Below, in pieces: positions 1 through 64,000 of a DNA stretch of 64,000 nt. The notes under the pieces are model-generated. The model did no database searches and had not been told where the DNA came from. It saw only the letters and a list, made by a program, of their open reading frames with translations. Each line of letters begins with the position of its first letter. Position 1 is the first letter of the stretch. The stretch is from Owenia fusiformis (Eukaryota; Annelida; Polychaeta; Sabellida; Oweniidae), in NCBI GenBank assembly GCA_903813345.2, contig CAIIXF020000006.1, positions 38,283,348-38,347,347 of the forward strand, in the 5' to 3' direction. Both the position numbers and the translations under genes were made by a program.

Positions 1-150
1 AATAATATGTTTTTCCCCTAAATTTCAAGAGTATTATGAACTTTTGGGCATAAAAGTGCATCTAGTTGAGCTAGTCACCTGAAACTTTTTGTGGAGTAGC
101 TCCATGGAGCCTAGTCTTCATGTGCTGAAGAACAATTCAGATATAATGCA

Positions 151-345
151 CAGGCCCGTAGCTAGGATTTGCCAAGGGGGGGTCAGATTTCGAAAATTTC
201 CAAGGGGGTTCACATTTGACAACTTTTGAAAAAAATATGGCTAAAATCACTTGAGAAGTGCTCAAAATGGTAAAAACTGCATGATTTTGAAAAAAAAATT
301 GGCCAGGGGGGGGGGTTCGCCCGAACCCTGCGAACCCCACCCCCC
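151..345. mobile_element. Short TIR element (CAGGCCCGTAGCC family), degraded
   Basis: Starts with the same end sequence (CAGGCCCGTAGC) as better copies at 26891-27044, 45736-45933 and 51294-51471, and shares their G-run and C-run blocks and the core about a 'gcatgatttt' motif. The right end is not clear here. Non-autonomous and non-coding; the open frame across it on the minus strand is not a gene. Confidence 0.6.
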
Positions 346-524
346 AATCTGTCTTTACGGGGAAGCTATTCCGATATCTTATTTGAGGCGAGGAAGATCA
401 GTATATTAAACTAGCCAATAAGACAACATCATTTCTAATCCAGCCTTTGGCATACCAATTCAGTTTCTCTTGATTTTGAACCAGTACATCTAATTTTCCT
501 TATCAGTCTTAAATATTAAAAACC

Positions 525-1310
525 TCACAACGCTTTGATTTCTATCGGAAATACAAATTACTGGTGGTTCACTGTTTTTTCAAGAAAATCGGATTACGTT
601 TATACTGGTCCGTCTAACATTCTTTCCGTCCTATTGGATTACACTGTGGGCGACGCCCACTTTTCAATGGAAAACATTGTTTCGCACTTCTTTGCTAATC
701 ATTTCCCGGTTATGGTTTTAACCAATTTTCCTGTTATAAGCATTTAATTTGAATATACATCAAAACACTCTAACTAGACTGTTCTAGCATTTTTCATCGC
801 CGAGATATTGCCAGTCTACTTACCCGGGGGAGGGGGTAAACAATAAAAATAGATTTCAGCCTCTTTTAATTTTAAAACATGTTTTATTAGATTTAAAATG
901 GGATATTTTGTAAAAAATTTCTGAAATATTCAAATTGTTGTCAGAAAAAAACATTCGTGAATTTAACTGCCCTATATATGCATTTCTTAATTTTTCGACC
1001 CCCGGGCCAGTAAATCTGCCATATCTTTGCTGGGACAGTCTAGTTTGCATCAATTGGGGCTGTTTTGATGTATTCCCAAATGCTCATAACAGAAAAATTG
1101 GTTAAAACCATTACCGGCAAATAATTAGCAAATTAAAGTAGTGCAAACACAATGTTTTTCATTGAAAGGTGGGCGTTACCCGCAATCAATGGGACGGAAA
1201 GAATGGCCGACGGACCAATATGATTGTACCCGATTTTGTTGAAAAAATCAGTGAACTACCAGCACCATTTGTAACCCCATGTGAAAGGGCCGTTGTGATC
1301 TGAGAACATT
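525..1310. repeat. Fold-back (long inverted repeat) element
   Basis: About 300 bp at 525-835 return as a diverged reverse complement at about 997-1310. Examples are the ATTCTTTCCGTCC block near 620 against GGGACGGAAAGAAT near 1190, and TGGTTTTAACCAAT near 711 against ATTGGTTAAAACCA near 1097. The inner ends meet at CCCGGGGG boxes on either side of a loop of about 160 bp. No coding capacity seen; a fold-back or MITE-type element is the likely origin. Confidence 0.7.
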
Positions 1311-1429
1311 CTTTAAAATGCGACACCCTCACCCTTAGTGTCTGTTTAGTTTTATCCTATAACCCCTAAAGATTTATTTATTCCATATTAGGAATGGCCA
1401 TGCATTTGTAAAATTGATTTCTACATATC

Positions 1430-1960
1430 CTGCCAAAGGTCTATTAGACAGGTTCCAATTCAAATAATTCAAGTTTTTGAGGCATTTTTTAGAAAAAGCA
1501 ACAGACCTATTTTTACTAGATCAGTTTTTCATGCTGATAAAGATATTAAAAGATGACAGCTCAACGGGGTGGTCAAGACACTAAATTTTGGCATTTTTAC
1601 CCCCCTAGGAAAATATTCTAGGGGGTACTATGAAACTAGTTCATTACTTAAAGGATATATGAGCTATTGTTCTGAGTTGTACACCATACATTGCTAGTAC
1701 AAATATGAATACTATCCTAAAGTTATAGGTTGATACCCTTATTGGTCTCAGAAAAATACAAAAAACAGGAAAAAGATACACAATTTTTGTCTTGCCAATT
1801 TTATATTTGTAGCTTCAAGCACAATATGACAGCTTTAACAGCTCATAGTAGTATTCTAAAAACATTTCCAAGCTATGTGTGGTATTGTGATACATCTATT
1901 TTAGTTATGAAGTACTATTTTGTAATTTTAATATGACTTTATAGTGCCCTACCCCTGGAA
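1430..1960. repeat. Left arm of a 3.9-kb inverted repeat pair
   Basis: This segment recurs inverted at 4790-5350. Shared landmarks are the TCAACGGGGTGGTC block (1561), the CCTAGG-rich block (1600-1625) and TATAGTGCCCTACCCCTGG (about 1941). Identity is high but not complete. It is either two insertions of one repeat in opposite orientation or the ends of one larger fold-back element. Confidence 0.7.
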
Positions 1961-2286
1961 AATTGAAGAAAGTGGATGTGGCGAATTTTATCATTTTGCA
2001 GGATTAAGTTAGAAACATGTATTGATAGACACCAAATCAATAAATTCATACCATCATCAAATGTTAGGTGACATTCTAATTCATTTATTACTAGAATATA
2101 GGACTTAAGATATTTTATATGTAAGTTTTCAATTTAGTACATGTATCATAATGAAATCTAGTGTAATCACATGCTAGAGAGGTTGGCATACAGTCTGGAC
2201 ATTGACTTGAAGTCTAAACATTATAATCATCAATTGATCTCATTTGAGCAACTAGACTGTGGTGGTCATCATGCACAAGTAATGTA

Positions 2287-3130
2287 CAGTAGAACCTGCT
2301 AAGTGGAACACCTCTGTAAGTGGAACACCTCCCAAGTGGAACGCCTTTTCAAAGTCCCGTTTTAAAAACCCATTGACTTAATGTTAATTGAACCTCTGCA
2401 AGTGGAACACCTCCAAACTTGAACAGTGAACACCCCATATTGAAAAATTAACCTGCTAAGTGGAACAGTCAATTTCCATAGATTTCAATATTGATAAATG
2501 TAAACAGAATTAATCTCCTTCAATGATATCTGGGTATGAAAACAGGTAATACTGTGATAATTGGCAAATTAGGACTTTAATGGATTTTAATGGATTAACC
2601 TCCTGTAGAGGTCAACATGTGATGCAACCAATAATTAATTTGATAATCAGCAAATTAGGATTTCATAAGATTATCATTCAGAAAATTGGATTAACCTCCT
2701 GTAGAACTGGACACGTGATACTACCACTAATTAATATCCCTTGCTGTTTGTTTCAAACTTAATAAGATTAAAAATGTCATTTAAAAACAATTGAATTATT
2801 AGCAGTAGGAACAAGTCTTTAAAACTTAATTGCCTAATCTTTGTACCCGAGACTGGCACAATTAGGAGGATTAAGAATGTCAGAAAATATTTTTGGCAGA
2901 ATGAGGAGGATTAAGAATGTCAGATACCTTTTTGAGTAAAATAAATGGATTATTAATGGTATATACCTGCCCTGTAATGAAGGGAGAATCATATTTCCAA
3001 TGATACATATAAATCCTATATTTGATCTTGTATGTTCCCTGCGAACCCAAAACCTCCACAAGTGGAACACCTTCTAAGTGGAACGCTTTGTGGCAGAACA
3101 AAGAGTGTTCCACTTACACAGGTTCTACTG
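2287..3130. mobile_element. Pogo/Tigger-like MITE, 844 bp
   Basis: The ends are inverted repeats (CAGTAGAACCTGC... and ...CAGGTTCTACTG) flanked by a TA duplication at 2285-2286 and 3131-3132. The inner ends carry repeated AAGTGGAACACC motifs. A TA target and a CAGTAGAACC-type end fit the pogo/Tigger branch of Tc1-mariner elements. No transposase frame is visible, so it is non-autonomous. Related end fragments occur near 51237-51260, 51590-51680 and 62255-62345. Confidence 0.85.
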
Positions 3131-3132
3131 TA

Positions 3133-4789
3133 TTTACATAATAGTGTTATAAAGGAGCATGTAGGTTATCGCAAACAACTTCAGACAATTCTAACTTGAA
3201 TTATGAATATTTTCTGACCATGAACATGGGTATATCTTTTAGATCTATTCATTATATTCAAGAAAAGTAAATATAATGATTGAAATCAGACCGAAGTGAT
3301 ATTAAAGGGAATGGCCCAATCAGCATACTTTTTACTATAAAAATGTTGACCTAATTGTTACCAAAGATGCAACCTTTAATTATATTGTTGAATGCATAAT
3401 TAGAATATGCTTTGAGACATGTTCTATTTCCTAAGAGGAAAAGTGGATTGCTCCAGGGACTTTAAAGACACCGAATTGTTAACATTGTTAAAATGATGGC
3501 ATTTTTGGTGAAAATGAGGTCAACAACTTTGAAAAAATATATTGATGGGTTGATTGCTAGTGAAATATCTCTGAGTCCGATTGACTTTATTATCCCTGTA
3601 TACCTGTCTTCATGGTCAGAAAATAGTAATAATCAAAGATATAACTGTCTGAAATTGTTTGTGATTACTTACCTGAACCTTTCCAGGTCAAATCAGGAGT
3701 GACAAAATTATTTCCACCAAATTTTTGACATGTCTTCAAATACGATAATATTTTCTTCATAAGATAGAGTGTCACTTGTGAAATTTATTGATTGACCTGA
3801 GATCGTACCACATCTTTATGACATAGAAGCGAAATAGCCATATTGAACTTTAATGATGTTTGTTTAATTGTTGTTTGCCACTTTTCGACAATTGTCAAAA
3901 TTTGGGGGTTTTGGGGGAGGGGTACAATTAGGTTAAAAAATTCACCTGATTCAGACTATCCTTAAATGAGCACTGATTCACATTAATGTTTCGTCTATAT
4001 TTGTTGAGATATATGAATGTTCATTATTAAAATCTTGCCTTCCTTTGCAGTTGGAAAAGATTCGGCATTAGGTGTTATAAGTCCCAGAGCACGATAAATA
4101 AATAAAAATAACAACAAAATGACATAGAACTGATAGACGTTTTCTCTTGTGCGTGTCAGCCATGGTCTACCAAATTGCTGTTCAGTAGGAAGAAACTCAT
4201 TTTTCAGTTTCCATTTTAATTTCCTGACAAAAAGAGCGATCATCTCAGGATTTTTTCTATGATCTATGTGTCGCCCTAGCAACTTCTGTTTTAGAGAACA
4301 ATAGAACAATAGAAAAGATTACTTTACCATAATTTTAATCATCCCACATTGTAGACATATTTAGAATTAAAAATATGAAGAGAATGACAAAACCTCTTAA
4401 AACACATTTCTTAGGAAACAAATAGTGTCGTATTCTTGTTACTATGGCAACAGAGTTTTTCTTTTTGTCATTTTTGTCATACAGATTACTTATCATACCA
4501 GGACCAAATCCTGAAAATTTGAATTCAGTATCTTCATTAGTATCTTAGATATATAGGTTTCTTATAGTATCCCCTGCAGATTTTATCGGAGTATAAGGAA
4601 AATGCTCTGAAGAGGATTGCCCAAGGATGCCACTTAACAGTATTTTTGAGGTCCCAACCCTCTATTCATGGGAATAGTTAACCATTGTAAAGCTTCTCAT
4701 GGTTAACTGACAGAATTGATTGTATCTTCAACTAAGAAGACAATAAAATGTTATAAAACCAGAAGAAAACCACACCAATTTTCTTCTAT
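3133..4789. other. Gene-poor stretch, no supported gene
   Basis: AT-rich sequence between a pogo-like MITE and an inverted-repeat arm. The longest frame is 104 codons on the minus strand (3995-4309). It has a hydrophobic stretch but no recognised domain, repeat support or clear splice sites. Nothing here is called a gene. Confidence 0.5.
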
Positions 4790-5350
4790 TTACCAGGGGT
4801 AGGGCACTATAAAGTCATATTAAAATTACAAAATAGTACTTCATCACTATAATAGATGTATTACAATATCACACATAGCTTGGGAATGTTGTTAGAATAC
4901 TACTTTGAGCTGTTTAAGTTATCATATTTTGCTTGAAGCTACAAATATAAAATAAGCAAGAAAAAAATGACAAAAATTGCATATTTTTTTCTAATTAATT
5001 GTATTTTTCCGAAACCAACAAAGATATCAACCTATAACTTTAGGGTAGTATTCATCTCTGTACTAACAATGTATGCTGTAGAACTCAGAACAATAGTTTA
5101 TATACCCTTTGAGTTATGAACTAGTTTCATAGTACCCCCTAGAATATTTTCCTAGGGGGGTAAAAACGCTAAAATTCAGTGTCGTGACCACCCCGTTGAG
5201 CTGTCATCTTTTAATATCTTTATCAGCATGAAAAACTGATCCAGAAGAAATAGGTCTGTTGCTTTTTCTAAAAAATGCCCCAAAAACTCTTTCCCTTGAG
5301 ATATTCTGAAATTGGAACCTGTCTATATGTGCAGTTTGGCAGGTGATTTT
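4790..5350. repeat. Right arm of the inverted repeat pair
   Basis: Reverse complement of 1430-1960: it starts with CCAGGGGTAGGGCACTATAA and ends near the GAACCTGTCTA block. Part of its outer end (TTTTAGACAGTCATATC, about 5347) returns inverted again near 6560-6600, so the family has at least three pieces here. Confidence 0.7.
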
Positions 5351-8300
5351 AGACAGTCATATCTTTAACCATGAATACTTTCTGGGCATAAATACAGTTT
5401 TTTTTTTATTAAAACGATATGTTTTCTTTCAAGTAAAGTATCCATGATGATAAAAATATCAATCGAACAATTCGAAAAGGATTGGTATCGATATGGTGAA
5501 CTGAACTTTACAATGTTTTTCTCTTAAACCAATCATTTAAAACTCTGTAAAAACACGATCCGTTATGTAATTTTGAGTGATTGACAACAATTTAATGCGA
5601 AATTATGTATATATGATAATATTTTATAAAACTGTTTTTGAGAACATTTTTTTGTTTTTTTAGTGCAATTGTTTTTTTTCCTTTTTACCAATTCTTGAGA
5701 ATGAAATAAAATATCTTTCCGAAGCTTGTTGGAACAAAATAGCATATACAACATTTTCTTAGACCTCTCAATATTATAACTATACAAAATTTTGGGTTAT
5801 ATTGCAAAAAGTATTCAAAAAATTAAAACAAAAACCCCCAAAATAGATAAAAATAAGATAAACCTCTTATTTCATTAACAAGCTACTTTTTTAAATCAAC
5901 CAAACTTTCCTTTGTACATTTACAATATTGAGAGACCTAAACACGTTGTGTTTATGTCAGTGAGGTTCGGATAGATGTTTCGTTTCATTCCGAACAAATG
6001 ATACCAAGAACAAAAGAAGTGTCTGGTGTTTTTTAAAACAATATAGAAAAACTTGTATTTAAGAAGTTCACCATATTGATATTCATCTTTTATGAATAGG
6101 GACCCTATATCAATTTTTGAAAATATTCAATTTACTCAAAAAGGATCTTCTTTTTTTGCTTTTATTGCATGAAAAGATTATTCAACAGGGGGCCTAAGAC
6201 TTCTTCAAAATTAGAATGGTATTGAAAGTCTAGTTTTGAAGATATTAATTTTCGATGACCAAAATTATGCTGAAAAATGGATAGCACGAGTTTTCCCAAA
6301 TGGGAAAATAACATGGGGTGTGTGGTTTTTAAGTTTAACGCATTCCGATACGCATCCCCTTTTCAGAAATTGTTAATATAGTGTTCAAGACACGTTCGAT
6401 ATGTTTAAATTGAGAAAAACATGTAACATTTGTGCCAAGGTGGGATCCAGATCCATACTTTTTCAAAGAGTTAGATGGATATTTTACTATCATTGGGACT
6501 TCGCTTGAGCGAAAACATATTGTTTCAATTGATGGCTAGGAAGTACCCATGGTAAAAGATATGACCGTCTAAAATCACTTGCCATACCGCACATGGACCT
6601 TTTTGGGGAAATCCATGCCGATCTTTGAAAGTTATATCGAAATAAAAAATTTGAATGTTTTTAGGCCATCCTGTCTGGAACAATTAAAATGACCAAGGTA
6701 GGCTATGCTTCCCAAATCTCCAAGTTTGGATTTCCCTGTACCAGCTCTGTGTCACAAACTTGCTTTAGGCTAATTTGAATTTCTTTTCGTAAAACACTCC
6801 GAAATCATGGTTTTAAAAAAATTAAAAATAAATACGCTAAATGTAAAAAGTACTGGAATATCAACCTTCAAAAGGATATGCAATTTTTTCCTGACTCAAA
6901 TTGCCCCCCCCCCCCTCCTTGTTGTCTACAAAGATATTGTGTAGTGACATACATTTATATAGAGTGGGCCAAAAAACAATACCCAAGTTCAAAGATGAAT
7001 GATGCATATGATATATGTTAAACCATGACATGTATTATATAAGTTTTTATCCCATACTTGGACGTGTTACAGGTACATAAAGCCGGTTTGTAAAAACTTA
7101 TATTTTCATCAGCGGGCAGATATAGCTTTACGTCCCGCTCCCAGCGGGCAGATATAGTATATTTGCCCGCTACGTCATAATCGTCGCTCGCATATTTGTT
7201 CATAATTTGTAACATTCGCGTAATGACTGTAAACGACAATGGAGAAAACACAGACAATCGGGATCTGTTTGATGGTTTAAAAAAGGGAAGGAGCATCCAC
7301 TTAATCAATCAAAAAATTCGAGAAAATAAATGTGGGAATATTTGAGAGAACAGGAAAATCCGCCCACGGCCAAGAAAACAAAACTGGACATGAATATTCT
7401 AAAATTTCCACGATTGAACAATGTGAACCAGATGACCAAGATTGGTATGGGATAAACATATTATCCTATAGTCGGTTCAGGATATTGGGATTATCCCTTG
7501 GCCAATATAATATATTTTCCCTCAGGACCTCAGAAGATAAATCATTTCCTAACACAGAGACATATAAAACACATGCATCCATTCTCAATAACTAGGCACA
7601 TTTCCATGAGTGAAATGGACCAAAATTGAAGTTGGTTTAAATGGCCTCAATTTGATGTTTTATTATTTGAATATATGTCAAGTAGCTAAACCGCAAATAT
7701 CTTTATCAATCTCAAACCCCTTCATGAAAAATGTGCATGTCGAAGCGCATGGTATTATTTTAAAAATGCAAGTCTCTGTCATTAACGTAAAAGTGGGGTG
7801 TCATATCAAGAGACCTGTATTTTCAGTCAAAGCAATATTCTCATGTTTACTTTTGCACCTAAAATAAGGATATATCTTGCCTTGATACTGAATCATATAT
7901 CAGAAATTTTGAAGATATATAATTGAAACAAACTCACATTGAAGAATCACAGATGAACTTATTATTCCCTTTCACGAACAAATCCTAAGTGCTACACGTC
8001 ATTTCAATTTTGAAGAAAATCAGTGTAACTACATTACATTTAGCTTTCTTTTCTGATGATGGATAGTATGAAGAATAAAATGATAGCTAAGTTTTGGTGT
8101 TTGACACATCAGGCATAATTTAATTGAAATTTATATATCATGACACCCTTGGTAACGTATATGATTCAAAAATAGTAACATCGTAGAATCAGTTATTTCT
8201 TTATGAATAATTGCAAAATATCAACTGGTGTTTTATTATATCTTGTTTACACTGAAGTTCAAGCAATAATAACACTTGAAACAAACATAGTCCAATGCCT

Positions 8301-8840
8301 CATCATGTTACGTAAATGATGGTGAAAGTCACTAAATTCTAAAATAGCTACATTAAAGATAACACCAACCTCAACTATGTAATGCAGCACATGTGTAATT
8401 AACTAAGTGCAACATGCGCTACATGTTTTAAAGAAGAAGAAATGCAGGCTGAAAGTAACTTTTTCTTTCTTTACACATTTTGAATGCTGAAATCCTTTGT
8501 AACGTAAATGATACACGACTCGCAATCGCGGAATCAATACTATTTAGTATAAAATATATGTAAGTATATCGTCAAGAAGAGGCAACGCTAAGTGTCTCCT
8601 GATATCATACGATACATAACTACTAAAAACTTAACTAATTCCTCCATTACCTTTACTTTGTCATATATATCCTGGACCAAGTTTGCATCTCAGGACTCAG
8701 TTTGAATAGCCTTGGGGTTGGCTTCTCCATTTCAGATAAAATACTAGTATTGGAGATTTTCAGACAAATAATGTCAATTTTTAGAGGAAGAATGCACATT
8801 TTGCTTCTCCATAAAATAATTTCCTTATCATTAGTATCTA
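5351..8840. other. Intergenic, no supported gene
   Basis: AT-rich sequence with a poly-C run near 6904 and a short duplicated CAGCGGGCAGATATAG motif at 7110-7160. Short frames on both strands (for example 96 codons on the minus strand at 7018-7308 and 87 codons on the plus strand at 7332-7595) match no family I recognise and lack clear coding features. Confidence 0.5.
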
Positions 8841-8843
8841 CAC

Positions 8844-9104
8844 TTACAGAACATATTTAAATAAGCGGTTATCATAAACTGCAGTGACATATTCGCCAAC
8901 ATCTTGGATTTCCAAGGTATGATGTTTGAAAATCAAACTGGGAAACGAGTATGATTCGCCAACGTGTACCCCAATATCTTCACTGTCAGTATGAATGACT
9001 CTGACATTAACACTCTTGAATTGTGTTGTTGTATCTTCTTGTATATTCATAAACCTGTGTGCAGTTTGGCTTTGACTGTGACACGATTTATTTGCTTTGA
9101 CCAA
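8844..9104 (-). CDS. Possible exon of an unrecognised gene (weak)
   Basis: The open stretch of 86 codons has balanced, protein-like composition and ends VGEYVTAVYDNRLFKYVL. It runs straight into a consensus donor: GTAAGTG begins at 8847 on the minus strand. There is no ATG at its left limit, so it would be an internal exon. The final motif is loosely like small beta-barrel modules of transposon-derived proteins, but no family is assigned. It may equally be a relic or chance. Confidence 0.2.
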   Translation of the reverse strand: MVKANKSCHSQSQTAHRFMNIQEDTTTQFKSVNVRVIHTDSEDIGVHVGESYSFPSLIFKHHTLEIQDVGEYVTAVYDNRLFKYVL

Positions 9105-9932
9105 GGTAGCCTATGACCCTTTGCCTGTGACAACCGTCGGGTACTCAGTCCTGTTTTTGTTGTCCTCTTGCAAAATTCATGTTTAATGTGTTACTTGATC
9201 ATGAAACACTGTCATAGCCGCTTGTGTCACAATGATTATTTCGGCATCACTGGGGTCATTAGATGCCAATAGTATCTTCTCTGATTTTTCTTTTGTTTTT
9301 TTCTTGCTGTTATTTATTTATTCTTTCAAACGACCTCTTTATCTTTTCAGATCACATTGCAGCTATTGGGACAATATAATTATTGAACACGTTCTTTGGC
9401 CATGTATGATCCACCTATTTTGTTTTTCCCTCTCATGATAGTATTTTTGAATTTCTGCAAGAGTCTCTCTCATCTACAAAGTGTACATGTTGATAAATAA
9501 ATATACCGGTAAAGTTTTGACGGCAAACAAATGTGTGCAGCAGAGTTCATCAACTACGTTACCATCGGTAACGTAAGTTATCATATAAAACACAGGGCCA
9601 GAGCTTCAATACAAAATCAATGATAGGAACGTGTTTTTATGTTCATTTTCCCATTTATTCTAACAATGTTTATGCCATAGTTAACATTAAATTAACAACA
9701 TATATTCGTTTAACATGAGGGATACTATATAGGGTGTAATACATACCTTAAATTGCGTAGTTTTACTTCAAAAAAGTGGTAGACTTTCTTGATTCAGATT
9801 CAAACCAATATGTGAGCTTAAATTTCCCTCGTTATAAACTTTATTCAGAGCTAGGAGTATGGTAATAGCTATTTTCGTACGGTATCGAAAATGATGGTAT
9901 AGTAAATGATGCAAACGACACTCTCGCTGCTG
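9105..9932. other. Intergenic, nothing recognised
   Basis: AT-rich, no frame with recognisable protein character, no clear terminal repeats. Confidence 0.4.
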
Positions 9933-10427
9933 CAGGCCTATCAACTTGGGAACACCTAACATGAGTGACTTGGAAATGTTGAACACCTCCCTTCAAAATG
10001 TGGACACCTTGGTCCAAATCTGAACACCTTGATCCAAATTTTGAACACCTTGGTTTAAATTTCATTACATCTTGCCAAATTTTGAACACCTCAAATTTTT
10101 CGCGCTCGCTACGCTCGCGTTTCAAACATCCATCAACGGGGGGGGGGGGAATAGGTACGAAATATTTCGAACGGAATGCGTGACATATACGTAATTCGCG
10201 TGAATAGTCCGAACGAAATGCGTACATTTTTTTCCGGCGTTCGTATTTTTGCTGTGTAGACGATCTTTTTTAGAAATTTTTCTACAGAAATATTTTTGCT
10301 TGACAATTACCAGGTAAAATGCGTATTTGCGTGACATTTTCTGTCACGCAAAAATAACTGGCGTGACTTCAAATTCTTCAGCAAATGCGTGACAAATACG
10401 CAAATTGCGGGACAGTTGACAGGCCTG
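9933..10427. mobile_element. TIR element (CAGGCCTATCAAC ends), 495 bp
   Basis: The left end reads CAGGCCTATCAACTTGGGAA and the right end is its imperfect inverse (GTTGACAGGCCTG). CTGCTG flanks both sides and may be a target duplication, although simple-sequence context makes that uncertain. Inside are repeated GAACACCTTG/GAACACCTC motifs, a G-run at 10139, and several GCGTGACA motifs toward the right end. No transposase; class unassigned. Confidence 0.6.
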
Positions 10428-11049
10428 CTGCTGTATTGTATTCAAATAAAGTTAAATTGGTTGAACATAGTGTAACGAATTTTTCATTTTTCAAAATTTT
10501 ATTTTTGGAGTCCATTGCCGTTTTTTAGCACTTTAGACAGTTTTGACAGTAGGAAAGTGTTTCCCAGTCACAGTTGACAGCTTATATAGTTATATTTATG
10601 AATAGAACACTTTAGGTGTACTGGGAATGGTGTAAACTACTCTTTTCTGGGAGATTTATTTTGCTTTCGTTCGTGTGCATCTTCTCACCTCCTATTAGAG
10701 AGCTCTGTTGACCTACATTCAATAACTCGTTTTTCCTTGCAATTTCGCCATAATTAGAGCCAATGATGATTGGTTTTTGTTATATTTATCTAGTTTATAT
10801 CTTAATCTAGCTAGTTAATTGCAAGATATATGTTTGTTCTGTGTTAAAAAACAGAGATCGTGATTGTTAGGTGAAGCTAATTTTCTGCAAAAGTTATGTC
10901 ATCATTGCATCATATTAATTAATTATGCACTAGTGATATCCTGCCTGGGATTCCAGTGACTGGCCAGGTATTGCATCAGCCGCTCGTGAGCTATGATTGG
11001 TTAGGCAGATAGTTTCGTGTGCAAAACACATGTTACATACATGTTGGGG

Positions 11050-11057
11050 TATAAATA
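11050..11057 (+). promoter_or_regulatory. LTR TATA box
   Basis: TATAAATA in a G-rich context, repeated at 18800-18807 in the 3' LTR. If used, the transcript would begin shortly after and pass through the whole tandem array before reaching the interior. Confidence 0.55.
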
Positions 11058-11144
11058 CGGTGGCGGACGTGACTCGGGGGCTTTCTGCACATTGACTTTT
11101 GACGAACGGGACTATGTGGCTCGGGTTTATGGAATCTTTGGAAC

Positions 11145-14100
11145 TATAAAACTTAGTCGTTTTTGCTAACTGCAAAACTTAGATGATTCTTGGAACTACA
11201 AAACTTAGGAAGTTTTTCGCTGACTATTAGCCCGAGGGAATAGTCTTAGATGATTATAAGCCACTGATGTTGGAATCTAGATGAATAAACTGGCTTATTG
11301 AGGGAAGCAATTGGAACTACAAAACTTAGGAAGTTTTCTGGAACTACAAAACTTAGGAAGTTTTTTCGCTGACTATTAGCCCGATAGTCCTAGATGATTA
11401 TAAGCCACTGATGTTGGGGCTTCTGACACACTGACTTTTGACGAACGGGACTATGTGGCTCTGATTTACGGGATTTTTGGAACTACAAAACTTAGGCAGT
11501 TTTCTGGAACTATAAAACTTTGTCATTTTTGCTATCTGCAAAACTTAGAAGTTTTCTGCTATCTGAAGAACATAGTCGATCTGCTACATGGGATGACTGA
11601 CCATTGACTATTGACTATTGACTTCTCTTAGCCTGATGAAGTAGCCATTGATGATTATAAGCCATTGATGTGACAACCTGGATGAATTTATTGGCTTATT
11701 AGAGGAATTTTTGGAACTACAAAACTTAGTCGTTTTTGCTAACTGCAAAACTTAGCTGATTTTTTGGATCTACAAAACTTAGAAGTTTTCTGCTATCTGA
11801 AGGACATAGTCAATCTGCTACATGGGATGACTGACCATTGACTATTGACTATTGACTTCTCTTAGCCTGATGAAGTAGCCATTGATGATTGTAAGCCATT
11901 GATGTGACAACCTGGATGAATTTATTGGCTTATTAGAGGAATTTTTGGAACTACAAAACTTAGGAAGTTTTTCGCTGACTATTAGCCCGATAGTCCTAGA
12001 TGATTATAAGCCACTGATGTTGGGTCTTCTGACACACTGACTTTTGACGAACGGGACTATGTGGCTCTGATTTACGGGATTTTTGGAACTACAAAACTTA
12101 GGCAGTTTTCTGGAACTATAAAACTTTGTCATTTTTGCTATCTGCAAAACTTAGTCGTTTTTCTGCTATCTGAAGAACATAGTCGATCTGCTACATGGGA
12201 TGACTGATCATTGACTATTGACTTCTCTTAGCCTGATGAAGTAGCCATTGATGATTATAAGCCATTGATGTGACAACCTGGATGAATTTATCGCCTTATT
12301 AGAGGAATTTTTGGAACTACAAAACTTAGTCGTTTTTGCTAACTGCAAAACTTAGCTGATATTTTGGATCTACAAAACTTAGAAGTTTTCTGCTATCTGA
12401 ATAACATAATCGATCTGCTACATGGGATGACTGACCATTGACTATTGACTTCACTTAGCCTGATGAAGTAGCCATTGATGATTATAAGCCATTGATATGA
12501 CAACCTGGATGAATTTATTGGCTTATTAGAGGAATTTTTGGAACTACAAAACTTAGTCGTTTTTGCTAACTGCAAAACTTAGCTGATATTTTGGATCTAC
12601 AAAACTTAGAAGTTTTCTGCTATCTGAAGAACATAGTCGATCTGCTACATGGGATGACTGAACATTGACTATTGACTATTGATTTCTCTTAGCCTGATGA
12701 AGTAGCCATTGATGATTATAAGCCATTGATGTGACAATCTGGATGAATTTATTGGCTTATTAGAGGAATTTTTGGAACTACAAAACTTCGTCGTTTTTGC
12801 TAACTGCAAAACTTAGCTGATATTTTGGATCTACAAAACTTAGAAGTTTTCTGCTATCTGAATAACATAATCGATCTGCTACATGGGATGACTGAACATT
12901 GACTATTGACTATTGATTTCTCTTAGCCTGATGAAGTAGCCATTGATGATTATAAGCCATTGATGTGACAATCTGGATGAATTTATTGGCTTATTAGAGG
13001 AATTTTTGGAACTACAAAACTTCGTCGTTTTTGCTAACTGCAAAACTTAGCTGATATTTTGGATCTACAAAACTTAGAAGTTTTCTGCTATCTGAAGGAC
13101 ATAGTCAATCTGCTACATGGGATGACTGACCATTGACTATTGACTTCTCTTAGCCTGATGAAGTAGCCATTGATGATTATAAGCCATTGATGTGACAACC
13201 TGGATGAATTTATTGGCTTATTAGAGGAATTTTTGGAACTACAAAACTTAGAAGTTTTCTGCTATCTGAAGAACATAGTCGATCTGCTACATGGGATGAC
13301 TGACCATTGACCATTGATTATTGACTTCTCTTAGCCTGATGAAGTAGCCATTGATGATTATAAGCCATTGATGTGACAACCTGGATGAATTTATTGGCTT
13401 ATTAGAGGAATTGACTTCTCTTAGCCTGATGAAGTAGCCATTGATGATTATAAGCCATTGATGTGACAACCTGGATGAATTTATCGCCTTATTAGAGGAA
13501 TTTTTGGAACTACAAAACTTAGTCGTTTTTGCTAACTGCAAAACTTAGCTGATTTTTTGGATCTACAAAACTTAGAAGTTTTCTGCTATCTGAAGGACAT
13601 AGTCAATCTGCTACATGGGATGACTGACCATTGACTATTGACTATTGACTTCTCTTAGCCTGATGAAGTAGCCATTGATGATTGTAAGCCATTGATGTGA
13701 CAACCTGGATGAATTTATTGGCTTATTAGAGGAATTTTTGGAACTACAAAACTTAGGAAGTTTTTCGCTGACTATTAGCCCGATAGTCCTAGATGATTAT
13801 AAGCCACTGATGTTGGGGCTTCTGACACACTGACTTTTGACGAACGGGACTATGTGGCTCTGATTTACGGGATTTTTGGAACTACAAAACTTAGGCAGTT
13901 TTCTGGAACTATAAAACTTTGTCATTTTTGCTATCTGCAAAACTTAGTCGTTTTTCTGCTATCTGAAGAACATAGTCGATCTGCTACATGGGATGACTGA
14001 TCATTGACTATTGACTTCTCTTAGCCTGATGAAGTAGCCATTGATGATTATAAGCCATTGATGTGACAACCTGGATGAATTTATCGCCTTATTAGAGGAA

Positions 14101-14640
14101 TTTTTGGAACTACAAAACTTAGTCGTTTTTGCTAACTGCAAAACTTAGCTGATATTTTGGATCTACAAAACTTAGAAGTTTTCTGCTATCTGAATAACAT
14201 AATCGATCTGCTACATGGGATGACTGACCATTGACCATTGACTATTGACTTCACTTAGCCTGATGAAGTAACCATAGATGATTATAAGCCATTGATGTGA
14301 AAACCTGGATGAATTTATTGGCTTATTAGAGGAATTTTTGGAACTAAAAAATTGCAAAACTTAGCTGATTTTTTGGGATCTACAAAACTTAGAAGTTTTC
14401 TGCTATCTGAAGAACATAGTCGATCTGCTACATGGGATGACTGACCATTGACCATTGATTATTGACTTCTCTTAGCCTGATGAAGTAGCCATTGATGATT
14501 ATAAGCCATTGATGTGACAACCTGGATGAATTTATTGGCTTATTAGAGGAATTTTTGGAACTACAAAACTTAGTCGTTTTTGCTAACTGCAAAACTTAGC
14601 TGATATTTTGGATCTACAAAACTTAGAAGTTTTCTGCTAT
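11145..14640 (+). repeat. Tandem array inside the 5' LTR
   Basis: Diverged units of roughly 225-230 bp contain the nested motif ACAAAACTTAG many times and blocks such as GATGATTATAAGCCA, GACTATTGACT and TCTGCTACATGGGATGACTG. Units are mixed and partly deleted, giving complex order. No protein frame is maintained through it. Confidence 0.85.
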
Positions 14641-14762
14641 CTGAAGAACTTAGTCGATTTGCTGCGTGGGAATCTACAGGACTGGACAGCACTTCAAGAG
14701 GGTGAAGCTATCCCCAGCATAGAGCTTACAGAAGTGGTGTCCAGCCTTCATAGACCTAATTC

Positions 14763-14966
14763 ATGGAATTGGATGTTCCTTTCTTCGCCTTGGTCCTAGT
14801 CAGTGTTTTATTCATAGTGACCTGTTTGATCGCGATTATATGCATCCGTGTGTGTATGAGGACTGAAAGGGACTCTACTAACCAGGAACCTCAAGTAACC
14901 CTTGCACCTAGGCCAGCATTACAGTCATCATTGGGATTCAGTTTGGCCACTGTGAACTTTGAATAG
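14763..14966 (+). CDS. Small membrane-peptide frame in the 5' LTR
   Basis: A 67-codon frame with one strongly hydrophobic stretch (about residues 7-30), then a basic and polar tail. The identical frame occurs in the 3' LTR. Nothing in it matches a family I know. Whether it is translated is unknown; identity of the two copies follows from LTR identity and is not evidence of selection. Confidence 0.3.
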   Translation: MELDVPFFALVLVSVLFIVTCLIAIICIRVCMRTERDSTNQEPQVTLAPRPALQSSLGFSLATVNFE

Positions 14967-15081
14967 AATCCTACTGTGAACTATTATTGTACCAGAGAGT
15001 GGGTGCATATAATTAACAACAACAAGTTTATTTGGACATTTTGAATTTATTTGTGTATAATTAATGTTATAATATATGTGA

Positions 15082-15087
15082 AATAAA
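15082..15087 (+). terminator. LTR polyadenylation signal
   Basis: AATAAA about 120 bp before the LTR end; the equivalent in the 3' LTR is at 22063-22068. Confidence 0.55.
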
Positions 15088-15203
15088 CCTATATTGTTTG
15101 TCGTGTTGTAATTGCTGTAAAACACAAGTACATTTAACGTGTACCAGGAAATCCCAAAGTAACCTAGCCCTCACACTACCTTAAATCGGCTAGTTTGTTA
15201 CAC

Positions 15204-15221
15204 TGGTGGCAGCGGTGGGAT
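15204..15221 (+). promoter_or_regulatory. Primer binding site, tRNA-Leu
   Basis: TGGTGGCAGCGGTGGGAT lies one base after the 5' LTR. It is the complement of the 3' end of animal tRNA-Leu(AAG) plus CCA, from memory of that tRNA (ATCCCACCGCTGCCA then CCA). Leucine tRNA priming is common in Gypsy-type elements. Confidence 0.85.
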
Positions 15222-15257
15222 ATTGTGACTGCAGACTTTGTGATACAACATAACAAA

Positions 15258-17852
15258 ATGGAACAGGACACAGGTCTTCCTCCTCCACCACCTTTAGAGA
15301 ATAAGGGGGATAGTGAACTTGAGAAAACAGTCTTTCTGAAGACCGATAAAATGGATATAGATAATCTGGGAGCAGGTGATGAGACTGTTCGTGATGTGAA
15401 ATATATTGATAAAAAGAAAGGGTCCCCTAAATGGGCATTTCCTTATCCTGGCACCAGAACTGACACTTCTGATTCTGATACTGAAAAAATGGGGTTACCT
15501 GGTCAGTCGAGTTCTGGATATTGGACTGGAGCTGCCTTCACAGATGCTAAAATCCCATTTGACACAATACCTGGGGCAAGACGAGAACCCCCAAGGAGAC
15601 AGAGGTTCCCACTCACTTCCACTTTAGCTGATAGGCAATTTGGAGGACCGGGTGAGGAAATTAGGAGGGAATCTGACTCAAGGATAAGGGAGTGTACGCT
15701 TGAGTCCAAAATTGAACTGTTAAGTGAGACAATGATAAACCAGCAAAAACAAATGCAGCGTTTAGCAGAAACAGTAGTGGAGTCCCAACAAGCTCAGCTC
15801 CACAATATTAATAGGATTGCACAGAGAGTGGAAGTCAACAGACAGAAAGTGCAAACACAAATGAAAGACTTTCAACAGACCGTAGAGACGTCCATCGTGG
15901 AAAAACTACATAGTAGTAGTATGCAACCTGAGGTAGAGTCGATGAATCATGCCAGTCCGTTTCAGCCATTGTCTGAACCTGCTTTTGACCCTGATCCTTT
16001 GCCTGCGAGTTCAAGGAAGCCATGGAGTTTGAAAAGGCAGGAGAGAATTCATATAAAGCCCAGCAAATGGAAAGTTAACCCCAGTACAGATGCCATAAAT
16101 CCTGGACTTAAAAACTTAGAGAATCAGGGTGCAGTTGGTCGAGAAAATATACCAAGTACTACTTACAAACCCGGTCTATTGAATCAGGAGGGAGTGAGGG
16201 AGGACTTTAAGCCTTCTTCCTTAGGGTTAGCCTCTAGGCTTGGAACAAGCTCAGCAGCTCATAAGGAGGAACCAGTACATAGAAGTGCAGAGTCCAATTT
16301 AACCACAGAATTAATACAGATGTGCTCCAAAATGTGTGATAAATTTGGATCGGAGAACTTGGGGTCATCTAGTAAAAGTAGGATTAAGCCAGATGTATAT
16401 AATGGATCCACGCCTTGGCAAGATTACAGGGCCTATTTTGAGATATGTGGTGATTTAAACCATTGGTCAGAAGAAGATAAAAGAAATTTTTTAGCCACGA
16501 GTCTTAGAGGCCCTGCTCAAGAAATTGTTCTAGAAATGGAACATGGTTATACTTATGACCAACTCCTCTTGGCTCTTGAAAAGAGATTTGGTCCGGGCGG
16601 CAAGGCCGAGGTTTATGAGGCAGAGTTAGTCAGCAGGATTCGAAAGCCTAAGGAAACTCTGCAAGCCCTGGGCCAGGACATAAGGAGGCTCACTGCACTG
16701 GCTTATCCAGAGATGAGTTGTACTGCTCAGGATCGTCTTGCTAGACGGAGTTTCGAACAGTCCATATTAGAGGAGGATATCCGGAGGGCAATACATTCAA
16801 AGGAATGTAATACCTTGGACAAAGCCATTGAAGTAGCCCTTAAGGAAGAATCATATCTGGAATCTGAAAGGATAAGGAAGGGACAAAAACCAAAGAGTAG
16901 CCGTGTAATGGCTATTGAAGACAAGGACGAGAGTGAACATAAATTAATAGCCCTGGAGAATAAGATCGAAACTCTGATGGAGAAAATGACGGAATTAGTG
17001 TCCAAACAGAACAAGCCTGAGCCTGAGATGTCAAGGCCAGCTTTCAGGAGAATGGAATGTTTTTACTGCCACAAGCCTGGACATAGAATAGCTGAGTGCT
17101 TCTCTAGAAAACACGCTGAAGAGCGGGCTAAGGAAGCCCAAGAGAGTCACAGCCAGGTAGCCACAGTTGAGTTTCTATCCCATCAGGGTAAAGATGTCAA
17201 GGCTTCCAAACATACCAATAAGATAGTGGCTCATGGAACAGTTTGCAACACAGATGTTGCATTTCTAGTTGATTCAGGAGCAGCTAGTACCATTGTAAAC
17301 TCGGAGGTCTACCGAAAGATATCTGAACTTAAGAGGCCAAAACTGGAGCCGTCCAATAGAGTCATAATACAAGCTGGCGGAGAACCATTAAGTCAAAAGG
17401 GTGTAATGTGTGTTGGAATAAACATTGGTGGCCATGTAGAGAACTTAAAAGTAGTAGTGGCAGATATTGAATTTGATGGCATCTTAGGTACTGATTACCT
17501 TGCTGCTGCAGGAGCCATATTAGACTATGGTCAGCGTAAGATGTCTATGAGATCAGGAAGTTCTAGAGATAATCAGGTACGAGCTAGAGACACACACAAA
17601 CAAACACCTAGGAGAGTGACTATGGATGTAGTAAGTAGTCATCCAGTCAGAGAAACAAGATATAGCCAGAGAAGTAGACTTAGTGAATTTTCCCAAAGCC
17701 TGAGAGATGTTGGACACAATAGTCCAGGCACATCCAGTAGTCAAATGACAAGGGTCCCGCTAGCAAGAGTCTATAGGTCGAGGAACTCAAGAGCTCCACA
17801 AAGATGTGACTTAGATGGTGATTGGAGGAATCATCGTGTTTGCCTCCCATGA
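15258..17852 (+). CDS. gag-pro: gag-protease polyprotein of the LTR element
   Basis: The 864-codon frame starts at the ATG 56 bases after the 5' LTR; an upstream ATG at 15195 lies in the LTR and primer site, so I prefer 15258. In order: a proline-rich start, a coiled-coil stretch (about 15700-15900), a retrotransposon gag core (about 16380-16860, with PDVYNGSTPWQDYRAYF), a CCHC zinc knuckle at 17058-17099 (CFYCHKPGHRIAEC) that binds nucleic acid, and an aspartic protease with the LVDSGAAST active-site loop at about 17265-17291. The frame ends in a polar tail without polymerase motifs. Family assignment to Metaviridae/Gypsy-like rests on the gag core and protease and is moderate. Confidence 0.85.
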   Translation: MEQDTGLPPPPPLENKGDSELEKTVFLKTDKMDIDNLGAGDETVRDVKYIDKKKGSPKWAFPYPGTRTDTSDSDTEKMGLPGQSSSGYWTGAAFTDAKIPFDTIPGARREPPRRQRFPLTSTLADRQFGGPGEEIRRESDSRIRECTLESKIELLSETMINQQKQMQRLAETVVESQQAQLHNINRIAQRVEVNRQKVQTQMKDFQQTVETSIVEKLHSSSMQPEVESMNHASPFQPLSEPAFDPDPLPASSRKPWSLKRQERIHIKPSKWKVNPSTDAINPGLKNLENQGAVGRENIPSTTYKPGLLNQEGVREDFKPSSLGLASRLGTSSAAHKEEPVHRSAESNLTTELIQMCSKMCDKFGSENLGSSSKSRIKPDVYNGSTPWQDYRAYFEICGDLNHWSEEDKRNFLATSLRGPAQEIVLEMEHGYTYDQLLLALEKRFGPGGKAEVYEAELVSRIRKPKETLQALGQDIRRLTALAYPEMSCTAQDRLARRSFEQSILEEDIRRAIHSKECNTLDKAIEVALKEESYLESERIRKGQKPKSSRVMAIEDKDESEHKLIALENKIETLMEKMTELVSKQNKPEPEMSRPAFRRMECFYCHKPGHRIAECFSRKHAEERAKEAQESHSQVATVEFLSHQGKDVKASKHTNKIVAHGTVCNTDVAFLVDSGAASTIVNSEVYRKISELKRPKLEPSNRVIIQAGGEPLSQKGVMCVGINIGGHVENLKVVVADIEFDGILGTDYLAAAGAILDYGQRKMSMRSGSSRDNQVRARDTHKQTPRRVTMDVVSSHPVRETRYSQRSRLSEFSQSLRDVGHNSPGTSSSQMTRVPLARVYRSRNSRAPQRCDLDGDWRNHRVCLP

Positions 17853-18208
17853 AACACAAACTTGAGAGCAGAGCATTGAGAACATTGAAGTATGTCAAGG
17901 ACATTTTGTGATATGTTTGAGCTGAGACTCAACATGAATGTAGCTCTTAGCTACGAGTTAAAACTTGTGAATTGTGTACATAGTAGTTAAGACAATCAGT
18001 AGTTAGATATTTAGTGTTAAGGTTTGAGAAAAACCTGAGTTCGATTAGTTTATGTTAGATAAATCTCATCACACCTTGTAAGACTGAAAGATAACCCCGA
18101 GGTTGAATAAACCAGATAGGTTATAAGTGTAGGAAATAGCTAGTTAGGAAAAATTCGTTATTTTTTTTTTTATAACTTAGGCTTGGTGTTGTTAACACCA
18201 AAATCATT

Positions 18209-18220
18209 GGTTGGGAGGAG
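18209..18220 (+). promoter_or_regulatory. Polypurine tract
   Basis: GGTTGGGAGGAG lies directly before the 3' LTR, the expected place and composition for plus-strand priming. Confidence 0.7.
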
Positions 18221-21200
18221 TGTAACGAATTTTTCATTTTTCAAAATTTTATTTTTGGAGTCCATTGCCGTTTTTTAGCACTTTAGACAGTTTTGACAGT
18301 AGGAAAGTGTTTCCCAGTCACAGTTGACAGCTTATATAGTTATATTTATGAATAGAACACTTTAGGTGTACTGGGAATGGTGTAAACTACTCTTTTCTGG
18401 GAGATTTATTTTGCTTTCGTTCGTGTGCATCTTCTCACCTCCTATTAGAGAGCTCTGTTGACCTACATTCAATAACTCGTTTTTCCTTGCAATTTCGCCA
18501 TAATTAGAGCCAATGATGATTGGTTTTTGTTATATTTATCTAGTTTATATCTTAATCTAGCTAGTTAATTGCAAGATATATGTTTGTTCTGTGTTAAAAA
18601 ACAGAGATCGTGATTGTTAGGTGAAGCTAATTTTCTGCAAAAGTTATGTCATCATTGCATCATATTAATTAATTATGCACTAGTGATATCCTGCCTGGGA
18701 TTCCAGTGACTGGCCAGGTATTGCATCAGCCGCTCGTGAGCTATGATTGGTTAGGCAGATAGTTTCGTGTGCAAAACACATGTTACATACATGTTGGGGT
18801 ATAAATACGGTGGCGGACGTGACTCGGGGGCTTTCTGCACATTGACTTTTGACGAACGGGACTATGTGGCTCGGGTTTATGGAATCTTTGGAACTATAAA
18901 ACTTAGTCGTTTTTGCTAACTGCAAAACTTAGATGATTCTTGGAACTACAAAACTTAGGAAGTTTTTCGCTGACTATTAGCCCGAGGGAATAGTCTTAGA
19001 TGATTATAAGCCACTGATGTTGGAATCTAGATGAATAAACTGGCTTATTGAGGGAAGCAATTGGAACTACAAAACTTAGGAAGTTTTCTGGAACTACAAA
19101 ACTTAGGAAGTTTTTTCGCTGACTATTAGCCCGATAGTCCTAGATGATTATAAGCCACTGATGTTGGGGCTTCTGACACACTGACTTTTGACGAACGGGA
19201 CTATGTGGCTCTGATTTACGGGATTTTTGGAACTACAAAACTTAGGCAGTTTTCTGGAACTATAAAACTTTGTCATTTTTGCTATCTGCAAAACTTAGAA
19301 GTTTTCTGCTATCTGAAGAACATAGTCGATCTGCTACATGGGATGACTGACCATTGACTATTGACTATTGACTTCTCTTAGCCTGATGAAGTAGCCATTG
19401 ATGATTATAAGCCATTGATGTGACAACCTGGATGAATTTATTGGCTTATTAGAGGAATTTTTGGAACTACAAAACTTAGTCGTTTTTGCTAACTGCAAAA
19501 CTTAGCTGATTTTTTGGACAACCTGGATGAATTTATCGCCTTATTAGAGGAATTTTTGGAACTACAAAACTTAGTCGTTTTTGCTAACTGCAAAACTTAG
19601 CTGATATTTTGGATCTACAAAACTTAGAAGTTTTCTGCTATCTGAATAACATAATCGATCTGCTACATGGGATGACTGACCATTGACTATTGACTTCACT
19701 TAGCCTGATGAAGTAGCCATTGATGATTATAAGCCATTGATATGACAACCTGGATGAATTTATTGGCTTATTAGAGGAATTTTTGGAACTACAAAACTTA
19801 GTCGTTTTTGCTAACTGCAAAACTTAGCTGATATTTTGGATCTACAAAACTTAGAAGTTTTCTGCTATCTGAAGAACATAGTCGATCTGCTACATGGGAT
19901 GACTGAACATTGACTATTGACTATTGATTTCTCTTAGCCTGATGAAGTAGCCATTGATGATTATAAGCCATTGATGTGACAATCTGGATGAATTTATTGG
20001 CTTATTAGAGGAATTTTTGGAACTACAAAACTTCGTCGTTTTTGCTAACTGCAAAACTTAGCTGATATTTTGGATCTACAAAACTTAGAAGTTTTCTGCT
20101 ATCTGAATAACATAATCGATCTGCTACATGGGATGACTGAACATTGACTATTGACTATTGATTTCTCTTAGCCTGATGAAGTAGCCATTGATGATTATAA
20201 GCCATTGATGTGACAATCTGGATGAATTTATTGGCTTATTAGAGGAATTTTTGGAACTACAAAACTTCGTCGTTTTTGCTAACTGCAAAACTTAGCTGAT
20301 ATTTTGGATCTACAAAACTTAGAAGTTTTCTGCTATCTGAAGGACATAGTCAATCTGCTACATGGGATGACTGACCATTGACTATTGACTATTGACTTCT
20401 CTTAGCCTGATGAAGTAGCCATTGATGATTATAAGCCATTGATGTGACAACCTGGATGAATTTATTGGCTTATTAGAGGAATTTTTGGAACTACAAAACT
20501 TAGTCGTTTTTGCTAACTGCAAAACTTAGCTGATTTTTTGGATCTACAAAACTTAGAAGTTTTCTGCTATCTGAAGGACATAGTCAATCTGCTACATGGG
20601 ATGACTGACCATTGACTATTGACTATTGACTTCTCTTAGCCTGATGAAGTAGCCATTGATGATTGTAAGCCATTGATGTGACAACCTGGATGAATTTATT
20701 GGCTTATTAGAGGAATTTTTGGAACTACAAAACTTAGGAAGTTTTTCGCTGACTATTAGCCCGATAGTCCTAGATGATTATAAGCCACTGATGTTGGGGC
20801 TTCTGACACACTGACTTTTGACGAACGGGACTATGTGGCTCTGATTTACGGGATTTTTGGAACTACAAAACTTAGGCAGTTTTCTGGAACTATAAAACTT
20901 TGTCATTTTTGCTATCTGCAAAACTTAGTCGTTTTTCTGCTATCTGAAGAACATAGTCGATCTGCTACATGGGATGACTGATCATTGACTATTGACTTCT
21001 CTTAGCCTGATGAAGTAGCCATTGATGATTATAAGCCATTGATGTGACAACCTGGATGAATTTATCGCCTTATTAGAGGAATTTTTGGAACTACAAAACT
21101 TAGTCGTTTTTGCTAACTGCAAAACTTAGCTGATATTTTGGATCTACAAAACTTAGAAGTTTTCTGCTATCTGAATAACATAATCGATCTGCTACATGGG

Positions 21201-22183
21201 ATGACTGACCATTGACCATTGACTATTGACTTCACTTAGCCTGATGAAGTAACCATAGATGATTATAAGCCATTGATGTGAAAACCTGGATGAATTTATT
21301 GGCTTATTAGAGGAATTTTTGGAACTAAAAAATTGCAAAACTTAGCTGATTTTTTGGGATCTACAAAACTTAGAAGTTTTCTGCTATCTGAAGAACATAG
21401 TCGATCTGCTACATGGGATGACTGACCATTGACCATTGATTATTGACTTCTCTTAGCCTGATGAAGTAGCCATTGATGATTATAAGCCATTGATGTGACA
21501 ACCTGGATGAATTTATTGGCTTATTAGAGGAATTTTTGGAACTACAAAACTTAGTCGTTTTTGCTAACTGCAAAACTTAGCTGATATTTTGGATCTACAA
21601 AACTTAGAAGTTTTCTGCTATCTGAAGAACTTAGTCGATTTGCTGCGTGGGAATCTACAGGACTGGACAGCACTTCAAGAGGGTGAAGCTATCCCCAGCA
21701 TAGAGCTTACAGAAGTGGTGTCCAGCCTTCATAGACCTAATTCATGGAATTGGATGTTCCTTTCTTCGCCTTGGTCCTAGTCAGTGTTTTATTCATAGTG
21801 ACCTGTTTGATCGCGATTATATGCATCCGTGTGTGTATGAGGACTGAAAGGGACTCTACTAACCAGGAACCTCAAGTAACCCTTGCACCTAGGCCAGCAT
21901 TACAGTCATCATTGGGATTCAGTTTGGCCACTGTGAACTTTGAATAGAATCCTACTGTGAACTATTATTGTACCAGAGAGTGGGTGCATATAATTAACAA
22001 CAACAAGTTTATTTGGACATTTTGAATTTATTTGTGTATAATTAATGTTATAATATATGTGAAATAAACCTATATTGTTTGTCGTGTTGTAATTGCTGTA
22101 AAACACAAGTACATTTAACGTGTACCAGGAAATCCCAAAGTAACCTAGCCCTCACACTACCTTAAATCGGCTAGTTTGTTACA
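18221..22183 (+). repeat. 3' LTR (3963 bp)
   Basis: Second copy of the LTR with the same ends, TATA box (18800), polyadenylation signal (22063) and membrane-peptide frame (21744-21947). Its tandem array (about 18895-21620) has fewer units than the 5' LTR. Confidence 0.93.
21744..21947 (+). CDS. Small membrane-peptide frame in the 3' LTR
   Basis: Identical to the frame at 14763-14966: 67 codons with one hydrophobic segment and no known family. Confidence 0.3.
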   Translation: MELDVPFFALVLVSVLFIVTCLIAIICIRVCMRTERDSTNQEPQVTLAPRPALQSSLGFSLATVNFE

Positions 22184-22187
22184 ATAG

Positions 22188-23287
22188 TGATCAATCAGGT
22201 ACACCCATACCATACAATTAGTTGATATAACATGAATATGCTCAGTTACCGCATTGACCGTGGAGACGTTGATCACGTAAATGATTTTCTTATCTATAAC
22301 TTCATGAAAAACTGTGATTATAATTTTCTAATGCCCAAATCTTCACGTTTCCAACAGCAACTTGTACGACTTTCTAACAAGTATTTACATGTGAATCCAG
22401 AAAAGTATACAGCACATTGAATACATTATTTTTTCACCATCTTTATATGATTTATAGCACAAGGCGGGTAAACATAGAAAAGACTGGCGACATTTGCTTG
22501 GGAATATTTTTGGTGAGGTGAAAATGTCAAAATGATCGTTTCTATCATTTGACTAGAAGCTAGGATCATCTTGTGTAAAGAAAACACTTTATATGGAATG
22601 TTGCGTATAAAATTTTTTTTAATGACACCATACAATCCTGATTTTTGATATGGCGACAGTCACGTAAATTATGAATAGGCCTATTCTAGTACATGATATA
22701 ATAAAATATTTGTAACTTAGAAATCATATATTACATACGTGCTATGTAGAGGGTCATATATATACTACTTGTAAACACATCAAAAATTGATGTCAGTAAT
22801 GTTAATACTAAGACTGAGCCTTGAGACATCAATTGGGCCTAGTTAGGCTTAGGCTTATTGAGAATGTTTTCTTGTTTTTGGCCCAGCCTGTAGATTTCTT
22901 TTCTTGAAGCATATTTCAATGAAATGCAGGACTTATTTGAATTTCATTTTGCATTTGTAGGCTATACTATCACGTTTATGAATAAAATAGTAGGCGGCAG
23001 GGAGGGAGTTTGGTTACAGATATCTATTCGTACTGAAGTCTAACCCTGTGTGGATGGTGTATTATTATGTGGCGTGTCATGAGAGTTCTTCAAAAAGAAG
23101 AAGAAAAAGTATTTTCGAAAAAGATGAAAATGTGAAAATTTGGATTGTTTTACGTATAAATGCATGAAGAAGAACGATATTATCCCATACGCTATGTAAG
23201 TAAAAATACATTACTTCCAATGTGTCAGAAGAAATAACCAGTCAACACCAATATTTATATGAAAATTACCTTTTCTATTTTTATTAT
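22188..23287. other. Intergenic, no supported gene
   Basis: A 62-codon plus-strand frame (22232-22420) has protein-like composition (DRGDVDHVNDFLIYNFMK) but no recognised family, no repeat support and no clear splice sites. The rest is AT-rich with no structure seen. Confidence 0.4.
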
Positions 23288-24262
23288 TGAACACAGCTGG
23301 CTCGACGTCTCCTACAGTTGGGGACAAAAATAAATGACAGGTCGATTTTCGATCACCATTTCCTAATTATGGTGGTCTGAAAGCCCATAATTTCCAATAT
23401 TGTTTAGATATATATCCCTTAAAATTTGTATATTTTACATTTTGTATAATCTCATCCACTGATGTAAGGCCTCTTGTAAATTCTCTTATTTTTAACATGG
23501 GAAATCCTCACTTCAGCAAATCCACCTGTCATTTATTTATGTCCCCAACTGTAGGTGCATTCATTCACCCTCTGGGTCTCTGAGGATCGTGTTGGACCCA
23601 GTGCAAGTCCTTACGACAATCCAACGCATTAGAGGCGGTGTTCACCGTCTAGACGTCTCCCAACTCGGTAAGCTTAGGCCTAAAGGTCGGAGACATTATA
23701 AATGAACCATCAAAAGTTGTCACAATGAGCTAAATTCTAAATTTCATGTCTCAAACGTCTCCCAAGCGCACAGTGAGCACTTACTCTACCTAGCTGACAG
23801 AAGTCAGCTCTGGGAAGTTGGATGTATGTGTACAGTACTTGAAGAGAATAAATCAAGTTGTAGTAAATCAATGTTCTATTAGACAACAAAACTTTTGAAT
23901 CTAGATTGCAGCCATTTTAGGTCTCGCGAGATCTTGTGACTTTCAGAAGTAAAAATTTGCTGAAAAATAATTCGCGTTAGCTAAATATGAATAGTCAAAA
24001 AAGTACAATGCGCATGTGCACGCATGCGCAAAAAGTTAAAAAATGGTGCACGCCAGTTCTGGAAGTTCTCCACTTTAACTGCAATTACACAACAAGTAGG
24101 ACTTATTGTCACCACACGTCATGAAAAGGGCAAGTTACATTCAATTATCTTCTTAAATACCGTTTCTTATCCCAGCGCGCCTGCTGGAAGTTAGAGAAAA
24201 CCACTTCACAAGACGGTATATTTTAACGGTTCGTCAGCTCGCTTTTGAGCCAGCTGTGTTCA
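23288..24262. mobile_element. TIR element with TGAACACAGCTGGCTC ends, ~975 bp
   Basis: TGAACACAGCTGGCTC at 23288-23303 returns inverted at 24247-24262. A second transposon (23315-23551) sits just inside its left end, so this element is the older of the two. No transposase frame; family not assigned. Confidence 0.65.
23315..23551. mobile_element. Tc1/mariner-type MITE, 237 bp, nested
   Basis: Near-perfect TIRs of about 28 bp (CAGTTGGGGACAAAAATAAA... and its inverse) are flanked by TA at 23313-23314 and 23552-23553. Non-coding. Confidence 0.88.
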
Positions 24263-25290
24263 GTAAATGAGCACCATCAATCTTCATTATTCAGTTATTA
24301 AACTGAAAGTACGGTTGCTCTTTTGACTTCAGGTTTGGACTCCCGTTTTTGTTTGGTCATAATCATTGAGTTTGTGTATTTACTTTAGAGTAATATTTTC
24401 ATGTCAATCGAAGATTCAATAAATACAATTACAATTCATTGGTTGAGTAGGTAGCCTAGACTAGTCTTGAAACTGAAAAAGAGCAGAAGAAGTGAGTAGC
24501 TCCCATAATTCTGTCGTACTATATTCTGGGATTTCCCAGTATATGATGTCCAATCAAATTGTAGGATGTGATCATGTGAACAGTCATGAGCATCTGGTTT
24601 CTCAGTGCCGCGCATGAGCAGAGTAAAGTTTGAAATCGTGGAAATGGCATTTATTTCCGTTTAACATCATTTCAACATCATCATTTCAAAACTACGGTCA
24701 TATTGCGGTCATATTCATACTATTGAAGTTACTTGATCCAAACTTGTAGAGAATACTCAAAAACAAGAGTGTTACTTCGGTCCAAAGCCTTCTCTATATT
24801 CCGGCTTTGAGGAGGAAGATTGAGCTGCCTTAGTATTATAAATATTGTAAATCATTGTGTTACACGCACAGTAAATATGGCATAATAATATGAAATATAC
24901 CTTTATGTATAGATTTGAAGAACATCAGCTCACATCCCCGTCTGAATCTATTGGTATATTTGATTTCTTTAAGCGAGAATAATTTCAAATGTTATTCACG
25001 TCCAGAACCGGAAGCCAGTTTTAGCTACAGCGAGAAAATTTCACCATGTGTCAAACTCCGAAATGAAATTTTGAAATATCTAAATCCAGACAAGCAACGC
25101 TTCATCCTAAATATGATTAATATTCTTAAAAATATTTATAAAATTTATAAAAAATGAGTTCTAGGTGCGTGTAGGTGCGTGTAGCACAGTACATACAAAA
25201 TCAATGAAGTTTCGTCTAGCTGTAAGCTAGAGACTCGAGTAACAAGAGTGAACATTGTGAGATCCATTTCAATGGCAAATGAGGCCTGTA
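24263..25290. other. Intergenic, no supported gene
   Basis: No domain or long frame recognised. An 80-codon plus-strand frame at 24915-25157 is lysine- and asparagine-rich and looks like chance. Confidence 0.4.
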
Positions 25291-25294
25291 ACTT

Positions 25295-25431
25295 ATAAAA
25301 TTGGTTATCGAACGTGCCAATACCAAAGGTCATCTTTGGGAAATGAAAGTAAACAAAATGTATTATATTTTGTTTACTTTCATTTCCCAAAGATGACGTT
25401 TAAGAGTGGCACGTTCGATAACCAATTTTAT
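25295..25431. repeat. Long near-perfect hairpin
   Basis: Arms of about 60 bp pair almost fully around a loop of a few bases: AAAATTGGTTATCGAACGTG on the left matches the inverse on the right, as do the inner AAATGAAAGTAAACAAAAT blocks. It may be a tiny fold-back element. If transcribed it would form a strong double-stranded stem. Confidence 0.85.
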
Positions 25432-25558
25432 ATATATGGTCTTTCAAACCACCATGGTTTGGGAGTGGTGAAGGAAAATGGACTACTCTTTTATTTATTG
25501 CTCAGACTAAATACAAATTATAATATGTCCACTTAAGGAAAATATTATATGTCCAATA

Positions 25559-26045
25559 CCGGATTTTCTCGCATATAAGCCGTGGGCTTATAACTGAAAG
25601 AAGGGGTAATTTCGTCTGTTATTTTACCTCTTATTTTTCGCCCATGGGCGTATAAGTGTACTACTTTCGATTTTTGGCCCAGTGGGTGTAAAGGTGAGAA
25701 GAGCTGATGAATACAATGGTTCCTCAAAGACTACCGTACCTACTGTTGTAGTCCTACCACATGTTTTGTAAGAATTATAAAGGAAATGTCACCTACAACC
25801 TTGGACTTAATGTTGAAACAAAGTTACAACAGAACGATCCACCACTGCCACTTACGGCACAGCATTGAACTTAATGTTGAAACAAAGTAACGACAGAACG
25901 ATCTGCCAGTGACAAAATACTCTTGAATTTATTGAAAAAATCAATAAATAGTCTTTTTTTATAGGCCCATGGGCGTATAAGCGTACTACATTCGACTTTT
26001 GGCCCATGGGCCTAAATTTAGGGGGGCGTATATGCTAGAAAATCC
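25559..26045. mobile_element. Pogo-like MITE, 487 bp
   Basis: TIRs GGATTTTCTCGCATATAAGC and the inverse of GGATTTTCTAGCATATACGC are flanked by TA at 25557-25558 and 26046-26047. Sub-terminal GCCCATGGGCGTATAAG blocks recur at both ends. No transposase. Confidence 0.82.
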
Positions 26046-26106
26046 TACTAGAAAAGATATTTCACTTCATGTGATTTTACAACCCAAGGCTAGATTAGAG
26101 GACAGG

Positions 26107-26209
26107 GAGGCAATGTCGTCCATATATGTAATTGTCCTTTTGTCAGACAAATGACTGCATACACTGAGTGTCAGACAATTAGATTTACCTACATTGACGA
26201 CATTGCCTC
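26107..26209. repeat. Hairpin, 103 bp
   Basis: GAGGCAATGTCGTC at the left pairs with GACGACATTGCCTC at the right, and the arms stay partly paired for about 35 bp. Likely a very small fold-back element. Confidence 0.7.
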
Positions 26210-26571
26210 AAATTTTAAGTGGTAATATATACACAGGAAGTTGTATCAAATTCTTTTGATCCTGATGAAGTTCATAATTATAATGTTCTGAGTGTCAGGA
26301 CTCCCAAGTAACCCCATAAAGGATAAAAAAGACTCGATTTGACGAAATAGTATTAAAGAAATGAAGTACATGTAAGTTCCTTTGTTTACTTGGACCGCAA
26401 TGAGGTTGAACTGAACTAAACAAAATGATTTTTAGGGTTTGCAAGGAAAATTCTTGGACTGCCAACTAGAGCACTTTTCTACAGTGCCAATGATGTTTCA
26501 CATCCACAGGTTTACTGTACTAGTAAGCACTATTATGTCTGTTTTATTTTCTTAGTTTATAGATTATCAAC
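26210..26571 (+). promoter_or_regulatory. Region upstream of ACTR5
   Basis: 362 bp between a hairpin and the ACTR5 start codon. A pyrimidine-rich stretch ending TTTTCTTAG lies 20 bases before the ATG and could be an acceptor for an upstream untranslated exon. No TATA box is convincing. Confidence 0.3.
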
Positions 26572-26692
26572 ATGGAAGAGCCTACTGAAGAAAATGTCTT
26601 CAGCTTCCAAGATGAGAAGACGTCACCTGACCCTATCCACGACTATCCAAAGACGTTACTCGAATCAAGGGTGCCACTGGTGATTGACAATG
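26572..26692 (+). CDS. ACTR5: ACTR5 exon 1
   Basis: Starts at the ATG of [12 protein letters not shown]; ends in VIDN plus the first base of the Gly codon, followed by GTAGGTAA. In-frame joining to exon 2 restores the actin phosphate-loop DNG motif. Confidence 0.92.
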
Positions 26693-29600
26693 GTAGGTAA
26701 TAAAACATGGATTTTCCTGAGACAATAGGTTTTGGATGATGTTTTTAAGCCCTACATAGCCATAACGTGTTCATTGAATGAAGGGTGTATTTTATTTTGC
26801 ATTTTAAAACCAATCCTTTGATGGATTTATTACAAGTAGTGATAGTTTATTCATGGAATTACCTCTCTAATCAGCAAATTACAGATAATGCAGGCCAGTA
26901 GCCAAAGTGGGGGGGGGGGTCATGCAGTTTGTACCATTCTGAGCACTTTTCAAGTGATTTTGGGTCAAAATGGTGAAATATGCACCCCACCTCAACCTAT
27001 TTTTTAAAATGTCACCCCCTTGACAAAAGCTGGCTATGGGCCTGTAATGAATGAATTACATTTTAATCAACGATTTATTCAATTTCATCTACTGATTAAA
27101 AGATAATTTAAAAAATAATCCCATATGTAAATTCCAGGTGCATATCAGTGCAGGGCAGGCTGGGCATCTGATGAAGATCCAAGACTGTTTTTCAAAAATG
27201 TTCTTGTGAAACAGCGAGGGAAAAAGGTAATTTAAAGCAAAATATGAAAGAAAAAGCATTTTTCCTGTCAATTATGAAAAAAACATAAATTGTCAAACTA
27301 GTGGGTTGAATCATTGATGTATGCTTAAAAAGCCTCATTTTCAAAAATTAGTTTGAATACAGCAACAATATGAATAAATACAGCTATGATATGAATACAG
27401 CTATAATATTGAATACAGCTAAAATGTGAACACAGCTCAACTACGTAATCACAGTTGCACTGCTGCGGAACTTTTTTCCCCCTAAATCCAATATAGGTGT
27501 CTCTGCTTTAACAAGAAAAAATCAAGTTGGATCACTTTTCAAAACATTTAGATGTTTCCATTTAATTTAATTCCAGGAGTCAGAAACTCAGGTGGGCAAT
27601 GACATCACTAATATTGAGGTTGTTCGTTGGCAGCTAAAGAGTCAGTTTGACAGAAATGTCATCACTCAGTATGACGTACAGGTTAGTTACATTAAATGTT
27701 GTGTTGCTTTCGACAATGAACTTGTATATGTAGTGCTTAGCAAAGCCTATGGCCGGTGTCTAGTTAAAACACTAAACTGGAGTTTTACAACGTAAATTAT
27801 GCCTATAATCATGGGGTCCCAACTATGACCGTTAATTTGAATTTTAGACCTACTAGGTGTTTGAAAATCAGAGATTGTAAGTCTCATACTGCACCGTTTT
27901 TCTTCAAACTTTTTCCATCAAAAGCTTAACAAAAATGCCTTTCTGTTTACATTATACTGTTATACAGAGTCCCTCCTTTTAGCGGGGTTTAGATCCCAAG
28001 CTGTGAGAAACACTTCACAAGATTCACACATGTTTTCTTAGGAGCAGATCTTTGACTACCTGTTCAGTCACATGGGCATAGATAGCGATGGTTCGGTGCA
28101 GCATCCTATATGTATGACAGAACCTGCGTGTAACCCTAACTACTGCAGATTACGTAAGTTGCATCTCTGGGTTTACATTAAAATCAAGGTTTGACTAGAA
28201 GAGGAAAATTGAGTACCAAAGAAAGATGGAACAGCCTGGAACAGCCAATTTAACTGTTGAAAATATTTGAATCGCTTCAGTAAAAATAATTTGTTTTTAC
28301 TGTTGAAAATGTTTGAATCGCTCCAGTAAAAATAATTTGTTTTTACTGTTTGAATCGCTGAAACCAGTAAAAGTAATTTGTTTTTGCCTATATCTCAATT
28401 TTGAGAAAGTGCTAGATAACCCATTTTGTAACAGTGACATATATGATATGATATTTTATCCTATGCCAAGTAGAGTTTTAGGGAGATAATTTGGTAAGAT
28501 ATATCACGTATCCTGATTTTGAGGTTTCCATATCCAGAACCTCCATATCTCCCGCCGTATCTCCCGCTTCGGTGCATATCTTCCCGCTTCCGGTGCATAT
28601 CTCCCCGCTTCCGGTAATGCAATAAAATGACTTTGCATATGAATGATTTGTTTATTTTTACACCTTGAACTATTGAAATGGTTGTATGCCCCTGGAAACC
28701 CTACTTGGTATAGGATAAAGCAGTTATGTACGGTCGGTTTGGATATTGGGTTCATCCCTCGTGAGATATGCACATCTACCTTCGGTCCCTACGATCCCTC
28801 AGGTAGATATGCATATCTCCCTCTGGATAAACCCCATATCCAAAACCTCCCAGTACATAATCCTTATGTGTTCTATTTCAGAGATGTCAGAGCTGCTGTT
28901 TGAGTGCTATGGAGATGTTTGAGTAGAAATATGGCATAAGTAAATAATGTTGTGTTCGATTTCAGAGATGTCAGAGCTGCTGTTTGAGTGCTATAAAGAT
29001 GTTTGAGTAGAAATATGACATAAGTAAATAATGTTGTGTTCGATTTCAGAGATGTCAGAGCTGCTGTTTGAGTGCTATGGAGATGTTTGAGTAGAAATAT
29101 GGCATAAGGAAATAATGTTTTGTTCGATTTCAGAGATGTCAGAGCTGCTGTTTGAGTGCTATAGAGATGTTTGAGTAGAAATATGGCATAAGTAAATAAT
29201 GTTATGTTCGATTTCAGAGATGTCAGAGCTACTGTTTGAGTGCTATGGAGATGTTTGAGTAGAAATATGGCATAAGTAAATAATGTTGTGTTCGATTTCA
29301 GAGATGTCAGAGCTGCTGTTTGAGTGCTATGGAGATGTTTGAGTAGAAATATGACATAAGTAAATAATGTTGTGTTCGATTTCAGAGATGTCAGAGCTGC
29401 TGTTTGAGTGCTATGGAGATGTTTGAGTAGAAATATGACATAAGTAAATAATGTTGTGTTCGATTTCAGAGATGTCAGAGCTGCTGTTTGAGTGCTATGG
29501 AGATGTTTGAGTAGAAATATAGCATGAGTAAATAATGTTGTGTTCAATTTCAGAGATGTCAGAGCTGCTGTTTGAGTGCTATGGAGATGTTTGAGTAGAA

Positions 29601-32600
29601 ATATAGCATTAGTAAATAATGTTGTGTTCAATTTCAGAGATGTCAGAGCTGCTGTTTGAGTGCTTGTTTGAGTAGAAATATGGCATAAGTAAATAATGTT
29701 GTGTTCGATTTCAGAGATGTCAGAGATGCTGTTTGAGTGCTTGTTTGAGTAGAAATATGGCATAAGTAAATAATGTTGTGTTCAATTTCAGAGATGTCAG
29801 AGCTGCTGTTTGAGTGCTATGGAGATGTTTGAGTAGAAATATGGCATAAGTAAATAATGTTGTGTTCGATTTCAGAGATGTCAGAGCTGCTGTTCGAGTG
29901 CTATGGAGATGTTTGAGTAGAAATATAGCATAAGTAAATAATGTTGTGTTCCATTTCAGAGGTCTCAGAGCTGTTGTTTGAGTGCTATGGAGATGTTTGA
30001 GTAGAAATATGGCATAAGTAAATAATGTTGTGTTCGATTTCAGAGATGTCAGAGCTGCTGTTTGAGTGCTATGGAGATCTTTGAGTAGAAATATGGCATA
30101 AGGAAATAATGTTGTGTTCGATTTCAGAGATGTCAGAGCTACTGTTTGAGTGCTATGGAGATGTTTGAGTAGAAATATAGCATAAGGAAATAATGTTTTG
30201 TTCGATTTCAGAGATGTCAGAGCTGCTGTTTGAGTGCTATAGAGATGTTTGAGTAGAAATATGGCATAAGGAAATAATGTTTTGTTCGATTTCAGAGATG
30301 TCAGAGCTGCTGTTTGAGTGCTATAGAGATGTTTGAGTAGAAATATGGCATAAGTAAATAATGTTATGTTCGATTTCAGAGATGTCAGAGCTACTGTTTG
30401 AGTGCTATGGAGATGTTTGAGTAGAAATATGGCATAAGTAAATAATGTTGTGTTCGATTTCAGAGATGTCAGAGCTGTTGTTTGAGTGCTATGGAGATGT
30501 TTGAGTAGAAATATAGCATTAGTAAATAATGTTGTGTTCGATTTCAGAGATGTCAGAGCTACTGTTTGAGTGCTTGTTTGAGTAGAAATATGGCAAAAGT
30601 AAATAATGTTGTGTTCAATTTCAGAGATGTCAGAGCTGCTGTTTGAGTGCTATGGAGATGTTTGAGTAGAAATATGGCATAAGTAAATAATGTTGTGTTC
30701 GATTTCAGAGATGTCAGAGCTACTGTTTGAGTGCTATGGAGATGTTTGAGTAGAAATATAGCATTAGTAAATAATGTTGTGTTCGATTTCAGAGATGTCA
30801 GAGCTACTGTTTGAGTGCTATGGAGATGTTTGAGTAGAAATATAGCATTAGTAAATAATGTTGTGTTCGATTTCAGAGATGTCAGAGCTACTGTTTGAGT
30901 GCTATGGAGATGTTTGAGTAGAAATATAGCATTAGTAAATAATGTTGTGTTCGATTTCAGAGATCTCAGAGCTGTTGTTTGAGTGCTATGGAGATGTTTG
31001 AGTAGAAATATAGCATTAGTAAATAATGTTGTGTTCGATTTCAGAGATGTCAGAGCTACTGTTTGAGTGCTTGTTTGAGTAGAAATATGGCAAAAGTAAA
31101 TAATGTTGTGTTCAATTTCAGAGATGTCAGAGCTGCTGTTTGAGTGCTATGGAGATGTTTGAGTAGAAATATGGCATAAGTAAATAATGTTGTGTTCAAT
31201 TTCAGAGATGTCAGAGCTGTTGTGTGAGTGCTATGGAGATGTTTGAGTAGAAATATGGCATAAGTAAATAATGTTGTGTTCGATTTCAGAGATGTCAGAG
31301 CTGCTGTTTGAGTGCTATGGAGATGTTTGAGTAGAAATATGGCATAAGTAAATAATGTTGTGTTCAATTTCAGAGATGTCAGAGCTGTTGTTTGAGTGCT
31401 ATGGAGATCTTTGAGTAGAAATATAGCATAAGTAAATAATGTTGTGTTCGATTTCAGAGATGTCAGAGCTACTGTTCGAGTGCTATGGAGTCCCAGAGAT
31501 CTGTTATGGTGTCGATTCGCTATTCTCCCTCTATAATAATCTGCCACAGCCAGGTTTGTATATCATATTATAACATTATAGAAATGTATGCTTTTTAAAT
31601 TCTTTTATTTTATTTTATTTTTTATTTCATGCTCCCCAAATTTCCTGTAAGAGTAAAACATGTCTAATCTGAAGATTACATTCAAAATTTTGGGATTGTC
31701 AGGTCTTCTCATTTCAATGGATTTTCAACATGGTAATCTATGTTAGATTAAGAAGTGGGACCAAAAACGTGTCCACCTTGAGATGTTAAGATGAGTGGGG
31801 AAATACAGATTTTACAAATACGTTCTTATACTTTGGGTAAAGCTGTTGCCATCGTGATATCCTGTGGTTACTACACAACACCAATTCTTATACTTTAGGT
31901 AAAGCTGATGCCATGGTGATCTCCTGTGGTTACTACACAACACACATTCTCCCTGTTCTTGATGGACGCTTAGATGGCAAACACTGCCGTAGAATCAACA
32001 TAGGGGGTGCAAACTGTGACTTATTCATGCATCGTTTACTGCAGTTGAAGTATCCAGGCCATTACGCTGCAATATCGGTCGGCAGGGCTGAGGTAAGAAT
32101 TTATTTCTAGAATATGCTGAAGACTCATCCACCTGTAATATGCACCAATAATATATGCACCAATAATCTTACTGGGTGTCCAAAAATGTTTTCACTTTAA
32201 GAAAATGTCATATTCTAAAAAGATGATATTGTTAATTTGAACATTGAATATTGGATACCCCAAAAAATGTGACGTTAGTTGGTGTGGCTTGGGTGAGAAG
32301 TTATTTCCGGAATATGCACCAATAATCTTACTAGGTGTCCAAAAATGTTTTGACCTTACAAAAAATGTCTTATTCTAAAAACTGATTAAAAGATGATATT
32401 GTCAATTTGATCATTGAATATTGGATACCCAAAAAAATGTGACGTTAGTTGGCGTGGCTTGGGTAAGAAGTTATTTCTAGAATATGCTGAAGACTCATCC
32501 ACCTGTGATATGCACCAATAATATATGCACCAATAATCTTACTGGGTGTCCAAAAATGTTTTCACTTTAAGAAAATGTCATATTCTAAAAAGATGATATT

Positions 32601-35600
32601 GTTAATTTGAACATTGAATATTGGATACCAACAAAAAATATGACGTTAGGCTTGGGTAAGAAATGTTTCTAGAATGTGCTGATGACGTATCCACCTGTGA
32701 TTATTCACCCATAATGTACAACTTACTACAGTGTCCAAAAATGTTTTGACGTTAGTAGAAATTATCTTATCCTACACTTAATGTACTAATAATAAACATT
32801 AAAAAATAAATTTGATATTAATTGGCAAAATGAATAACCGGAGGATATCGTAACGATATACTCCGGGTGGAGGATATTGTGACGATATACTCCGGAAAAC
32901 CCAATATGCGGAGGATATTGTGACGATATACTCCGCTTGTTGATTTCCCGCCAAATTGACTCTATTTGGCATGAAATTCATTTTGCAATGATATTATACA
33001 TTTAGAACACTCCTTGTAAGTGTAGTATAATAAGAACATCCTATGATTTTTTCAGAATATCATTTTAATCTCTCTCGTGCAGATATCAATATCACCTCGT
33101 AGATAAAAATGATATTCCTCAAAATCATAGGATATCCTGTAAATATGCAAAAAAACTGATAAAAAGATATGATATCTCATTTAGTATTGACAATATCAAT
33201 GTTATATTATATATATTACATTTTAGGGATGTTATTTTGTATGAAAAGTTATGTTTGATTACTTTTTGTTCAAGTTTGAAAATTAAGAATTGACCATGTG
33301 ATTTTTGTTTTCTTTCAGGAGCTTGTTCACAAACACAGTTACATGAGTAAAAACTACTTAGAGGAACTGAAACTTTGGGGAACAGACAATTACTACAATA
33401 AAAATGTGCACAAAATTCAGCTCCCTTATACAAAGGTAAGAAGACCCTTAAAAATCATACATTTAATAAGGTTCATTATTATAAAGCTTGGTCTCGCCCT
33501 TGATGTGTCAGGATACTGTAAAACGCATTGGATTTTCAGTAGCAATTTTTGTGTGCAGATTTTGTCCATTTGTTTCTTTTTGTACACTCATGGTTTTTCC
33601 TCAATTTGTGGCTGGAATACAATTTGAATTTGTGATTTTCACACTCACGCTGATATTACAAGTTTCAGCATGTGATACAGGAAATATTCCACGAATGGTA
33701 ACACTTATCCATATAAGCTAAAATGTGTGATGACAATTTTATCAGATGTCTAGTTTATAGTAAGCATTTTGAAACCATCTTTCTGTTTCACTGTTATTCA
33801 ATTTTACCAAATATGATTTGAAGAACAAAATAGCAGTTTTTTCAACATCTGTTTATTTCACATAAAGCATTTGACAATTACTAATAGTTTTGCATGAAGC
33901 CAAAGTCATGAACCTTCAATTATCTGTTCTCTTACCATTGTTTAGGAGGTGCTAATTAGAGTTTGGCTTGAGGGATATCTAGGGGCTTAAATGTAATACC
34001 AGATTAACCAGAGGTACTGGAAATCCATTTTTCCGTGCTGCATCAGAAAAAATGCAGAATTTTTAGTTTTTTAAAAATTTGCAAAATATTGAATTTCTAT
34101 TGATTTTCGCAGAATTCAATATGAGTCATGAAATATGTAGGGACTAGATACTCGTTTTCTATTGGTCAAAACATGGAAAGTCCAAATGCATGTACACATT
34201 AGAAAAACATGGCTGTTTTATTTTGATTTTCACACTATTTTGACAAAAAATGTTGTGAAAATGCCTTTTTTTAGCTCGGAATTCTTGTACCCCTGATTGT
34301 CACTGGAAAAATAAATATGAAAAACATCTTGATTATATAGAAAGCACACAAAGCAACATTGTTCAAAAAAACATTAAATGAGCTAAGAAATTAAAATGCT
34401 CAAAAATAGAATCAAATAAAGATTGTTGATTTTTAGCTCATATTTTTAGCTCACAATTTTAGCTCATATTTTTAGCTCGCATGTTTTGTAGTAGATTCTT
34501 GATTAAAATCATTGTCTTTGTAAACATTATGTACAAATCAGATACTACATTCTCTGAAAATTGAGAATATATCCTAAAGACCATTCTCATAAGTGCCCAT
34601 ATATAAAAGATGTCAAAAATCCAGAGGAATTTTATATACAGCAATTATTCTTGCCAAAAATGCTTTTTGCAACAAATAAACAGTATATTTTTTACAATAA
34701 TGATATGTATTGTTATTTGACGAACCATAAGAATTCTTTTAGAATATTCATATCCAGCTTATACCATCATGACCATCATTATAATGCCTTATTTGCTACA
34801 TAAAAACAAAATTTCTTGGAAATTCGATTTTTTTTCTTGGTCATAAGCATATTTTTTTGTACTTTGAGAAGCGGGGTGAATGTTTATTATTAGGGAGTGG
34901 GTGCTAATAACAGAAAATAGGGTAATTCAAAAATTGATCACAAGCTTGGTTATAATATGTACACATAAAAGCATAACGGATATATAAAACACTCCGGAAG
35001 TCAGTTCAGAAAATATTTCTTTGTCCAATTAGTTGTTGAAATCTTCCTGGTTGATGGTATTTATGACCCAATAAATTTTGGGAATATTTCACTGTCAGTT
35101 CTTTGATATTTTTTGAACAAATTAGTTGTTGAAATACTTCCTGGTTGATTCAGATGGTATTTATGATCAAATAAATTTTGGGAATATTTCACGGTCAGTT
35201 CATTTGATATTTTTTGAACAAATTAGTTGTTGAAGTAATTCCTGGTCATCTTCACCTATAGATTAGTTCAGATAATATTTTGGAGTACTTTCTTGTTAGT
35301 TTAGATAATATTCTATTACCAAATAATTTGTTAGAAGTACATCCTGGTTGTTCTCACCTTTATGAGTCAGTGAATATTTCATAAGTTGTTGACAAAATGT
35401 TCTTCCTGGATGCCTTCACCTAAAATTCAGTTGGAATATTTGTTTATCCAATAAGTTCTTGAAGAACTTCCTGGTCGCCTTCATTATACTGGAGTAGATA
35501 TTGTGTATCCGCCTCTCCCTGGTATCTGGGGTTACCTAGAGCATCTTGCATCTTTCTCCAAAACAGCTGTTTTCTGTCCTCATCCTCGCTCCATTCCAGG

Positions 35601-38600
35601 TACACTCGGGTCTCAAGTAAGGAGCGCAGGGTGGGTGTGATCAGCTCTGGGGGTAGAACATCCAATGGTTCCTTTAGAATCAATATCAAACAATCTCTCC
35701 CTCTGGTCGCCAGTTCACCTCTCGCAAGGTTCATTTCGAATGTACACCAACCACTACGAAGAAAGTTCTGGCTGATGGTCAGAATTATTTTATTGCTTTT
35801 GCTGATACTCTCAATGATGATATCAGCGATATAGGCACCAGGCATGAAGTTGCGGTCATCCAGGCATATGTTATAGTTGTATTTATCAGCTAAAGTAGCA
35901 TAGATGTTCTCCTGTGCCCAATATTTGTCCAGAGAGCTATAACTCAAAAACCCATCAAAGTCAAAAGCAAAATCAAGATGTTGATTACGTCTGAGTAATG
36001 CCCTCAGATGGAGGGCCAGATATTGTATTTTGTACCTGCGTCTGTATACATATACCGCTGTAATTATGCTAATTACAGTAAGTCCGAAAGAAACAATTGA
36101 CGGAATTATGGCAGCTTTCCAACAGTCCCATTTCATATCAGGCAACATAATGTCTTTGAGTGCTACCTCTGAACCATTGATGTAAATGCATGCAACTTCT
36201 GGCCAGTTATGCATGATGCTATTGCTTGTTTGCATCCAGTCGATGAACTTGAATGAATCGCAATTACAAATCATCGGGTTTTGTCTGAAGTCTATTGTCA
36301 AATTCATGCTTGATGTTATTTTAAGTTCATCAATTTCCATTTTTGTAGTTTCATCAATTGTTTGTATGTGGTTATTTGACAAATTTAGCAGTTTCAGTGA
36401 TTTCAGTCCTGTCAGTGTAAACATGATCCTTTTTATTTTGTTGCCACTCAAATTCAGGACTTCAAGTCCTGTTGTATCTACAAATGCATCTGAGTCAATA
36501 TCTGTAATATCATTGTGGGACAAGTCAATGTGTTGCAGCTGGGAGCAGTTTCTGAATAGGAGGTGGACAGAGGAGTTAGAGATAAGTTTTGCTTTGTTGT
36601 TGGCCAAATCTAGAACTTTTAAACTTTCAAAATATCCAGTCTCGCATGTAAAAAACTCAGGTACAATAATGCAGTTATTTTCAGGAAATATCAACCTTTC
36701 CAAATTAACCAGGCCTTTTATGGACTTACCAATGTATGTTAGCATAAAACTAGCAGAGGCTTCAATGATCTTAATCCGATTATTACTTTGTATCTTTATT
36801 CCATATGGTAAATGATAAGGGTGATTATTCACATTGGTCTCTGTGAAGTACAGTTCTTCAAGTGCTATAGGAACTGCCCATTCATTTTCACTTAATTCTT
36901 CTGATATAGCCACATTAGCCTTGTTTAAATCAAATACCCTTCCAGGAATGTTCTGTTCTAATTTTAATACCCTCAGATATCTCATCAAATAAAGTTCAAT
37001 AAGGATTACTCTTCTTGGTATTGAGTGTTTAATACTATTTTTTGACAAATCCAGTATTTCTAATTTTGGCATATATTTTGAGATTCCCGGAGACTCCATG
37101 GCGTAAATTCTATTATCAAGCAAACTGAATCTTTTCAAATTGCAATGTTCAAGGAATTTCAAATGATTGGCCTTCAATAAAAATGGCATATCTGTTATAT
37201 GTTGATATGTAATACTTTCTATCGTAGAGTTTTGTAGTCCTTGAAATGCATGAAACAAAGCTATTCTTGAGCCTGGATACCCATTTGATTCATCCCCAGA
37301 GCCTAACACATGAATTTTATGAATATTCTTTAGTGGTTTGTAAACAAGTGGGTGAAACAGGTGTGGTTTATATGGATTATTGCCTATCCTTAGATCCTGT
37401 AGATTATGAAGGCCATCAAAGATATGTTGTCCAAAAGCAACTATTTTGTTGTCACCTATATCCAACACTTTCAGATTTCCATAAATCTGTCCAAGCTGGC
37501 CATCGGGCAAATGTTTAATACTATTGTGTGATATCATGAGTGTTGTTATATTCCATGGCAGATTCAAAGGGAGTGACTGAAGGCCTCTAGATGTACAGTC
37601 AGCTGTAAGACCATCACAGTTGCATCTCATACAGTCACTTTTGTTGTTAAATTCAGATTTAATTCCATCAAATCCAGCATGTTTAGAAAATAAATCTGAG
37701 GATCCATAGACAGATAGATACTTTATTATCAGAAGGAAAACTGGCAACTTTTTCAAAAACATTGTTCCGATATTCCAGATTTCCAAAGATCTGTGTTGTG
37801 GTTTTCTTGCCTTTTTTAACACAAAAGAACAGTGAGCTCTGTGTCAGTCTAATATGACTTACGGTATTTATATGCAACACGAACAGGAAGTTTTTCTTCA
37901 TGTTTTTTTGGTACTTTGTGTTCTATATTCATTCAATTCGTCAAATTTATTAACAATGCCCAATGTGTATTTGAATGTCTCAAAGGCATTTTTACAAAAG
38001 GTACAATACATCAATTCAACAGTTCAAAAAAGAATTCAACTTTTCTTCATTCACTAACTCCCTGATTTTAAATTTGAAATGAAAGCAATACTTTGTATGG
38101 CTTCATAATTTTTAGAAATGAAAAAATATTTGTTAAATCCTTTGGTGATTCGTGTACCTGAACAAAAAGTCTTAAGTGTGTTTAGGTACACATTTCCATT
38201 TTGGTACATATATAGTATCATACTATATGTTTAAATTTACCTCCATGGCAGACAGGTACCAAAGAGGGGTTGGGTTGGCAATTTGAAATTTTCAAAAAAA
38301 TTTTGAAAATTGTTATTTCTTGTTAGGTGGGTAATTATCCTTAATGTTCTGGTCTTCCATTTCATTCAATGAATTATATTTTCTACTGAAGAAATGAAAT
38401 AAAATCGACTTAAATTAAGACTTCAACTTCTGAAACACCAAGACCAACATAATCATGACTCTGAGTTGAAGCCACCAATTGAAAGTAAATAGATTCCAAA
38501 ATGAAGAATTACCTAGAAAATTAGGCATCAAAATATGCTTTTGGGAGAATAAGAAATTAAGAAAAAACTACAGACTTGCCATCCTCCGATCACAGGGCTT

Positions 38601-41600
38601 CAAAATCCAGAATATATTCTTTCTTTTTACCCCCTGCGATAAGCAGTTAGCATTTCCCTGATTAAGAACTCGCAATCTGATTGGTTGTCTCAAGACTGCG
38701 GCAGAAATCATGTATAAGTTATTGTGCATAGTTAGATCACGTGATTCAGTTTAATCGGGCGCTTCCAAATTGGTTATAGCAGGGGGAAGAAGGAGGTACA
38801 AATTCTAGATACATGCAGGGATGCGGACTTGCCAACCTCTTGTTGTTTTACATGAATCCAGTAAAATGTTTGTTTTTCTGTAAAAAATATCAAACTCCTG
38901 TACCATGAAACCATACCGAATCTCCCATAATTTAATTTTTTTAAACTGAAATCTCCCTTATTCTTGGTAAAACTCCCCTAAAATCTCTTGTTTTTGCTGT
39001 CGAAATCTACCGTAGATAAGATTTTTTTAAAAAACGGTAGTTTGATAAAATATGTTTTGATTGTTTGGATTTGCCATCTGTGGAGTTGCTGTTTTCATAA
39101 AGTTGCTATTTTTTAATAATGATACTGAATTTTACCTCCAGCGTGATGTTATATTTCCAGAAAGTTGAGGTAGTTGTTGACCCAGAGCTCCAGAAAGCTA
39201 GAAGGGAAGTTCATATAAAACGTCTAAAAGAACTGGCAGCAAAACGCAGAGAAGCACAGGTAAACAATTTTTATTGTTGACTTTGTATAAAGTGAATCTA
39301 TAGAATGCCATATTTTGTGTATTCTTATCATTTTATAGACCAAAAAAATCATCACTGAAAATTGGTTGCTTCCAAATTGGTTTTAGCAGGAGGGGAAGAA
39401 GGAGGTACGGATTCTGGACACCTGCTTAGGAGGATATGTACTTCCGTGTTTAAAAAACTTGAAATGTGAACACCTGCCAATCTGAACACTTTTGGTCCAT
39501 CCTAGTAGTGAAAGGTTTTATTCTGTATTGCCCTTGGTTAAGTTAGCTTTAAAATCATATCAAAATATATTTTGTGGATTTGCCTCCCTTGGCATGGTAT
39601 TTAACAATAGCACATTTATTTCTTGTATTTCTAGCTAATAAATGATGAGAGTAAACTCCGACTTTTGTTAAATATAAAACACATGGCTGAAGAAGGGAAA
39701 CACAAAGAACAAGTCAAGGTAAGAAATATATCTTTTTTCTTTACTTGCGATAAGTCCCCAGAATTTGTAACGAAAGTTCATATTTTAGTTAAGCTGTCTG
39801 TTTATTTTTTATCACACAATGGTTCCATTTTGTTTTTGATTGAAATTTAAAATTGGCCACCTTAATAATATAAGTAACAACCTTAGTTTAATCATTAATC
39901 GTCGAATTCTGGTATTATATTATTTTGTTGGAGTTTGATCTGACTCTGAATGGAATTGTAAACTGAATTGTATTTACATGAAGAAAAATTTAAAATGAAA
40001 TTGTTTTTATATCATTACTCAATTGAATTTTAAGTAAACACATCATTGAAGGCACTTATGTTAGCACATTGCTGCCATCATTTAGTAATTGCCTCTCTCT
40101 TTCGATTTTACTTTTGCTTATTTTATAGCAAATGATGGAAAACTTGGATCTTGAAGATATGAAAGAGCTCCAGGTCTACATTGATAAGTTCACAGGATCA
40201 ATACAACGTGCCAAGGTTGCCATGGCGAGGCAAGACAACGAAGAGGTAAGCTCCATATTCAAAACGACATGTACAGAGGTTGCTATGACGAGGCTTCAAA
40301 CAAAGAAATTAATCTATAACCAATACAGCATGCCCTGAAGGTTTCCATGACTTGTTTTTTATATTTCTAACAGTGCACTCTCTCTTTTGAATAAACTAAT
40401 TGATAGGTCAGAAATATGTGCTTTAAAATGTTATATTATTGAGGGAATTATGACACAATGATGAAAAAATATATTTTCCTCAATTCATTTGATATTATGA
40501 TTAAACAAATCCAAAACTGTTGTACCGAGATGCGTAATATCCCAGAATTCATAGACTGAAGTTGAACCTTATAATCTTTATGTCAATATGAAGCTTTGGG
40601 TTCTATGCTTTACATGGAGATACTCAATCTATGAATTCTTTGGTGTATCCATTCCTCCTCTGTTGTTACAAAAAGAAATATATGCATATTATTGAAATAA
40701 GGGGATTTCTGTAAACTTACTGAACAACTTTATAGAAAAAAGGAAGTGCCGTTGATATATTTGAGCTTCCCGATGAGAAACTGACGTCTGCTCAAAGAGA
40801 AGCTAAACGCAAGGAGCAAGAAATGGAAGAGAGACGTCGTCAAGACTTCAATGGTTGGTTGAAAGAGATCCAGACAGAGAGACAGGTGGGTATTAGAAAG
40901 CTTGGTGGGTATTAGAGAGCTTGGTGGGTATTAGAGATCTTGGTGGGTATTAGAGAGCTTGGTAGGTATTAGAGAGCTTGGTGGGTATTAGAGAGTTTGA
41001 TGGGTATTAGAGAGCTTGGGGGTATTAGAGAGCTTGGTGGGTATTAGAGAGCTTGGTGGATATTAGAGAGCTTGGTAGGTATTAGAGAGCTTGTTGGCTT
41101 TTAGAGAGCTTGGTAGGTATTCGAGAGCTTTGGGGTATGAGAGAGCTTGGTGGGTTTAGAGAGCTTGGTGGATATTAGAGAGCTTGGTGGGTATTAGAGA
41201 GCTTGGTGGGTATTAGAGAGCTTGTTGGCTTTTAGAGAGCTTGGTAGGTATTCGAGAGCTTGGTGGGTATTAGAGAGCTTGGTGGATATTAGAGAGCTTG
41301 GTAGGTATTCGAGAGCTTGGTGGGTATTAGAGAGCTTGGTGGGTATTAGAGAGCTTGGTGGGTATTAGAGAGCTTGGTGGGTATTCGAGAGCTTGGTGGG
41401 TATTAGAGAGCTTGGTGGGTATTAGAGAGCTTGGTGGATATTAGAGAGCTTGGTGGGTATTAGAGAGCTTGGTGGATATTAGAGAGCTTGGTAGGTATTC
41501 GAGAGCTTGGTGGGTATTAGAGAGCTTGGTGGGTATTAGAGAGCTTGGTGGGTATTAGAGAGTTTGGTGGGTATTCGAGAGCTTGGTGGGTATTAGAGAG

Positions 41601-44600
41601 CTTGGTGGGTATTAGAGAGCTTGGTGGGTATTAGAGAGCTTGGTGGGTATTAGAGAGCTTGTTGGCTTTTAGAGAGCTTGGTAGGTATTCGAGAGCTTTG
41701 GGGTATGAGAGAGCTTGATGGGTATTAGAGAGCTTGGTTTTTTTAAATAAAAAATAATTGCACGTGTATTTAGTATGTATAACATAGCATCATTAATTGA
41801 CGCAATTTATAAGTACATCTGAGAATTTTATCCTTATTGAATCTTATTTTTCAGTGTAATTCAAAATTCTAAAATTTTGACGAACACGGATGCTTGTTTT
41901 CCCCATAACTGATGTAACCTTATGAATAAATTGATCAATTGATGTTATTATGTCACCACTTATGTCACCACCAAAAGTGGTGACATATTGTTATGGTCTC
42001 CGTTTTTTTGCGACGGCGGTTGGTGGTTGGAGGTTGGAGGTTGGCGTCCGGCGTCCGGCGTCTGTAACAATTTCTTACAACTTCCTATAACTTAACAAAT
42101 ACTGTTTAGACTGACTTCAATTTTTTTCTAAATCATCTACATGTTCTCAGAAGTTCAAATCTGACTTTAGATTTGACATTTGACCTTCAATGACCTTCTC
42201 AAGGTCAAAAAGGTCTTTTTTCAACTTGCTTCACATTGACTAAATTTTTTTTCAAAATCATCTACATCTTCTCAGAATTCAAATCTGACTTTAGGTTTGA
42301 CATTTGACCTTCAAATCTGACTTTAGATTTGACATTTGACCTTCAATGACCTTTTCAAGGTCAAAAAAGGTCAAAAAGGTCTGTTTCAACTTGCTTCAAA
42401 TTGACTTAAATTTTTTTTCAAAATCATCTACGTGTACTCAGAAATTCAAATCTGACTTAAGATTTGACTTATGATTTGACATTTGACCTTCAATGACCTT
42501 CTCAATGTCAAAAAAGGTCAAAAAGGTATTTTTTCATCTTGCTTCAAATTGACTAAATTTTTTTTTCAAAATCATCTACATGTTCTCAGAAATTCAAATA
42601 TGACTTTAGATTTGACTTTAGATTTGACATTTGACCTTCAATGACCTTCTCAAGGTCAAAAAAGGTCAAAAAGGTCTGTTTTCAACTTGCTTCAAATTGA
42701 CCAATTTTTTTTTTCAAAATCATCTACATGTTCTCAGAAATTCAAATCTGACTTAAGATTTGACTCAAGATTTGACATTTGACCTTCTCAAGGTCAAAAA
42801 AGGTCAAAAAGGTCTGTTTTCAACTTGCTTCAAATTGACTAAAAAATTTTTTCAAAATCATCTACGTGTTCTCAGAAATTCAAATCTGACTTTAGATTTG
42901 ACTTAAGATTTGACATTTGACCTTCAATGACCTTCTCAAAGTCAAAAAAGGTCAAAAAGGTCTTTTTTCAACTTGCTTCAAATTGACTAATTTTTTTTTT
43001 CAAAATCATCTACATGTTCTCAGAAATTCAAATCTGACTTGAGATTTGACATTTGACCTTCAATGACCTTCTCAATGTCAAAAAAGGTCAAAAAGGTATT
43101 TTTCATCTTGCTTCAAATTGACTAAAAATTTTTTTCAAAATCATCTACATGTTCTCAGAAATTCAAATATGACTTTAGATTTGACTTTAGATTTGACATT
43201 TGACCTTCAATGACCTTCTCAAGGTCAAAAAAGGTCAAAAAGGTCTTTTTTCAACTTGCTTCAAATTGACTAATTTTTTTTTTCAAAATCATCTACATGT
43301 TCTCAGAAATTCAAATCTGACTTTAGATTTGACATTTGACCTTTAATGACCTTCTCAAGGTCAAAAAAGGTCAAAAAGGTCTGTTTTCAACTTGCTTCAA
43401 ATTGACCAAATTTTTTTTTCAAAATCATCTACATCTTTTCAGAAGTTCAAATTTGACTTTACAAGTTTTCAGAAGTTCAAATCTGACTTTAGATTTGACA
43501 TTTGACCTTCAATGACCTTCTCAAGGTCAAAAAGGTCTTTTTTCAACTTGCTTCAAATTGACTAATTTTTTTTTTCAAAATCATCTACATGTTCTCAGAA
43601 GTTCAAATCTGACTTTAGATTTGACATTTGACCTTCAATGACCTTTTCAAGGTCAAAAAGGTCTTTTTTCAACTTGCTTCAAATTGACCAAATTGTTTTA
43701 GGTGGTGACATTTTGTCATATTAATGCCTTGTCCTCCTTGCAGGGTTTGGTTGAGAAGAGAACCATCAGGAAGCAAAGAAGATCTGACATGGCCAAGAGA
43801 AGAACATTTGCATCACAACAAAGGATGAAGATAATCTCACAGCTAGCTGCAGGTACTGCTACAATAATTGAGTTATGATACAATAATTGAGTTATGATAC
43901 AATAATTGAGTTATGATACAATAACTGAGTTATGATAAGATAAATAAGCTGAATTATGATACAATAACTGTCTTCTGACTGACTTCTACAATAACTGAGT
44001 TTATGATGCAAAATAAAATGAGATTTTTTGTTATTTTCTGATCATTTTTTCAATTTATACCGTAATATTACAACAAGACCTCTCCAATAGTTTTTTCTGG
44101 ATTATACAGCACCCCCGTCTCCCCTCTACAGCAAAAAAGCTCCTTTATGTTGAATGGTGTGTCTTATCTCATTTGAAAGATGATTTAATTCCGGAGTTAT
44201 CTTGGAAATTTTTATATTGAGAAAGCTACATAGTTTCAAAGTTTGCTTCTTCAGTAGCTTTGTTTGCTACTTTTTTATTTGTTAAGGGTCAAATACGTTT
44301 ATACAATCCACACAAATTCATATGTTTATACAATCCACACAAATTCATATGTTTATACAATCCACACAAATTCATATGTTTATACAATCCACACAAATTC
44401 ATATGTTTACACAATCCACACAAATTCATATGTTTACACAATCCATACAAATTCATATGTTAACACAATCCATACAAATTCATATGTTTACACAATCCAT
44501 ACAGATTCATATGTTTACACAATCCATACAAATTCATATTTTTACACAATCCATACAAATTCATATGTTTACATAATCCATACAAATTCATATTTTTACA

Positions 44601-47600
44601 CAATCCATACAAATTCATATGTTTACATAATCCATACAAATCCATATGTTTACACAATCAATACAAATTCATATTTTTACACAATCCATACAAATTCATA
44701 TGAGTACACAATTACATGGAAGAGAGGGTTCTGTTATTTCATTTATGTCTGTTGTTTTACCCATGTTCATTTAACCCATGTTTATCATTTCACCCATGCC
44801 TATTATTTCACCCTTGGTTTTTATACCTTGCCTATTATTTCACCTGAGTTTTATCATATAACCCATTTTTTATTATTTCACCAATGCTCATATTACGTAT
44901 TTCATCCATGTCTTACATATTTCACACATGTCTATTAGGTATATCACCCATGTCTATTACATATATCACCCATGTCTATTACGTATATCACCCATGTTTA
45001 TTACGTATATCACCCATGTTTATTATTTCACCCATTTTTGTTTTTCACCCATGTCTATTATTTCACCCATTTTTGTTTTTCACCCATGTCTATTATTTCA
45101 CCCATGTTTATTATTTCACCTGTATTACAGGAAGTAAGAAGAAGAGGAAGGATGATACGTTTGGAATGGATGACAGTGATTGGAATGTTTACAAGCAGAT
45201 TAACAAGGATGCAGGGGACAGTGATTCTGAGGCTGAGCAGGAGAGACTTGATGAGTTGGAGACACTGCTACGAGAGTATGACCCAAATTTTGAAAGGTAC
45301 AAAAAGGATGAAAAACTTTGATTAGTTTAAAATAGCTTTTATAATTACATTGTAATAAAGTTGCCTTGAAATTTTCTTGACTATGAAATGACTAGAAGTT
45401 GAAGATGGAAATGGATTTTCAATCTTGTAAAAGAGGGGTCATTCGGATGCACCTAGATACTGCTGAATATCTCTTTTAAAAAGCCCTCTTAATGTGAACA
45501 CTTTTTCTTGATCATGCTAGTTTGAGTCAATACCTCATTTAGAAACCGGGAAATGTGAACACTTGCAAAACCAAACACTTTTGACTGGTCCCTCTGGTGT
45601 TCTTATTAGAATCTGATTTGATATATCTGTGTTTGCAGAGAAAAGGAAGGAGTGTTTGATATTGCTGAACACTACAAACTACATGTTGGGGTGGAGAGAA
45701 TCAGGTAAGATTGTGCTATAGAGAATTACATCAACCAGGCCCGTAGCCAGGGGGGGTTCGCAGGGTTGGGTGAACCCCCCCCCCCCTGGCCAAAAATTCT
45801 TTCTAAATCATGCAGTTTTTCACCATTTTGAGCACTTCTCAAGTGATTTTAGCCATATTTGGGTCAAAATTGTCAAATGTGAAACCCCCCTGGAAAACTG
45901 AACCCCCCTTCGCAAATCCTGGCTACTAGCCTGCATCAACGTTTAGGTATCTGCCCCCTAACCAACGTACGGGTTAATAAGAGACAGTTAATCAAATAGG
46001 ATTTATGGAAATCTATCAATTCAACAACTGAGCTTGAGATTTAAGAATTTTAGTACATTTTATGGATGCGCTTACAGTTTTCATTGTACTTAAAAAATGC
46101 TACATTGTCGTCTTGTGCAGCTGGGCAAGTGGTTGGGCACAACATGAATCAATTGTCATCCAAATTCCAGGAAAACTTCTTATAGGTTCAACTTGTATTT
46201 TTTACCAATGGCCTAGCGTCATATACACATAAAACACCATGGCATACTCTCAAAATTTATAGAAAAGTTGATTTTTTAGATTGAATTGCCCCACCCTTTA
46301 AATTGGTCAATATTTATATACTTTACATTTTGTTAGTCCATATTAGTCGGAATTTCGTATTTTAAAACGACCCAAAATGCTTCAACTGCAATCTCATTTT
46401 CATACTTTTTTTTCTCAAAGATCGTTCGTTTGGCTCACTGGTGCTGTTCACTCACAAAATACTGACGCTACGCCACTGTTTACTGATGCAAGAGCAGATT
46501 AGTGGCAAGATCTGATTAGGTTTTAAGCATATGCTTGGTAAATGACATGGCTGCCATAAATAATTGAAAATGTTTATATATTCCATAAGGTTCCCGACTT
46601 GTTATTTCAACCCTGCATGGTGGGTATTGAACAGGCTTGTTTGGCGGAGACCCTGGATTTCATACTGAAGAAATACCCAGATGATATTCATAAATGATTG
46701 AAAATGTTTATATATTCCATAGGGTTCCTGAGTTGTTATTTCAACCCTGCATGGTGGGTATTGAACAAGCTGGTTTGGCAGAGACTCTGGAGTTCATACT
46801 CAAGAAATACCCAGATGATATTCATATAGATTGAAAATGTTTATATATTCCATAGGGTTCCTGAGTTGTTATTCCAACCCTGCATGGTGGGTATTGAACA
46901 AGCTGGTTTGGCAGAGACCCTGGAGTTCATACTCAAGAAATACCCAGATGATATTCATAAATGATTGAAAATGTTTATATTCCATAGGGTTCTTGAGTTG
47001 TTATTCCAACCCTGCATGGTGGGTATTGAACAAGCTGGTTTGGCAGAGACCCTGGAGTTCATACTCAAGAAATACCCAGATGATATTCATAAATGATTGA
47101 AAATGTTTATTTATTCCATAGGGTTCCTGAGTTGTTATTCCAACCCTGCATGGTGGGTATTGAACAAGCTGGTTTGGCAGAGACTCTGGAATTCATACTC
47201 AAGAAATACCCAGATGATATTCATAAGTGATTGAAAACGTTTATATATTCCATAGGGTTCCTGAGTTGTTATTCCAACCCTGCATGGTGGGTATTGAACA
47301 AGCTGGTTTGGCAGAGACTCTGGAGTTTATACTCAAGAAATACCCTGATGATATTCAACAGAGATTGGTCAATGTGAGTACTGAGATTTTCTAAGAGTAG
47401 ACAGGCACATATTGAAGAGTTTCTGATAAATTGGCATCAATGGGATATCAAATATGTACTGCTTAGAAGTTTTCATATGCACAGGTTTCACTGCAGAAAA
47501 CATATAGAGGATATCCTATGATTTATGAGTGATATGATTTTTATTCACGAATGGATATGATATCTGCAGATATCAATATCCATGAGTGGATTAAAATCAT

Positions 47601-50600
47601 ATCATGAGTAAATCATACCTAGTTCTTCTTATTTCATCATCAGAATTGTCGGAAATTAAGTGATTTAATTCGAATTTTCCAAACGATCCTGCGATGTTGA
47701 CACTTAGCCTTGGTTTGAGTCTGAAGTAGCAAAAATCCATAATTCGTAGCATATGGCATTGTATGTCCATATGCTATGGTTAAGTGAAAAATTGTCAAAA
47801 ATATCATATTTTACCACTGATTACAAAAATACCGTTTTTATTTTGACATGTTATCCTATGAATATCATGCTAATTATGGAATAAATATTGATATTGATAT
47901 CTGTTAAAGAATTATATTTTCATGGTCTTGGAGCTGCTTGATAGATAAAAACCACTTCCCTGTTCATCTTGAATATTGTATATTTGGATAAAAAGTTTGA
48001 TATTTATATCTGCCTGTCTTGTTTTATTGTACTATTCTGCTGTTTCATTTAACATGGGTAGATGTGCTCTTTATATTACTTGCATTCTTTGAACGCAGGG
48101 CTCAAGACATCATATATGATTTTGAAATACTTCATACAGAATGAATTTAAAACCGTTTAATACAAAACAACTAATTTCCCTTCTATTTCAGCATGTTTTC
48201 CTGACTGGGGGTAACAGCATGTATGCAAACTTTGCAGAGAGACTGGAACGTGATTTACTTGAAATGAGACCCTTTAAATCCACCTTTAATGTTAAGACAG
48301 CAAGTAAGTTATCAATATGTTGAAGTTTACTTGAAATGAGGCCCTTTAAATCAACCTTTAATGTAAATACAGCAAGTAAGTTATCAATATGTTGTGATTT
48401 ACTTGAAATGAGGCCCTTTAAATTCACCTTTAATGTAAAGACAGCAAGTAAGTTATCAATATGTTGTGATTTACTTGAAATGAGACCCTTTAAATCCACC
48501 TTTAATGTAAAGACAGCAAGTAAGTTATCAATATGTTGTGATTTACTTGAAATGAGGCCCTTTAAATTCACCTTTAATGTTAAGACAGCAAGTAAGTTAT
48601 CAATATGTTGAAGTTTACTTGAAATGAGACCCTTTAAATCAACCTTTAATGTAAAGACAGCAAGTAAGTTATCAATATGTTGTGATTTACTTGAAATGAG
48701 ACCCTTTAAATCCACCTTTAATGTAAAGACAGCAAGAAAGTTATCAACATGTTGTGATTTACTTGAAATTAGGCCCTTTAAATTCATCTTTAATGTAAAG
48801 ATGGCAAGTAAGTTATCAATATGTTGTGATTTACTTGAAATGAGACCCTTTAAATCCACCTTTAATGTAAAGACAGCAAGTAAGTTATCAATATGTTGTG
48901 ATTTACTTGAAATGAGGCCCTTTAAATTCACCTTTAATGTTAAGACAGCAAGTAAGTTATCAATATGTTGAAGTTTACTTGAAATGAGGCCCTTTAAATC
49001 AACCTTTAATGTAAATACAGCAAGTAAGTTATCAATATGTTGTGATTTACTTGAAATGAGGCCCTTTAAATTCACCTTTAATGTAAAGACAGCAAGTAAG
49101 TTATCAATATGTTGTGATTTACTTGAAATGAGACCCTTTAAATCCACCTTTAATGTAAAGACAGCAAGTAAGTTATCAATATGTTGTGATTTACTTGAAA
49201 TGAGGCCCTTTAAATTCACCTTTAATGTTAAGACAGCAAGTAAGTTATCAATATGTTGAAGTTTACTTGAAATGAGACCCTTTAAATCAACCTTTAATGT
49301 AAAGACAGCAAGTAAGTTATCAATATGTTGTGATTTACTTGAAATGAGACCCTTTAAATCCACCTTTAATGTAAAGGCAGCAAGAAAGTTATCAACATGT
49401 TGAGGTTTACTTGAAATGAGACCCTTTAAATTCACCTTTATGTAAAGACATCAAGTAAGTCATCAATATGTTGAGCTCTTCTTGAAATGAAGCCCTTTAA
49501 ATCAACCTTTAGTGTAAAGACAGCATGTAAGTTATCAATATGTTGAAGTTTACTTGAAATGAGGCCCTTAAAATCAACCTTTAGTGTAAAGGTAGCAAGT
49601 AAGCTTACAATTTTTCACAATATACCTAGAATAGACCAAGTTATGTTACAATATCCGTACACAACACATTTTATAAGGCATTTATACTAGATATTACTAA
49701 GGTGGGACTTGACAAAATACATTTGGACATATTTTTCATGTAACAGCTAATTAGTTCTGTTAACTTAATATTCTCCCTCCTTAGCCTTCCTTAATTAATG
49801 AACAGAAGTTTTGATATTTTGATATTTTCTTTTATAAAGCTAATCACAAATTCACTGCATGATCTAACAATAGCAATCATTAAAGCATCTCTTGGTAACA
49901 AATAATTACAGAATATAGCACAACAGAATGTATCATTACAGAATATAGCACAACAGAATATATCATTACAGAATATAGCACAACAGAATGTATCATTACA
50001 GAATATAGCACAACAGACTATATCATTATAGAATATATCATTACAGAATATATCATTACAGAATATAGCACAACAGACTATATCATTACAGAATATAGCA
50101 CAACAGAATGTATCATTACTGAATATAGCACAACAGAATGTATCATTACAGAATATAGCACAACAGACTATATCATTATAGAATATATCATTACAGAATA
50201 TAGCACAACAGACTATATCATTACAGAATATAGCACAACAGAATGTATCATTACTGAATATAGCACAACAGAATGTATCATTACAGAATATAGCACAACA
50301 GAATGTATCATTACAGAATATAGCACAACAGACTATATCATTATAGAATATATCATTATAGAATATAGCACAACAGAATGTATCATTACAGAATATAGCA
50401 CAACAGAATATATCATTACAGAATATAGCACAACAGAATATATCATTACTGAATATAGCACAACAGAATATATCATTACAGAATATAGCATAACAGAATA
50501 TATCATTACTGAATATAGCACAACGGAATATATCATTACTGAATATAACACAACAGACTACATCATTATAGAATATAGCACAACAGAATATATCATTACA

Positions 50601-51225
50601 GAATATAGCACAACAGAATATATCATTACTGAATATAGCAAAACAGAATATATCATTACAGAATATATCTCTACAGAATATATCATTACAGAATATATCA
50701 CTACAGAATTTAGGATTACAGAATATAGCACAACATAATATATCATTACAGAATATATCTCTACAGAATATATCATTACAGAATATATCTCTACAGAATA
50801 TATCATTATAGAATATAGCACAACAGACTATATCATTACAGAATATATCATTACAGAATATATCACTACAGAATTTAGGATTACAGAATTTAGGATTACA
50901 GAATATAGTACAACAGAATATATCATTACTGAATATAGCACAACAGAATATATCATTACATAATATATTAATGTAAGTAAACATTTATGCGTTCAGTTAC
51001 ATCAGAACCTTTCATGTTTCAGATGATTCATACAGAAATCATTTTTCTCTTCCAGATGATCCCATATTGGACTCATGGTATGGAGCCAGGAAATTAGCCA
51101 ATTCCACAGACTTTGATTCTCTTTGTATCACAAAGAAGATGTATGAAGAGAATGGAGGAGACTACCTCTCTGAACATTTTGCATCAAATAGATATATCCC
51201 CACGCCTGTTTTAGTGCCAAAGTAA
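26572..51225 (+). CDS. ACTR5: Actin-related protein 5 (INO80 complex), 17 exons
   Basis: The 17 exons, listed separately, join in frame to 2025 coding bases, or 674 residues plus stop; human ARP5 has about 607. Arp5 is a nuclear actin-fold subunit of the INO80 nucleosome remodeller and works with Ies6/INO80C. Visible signatures are the nucleotide-loop start VIDNG (exons 1-2), SETQVGND (exon 3), [10 protein letters not shown] and YGVDSLFS (exon 5), [17 protein letters not shown] and LLQLKYPGH (exon 6), [12 protein letters not shown] (exon 14), [13 protein letters not shown] (exon 15), [11 protein letters not shown] (exon 16) and [10 protein letters not shown] (exon 17). Exons 8-13 encode the long, charged, helical Arp5-specific insertion. 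All internal introns have GT-AG ends. The gene spans 24.7 kb mainly because of tandem arrays at its splice sites and an antisense receptor gene in intron 7. I see no disabling change. Confidence 0.96.
26891..27044. mobile_element. CAGGCC-family TIR element in ACTR5 intron 1
   Basis: Starts CAGGCCAGTAGCCA and ends TGGCTATGGGCCTG, an inverted pair. TAATG on both sides may be a 5-bp target copy. Confidence 0.75.
27138..27226 (+). CDS. ACTR5: ACTR5 exon 2
   Basis: Follows TTCCAG and precedes GTAATT. Encodes AYQCRAGW and VKQRGKK, matching the conserved Arp5 start. Confidence 0.93.
27577..27681 (+). CDS. ACTR5: ACTR5 exon 3
   Basis: Follows TTCCAG and precedes GTTAGT. Encodes [20 protein letters not shown], an Arp5 hallmark. 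Confidence 0.94.
28042..28153 (+). CDS. ACTR5: ACTR5 exon 4
   Basis: Follows TTCTTAG and precedes GTAAGT. Encodes [13 protein letters not shown] and [11 protein letters not shown]; it ends one base into a codon completed by exon 5. Confidence 0.93.
28249..28386 (+). repeat. Short tandem repeat in ACTR5 intron 4
   Basis: About two and a half copies of a unit near 57 bp containing TTGAATCGCT and AATAATTTGTTTTTACTG. Confidence 0.75.
28864..31457 (+). repeat. Exon-5 acceptor array: 31 decoy copies of a splice junction
   Basis: Units of 84 bp (a few near 77) each hold a polypyrimidine tract, TTTCAG and the first 33 bases of exon 5 (AGATGTCAGAGCT...), then GATGTTTGAGTAG and AT-rich intron-like spacer. 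I count 32 acceptor-plus-exon starts, of which the last (31458) is the real one. In each decoy the exon frame reaches TGA within three codons of the shared part (CYGDV then stop). The minus-strand frames running through the array are artefacts of a unit length divisible by three. Confidence 0.95.
31458..31553 (+). CDS. ACTR5: ACTR5 exon 5
   Basis: The 3'-most of 32 near-identical acceptors. It alone continues into [17 protein letters not shown] and a GTTTGT donor. Confidence 0.93.
31830..31898 (+). repeat. Partial duplicate of the exon-6 acceptor
   Basis: About 62 bp carrying TTCTTATACTTTGG, GTAAAGCTG and TCCTGTGGTTACTACACAAC repeat the true junction that follows directly. The duplicate's AG is altered to GG, so it is probably a dead acceptor. 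Confidence 0.88.
31899..32092 (+). CDS. ACTR5: ACTR5 exon 6
   Basis: Follows TACTTTAG, precedes GTAAGA. Encodes [20 protein letters not shown] and [14 protein letters not shown], part of the actin fold. Confidence 0.95.
32093..32760 (+). repeat. Tandem array starting at the exon-6 donor
   Basis: About three units near 185 bp, then a partial one. Each begins with a GGCTnGGGTAAGAA-like copy of the true donor (near 32290, 32461 and 32648) followed by TATTTCTAGAATATGCTGAAG or a variant. The unit also holds ATGCACCAATAATCTTACT and TTGAATATTGGATACC. Confidence 0.85.
32838..32936. repeat. Three tandem 27-bp near-palindromes
   Basis: GGAGGATATCGTAACGATAT, then ACTCC, recurs three times with small changes. 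Each copy is nearly its own reverse complement. Possible fold-back relics or a clustered protein-binding site; function unknown. Confidence 0.8.
33038..33135. mobile_element. Small palindromic element in ACTR5 intron 6
   Basis: ATCCTATGATTTT on the left pairs with AAAATCATAGGAT on the right, with GCAGATATCAATAT in the middle. The same plan recurs at 47508-47621, so this is a small MITE family. Confidence 0.75.
33319..33435 (+). CDS. ACTR5: ACTR5 exon 7
   Basis: Follows TCTTTCAG, precedes GTAAGA. Encodes [20 protein letters not shown] and NVHKIQLPY. Confidence 0.94.
33436..35000. other. ACTR5 intron 7, left part
   Basis: AT-rich intron sequence with no supported exon, TIR element or array; TTTTTAGCTCA-type motifs recur a few times near 34430-34480. 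Confidence 0.5.
35005..35443 (-). repeat. Diverged copies of the receptor gene's 3' coding end
   Basis: About five blocks with AATTAGTTGTTGAA, TTCCTGG and TGGAATATTT resemble the last codons of the Toll-like receptor (CCAATAAGTTCTTGAAGAAC, then TTCCTGGTC, at 35450-35480). Units range from about 75 to 120 bp and are diverged, so the array is older than those in ACTR5. Confidence 0.75.
35444..37762 (-). CDS. Toll-like receptor, single exon, nested in ACTR5 intron 7
   Basis: A membrane pattern-recognition receptor. I start at the second ATG (37762) because a signal peptide follows at once ([20 protein letters not shown]); the frame also has an ATG 20 codons upstream at 37822, giving 792 residues. 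In 792-residue numbering: a cysteine-rich LRR cap at 64-90 ([10 protein letters not shown]), leucine-rich repeats at about 91-515 (for example [21 protein letters not shown]), one C-terminal LRR cap at 518-567, a membrane helix at about 571-592, and a TIR domain at 620-766. TIR box 1 is FDGFLSYSS, box 2 [11 protein letters not shown] and box 3 the FW at 754-755. A single cysteine cluster suggests the vertebrate-like (V-type) layout. The TIR would recruit MyD88-like adaptors. The ligand cannot be predicted. No defect seen. Confidence 0.95.
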   Translation of the reverse strand: MFLKKLPVFLLIIKYLSVYGSSDLFSKHAGFDGIKSEFNNKSDCMRCNCDGLTADCTSRGLQSLPLNLPWNITTLMISHNSIKHLPDGQLGQIYGNLKVLDIGDNKIVAFGQHIFDGLHNLQDLRIGNNPYKPHLFHPLVYKPLKNIHKIHVLGSGDESNGYPGSRIALFHAFQGLQNSTIESITYQHITDMPFLLKANHLKFLEHCNLKRFSLLDNRIYAMESPGISKYMPKLEILDLSKNSIKHSIPRRVILIELYLMRYLRVLKLEQNIPGRVFDLNKANVAISEELSENEWAVPIALEELYFTETNVNNHPYHLPYGIKIQSNNRIKIIEASASFMLTYIGKSIKGLVNLERLIFPENNCIIVPEFFTCETGYFESLKVLDLANNKAKLISNSSVHLLFRNCSQLQHIDLSHNDITDIDSDAFVDTTGLEVLNLSGNKIKRIMFTLTGLKSLKLLNLSNNHIQTIDETTKMEIDELKITSSMNLTIDFRQNPMICNCDSFKFIDWMQTSNSIMHNWPEVACIYINGSEVALKDIMLPDMKWDCWKAAIIPSIVSFGLTVISIITAVYVYRRRYKIQYLALHLRALLRRNQHLDFAFDFDGFLSYSSLDKYWAQENIYATLADKYNYNICLDDRNFMPGAYIADIIIESISKSNKIILTISQNFLRSGWCTFEMNLARGELATRGRDCLILILKEPLDVLPPELITPTLRSLLETRVYLEWSEDEDRKQLFWRKMQDALGNPRYQGEADTQYLLQYNEGDQEVLQELIG
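37823..38579. other. ACTR5 intron 7, upstream of the receptor
   Basis: Holds whatever promoter the antisense receptor uses. No TATA box or untranslated exon is obvious; AT-rich with no repeat structure. Confidence 0.4.
38580..38823. mobile_element. CATCCTCC-ended MITE in ACTR5 intron 7
   Basis: 244 bp, begins CATCCTCCGATCACAGG and ends GGGATG, flanked by CAGACTTGC and CGGACTTGC (8 of 9 matching). A close copy is at 51954-52203 and a 3' fragment at about 39365-39432. Nine-base target copies fit a Mutator-like mover. Confidence 0.8.
39161..39259 (+). CDS. ACTR5: ACTR5 exon 8
   Basis: Follows TTTCCAG, precedes GTAAAC. Encodes [20 protein letters not shown], the start of the charged Arp5 insertion. 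Confidence 0.92.
39635..39718 (+). CDS. ACTR5: ACTR5 exon 9
   Basis: Follows TTTCTAG, precedes GTAAGA. Encodes [20 protein letters not shown] in the helical insertion. Confidence 0.9.
40129..40245 (+). CDS. ACTR5: ACTR5 exon 10
   Basis: Follows TTTATAG, precedes GTAAGC. Encodes [16 protein letters not shown], similar to the LNMDSPEELQSYIQKL helix of human ARP5 as I recall it. Confidence 0.92.
40736..40885 (+). CDS. ACTR5: ACTR5 exon 11
   Basis: Follows TTTATAG; its donor GTGGGT is also the first unit of a 19-bp minisatellite. Encodes [20 protein letters not shown] and [11 protein letters not shown]. Confidence 0.92.
40886..41738 (+). repeat. 19-bp minisatellite starting at the exon-11 donor
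   Basis: About 44 copies of GGTGGGTATTAGAGAGCTT and variants (GATATT, TATTCG, TTGGCTTT). The first intron base is the first array base, so each unit holds a GTGGGT donor-like site. Confidence 0.95.
41951..43720. mobile_element. Tandem-repeat transposon (pearl/HINE-like) in ACTR5 intron 11
   Basis: Ends TGTCACCAC and GGTGGTGACA are inverted. After a short palindrome and a GGCGTCCGGCGTCCGG block come about eleven units near 150 bp rich in TTTGACATTTGACC and AAGGTCAAAAAGGTC. Inverted ends, short simple sequence and long core repeats are the plan of 'pearl' elements of bivalves, later linked to Helentrons. Class assignment is inference. Its right end stops about 20 bp before the exon-12 acceptor. 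Confidence 0.7.
43744..43852 (+). CDS. ACTR5: ACTR5 exon 12
   Basis: Follows CTTGCAG, precedes GTACTG. Encodes [18 protein letters not shown] and [13 protein letters not shown], very basic. Confidence 0.92.
43857..43980 (+). repeat. Minisatellite next to the exon-12 donor
   Basis: About five copies of ACAATAATTGAGTTATGAT begin within ten bases of the splice donor; the later ones are diverged. Confidence 0.85.
44295..44712 (+). repeat. 27-bp minisatellite in ACTR5 intron 12
   Basis: About fifteen copies of a unit with GTTTACACAATCC and ACAAATTCATAT. Frames on both strands stay open through it because 27 is divisible by three; they are not genes. Confidence 0.93.
44757..45128 (+). repeat. Pyrimidine-rich array running into the exon-13 acceptor
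   Basis: About twenty diverged copies of TATTATTTCACCCATGTC or TATTACGTATATCACCC lead directly into TTTCACCTGTATTACAG, the real acceptor. Confidence 0.85.
45131..45296 (+). CDS. ACTR5: ACTR5 exon 13
   Basis: Follows TATTACAG, precedes GTACAA. Encodes [20 protein letters not shown] and [13 protein letters not shown], a basic then acidic linker. Confidence 0.92.
45639..45704 (+). CDS. ACTR5: ACTR5 exon 14
   Basis: Follows TTTGCAG, precedes GTAAGA. Encodes [17 protein letters not shown], where the actin fold resumes. Confidence 0.95.
45736..45933. mobile_element. CAGGCC-family TIR element in ACTR5 intron 14
   Basis: Starts CAGGCCCGTAGCCAGG, ends CCTGGCTACTAGCCTG, and is flanked by CATCAAC on both sides (7 bp). 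Best-preserved copy of the family in the window. Confidence 0.85.
46566..47232 (+). repeat. Exon-15 acceptor array: five decoy copies
   Basis: Units of about 133 bp repeat TTTATATATTCCATAG and the first ~102 of 118 bases of exon 15, ending at GATATTCA. The decoys then read ATAAATGATTG or a close variant, giving an in-frame stop, and lack the exon's last bases and donor. The sixth copy is the real exon. Confidence 0.95.
47256..47373 (+). CDS. ACTR5: ACTR5 exon 15
   Basis: 3'-most of six acceptor copies; only it continues to QQRLVN and GTGAGT. Encodes [20 protein letters not shown]. Confidence 0.95.
47508..47621. mobile_element. Small palindromic element in ACTR5 intron 15
   Basis: AGGATATCCTATGATTTATG pairs with the inverse near 47600-47620 and shares GCAGATATCAATAT with the copy at 33038-33135. 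Confidence 0.72.
48192..48303 (+). CDS. ACTR5: ACTR5 exon 16
   Basis: Follows TATTTCAG; its donor is the 5'-most of 19 near-identical GCAAGTAAG donors. Encodes [20 protein letters not shown] and [13 protein letters not shown]. Confidence 0.95.
48322..49610 (+). repeat. Exon-16 donor array: 18 decoy copies
   Basis: 72-bp units repeat the last 54 bases of exon 16 and the first 18 of intron 16, donor included. Read through from the true exon, the frame meets TGA at once (KTASKLSIC, then stop). Blocks at 48336-48611 and 48984-49259 match in order and sequence, showing a nine-unit (648-bp) higher-order duplication. The 415-codon minus-strand frame is an artefact. Confidence 0.95.
49905..50965 (+). 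repeat. 15/30-bp minisatellite in ACTR5 intron 16
   Basis: About seventy 15-bp units alternate ATATCATTACAGAAT and ATAGCACAACAGAAT. Each ends with a CAG that resembles an acceptor. The minus-strand 397-codon frame is an artefact of the period. Confidence 0.93.
51056..51225 (+). CDS. ACTR5: ACTR5 exon 17 (last coding exon)
   Basis: Follows CTCTTCCAG. Encodes [35 protein letters not shown] and TPVLVPK, then TAA at 51223-51225; the human protein has an additional low-complexity tail. Confidence 0.95.
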
Positions 51226-51293
51226 ATACACATGTGTATGTGGAACACCTTAAGTTTCATTGAAAAGGAAATCCACCAAAAAGAGATCCACTT

Positions 51294-51471
51294 CAGGCCC
51301 GTAGCCAGGATTTGCCAAGGGGGGTTCAGTTTTCAAAAATTTCCAGGGGGATCACATTTGACAATTTTGGCCCAAATATGGCCAAAATCACTCAAAGTGC
51401 TCAAAATGATGAAAAACTGCATGATTTTGAAAGAATTTTTGGCCAGGGGAACCCCCCTGGCTACAGGTCTG
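51294..51471. mobile_element. CAGGCC-family TIR element after ACTR5
   Basis: Starts CAGGCCCGTAGCCAGGATT, ends CTGGCTACAGGTCTG, with CACTT on both sides. It lies in the probable 3' untranslated region. Confidence 0.8.
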
Positions 51472-51953
51472 CACTTAGCATGGGCGTTAATTTTTCAGAT
51501 TTTTTATTTGAGCATTTTTTCTTTGGCAGTGCCTATAGATATAACTTGCCAATTTGAGTCAGTGGGTCACTGGACTTTGATAGGCCTACCTGAGTGTTCC
51601 ACTAATGATGGATATTCCATGTACATGGGCATTCCACTTACAAATGTGTTCCACTTACATGGGTGTTCCACTTGACAGGTGGGATATACATGTATTGTTA
51701 TATGCCATTGCAAGAATGAACATTATTGAAGTGTCTTTCTTCTTAGACCAGAATTGAATATTTGATAAACATAATATTTTTATAATGCCTAACATGGTTT
51801 GCATTGTATAATGTAGAAAGAAACAGAATTTTGTAGAAAATTATGAGCTTTTTGTTTGTTTGAATTGATTATCAATTTCATGTGAAAAGAATTACTGCAC
51901 ATTGAAACTTTGAATTCTATATTCTTTATATGAATGTGTTGTTCCTGCTCACT

Positions 51954-52203
51954 CATCCTCCGATCACAGGGCTTCAAAATCCAGAATATCTTCTTTCTTT
52001 TTACACCCTGCTATAAGCAGTTAGCATTTCCCCGATTAAGAACGCGCAATTTGATTCGCTGTCGCAACACTGCGACAGCAATCATGTATACGTCATCGGT
52101 GCATAATTAGATCACGTGACTCAGTTTAATCGGACGCTTCCAAATTGGTTATAGCAGGGGGGAAGAAGGAGGTACTGATCCTGTACGCCTGCTTAGGAGG
52201 ATG
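51954..52203. mobile_element. CATCCTCC-ended MITE with a local empty site
   Basis: 250 bp with ends CATCCTCC and GGAGGATG, flanked by CTGCTCACT on both sides (9 bp). The paralogous site near 62604 has TCTCACTCAAATC without the insert, confirming limits and target length. Mutator-like by target length. Confidence 0.9.
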
Positions 52204-53334
52204 CTGCTCACTCAAATCCAAACAATGGCATTTACATGGCGACATGTCAACATCTTTTAAGTCAATACTATAACCATAAATTCTCAAGTTGTCAATTCAA
52301 AATGGCCTTATCTTTGTTAAAACGCAATCTTTGGTAACTTAAGTACCAGTTGACAGATTAAGTTCGATTTTATTTGCTCAGAGATATAACATGTAAAAGA
52401 GCTACTAATAGGGGGAGAAACCCCAGGGTTCAAAGATGACATACGCTTATAATGTAAATCTGTATTGAGATGACATTGTCGCTGATTGGTTTAGCGAGTC
52501 AATCATTGATTGGTTTAAAACTAGGTCAATTTGAAAACTTTGAAAACCAAGATGGAGGGTAAGTACTTCCAGGTAAGGAGATGCGCGAAGGAGGAAATCG
52601 TATGTCATCAATTGAATCATGGGGTTTTCCCTCCTCTTAGAGCTACTGTAACAGTGTATACCAAAGTACAAGGAGGATTGGCAACCATGATGATTCATAA
52701 ATACAATCATCTGCTGACTGGCACATATCTATTTGGTAATATGACTCATTGTTGACTTACACTGCTACGGGAGTTGGAATATCACCATAATACTTGTGTA
52801 CTCATCTTCGTTCACTGGGCTCCCGATGAACGCAGTGAAGACCGAGCATGCGAAGATGTGTATACTACAAAATGTTAATTTTCTGATAGTAAATTGGTCA
52901 GAAGATAAACATTACAGAAATATTATTTTCAAATTGTACTAGGCAATTGAACATCAGGTTGGAATCATGGCTGCTAATTCTCCTTGTCACAAGAAGAAAA
53001 TTTCAAGATGGCTGCTTAAGTTCAAAATGAACACCGGGGAAGAGCAATTTCATGACAGTAAAATTGACATTATAATGACTTATAACTTGGCAATTTTGTG
53101 CTCATCTGTTTTAGTGTATCGTGATTGTAATGTTTCAATTCTCAGTTGTCAGAAGACCCATTTCATTCTTGTAAAATGAAACTTTATAAATAAAAAAATA
53201 GCTTTCCAAAAATCAATGGTACATCGTCTGACGCCTTCCACACACAAATAGGCAAACATTCTTTCAACAAACAATTTTCTATTGAAATCATAAAAATATA
53301 ATGAGATTGACAGATAAAAATTATGATAGTTCTA
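52204..53334. other. Duplicated flank, no supported gene
   Basis: Partly matches the right copy (for example AAGGAGGATTGGCAACCATG at 52668 and 62793). Short frames at 52531-52755 and 52967-53179 have no recognised domain. Confidence 0.5.
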
Positions 53335-53336
53335 TA

Positions 53337-53427
53337 CGAGGGTTGTGCCAGAAGTAATGCACTATATACTCAAACTTTATCAATACTTGATATTTTTCCA
53401 TGACATTTACTTCTGGGACAACCCTCG
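53337..53427. mobile_element. Mariner-type MITE, ~91 bp
   Basis: CGAGGGTTGTGCCAGAAGTA pairs with the inverse at the right end, with TA on both sides; this is a mariner-like terminal sequence. The right copy of the duplication keeps only the right half (about 62928-62945), so the insertion is older than the duplication. Confidence 0.85.
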
Positions 53428-53711
53428 TATTATATTGCCTCAACTCAATTTTTTTCTTCTCCCATACCTTTTAGATTTAGATCCTGGCTTATGATGCCCC
53501 TGGTCAGTGCCCCTGGTCAAATCACATCTATCCCATCTCATTATAAAACCTGTTTGTAAATTTCAAAAATACATTGAAATGTGAATATATCTTACATATT
53601 TTCAGAACTGTTTATGTGAAAACTTTGAATTATGAACACTTTTAATCAGTTCTAGTGGTGTTCACATTAGATATGTTAGTTAGATTTATAGAGTTTGTTG
53701 TTTTATCCTAG

Positions 53712-53783
53712 CTATTCAGAATCAGAATAAAGTGCTACATCTGAGAGTGAATCAGAATCAGAATCTGAATCTGGACTCCAGTC
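53712..53783 (-). pseudogene. Severed acidic tail of cGAS-like gene 1
   Basis: 24 codons in the original frame encode DWSPDSDSDSDSLSDVALYS, then DSE and stop. The homologous sequence in the right copy lies directly after that gene's present stop. A transposon insertion (53789-54619) now separates this tail from its gene. Confidence 0.85.
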
Positions 53784-53788
53784 CTTAA

Positions 53789-54619
53789 AGTCCCCGTCTA
53801 AAGTTTGAAAATATTTTTTTATCATTCATTTACTATTTGTCAGGATTTAAAAAGTGATTTTAAAGATTTTGAACAAAAAATATTTTTTGAAAAAAAGTTG
53901 TGAGCATTTCATTTCTCAAATATTCAAATTTCCCGCCATTTTTCAAAAAAAGTTGAAATTTCTTTATCATCAAATATTTCTTAATGCATTTCAAAAAAGA
54001 TTATCTTTTTAACACCAATGCAAAGATTGAACAAAGGACACACTATTTCAATAATAAAATGCCCTATTTAATTGGCCACTTCAATGTTTTAGCATATCAA
54101 AAATATTTTGAAACATTAGTGATGTCACTAAGGTAACCAAAACTTTTTGAAAAAAATTGAAATTTTTTTTTCGATGTCAATCTTTTCTAAATATGCTAGA
54201 CTTTCATAAAAAACCAATGTTGATTGTCTAACCAGGTTAAAAGGAAGAATAAATTATGTTTTAGATATCATTGTACCATTGGTTTCTATGAGAACTAAAA
54301 TTTTGAAATGCATTTTTCTCAGAACCATTTTCATGCACTGATAAGTTCATTTCTCGCTTGTTTATCAACCAATTTTCTTAATTTTTTTGGCAAAAAACAT
54401 GGGAGGATGAATGCTATGCATTGGTATGAATTGTGGCTAATTAGAAGATATGAGTGACCTCTAAAAGTTGGTTTTAAATAAATTCACAAATTTTGGAACA
54501 AAAAGTCTATCAAAAACCACTTTTTGAAATTTAAAATAAAAGTTTCACATATCACACTTTGATAACATTGGGTAAGACTACAATATAAGCCAAAGTGGTT
54601 TAAACTTTACATGGGGCCT
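53789..54619. mobile_element. TTAA-target transposon (piggyBac/Kolobok-like MITE), 831 bp
   Basis: TTAA at 53785-53788 and 54620-54623 flanks inverted ends AGTCCCCGTCTAAAGTTTG and the inverse of AGGCCCCATGTAAAGTTTA. The right copy has a single TTAA (about 63300) at the same codon. No transposase frame. TTAA is the target of piggyBac and Kolobok groups; which one is unresolved. Confidence 0.9.
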
Positions 54620-56211
54620 TTAATCCATTTATATACTGTCTTGGTGTTGTTCTCATGCAGCCATTGTATATCATGCACTGAACCTTTCTCAAGATTCATA
54701 TTGCAACTGAATTTCCATTCCTGTTGTACTATGTCCAGCAAGGAATAAAGCATATCACCCTCTTTGATATCATCTGGTTTGAGGTCTTCCTGCAGCAACA
54801 TGTCCCACCAGGATGTGTCAGTGGTGTGTTTTACATGCTGCATGATCCACAGTAGGGCAGCACATTCATCATCGTCAATATTAAGTTCTATCATCCTCTT
54901 AGGGTAATTAATGTCTGGTACTTCCTCCAGGTGATCATAATTGTTGTATGTATTGGTTTCAATCTCATCAATACATTGTTTCTCATGTGTGTAGAACTGG
55001 TTCACTATGTCCTCAAGGCACTGTCCAACATTCTCATTCTGACAACCTGTTTGATGTTGGAGAAGTAGCATTTTGTATGAATATGAAGAAGAATATGTTT
55101 TTATTTTGAGATTTGTTTCAATCAAATGTTTGATATATTTTAATGTCAGGAATAAATAATGGTGATTTGTTGATAATGTGTGTGTATTTGTATCATCCTG
55201 GAGTCCTGCATGTATAAGTGACTCAGTCCAGTGAGTATCAATATTATTACACGTGTAACAGCTCACAGGTGGCCCACCCACCATAACACACCTTCTTTGG
55301 GTATCAGTCATATTCTCCACTCCAAAAGAGAGATCTATGTCTGTTGTACAGATGGGGCCACCAATACGTAACCATACACTGGTTCCATGTCTGTACTTAT
55401 GTAGACTGATGGTTCCCAGTGGGTATGGAGACTCTGGATCCTCTCGATGATCTTTCTCACCAATGAACTCATACTTGTCACTGTGACTCAGGTAGGATTC
55501 AATGGCAATATGCAATATTATAAGAAAGTATGTATCCAGTTTACTTGAACCAGGTTGACTCTGAGGAATAGTCCCATGAGGTGATGATATCTGAGATGAT
55601 CTGTTTGATCCACTCATGCCAGGTTCCTCCTCTGTAAGTATATCAGAGGGTAACAACTGGTGCAGATCACCATGTTTTATATTGATGAAACCATATCCCT
55701 GTCCTGCCTTATTACACATCTTCCCCACCTCCTCCACATTGACTGCTGCATCACCTGACCATGCAAAGATTGGAATGTAGTCGTACTCACTTGGTGATAA
55801 TATCTTAGTCCCTTCATATGAACTGCCTCTTCTGATAATACTGTTAGATTCAAGTGTTGGATTAGGTTTTCCTTTGTTGGAAAAATATTCATATGCACCC
55901 CAAGTATGATTTCCAAAATCTATACAGAAATCTTTCACAAACTTCTCAACATATTCAGTGTGTTCCTTCAGCTGCTCTGGTGTGTATCTGTTCTTTACAT
56001 TAACTTTTGATGCAATATATTTCACAAATTCTGTTAAACGTTCTGCTCCATCAGTGGTAGAAGTTGGTATTTTGTAGTCTTTTAAAGTGTCATAGTCCTT
56101 AGTCCTAGGAAAAGGTCCAGTTAACTCAATGTTGTGAATAGGTCTCTTTGAAGATTTAGTTAGGTACGGTTTCAAGCTAAGTTGTGAAGCTGCCATTTTC
56201 TTCAATTTCAA
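54607..56211 (-). CDS. cGAS-like receptor (Mab-21 fold nucleotidyltransferase) 1
   Basis: 534 residues, single exon; the Met at residue 6 is an alternative start. Residues 128-150 hold RGSSYEGTK, then SEYDYIPIF: G129/S130 and E142/D144 have the same spacing as G212/S213 and E225/D227 of human cGAS. The third acidic residue is D291 in TTDIDLSFGVE, like D319 of cGAS. The C-terminal half is the helical Mab-21 lobe (HWTESLIHAG, TNHHYLFLTLKYIKHLIE, CQNENVGQCLEDIV). A C-x2-C near 318-321 and H327 are shared with gene 2 and might bind metal. Residues 190-225 look disordered. With all catalytic positions present it is predicted to make a cyclic di- or trinucleotide on sensing a ligand and to act through STING; ligand and product are unknown. 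The last codons (GPM and stop) come from the transposon at 53789-54619. Confidence 0.88.
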   Translation of the reverse strand: MKLKKMAASQLSLKPYLTKSSKRPIHNIELTGPFPRTKDYDTLKDYKIPTSTTDGAERLTEFVKYIASKVNVKNRYTPEQLKEHTEYVEKFVKDFCIDFGNHTWGAYEYFSNKGKPNPTLESNSIIRRGSSYEGTKILSPSEYDYIPIFAWSGDAAVNVEEVGKMCNKAGQGYGFINIKHGDLHQLLPSDILTEEEPGMSGSNRSSQISSPHGTIPQSQPGSSKLDTYFLIILHIAIESYLSHSDKYEFIGEKDHREDPESPYPLGTISLHKYRHGTSVWLRIGGPICTTDIDLSFGVENMTDTQRRCVMVGGPPVSCYTCNNIDTHWTESLIHAGLQDDTNTHTLSTNHHYLFLTLKYIKHLIETNLKIKTYSSSYSYKMLLLQHQTGCQNENVGQCLEDIVNQFYTHEKQCIDEIETNTYNNYDHLEEVPDINYPKRMIELNIDDDECAALLWIMQHVKHTTDTSWWDMLLQEDLKPDDIKEGDMLYSLLDIVQQEWKFSCNMNLEKGSVHDIQWLHENNTKTVYKWIKGPM

Positions 56212-57087
56212 TGATTTTTTACTTCTATTTTGTTCTTTACTAGTTCATTCATGTATACATATATATTATGTGTGCCGATTTGTCTTGAGTATAATATTGC
56301 ATGCAGAATAAGATTTTCTGTTTTAAAGTAAACTGTTCCAAGTATATTAACCTACTTGAGACTAACATTCTGGAGTAAGGGCTGGGCGTTTTTAATATTT
56401 ACACCTTAAAAGAAAACCAAATAGTTCATTTTGAGATTCTCAGCATAAAAGAGCTATAATAGAGTGAAAGGTTTTAATCAAATAAATGCCTCGCGTAAAG
56501 GTTAAACCAATTTGATTAACATTGTACAAGAGAGGTTTTTGAAAGAGTGTAGTGCCACATTAGATATGGCATTTATCATTCAAAAACTGTGTCTTTGTTC
56601 AATATTCACAATGATTTTAAAAAGATAATGATGTCTTATGCACTGTATAGTGGAACATTTCATGATTTGAAAATTTTAACTTTTATTTAAAAATGGAGGA
56701 AATTTGAATATTTGAGAAATACCAACCCAACAATTCTTTTGACAAATCTCTAAAGCAACTTTAAAGTCACGAAAAATAGTATAAATGAATAATGCTAGAG
56801 GAAATGCAGAAAATCTACCTGTAGTTAGCAGCATAAACGATACAGTTATTTTTACTTGAGTGGCTATCAGATTTGGTTGAAATTTTATATACTGATGTCT
56901 TGTGGTTGGCCACACTCAGGAAGGAATATAATATAATCTGGAAACTGTGAGGTCATATGAGTGTCGACTTTGTGAAAGGGAGATACATGTACATTAGTAC
57001 CAACAAAACGTTCTAAAAAGCAAGTCCAAAGTCCTGTTGAAGAACCCCTATTCTAACTACTAGTATTGAAAATGGATTCTAGCAATA
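56212..57087. other. Upstream flank of cGAS-like gene 1
   Basis: Likely holds the minus-strand promoter. No TATA box stands out and no gene or repeat was recognised. Confidence 0.4.
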
Positions 57088-57096
57088 CTCACTAAC

Positions 57097-58654
57097 GGCT
57101 TTGTATAAAAAACCTCCTACCCACGTACCCTCGTACCCACGTACGTGGGTCCTGACCCAGTCTTTAAAGAGTTAAATCTTTAATATTTTTTAAACATTAT
57201 TCTATCTCAATGTATGCTTAATTATGGATGAATTTATGTACCCATATGCCTTTATTTCTAGATCGGACATCTGTCTCGTCATAAAATAAAGCCGGCATTG
57301 CATAATGTTCATTTGAGCTATTTGAGTGTTGTTTTTATCGAAGCGATTTTTTGTTGATCGGGCAGTCTTACAGTGTACAACCAATCTATTGCTTGGCGCA
57401 AATTGGCCACATGGGGCATGTGTTGTAAAGTGCTGTAGTTTTTGACTCCATGAGCAGAAAATGGTCAAACTTTCACAACAAAATTCACATTGAATGACCT
57501 GAATGATTCTGGATTGACGAAGTTATTCAACTTTTCATCGGTCCTGTTTTTTAACACCCTGTAGTTTCGATTTTTATCACATATACTTTTTATTCTTTCA
57601 AACGATATTACAAGTATTCATTGTTTGCACGACAGATTTGAACTATACGTGTAATTTGTCTTATGTCTTTTATTTAATTAACATCAGAATTGGAGATACA
57701 AAGTGATAGAGTGATCAATTCACACGATCTCAAGGAATAATAAAGGCTGCATTTCTGTTTAACCGTGGCGCAATTGAATAACGAAATATTTGAAAAGTAG
57801 AAGGATTCGCTATATTCGTTTTTAATCGCTTTTTGGCACAATTTAAGGATAATTGTGCGCACTAGTTCAGTGAATCATTTAGATGGAATTAAAAGTTAGA
57901 GTTGCCAAACTTATGCAGGGGAGTGTAAGTTTGGTTTTGTAAACTTCGACATTATTCATGGCCGTTTGATCCATAATTAGGTAATATGAAGAGTAGAGTT
58001 TTATTTTGACAATGATTTGATGTAAAACTGGTTTGAATGATATTAGTTCAGCTTTGTAGTTTCTAGCTTTTTGCGCGTAAAACGTGAATACAATGGACAA
58101 CAACGACACCAAATCTTTGACTAACATACGTTAATAACGTATAATATTCGTAAGAATGAATTCTTATAACATTTGAAATAAACATCTAATAAAATGTGGT
58201 GAATTTAATTGGTTGGAAACTCTAAGAAATATATTTTTAAAAAGATGTCAACTTTTGGACAAGGGTAAACTTCCCGGGACATTTACAATCTGCATGAGGT
58301 AACAGGAGGCACGGATTGCACTGAACGAAGGCTAGGAGATTGCTAATCAGCACTGATGTGTTATACAGGTAAGACTGCCCGATCAACAAAAAACATTTCG
58401 ACATATCAAAAACATAAATCAAATAGCTCAAAAATAATGAACATTTATGCAATTCCGGCTTTATTTTATTTTACTAGAGAGATGTCAGACCTATAAATAA
58501 AGGCATATGGATGCATAAATTCATCTATAATTCAGGATAAACTGAGATTGAATAATGTTTTAAACATTTAAAAATTTAACTCTTTAAAGACTGGGTCAGG
58601 ACCCACGTACGTGGGTACGAGGGTACGTGGGTAGGAGGTTTTTTATACAAAGCC
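57097..58654. mobile_element. Mutator-like element with ~300-bp TIRs
   Basis: GGCTTTGTATAAAAAACC at the left returns inverted at the right, and the arms stay paired for about 300 bp (57097-57400 against 58345-58654), including the palindrome-rich CCCACGTACGTGGGTCC. CTCACTAAC at 57088-57096 and 58655-58663 is a perfect 9-bp target copy. Long TIRs with a 9-bp target are typical of Mutator-like elements. No transposase domain was seen, so it is probably non-autonomous. Confidence 0.93.
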
Positions 58655-58663
58655 CTCACTAAC

Positions 58664-60790
58664 ATGAATTTACTTGTTGAGACTCGATGAGGATTGCGTT
58701 CTTTAACAGGACATTAAAGCTTAAAGATACTCTATTGAGACTTCTCTGTGGCATTTTTTCTTTATTCCTTTTTGTTTTGAATTTTTAACACCATAACATT
58801 AACTAACTACTCAATATGCAACTTTTCACCACGTAGAATTTTAAAATATTAAGTTTAAAAATTCCATTTTTATAATGGAGCTCAATGGGAAAAACTACAT
58901 AATTTGAATTATTTTCAAACGTAGCGGCGCGATTTTGATAAAATTGACAGATATAATAAATATTGGTAAGACGAAACGTTTGATGAGAAATGAAGAAAAT
59001 TCACCGTCCTGGTTACGCAAACTATAGAAAAATCTGAAATAATCATAAAAACCTGTAAAAATAGATTGAAGGGGGTGATATTCATTTCTAATGTGCCTTT
59101 CACTACTACAGGGTAACCATAATTTTGGTACTGATTTGATTTTTCAATGAAAATCATTTCTATAGTGTATAGTCAGTTTAAATAATACAATTGCTATATT
59201 TCTTTACTGAACAGTGCAATCATTTATTTATTTATCAACAGTAATGCAAACTACATATTATACAGTTAGTAAAATATTAAAATAATTCTATTAAAATTAA
59301 AGCATTGAGATGATACTTAAATAATTACATATTATATTGATAGGCATATTATATTATAGGATTTAAGCCAATGACTCAATGCATTGTAGATGATTAAATT
59401 TAACATATGTCCTGATTCTAGACTATGAACGAGGATGGTAGTCCGAATTCAAAGCCTAGACTAGAAGACATAAGTGAATTGAAGCATCCACTATTCATTG
59501 AATCATGTGCTTTAATTCAATTTCACACATTGCAAAATATTTTTTACAATTTCACTTAACAGAATGATATTTTTTCAAAGATATGTTGTACTTTTAGAAT
59601 CATTTGCTTCAAAGAATTGAACTATGGCGGCCTTTACTCGTTATTTTACGATTTTTGCTGTAACTCGAAAAGTAGTCGAGCGATTTTGTTCATATTTGGT
59701 ATATGAATACTATAAGCTATAGTACTATAATACTATTAATTCCTAAATGTTCCGTAATAAGTATCTTTATACCTTGCAGTGAAGGAGTTAAATCATTGGG
59801 ATATGAATAAATCATGCAAAACATATTTTGTACATATTTCTCATCATTTAGGGTTACCCAGTAGTTTACAAGCTGACCTTTGCAAAATATATTTCACTTA
59901 CTACCCTCATTCGCTATCACGCTATCTAGTTTCTTTCCAAATTGGCCTGAATTGCCTGGTTTATTGGTTTTAGCGAACCGTCCATTTCGTCGAACCATCA
60001 TTTTGCTAATGTTGTTTGTGATGAATATACAATATTCAGTTACATATAACTGTACAGCAACTTTATGCAAGGGAAGGTAATTGTGTGAGAGCACATAAAG
60101 TACACGAAGTATTGACCCACTTGTCTCAGTGAATCTTATAAACAGTGCATAAAGTTTTTTCTATGCAATGATTGGCTCACAGTTACTTATAGTGTAAGTT
60201 ATTTTATTTCTATACAGTGTGGAATAGAGTGTATAAACTTTTACAGATTCAAGCAGATTTAGTGTTTTCTGACCAATGATATATTCAGACTTATTCATTT
60301 CACGATTATGTAATACTGACCTACATATCTGTATAGCATATCTTTAACTGAGGCCTTTTTGAAATTTTTGTTTGGTACTACATATAGAACTACTGCATTC
60401 ATGCATGCCTTGTTGTTTCTATCATATTGTGTTATGACAAGTGATTTTGACAAAATATGTTTTCGATGGGAATTTGCTACTGTCTCTGGTTACTTTCTAT
60501 GTACTTATTCCTTGAAAATGTTACATGTTGTAACATCCCCCTAACTTTCATCCACATCTACAAATGTGATGGAATGTGTATTTATGTGTTCAAGTCAGTG
60601 AAGCATTATATGATTTGTTATTCGAAATGGATACAAATTTGTAACAATTGTTACAGATGCTAAACACTAAAATCAAATGCCAACCAATGGTCACAAAAAA
60701 TGCAACTACATGTACATGTACTTCTTGGTAGCAACCAAATAATGAAAATGTACAACAATCATTTGATTATGTAAAATCTTGTATTTATCA
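58664..60790. other. Intergenic, no supported gene
   Basis: AT-rich. A fragment at about 59630-59705 (GGCGGCCTTTACTCGTTATT) matches the core unit of the element at 60798-61902. Short frames show no recognised domain. Confidence 0.5.
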
Positions 60791-60797
60791 GTTTATT

Positions 60798-61902
60798 ATC
60801 CCATCGAACGAAGTTCGGAGGGATATAGGGAACGCCTCCGTCCGTCCGTCCGTCCGGGCAATAACTCAAATACCGTTGGCCCGATTTTGTTCATATTTTG
60901 TACACATATACCCTATGGAGGTAGAAGTTCTGCTCGAAAGCCGATTTTCAAAATGGCCGCTCATTTCAAAATGGCGGCCATTTAAGTGCCGAATTTACAG
61001 TAATTTAGGTGCAATATGTAAAACTGTAATAGCAATATGTTTTAGATGTAAAAAAATTATATAGGACATTAATAAAGCTAGAAATGTAGATATTAAAGAA
61101 GCACATGGCAGCCATCTTGAAAAATGGCGGCCTTTACTCGTTATTTTACGATTTTTGCTGTAACTTGAAAAGTATTGGAGCGATTTTGTTCATATTTGGT
61201 ATGTGAATACTATAAACATTGCACACTGTCTAAAGACACTTTTGGTAGAAGGCGGCCATTTTAAGAAATGGCCACCATTTTGAAAAATGGCCACCATTTT
61301 AACCTATTTTGCTATAACTCAAAAAGTAGTGAAGCGATTTTGTTCATATTTGGCATGTGAATACTATAAGCATGGCACACTGTCTAATGACACTTTTGGT
61401 AGAAGGCGGCCATTTTTCAAAATGGCCGCCATTTTAACGTATTTTACTATAACTCGAAAAGTAGTGGAGCGATTTTGTTCATATTTGGTATGTGAATATT
61501 AAAAGCATGACACACTGTCCTATGACACTTTTAGTAGAAGGTGGCCATTTTGAAAAAAATTTTGAAAAATCGCCGCCATTTTAACGTATTTTATAATAAT
61601 TCGAAAAGTAGTGAAGCAATTTTGTTCATATTTGGTATGTGAATACTATAAGCATGGCACACTGTCTAATGACACTTTTGGTAGAAGGCGGCCATTTTTC
61701 AAAATGGCCGCCATTTTAACATATTTTACTATAACTCGAAAAGTAGTGGAGTGATTTTGTTCATATTTGGTATGTGAATACTATAAGTATGGCAAATGGT
61801 CTAATGACACTTTTGGTAGAAGGCGGTCATTTTGAAAAATGCCTGCCATTTTTGCTATATACTTTGTTTGTAAAAATGCCATCCATGGCTGTTCGATGGG
61901 AT
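60798..61902. mobile_element. Tandem-repeat transposon (pearl/HINE-like), 1.1 kb
   Basis: Ends ATCCCATCGAAC and GTTCGATGGGAT are inverted. A CCGTCCGTCCGTCCGTCC run near the left end precedes about five units near 135 bp with AAAATGGCCGCCATTTT palindromes and GCGATTTTGTTCATATTTGG. Same plan as 41951-43720 but unrelated sequence. Confidence 0.75.
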
Positions 61903-62209
61903 TCGCTACGCTTTGGCGTTGCCGTTGTTCTGGTTTAAATAGAATATCAAATCATCATCTGTTTATTTTAGGATCTATATTTTTCGGAAAAATCATTTTG
62001 AATTCTACCGTTGCTGTCATCTTTACATCACCCCAAAACCTATGACTGCATTAGCCCAAATTTCTTTTTTTGTCAATCTGAAATGTTTCATGGGCTTTAA
62101 ATTCCACTATTTGAAGAAATATCAAATTGAATTTAATGTTATATCAAATTTTCACTGTGCCTTTAATTTCACAGTGTCGCCTCTTCAGCGAAAATAGTGA
62201 ACATTAGTA
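61903..62209. other. Intergenic, nothing recognised
   Basis: About 300 bp of AT-rich sequence between a transposon end and the start of the duplicated segment. Confidence 0.4.
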
Positions 62210-63279
62210 GATATAACTAACCAATTTGAGTCAGTGGGTCACTGGACTTTGATACCTGAGTGTACCACTTATGATGGGCGTTCCACGTACATGGGCATTC
62301 CACTTACAAATGTGTTCCACTAACATGGGTGTTCCACTTGACAAATTGGATATACATGTATTGTCATACGCCATTGCAAGAATGAACATTATTGAAGTGT
62401 CTTTCTTCAGAATAGAATATTTTATGAACTTAATATTTTTATAATGTTTAACATGGATTGCATTGTATAATGTAGAAAGAAACAGAATTTTGTAGAAAAT
62501 TATAAGCTGTCTTTTGTTGGAATTGATTATGATTTTCATGTGAAAAGAATTACTGCACATTGAAACATTGAATTCTATATTCTTTATATGAATATGTTGT
62601 TCCGTCTCACTCAAATCTAAACATTGGCATTTACATGGTGGCATGTCAACATCTTTCAAGTCAATATAACCATAAATTCTCACGTTGTCAATTCAAAATT
62701 GCCTTATCTTTGTTAAAACATAATTGTTGCTAACTTAAGTACCAGTTGACAGATTTAGTTCGATTTTATTTGCTCATAAATAAATAAAGAACAAGGAGGA
62801 TTGGCAACCATGATTCAAACACAATCGTCCGCTGACTGGCATGAATCATTTTTGTAATAAAGTAACCCATATGTTGAAGACTCGCACTGCCACGGGAGTT
62901 TGAATTGCACAATTGCTTCACATTTGCTTCTGGGGCAACCCTCGTATTATATTGCCTCAACTCAATTTTTTGTTCTCCCTTACTTTTTATTAGATTCAGA
63001 TCCTGCCTTATGATGCCACTGGTCAGTGCCCCTGGTCAATTCACATTTATCCCATCCCATTATAAAACCTGCTCTTAAACAAAAAATACATTGAAATGTG
63101 AATGTATCTTACATATAATATTCAGAACTGTTTATGTGAAAACTTTGAATTATGAACACTTTTAATCAGTTCTAGTGGTGTTCACATTAGATATGTTAGT
63201 TAGATTTATAGAGTTTGTTGTTTTATCCTAGCTATTCAGAATCAGAATGAAGTGCTACATCTGAGAGGGAATCTGAATC
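62210..63279. repeat. Segmental duplication, right copy
   Basis: Matches the left copy that starts at 51537 but lacks the MITE (51954-52203) and the TTAA element (53789-54619), and has lost parts of 52390-53340. Positions 63232-63279 are the former tail of cGAS-like gene 2, still open in frame (DSDSLSDVALHSDSE). Confidence 0.85.
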
Positions 63280-64000
63280 TTAATCTGTATCCCACTCCTT
63301 AATCCATCTATATACTGTCTTGGTGTTATCCTCATGCAACCACTGTACCTCAAGCACTGAACCTTTCTTGAGATCTCTATTCCTTAGGAAATTATTCACC
63401 TGTTGTAGTGTGTCAAGCAAGGAATGAATCATATCACCCTCTTTGATATCATCTGGTTTGAGGTCTTCCTGCAACAACATGTCCCACCAGGATGTGTCAG
63501 TGGTGTGCTTCACATGCTGCATGATCCACAGTAGGGCAGCACATTCATCAGCGTTAATATTAAGTTTTATCATCCTCTTAGGGTAATTTATGTCTGGTAC
63601 TTTTAGGTGATTATAATTGTATATATTGGTTTCAATCCCATCAATACATTGTTTCTCATGTGGGAGGAACTGGTCCACTATGTCCTCAAGGCACTGTCCA
63701 ACATTCTCGTTCTGACAACCTCTTTGGTGATGGTGAAGTAACATTTTGTATGAATATGAAGAAGAAATTGTTTTTACTTTGAAATTGGTTTCAATCAGAT
63801 GTTTGATATATTTGAATGTCAGGAATAAATAATGGTGATTTGTTGATAATGTGTGTGTATTTGTATCATCCTGGAGTCCTGCATGTACAAGTGACTCGGT
63901 CCAGTGAGTAAAACGATTATTACACTTGTCACAGTCCACAAGGTACCTACCCACCATAACACACCTTCTCTGGGTGTCACTCATATTCTCCACTCCAAAA
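63280..64000 (-). CDS. cGAS-like receptor 2, C-terminal part, runs off the window
   Basis: Paralogue of the gene at 54607-56211. About 240 residues are visible, from FGVENMSDTQRRC to YRWIKEWDTD; the frame is open to the window edge, so the catalytic start lies beyond. It shares the helical lobe, the C-x2-C...H site (CDKCNNRFTHW) and the CQNENVGQCLEDIV block. The stop TAA at 63280-63282 lies where the ancestral Ser-Asp tail would continue. Confidence 0.88.
   Translation of the reverse strand, partial: FGVENMSDTQRRCVMVGRYLVDCDKCNNRFTHWTESLVHAGLQDDTNTHTLSTNHHYLFLTFKYIKHLIETNFKVKTISSSYSYKMLLHHHQRGCQNENVGQCLEDIVDQFLPHEKQCIDGIETNIYNYNHLKVPDINYPKRMIKLNINADECAALLWIMQHVKHTTDTSWWDMLLQEDLKPDDIKEGDMIHSLLDTLQQVNNFLRNRDLKKGSVLEVQWLHEDNTKTVYRWIKEWDTD

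Follow-up and report, generated by a model that had tools for sequence, protein, structure and literature searches.

The ACTR5/ARP5 gene (26572..51225, + strand) in the 64,000-nucleotide stretch of DNA analysed here (the window) contains tandem arrays made from its own exon–intron boundaries, which are probably mirage-type minisatellites that originated from chance duplication of exon edges, grew by multi-unit exchange and have been tolerated through exon definition. The gene consists of 17 exons encoding 674 aa from ATG to TAA in an open frame with GT-AG introns, and the best solved-structure match of its product is human ARP5 (6hts_H, E 7e-164). Tandem arrays occupy 40% of the gene length, compared with 17% elsewhere in the window and 4% there once retroelement flanks are removed. 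All extra copies lie outside the coding exons, and the 674-aa frame over 17 exons is kept. A search for multi-exon genes that could serve as controls, by six-frame Pfam scanning of 1-9902 and of 56300-63999, returned 0 families, and a single scan of a 136-aa piece against viral contigs found no relatives.

Splice-site-spanning arrays were detected in two ways, by TRF and by blastn of all 32 ACTR5 junctions, and four of these junctions are located inside arrays whose units combine exon sequence with the splice site. The largest, at the exon 5 acceptor (28867..31490, +; 84-bp unit; exon 5 at 31458-31553), includes 31 decoys and the real site, with AG in 32/32 acceptor copies, the real one included. 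The exon 6 acceptor (31823..31950, +; exon 6 at 31899-32092) has a 62-bp duplication of two copies, and the one extra copy has lost its AG. At the exon 15 acceptor (46555..47357, +; 134-bp unit; exon 15 at 47256-47373) five decoys, four of them with AG, accompany the real site, while in the exon 16 donor array (48250..49611, +; 72-bp unit) the real donor after 48303 is followed by 18 decoys, of which 16 have GT. The introns around exons 5, 6, 15 and 16 are 345-3304 bp long. The mapped arrays agree with the limits of the original prediction (28864-49610), and its claim of at least four arrays holding exon sequence plus a splice site, so that one gene shows the process repeatedly, was confirmed by both methods. 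The extra copies lie on the intron side as it proposed, the real acceptor being the 3'-most copy and the real donor the 5'-most, presumably because the other order would alter the coding sequence.

Two more junctions, the donors of exons 6 and 11, may belong to this group; an encounter with arrays had also been claimed for them. The candidate duplication at the exon 6 donor (32086..32670, +) comprises the real donor after 32092 and intron-start copies near 32292, 32462 and 32655, whose exon-side likeness of 9, 10 and 6 of 15 compares with the 10-11 of 15 that two unrelated ACTR5 15-mers reach; TRF called no array among these copies, and they failed the blastn junction test. The 19-bp array at the exon 11 donor (40885..41738, +) takes in the final exon 11 base as its first and has a donor-like GT in 36/41 units examined, with an exon-side likeness of 7/10, a level shared by 101/23,767 other ACTR5 10-mers. 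Arrays said to run into the exon 12 donor and the exon 13 acceptor stop 7 and 10 bases short, respectively, and are intron-only: a 19-bp array (43860..43970, +) begins 8 bp into intron 12, and 18-66-bp repeats (44769..45120, +) end 10 bp before exon 13. None of these four junctions passed the blastn junction test. Exon sequence is likewise absent from the repeats of 126-148 bp in intron 11 (42278..43699, +), whose rows reach 283 bp, and from the 30-bp array in intron 16 (49905..50967, +); a 27-bp array lies within intron 12 (44293..44712, +).

The internal structure of the arrays points to multi-unit exchange. In the exon 16 array an identical 448-bp block recurs at a distance of 9 units; in the exon 5 array the identical blocks measure 236 and 232 bp and recur at distances of about 14 and 6 units. 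At exons 15 and 16 divergence is greatest in the copies at the intron-side end of the array; at exon 5 the copy at the far end has an undiverged exon part, so that a homogenised centre with a diverged end is not clear there, and the exon 6 acceptor offers two copies for judging this. Such long identical blocks could also arise if the assembly had inflated one or two true duplications, and PMC3087553 describes an aberrant assembly of one amphioxus mirage in its draft version. Nevertheless, the copies are several percent apart and have many distinct variants, with TRF match levels of 90-95% in the exon 5, 6, 15 and 16 arrays, unlike one duplicated read set, which makes an assembly artefact highly improbable. 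Array copy numbers may still be off from their true values.

The decoys largely retain working splice signals. AG or GT is intact in 51 of the 55 extra copies of the four arrays, and 49 equal or exceed the real site's score in a small weight matrix built from ACTR5's own 16 introns with the tested site left out. The real-site score is reached by 31/31 decoys at exon 5, 3/5 at exon 15 and 15/18 at exon 16, so decoy strength does not explain site choice in these arrays. It is reached by 0/1 at the exon 6 acceptor, 0/3 at the exon 6 donor and 0/41 at the exon 11 donor, where site strength alone could decide. Selection against decoy sites was rejected, the majority being intact. Decoys as complete alternative exons were rejected as well, since no exon is copied whole; donor-like sites scoring at least 3 in the exon 5 array are TAA|GTAAAT (18) and AAA|GTAAAT (2).

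Splicing to a decoy would lead to an early stop in 99/99 decoys tested, those with broken AG or GT included. Within each array the stops coincide at a single codon or at two adjacent ones: aa 154-155 for the 31 exon 5 decoys, aa 194 for the single exon 6 acceptor decoy, aa 244 for the three at the exon 6 donor, aa 437 for the 41 at exon 11, aa 577-578 for the five at exon 15 and aa 624 for the 18 at exon 16. These stops, together with intact sites in 31/31, 4/5 and 16/18 decoys (0/1 at the exon 6 acceptor), might suggest that decoys are used and that the resulting poison isoforms, maintained by selection, lower ACTR5 output. The variants also lean towards synonymous changes, with 19/47 when compared with the real exon (P 0.011 for an expectation of 11.5, a count that takes in changes found in the real exon alone) and 15/39 among decoys alone (9.5 expected, P 0.037; exon 6 left out), the latter divided into 7/11 at exon 15, 3/9 at exon 5 and 5/19 at exon 16. 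However, the same lean is expected if a functional exon is re-copied into decoys, and as proof of decoy function the excess was rejected as too weak. At a divergence of about 3.5% per site, neutral change would break about 2 AGs in the 31 decoys of exon 5, close to the 0 observed, and the stops need not reflect selection, a stop within about one unit being likely by chance. Maintained poison isoforms are an improbable explanation.

In the mirage-type origin that we favour, a short stretch over an exon edge would be duplicated by chance, leaving the surplus copies on the intron side. Multi-unit unequal exchange or conversion would then have enlarged the array and rearranged its units. The original prediction offered, as one of two possibilities, that copies are tolerated because the outermost sites win; this is better put as a probable advantage of the nearest pair across the exon, in that with introns of 345-3304 bp the spliceosome would join the 5' and 3' sites closest across the exon, here the real pair. 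Exon-centric proximity in splice-site pairing is supported by PMC9225289, according to which the upstream preference among 3' sites in long introns is reduced rather than reversed; therefore, 31 strong decoy acceptors should give some mis-splicing. Mis-spliced messages, bearing early stops, would be degraded. Since the real pair would be the one joined and mis-spliced messages would be degraded, the arrays could lengthen introns at little cost, and a function is not required to account for them. Correct ACTR5 splicing is here assumed from the intact coding frame. The mis-splicing to be expected from strong decoy acceptors, the shortness of intron 5 (345 bp), the undiverged far-end copy of the exon 5 array and the weak exon-edge surplus are points against this origin.

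The suggestion that slippage favours exon edges was not supported: copies are found at 4/32 junctions and at 294/600 random intron positions, per position a lower level at junctions, and array coverage within introns climbs with distance from the junction from 0.18 to 0.66, although the values farthest out are pushed up by the very growth of the arrays. Slippage through hairpin-forming units was rejected, as the stretches at exons 5, 6, 11, 15 and 16 fold no better than shuffles (DNA folding z from -1.55 at exon 16, where 16/200 shuffles were as good, to +1.05; an intron-12 stretch served as comparison). Counted per array, with at least 8 exon bases required, 4/17 arrays include an exon edge. 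The expected number is 0.89 for the gene at its present length (P 0.008), 1.44 once the arrays are collapsed (P 0.043) and 1.71 if the TLR ORF of intron 7 is taken out as well (P 0.075). The count becomes 5 against 1.05-2.03 (P 0.002-0.037) when exon 11 is included with 1 exon base required, and 4/7 (P 0.003-0.027) for periods of at least 40 bp, but only 3/12 (P 0.026-0.14) for arrays of at least three copies. These tests are post hoc and concern one gene, chosen after the pattern was seen, and their array list omits the exon 6 donor copies, which would raise the count. There may thus be a weak surplus of arrays at exon edges. The surplus and the array richness of ACTR5 relative to the rest of the window could indicate that arrays arise preferentially at exon edges, with slippage, repair or transcription-linked damage acting locally at these borders, but the per-position deficit at junctions, the unremarkable folding and the choice of gene render this unlikely.

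As mirage-type arrays, the 55 exon-edge copies in one gene, 51 with intact AG or GT and 49 scoring no lower than the real site, make ACTR5 an unusually rich example. They could be used as a natural experiment on exon definition and on how introns begin to lengthen through tandem duplication. A bolder reading, to which we give little credence, is that outside cephalochordates a housekeeping gene's exon edges serve as master copies from which intronic arrays are continually supplied, so that exon ends and decoys share variants, and that the gene is a natural 31-to-1 competition test of the spliceosome's ability to distinguish genuine splice sites from copies.

Tandem duplication as a route to intron gain, mentioned as background in the original prediction, is in print (PMC3087553, PMC4974935). 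Like the potato RdRp intron gain (PMC4974935; Rogers model), in which the duplication is described as covering the intron 3' end and the start of the next exon, the ACTR5 duplications copy a full 3' splice site; unlike in that model, the gene structure calls for no new intron between the copies, and the arrays occupy introns which the frame requires in any case. Minisatellite expansion at exon–intron boundaries also characterises human internal tandem repeats in duplicated genes (PMC2812944), which transcripts are reported to tie to altered splicing and novel introns, whereas the predicted ACTR5 coding frame is unchanged. This human case was the nearest among the open-licence literature matches listed, which included no mirages under that name outside amphioxus. 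The ACTR5 arrays match the amphioxus mirages, and structures of this kind are already known from lancelet genes, among them PGBD5, Adh and troponin C (PMC3902484). As in the published mirage descriptions, units cross a splice junction and take in exon sequence, be it at the acceptor or the donor end, the extra copies lie outside the coding exon, and decoy splice signals are largely kept. A cluster end that escapes homogenisation, a trait of those mirages, is seen here at exons 15 and 16 and is not clear at exon 5; regular splicing of amphioxus mirages was reportedly undisturbed in RT-PCR (PMC3087553). Unit sizes are 62-134 bp in ACTR5 and 10-160 bp in the amphioxus mirages described. The mean GC of this window, 34.8% compared with 41.3% given for B. 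belcheri (PMC12373286), does not point to Branchiostoma, and if the host is not a lancelet, the phenomenon would be broader than the mirage literature suggests. Unlike the amphioxus mirages, for which maxima of 6 repeats in globin and 7 in PGBD5 are given, ACTR5 has up to 31 extra copies, and four (possibly six) of its junctions are involved in one gene.

The complete ACTR5/ARP5 gene lies at 26572-51225 on the plus strand, with 17 exons forming one 674-aa frame and GT-AG at every intron, and its identity is supported by the solved structure that the protein matches best, that of human Actin-related protein 5 (6hts_H, E 7e-164). A single-exon Toll-like receptor (TLR) ORF with LRR_8 (LRRs) and TIR is nested antisense in intron 7 (35444-37843, minus strand). 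Each of the 32 junctions, with 40 bp on each side, was searched by blastn against the window and counted as copied if a same-strand copy no more than 6 kb away extended at least 8 bp on both sides. Four junctions passed: the acceptors of exon 5 (31 extra copies), exon 6 (one) and exon 15 (five), and the donor of exon 16 (17 extra copies by blastn, 18 by pattern). The original prediction that ACTR5 contains arrays built from its own exon sequence plus splice site is therefore confirmed as an observation, while its interpretation is partly supported. All extra copies are intronic and the real site, i.e., the one used in the gene model, is the exon-side copy, as had been claimed; this order is presumably forced, because any other would change the protein.

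Of the further splice-site arrays that had been proposed, none passed the junction test, and those at two donors are possible cases at most. The exon 11 donor is the start of a 19-bp array but failed the junction test (blastn, at most 6 kb, at least 8 bp each side), and its 7/10 exon likeness is also found in 101 of 23,767 other ACTR5 10-mers. The start of the intron at the exon 6 donor is copied three more times, but exon-side likeness is partial (9, 10 and 6 of 15) and matched by two unrelated ACTR5 15-mers, and this donor failed the same test. Arrays beside the exon 12 donor and the exon 13 acceptor contain no exon sequence.

Decoys, the extra array copies of a real site, were scored with a small weight matrix from ACTR5's own introns, omitting the site tested. 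AG was kept in 31/31 decoys of exon 5, 0/1 of the exon 6 acceptor and 4/5 of exon 15, and GT in 16/18 of exon 16 and 36 of the 41 exon 11 units examined (the TRF count being 45). Decoys equalled or exceeded the real site in 31/31 cases at exon 5, 3/5 at exon 15 and 15/18 at exon 16, so that strength cannot explain site choice there. None did so at the exon 6 acceptor (0/1) or the exon 11 donor (0/41), and the three exon 6 donor copies scored below the real donor; at these three sites strength alone could decide. An early stop followed each of the 99 decoys tried in place of the real site, broken sites included (exon 5, 31; exon 6 acceptor, 1; exon 15, 5; exon 16, 18; exon 11, 41; exon 6 donor, 3). 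Since a chance stop within about one unit is likely, these stops indicate that mis-splicing would be inexpensive to clear and are no evidence of selection for stops.

According to PMC9225289, with large flanking introns the spliceosome favours the site pair closest across the exon, the stronger 5′ site being dominant in 86% of events and 3′ sites showing merely a reduced upstream preference. The real pair is the closest across the exon in every ACTR5 array, the introns concerned measuring 345-3304 bp, and the real sites may thus be chosen as the pair nearest each other despite the decoys. Because upstream preference is only lessened at 3′ sites in that account, the 31 exon 5 decoys would be expected to see some use in splicing.

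Slippage favouring exon edges had also been suggested, and judged per position the edges are not preferred: copies occur at 4/32 junctions, at 294/600 intron positions drawn at random and at 27/300 exon positions lying 20 bp or more from an edge. Coverage by copies climbs in introns with distance from the junction (0.18 to 0.66, the far classes being inflated by array growth itself) and drops in exons away from the edge (0.12 to 0.02). In a per-array null, each unit was placed randomly at intron or single-junction positions and scored for at least 8 exon bases. Four edge units were observed. The null expectation was 0.89 for the unaltered gene (P 0.008), rising to 1.44 when arrays were collapsed (P 0.043) and to 1.71 when the TLR ORF was taken out as well (P 0.075). 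Including exon 11 gave 5 against 1.05-2.03 expected (P 0.002-0.037); arrays of at least three copies gave 3/12 (P 0.026-0.14) and periods of at least 40 bp gave 4/7 (P 0.003-0.027). These P values overstate the case because ACTR5 was chosen for showing the pattern, and the count is understated because the exon 6 donor copies are absent from the array list. Judged per array, edges are perhaps weakly preferred.

TRF arrays, 17 distinct ones after overlapping rows were merged by hand, cover 9866 of the gene's 24,654 bp (40%), against 17% of the window outside ACTR5, or 4% once retroelement flanks are removed. Nine arrays of at least 300 bp lie in the 22.6 kb of ACTR5 intron and one in the 28.7 kb of flank outside the retroelement (P 0.007), in a post hoc, hand-counted comparison for this one gene that excludes five retroelement-flank arrays.

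Mean pairwise difference among decoys was 0.043 in the exon part and 0.040 in the intron part at exon 5 (first copy omitted), 0.046 and 0.047 at exon 15, and 0.095 and 0.066 at exon 16, where the exon part is the more variable. The exon 16 array contains an identical 448-bp multi-unit block nine units apart, and the exon 5 array identical blocks of 236 and 232 bp, which point to several units probably having been exchanged together; the six-copy exon 15 array showed no identical block of at least 100 bp beyond adjacent units. The real exon 16 copy is closer to copies 4, 9 and 13 (0.986) than to its neighbour, copy 2 (0.903). Divergence is greatest in the intron-side end copies of the exon 15 and 16 arrays; the end copy of the exon 5 array agrees with the others in its exon part. 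Of 47 variants scored relative to the real exon 19 were synonymous, where 11.5 were expected (P 0.011), as were 15 of 39 among decoys (9.5 expected, P 0.037). This lean comes mostly from exon 15 and is missing in exon 16 (5/19); it is a hint that decoys may have been re-copied from the functional exon. Unusual folding was not found in five array stretches.

Elsewhere in the window, 11000-21781 looks like an LTR-type retroelement: an 894-aa frame carrying a gag-type aspartyl protease lies between direct repeats that are all but identical (11000/18750, 100% over 769 bp; 13410/20391, 99.9% over 1391 bp) and are themselves packed with 234-bp tandem units. For a long single-exon ORF (54607-56244, minus strand, 545 aa stop to stop), a search with 533 aa against Pfam and solved structures gave no match at E 0.001. 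A putative DNA transposon, recognised by eye, occupies 57107-58640: inverted ends, which include CCTCCTACCCACGTAC at 57113 and the reverse complement of that motif at 58607, enclose about 1.5 kb. Tandem repeats of 135-154 bp fill 61153-61852, and by eye a related stretch lies near 59640-59720.

Tandem repeats across exon-intron boundaries were described in amphioxus globin genes (PMC3087553) as "mirages", a name from earlier Adh work. They occur at either exon end, AG/GT is kept in many repeats though not all, cluster boundaries escape homogenisation, and Adh data together with globin RT-PCR suggest that splicing is undisturbed. PMC3902484 adds mirages in lancelet PGBD5, where two assemblies show 2 or 7 × 60 bp and 3 or 6 × 108 bp, and refers to Adh and troponin C as further cases. 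Among the literature matches listed, none under that name was outside amphioxus. Mean GC is 34.8% in the window, versus 41.3% for B. belcheri in PMC12373286, which speaks weakly against a Branchiostoma origin. The ACTR5 arrays share the anatomical features of amphioxus mirages, and of the three many-copy arrays those of exons 15 and 16 show the homogenisation feature, which is not clear at exon 5; the arrays are a rich fresh case of an already known structure.
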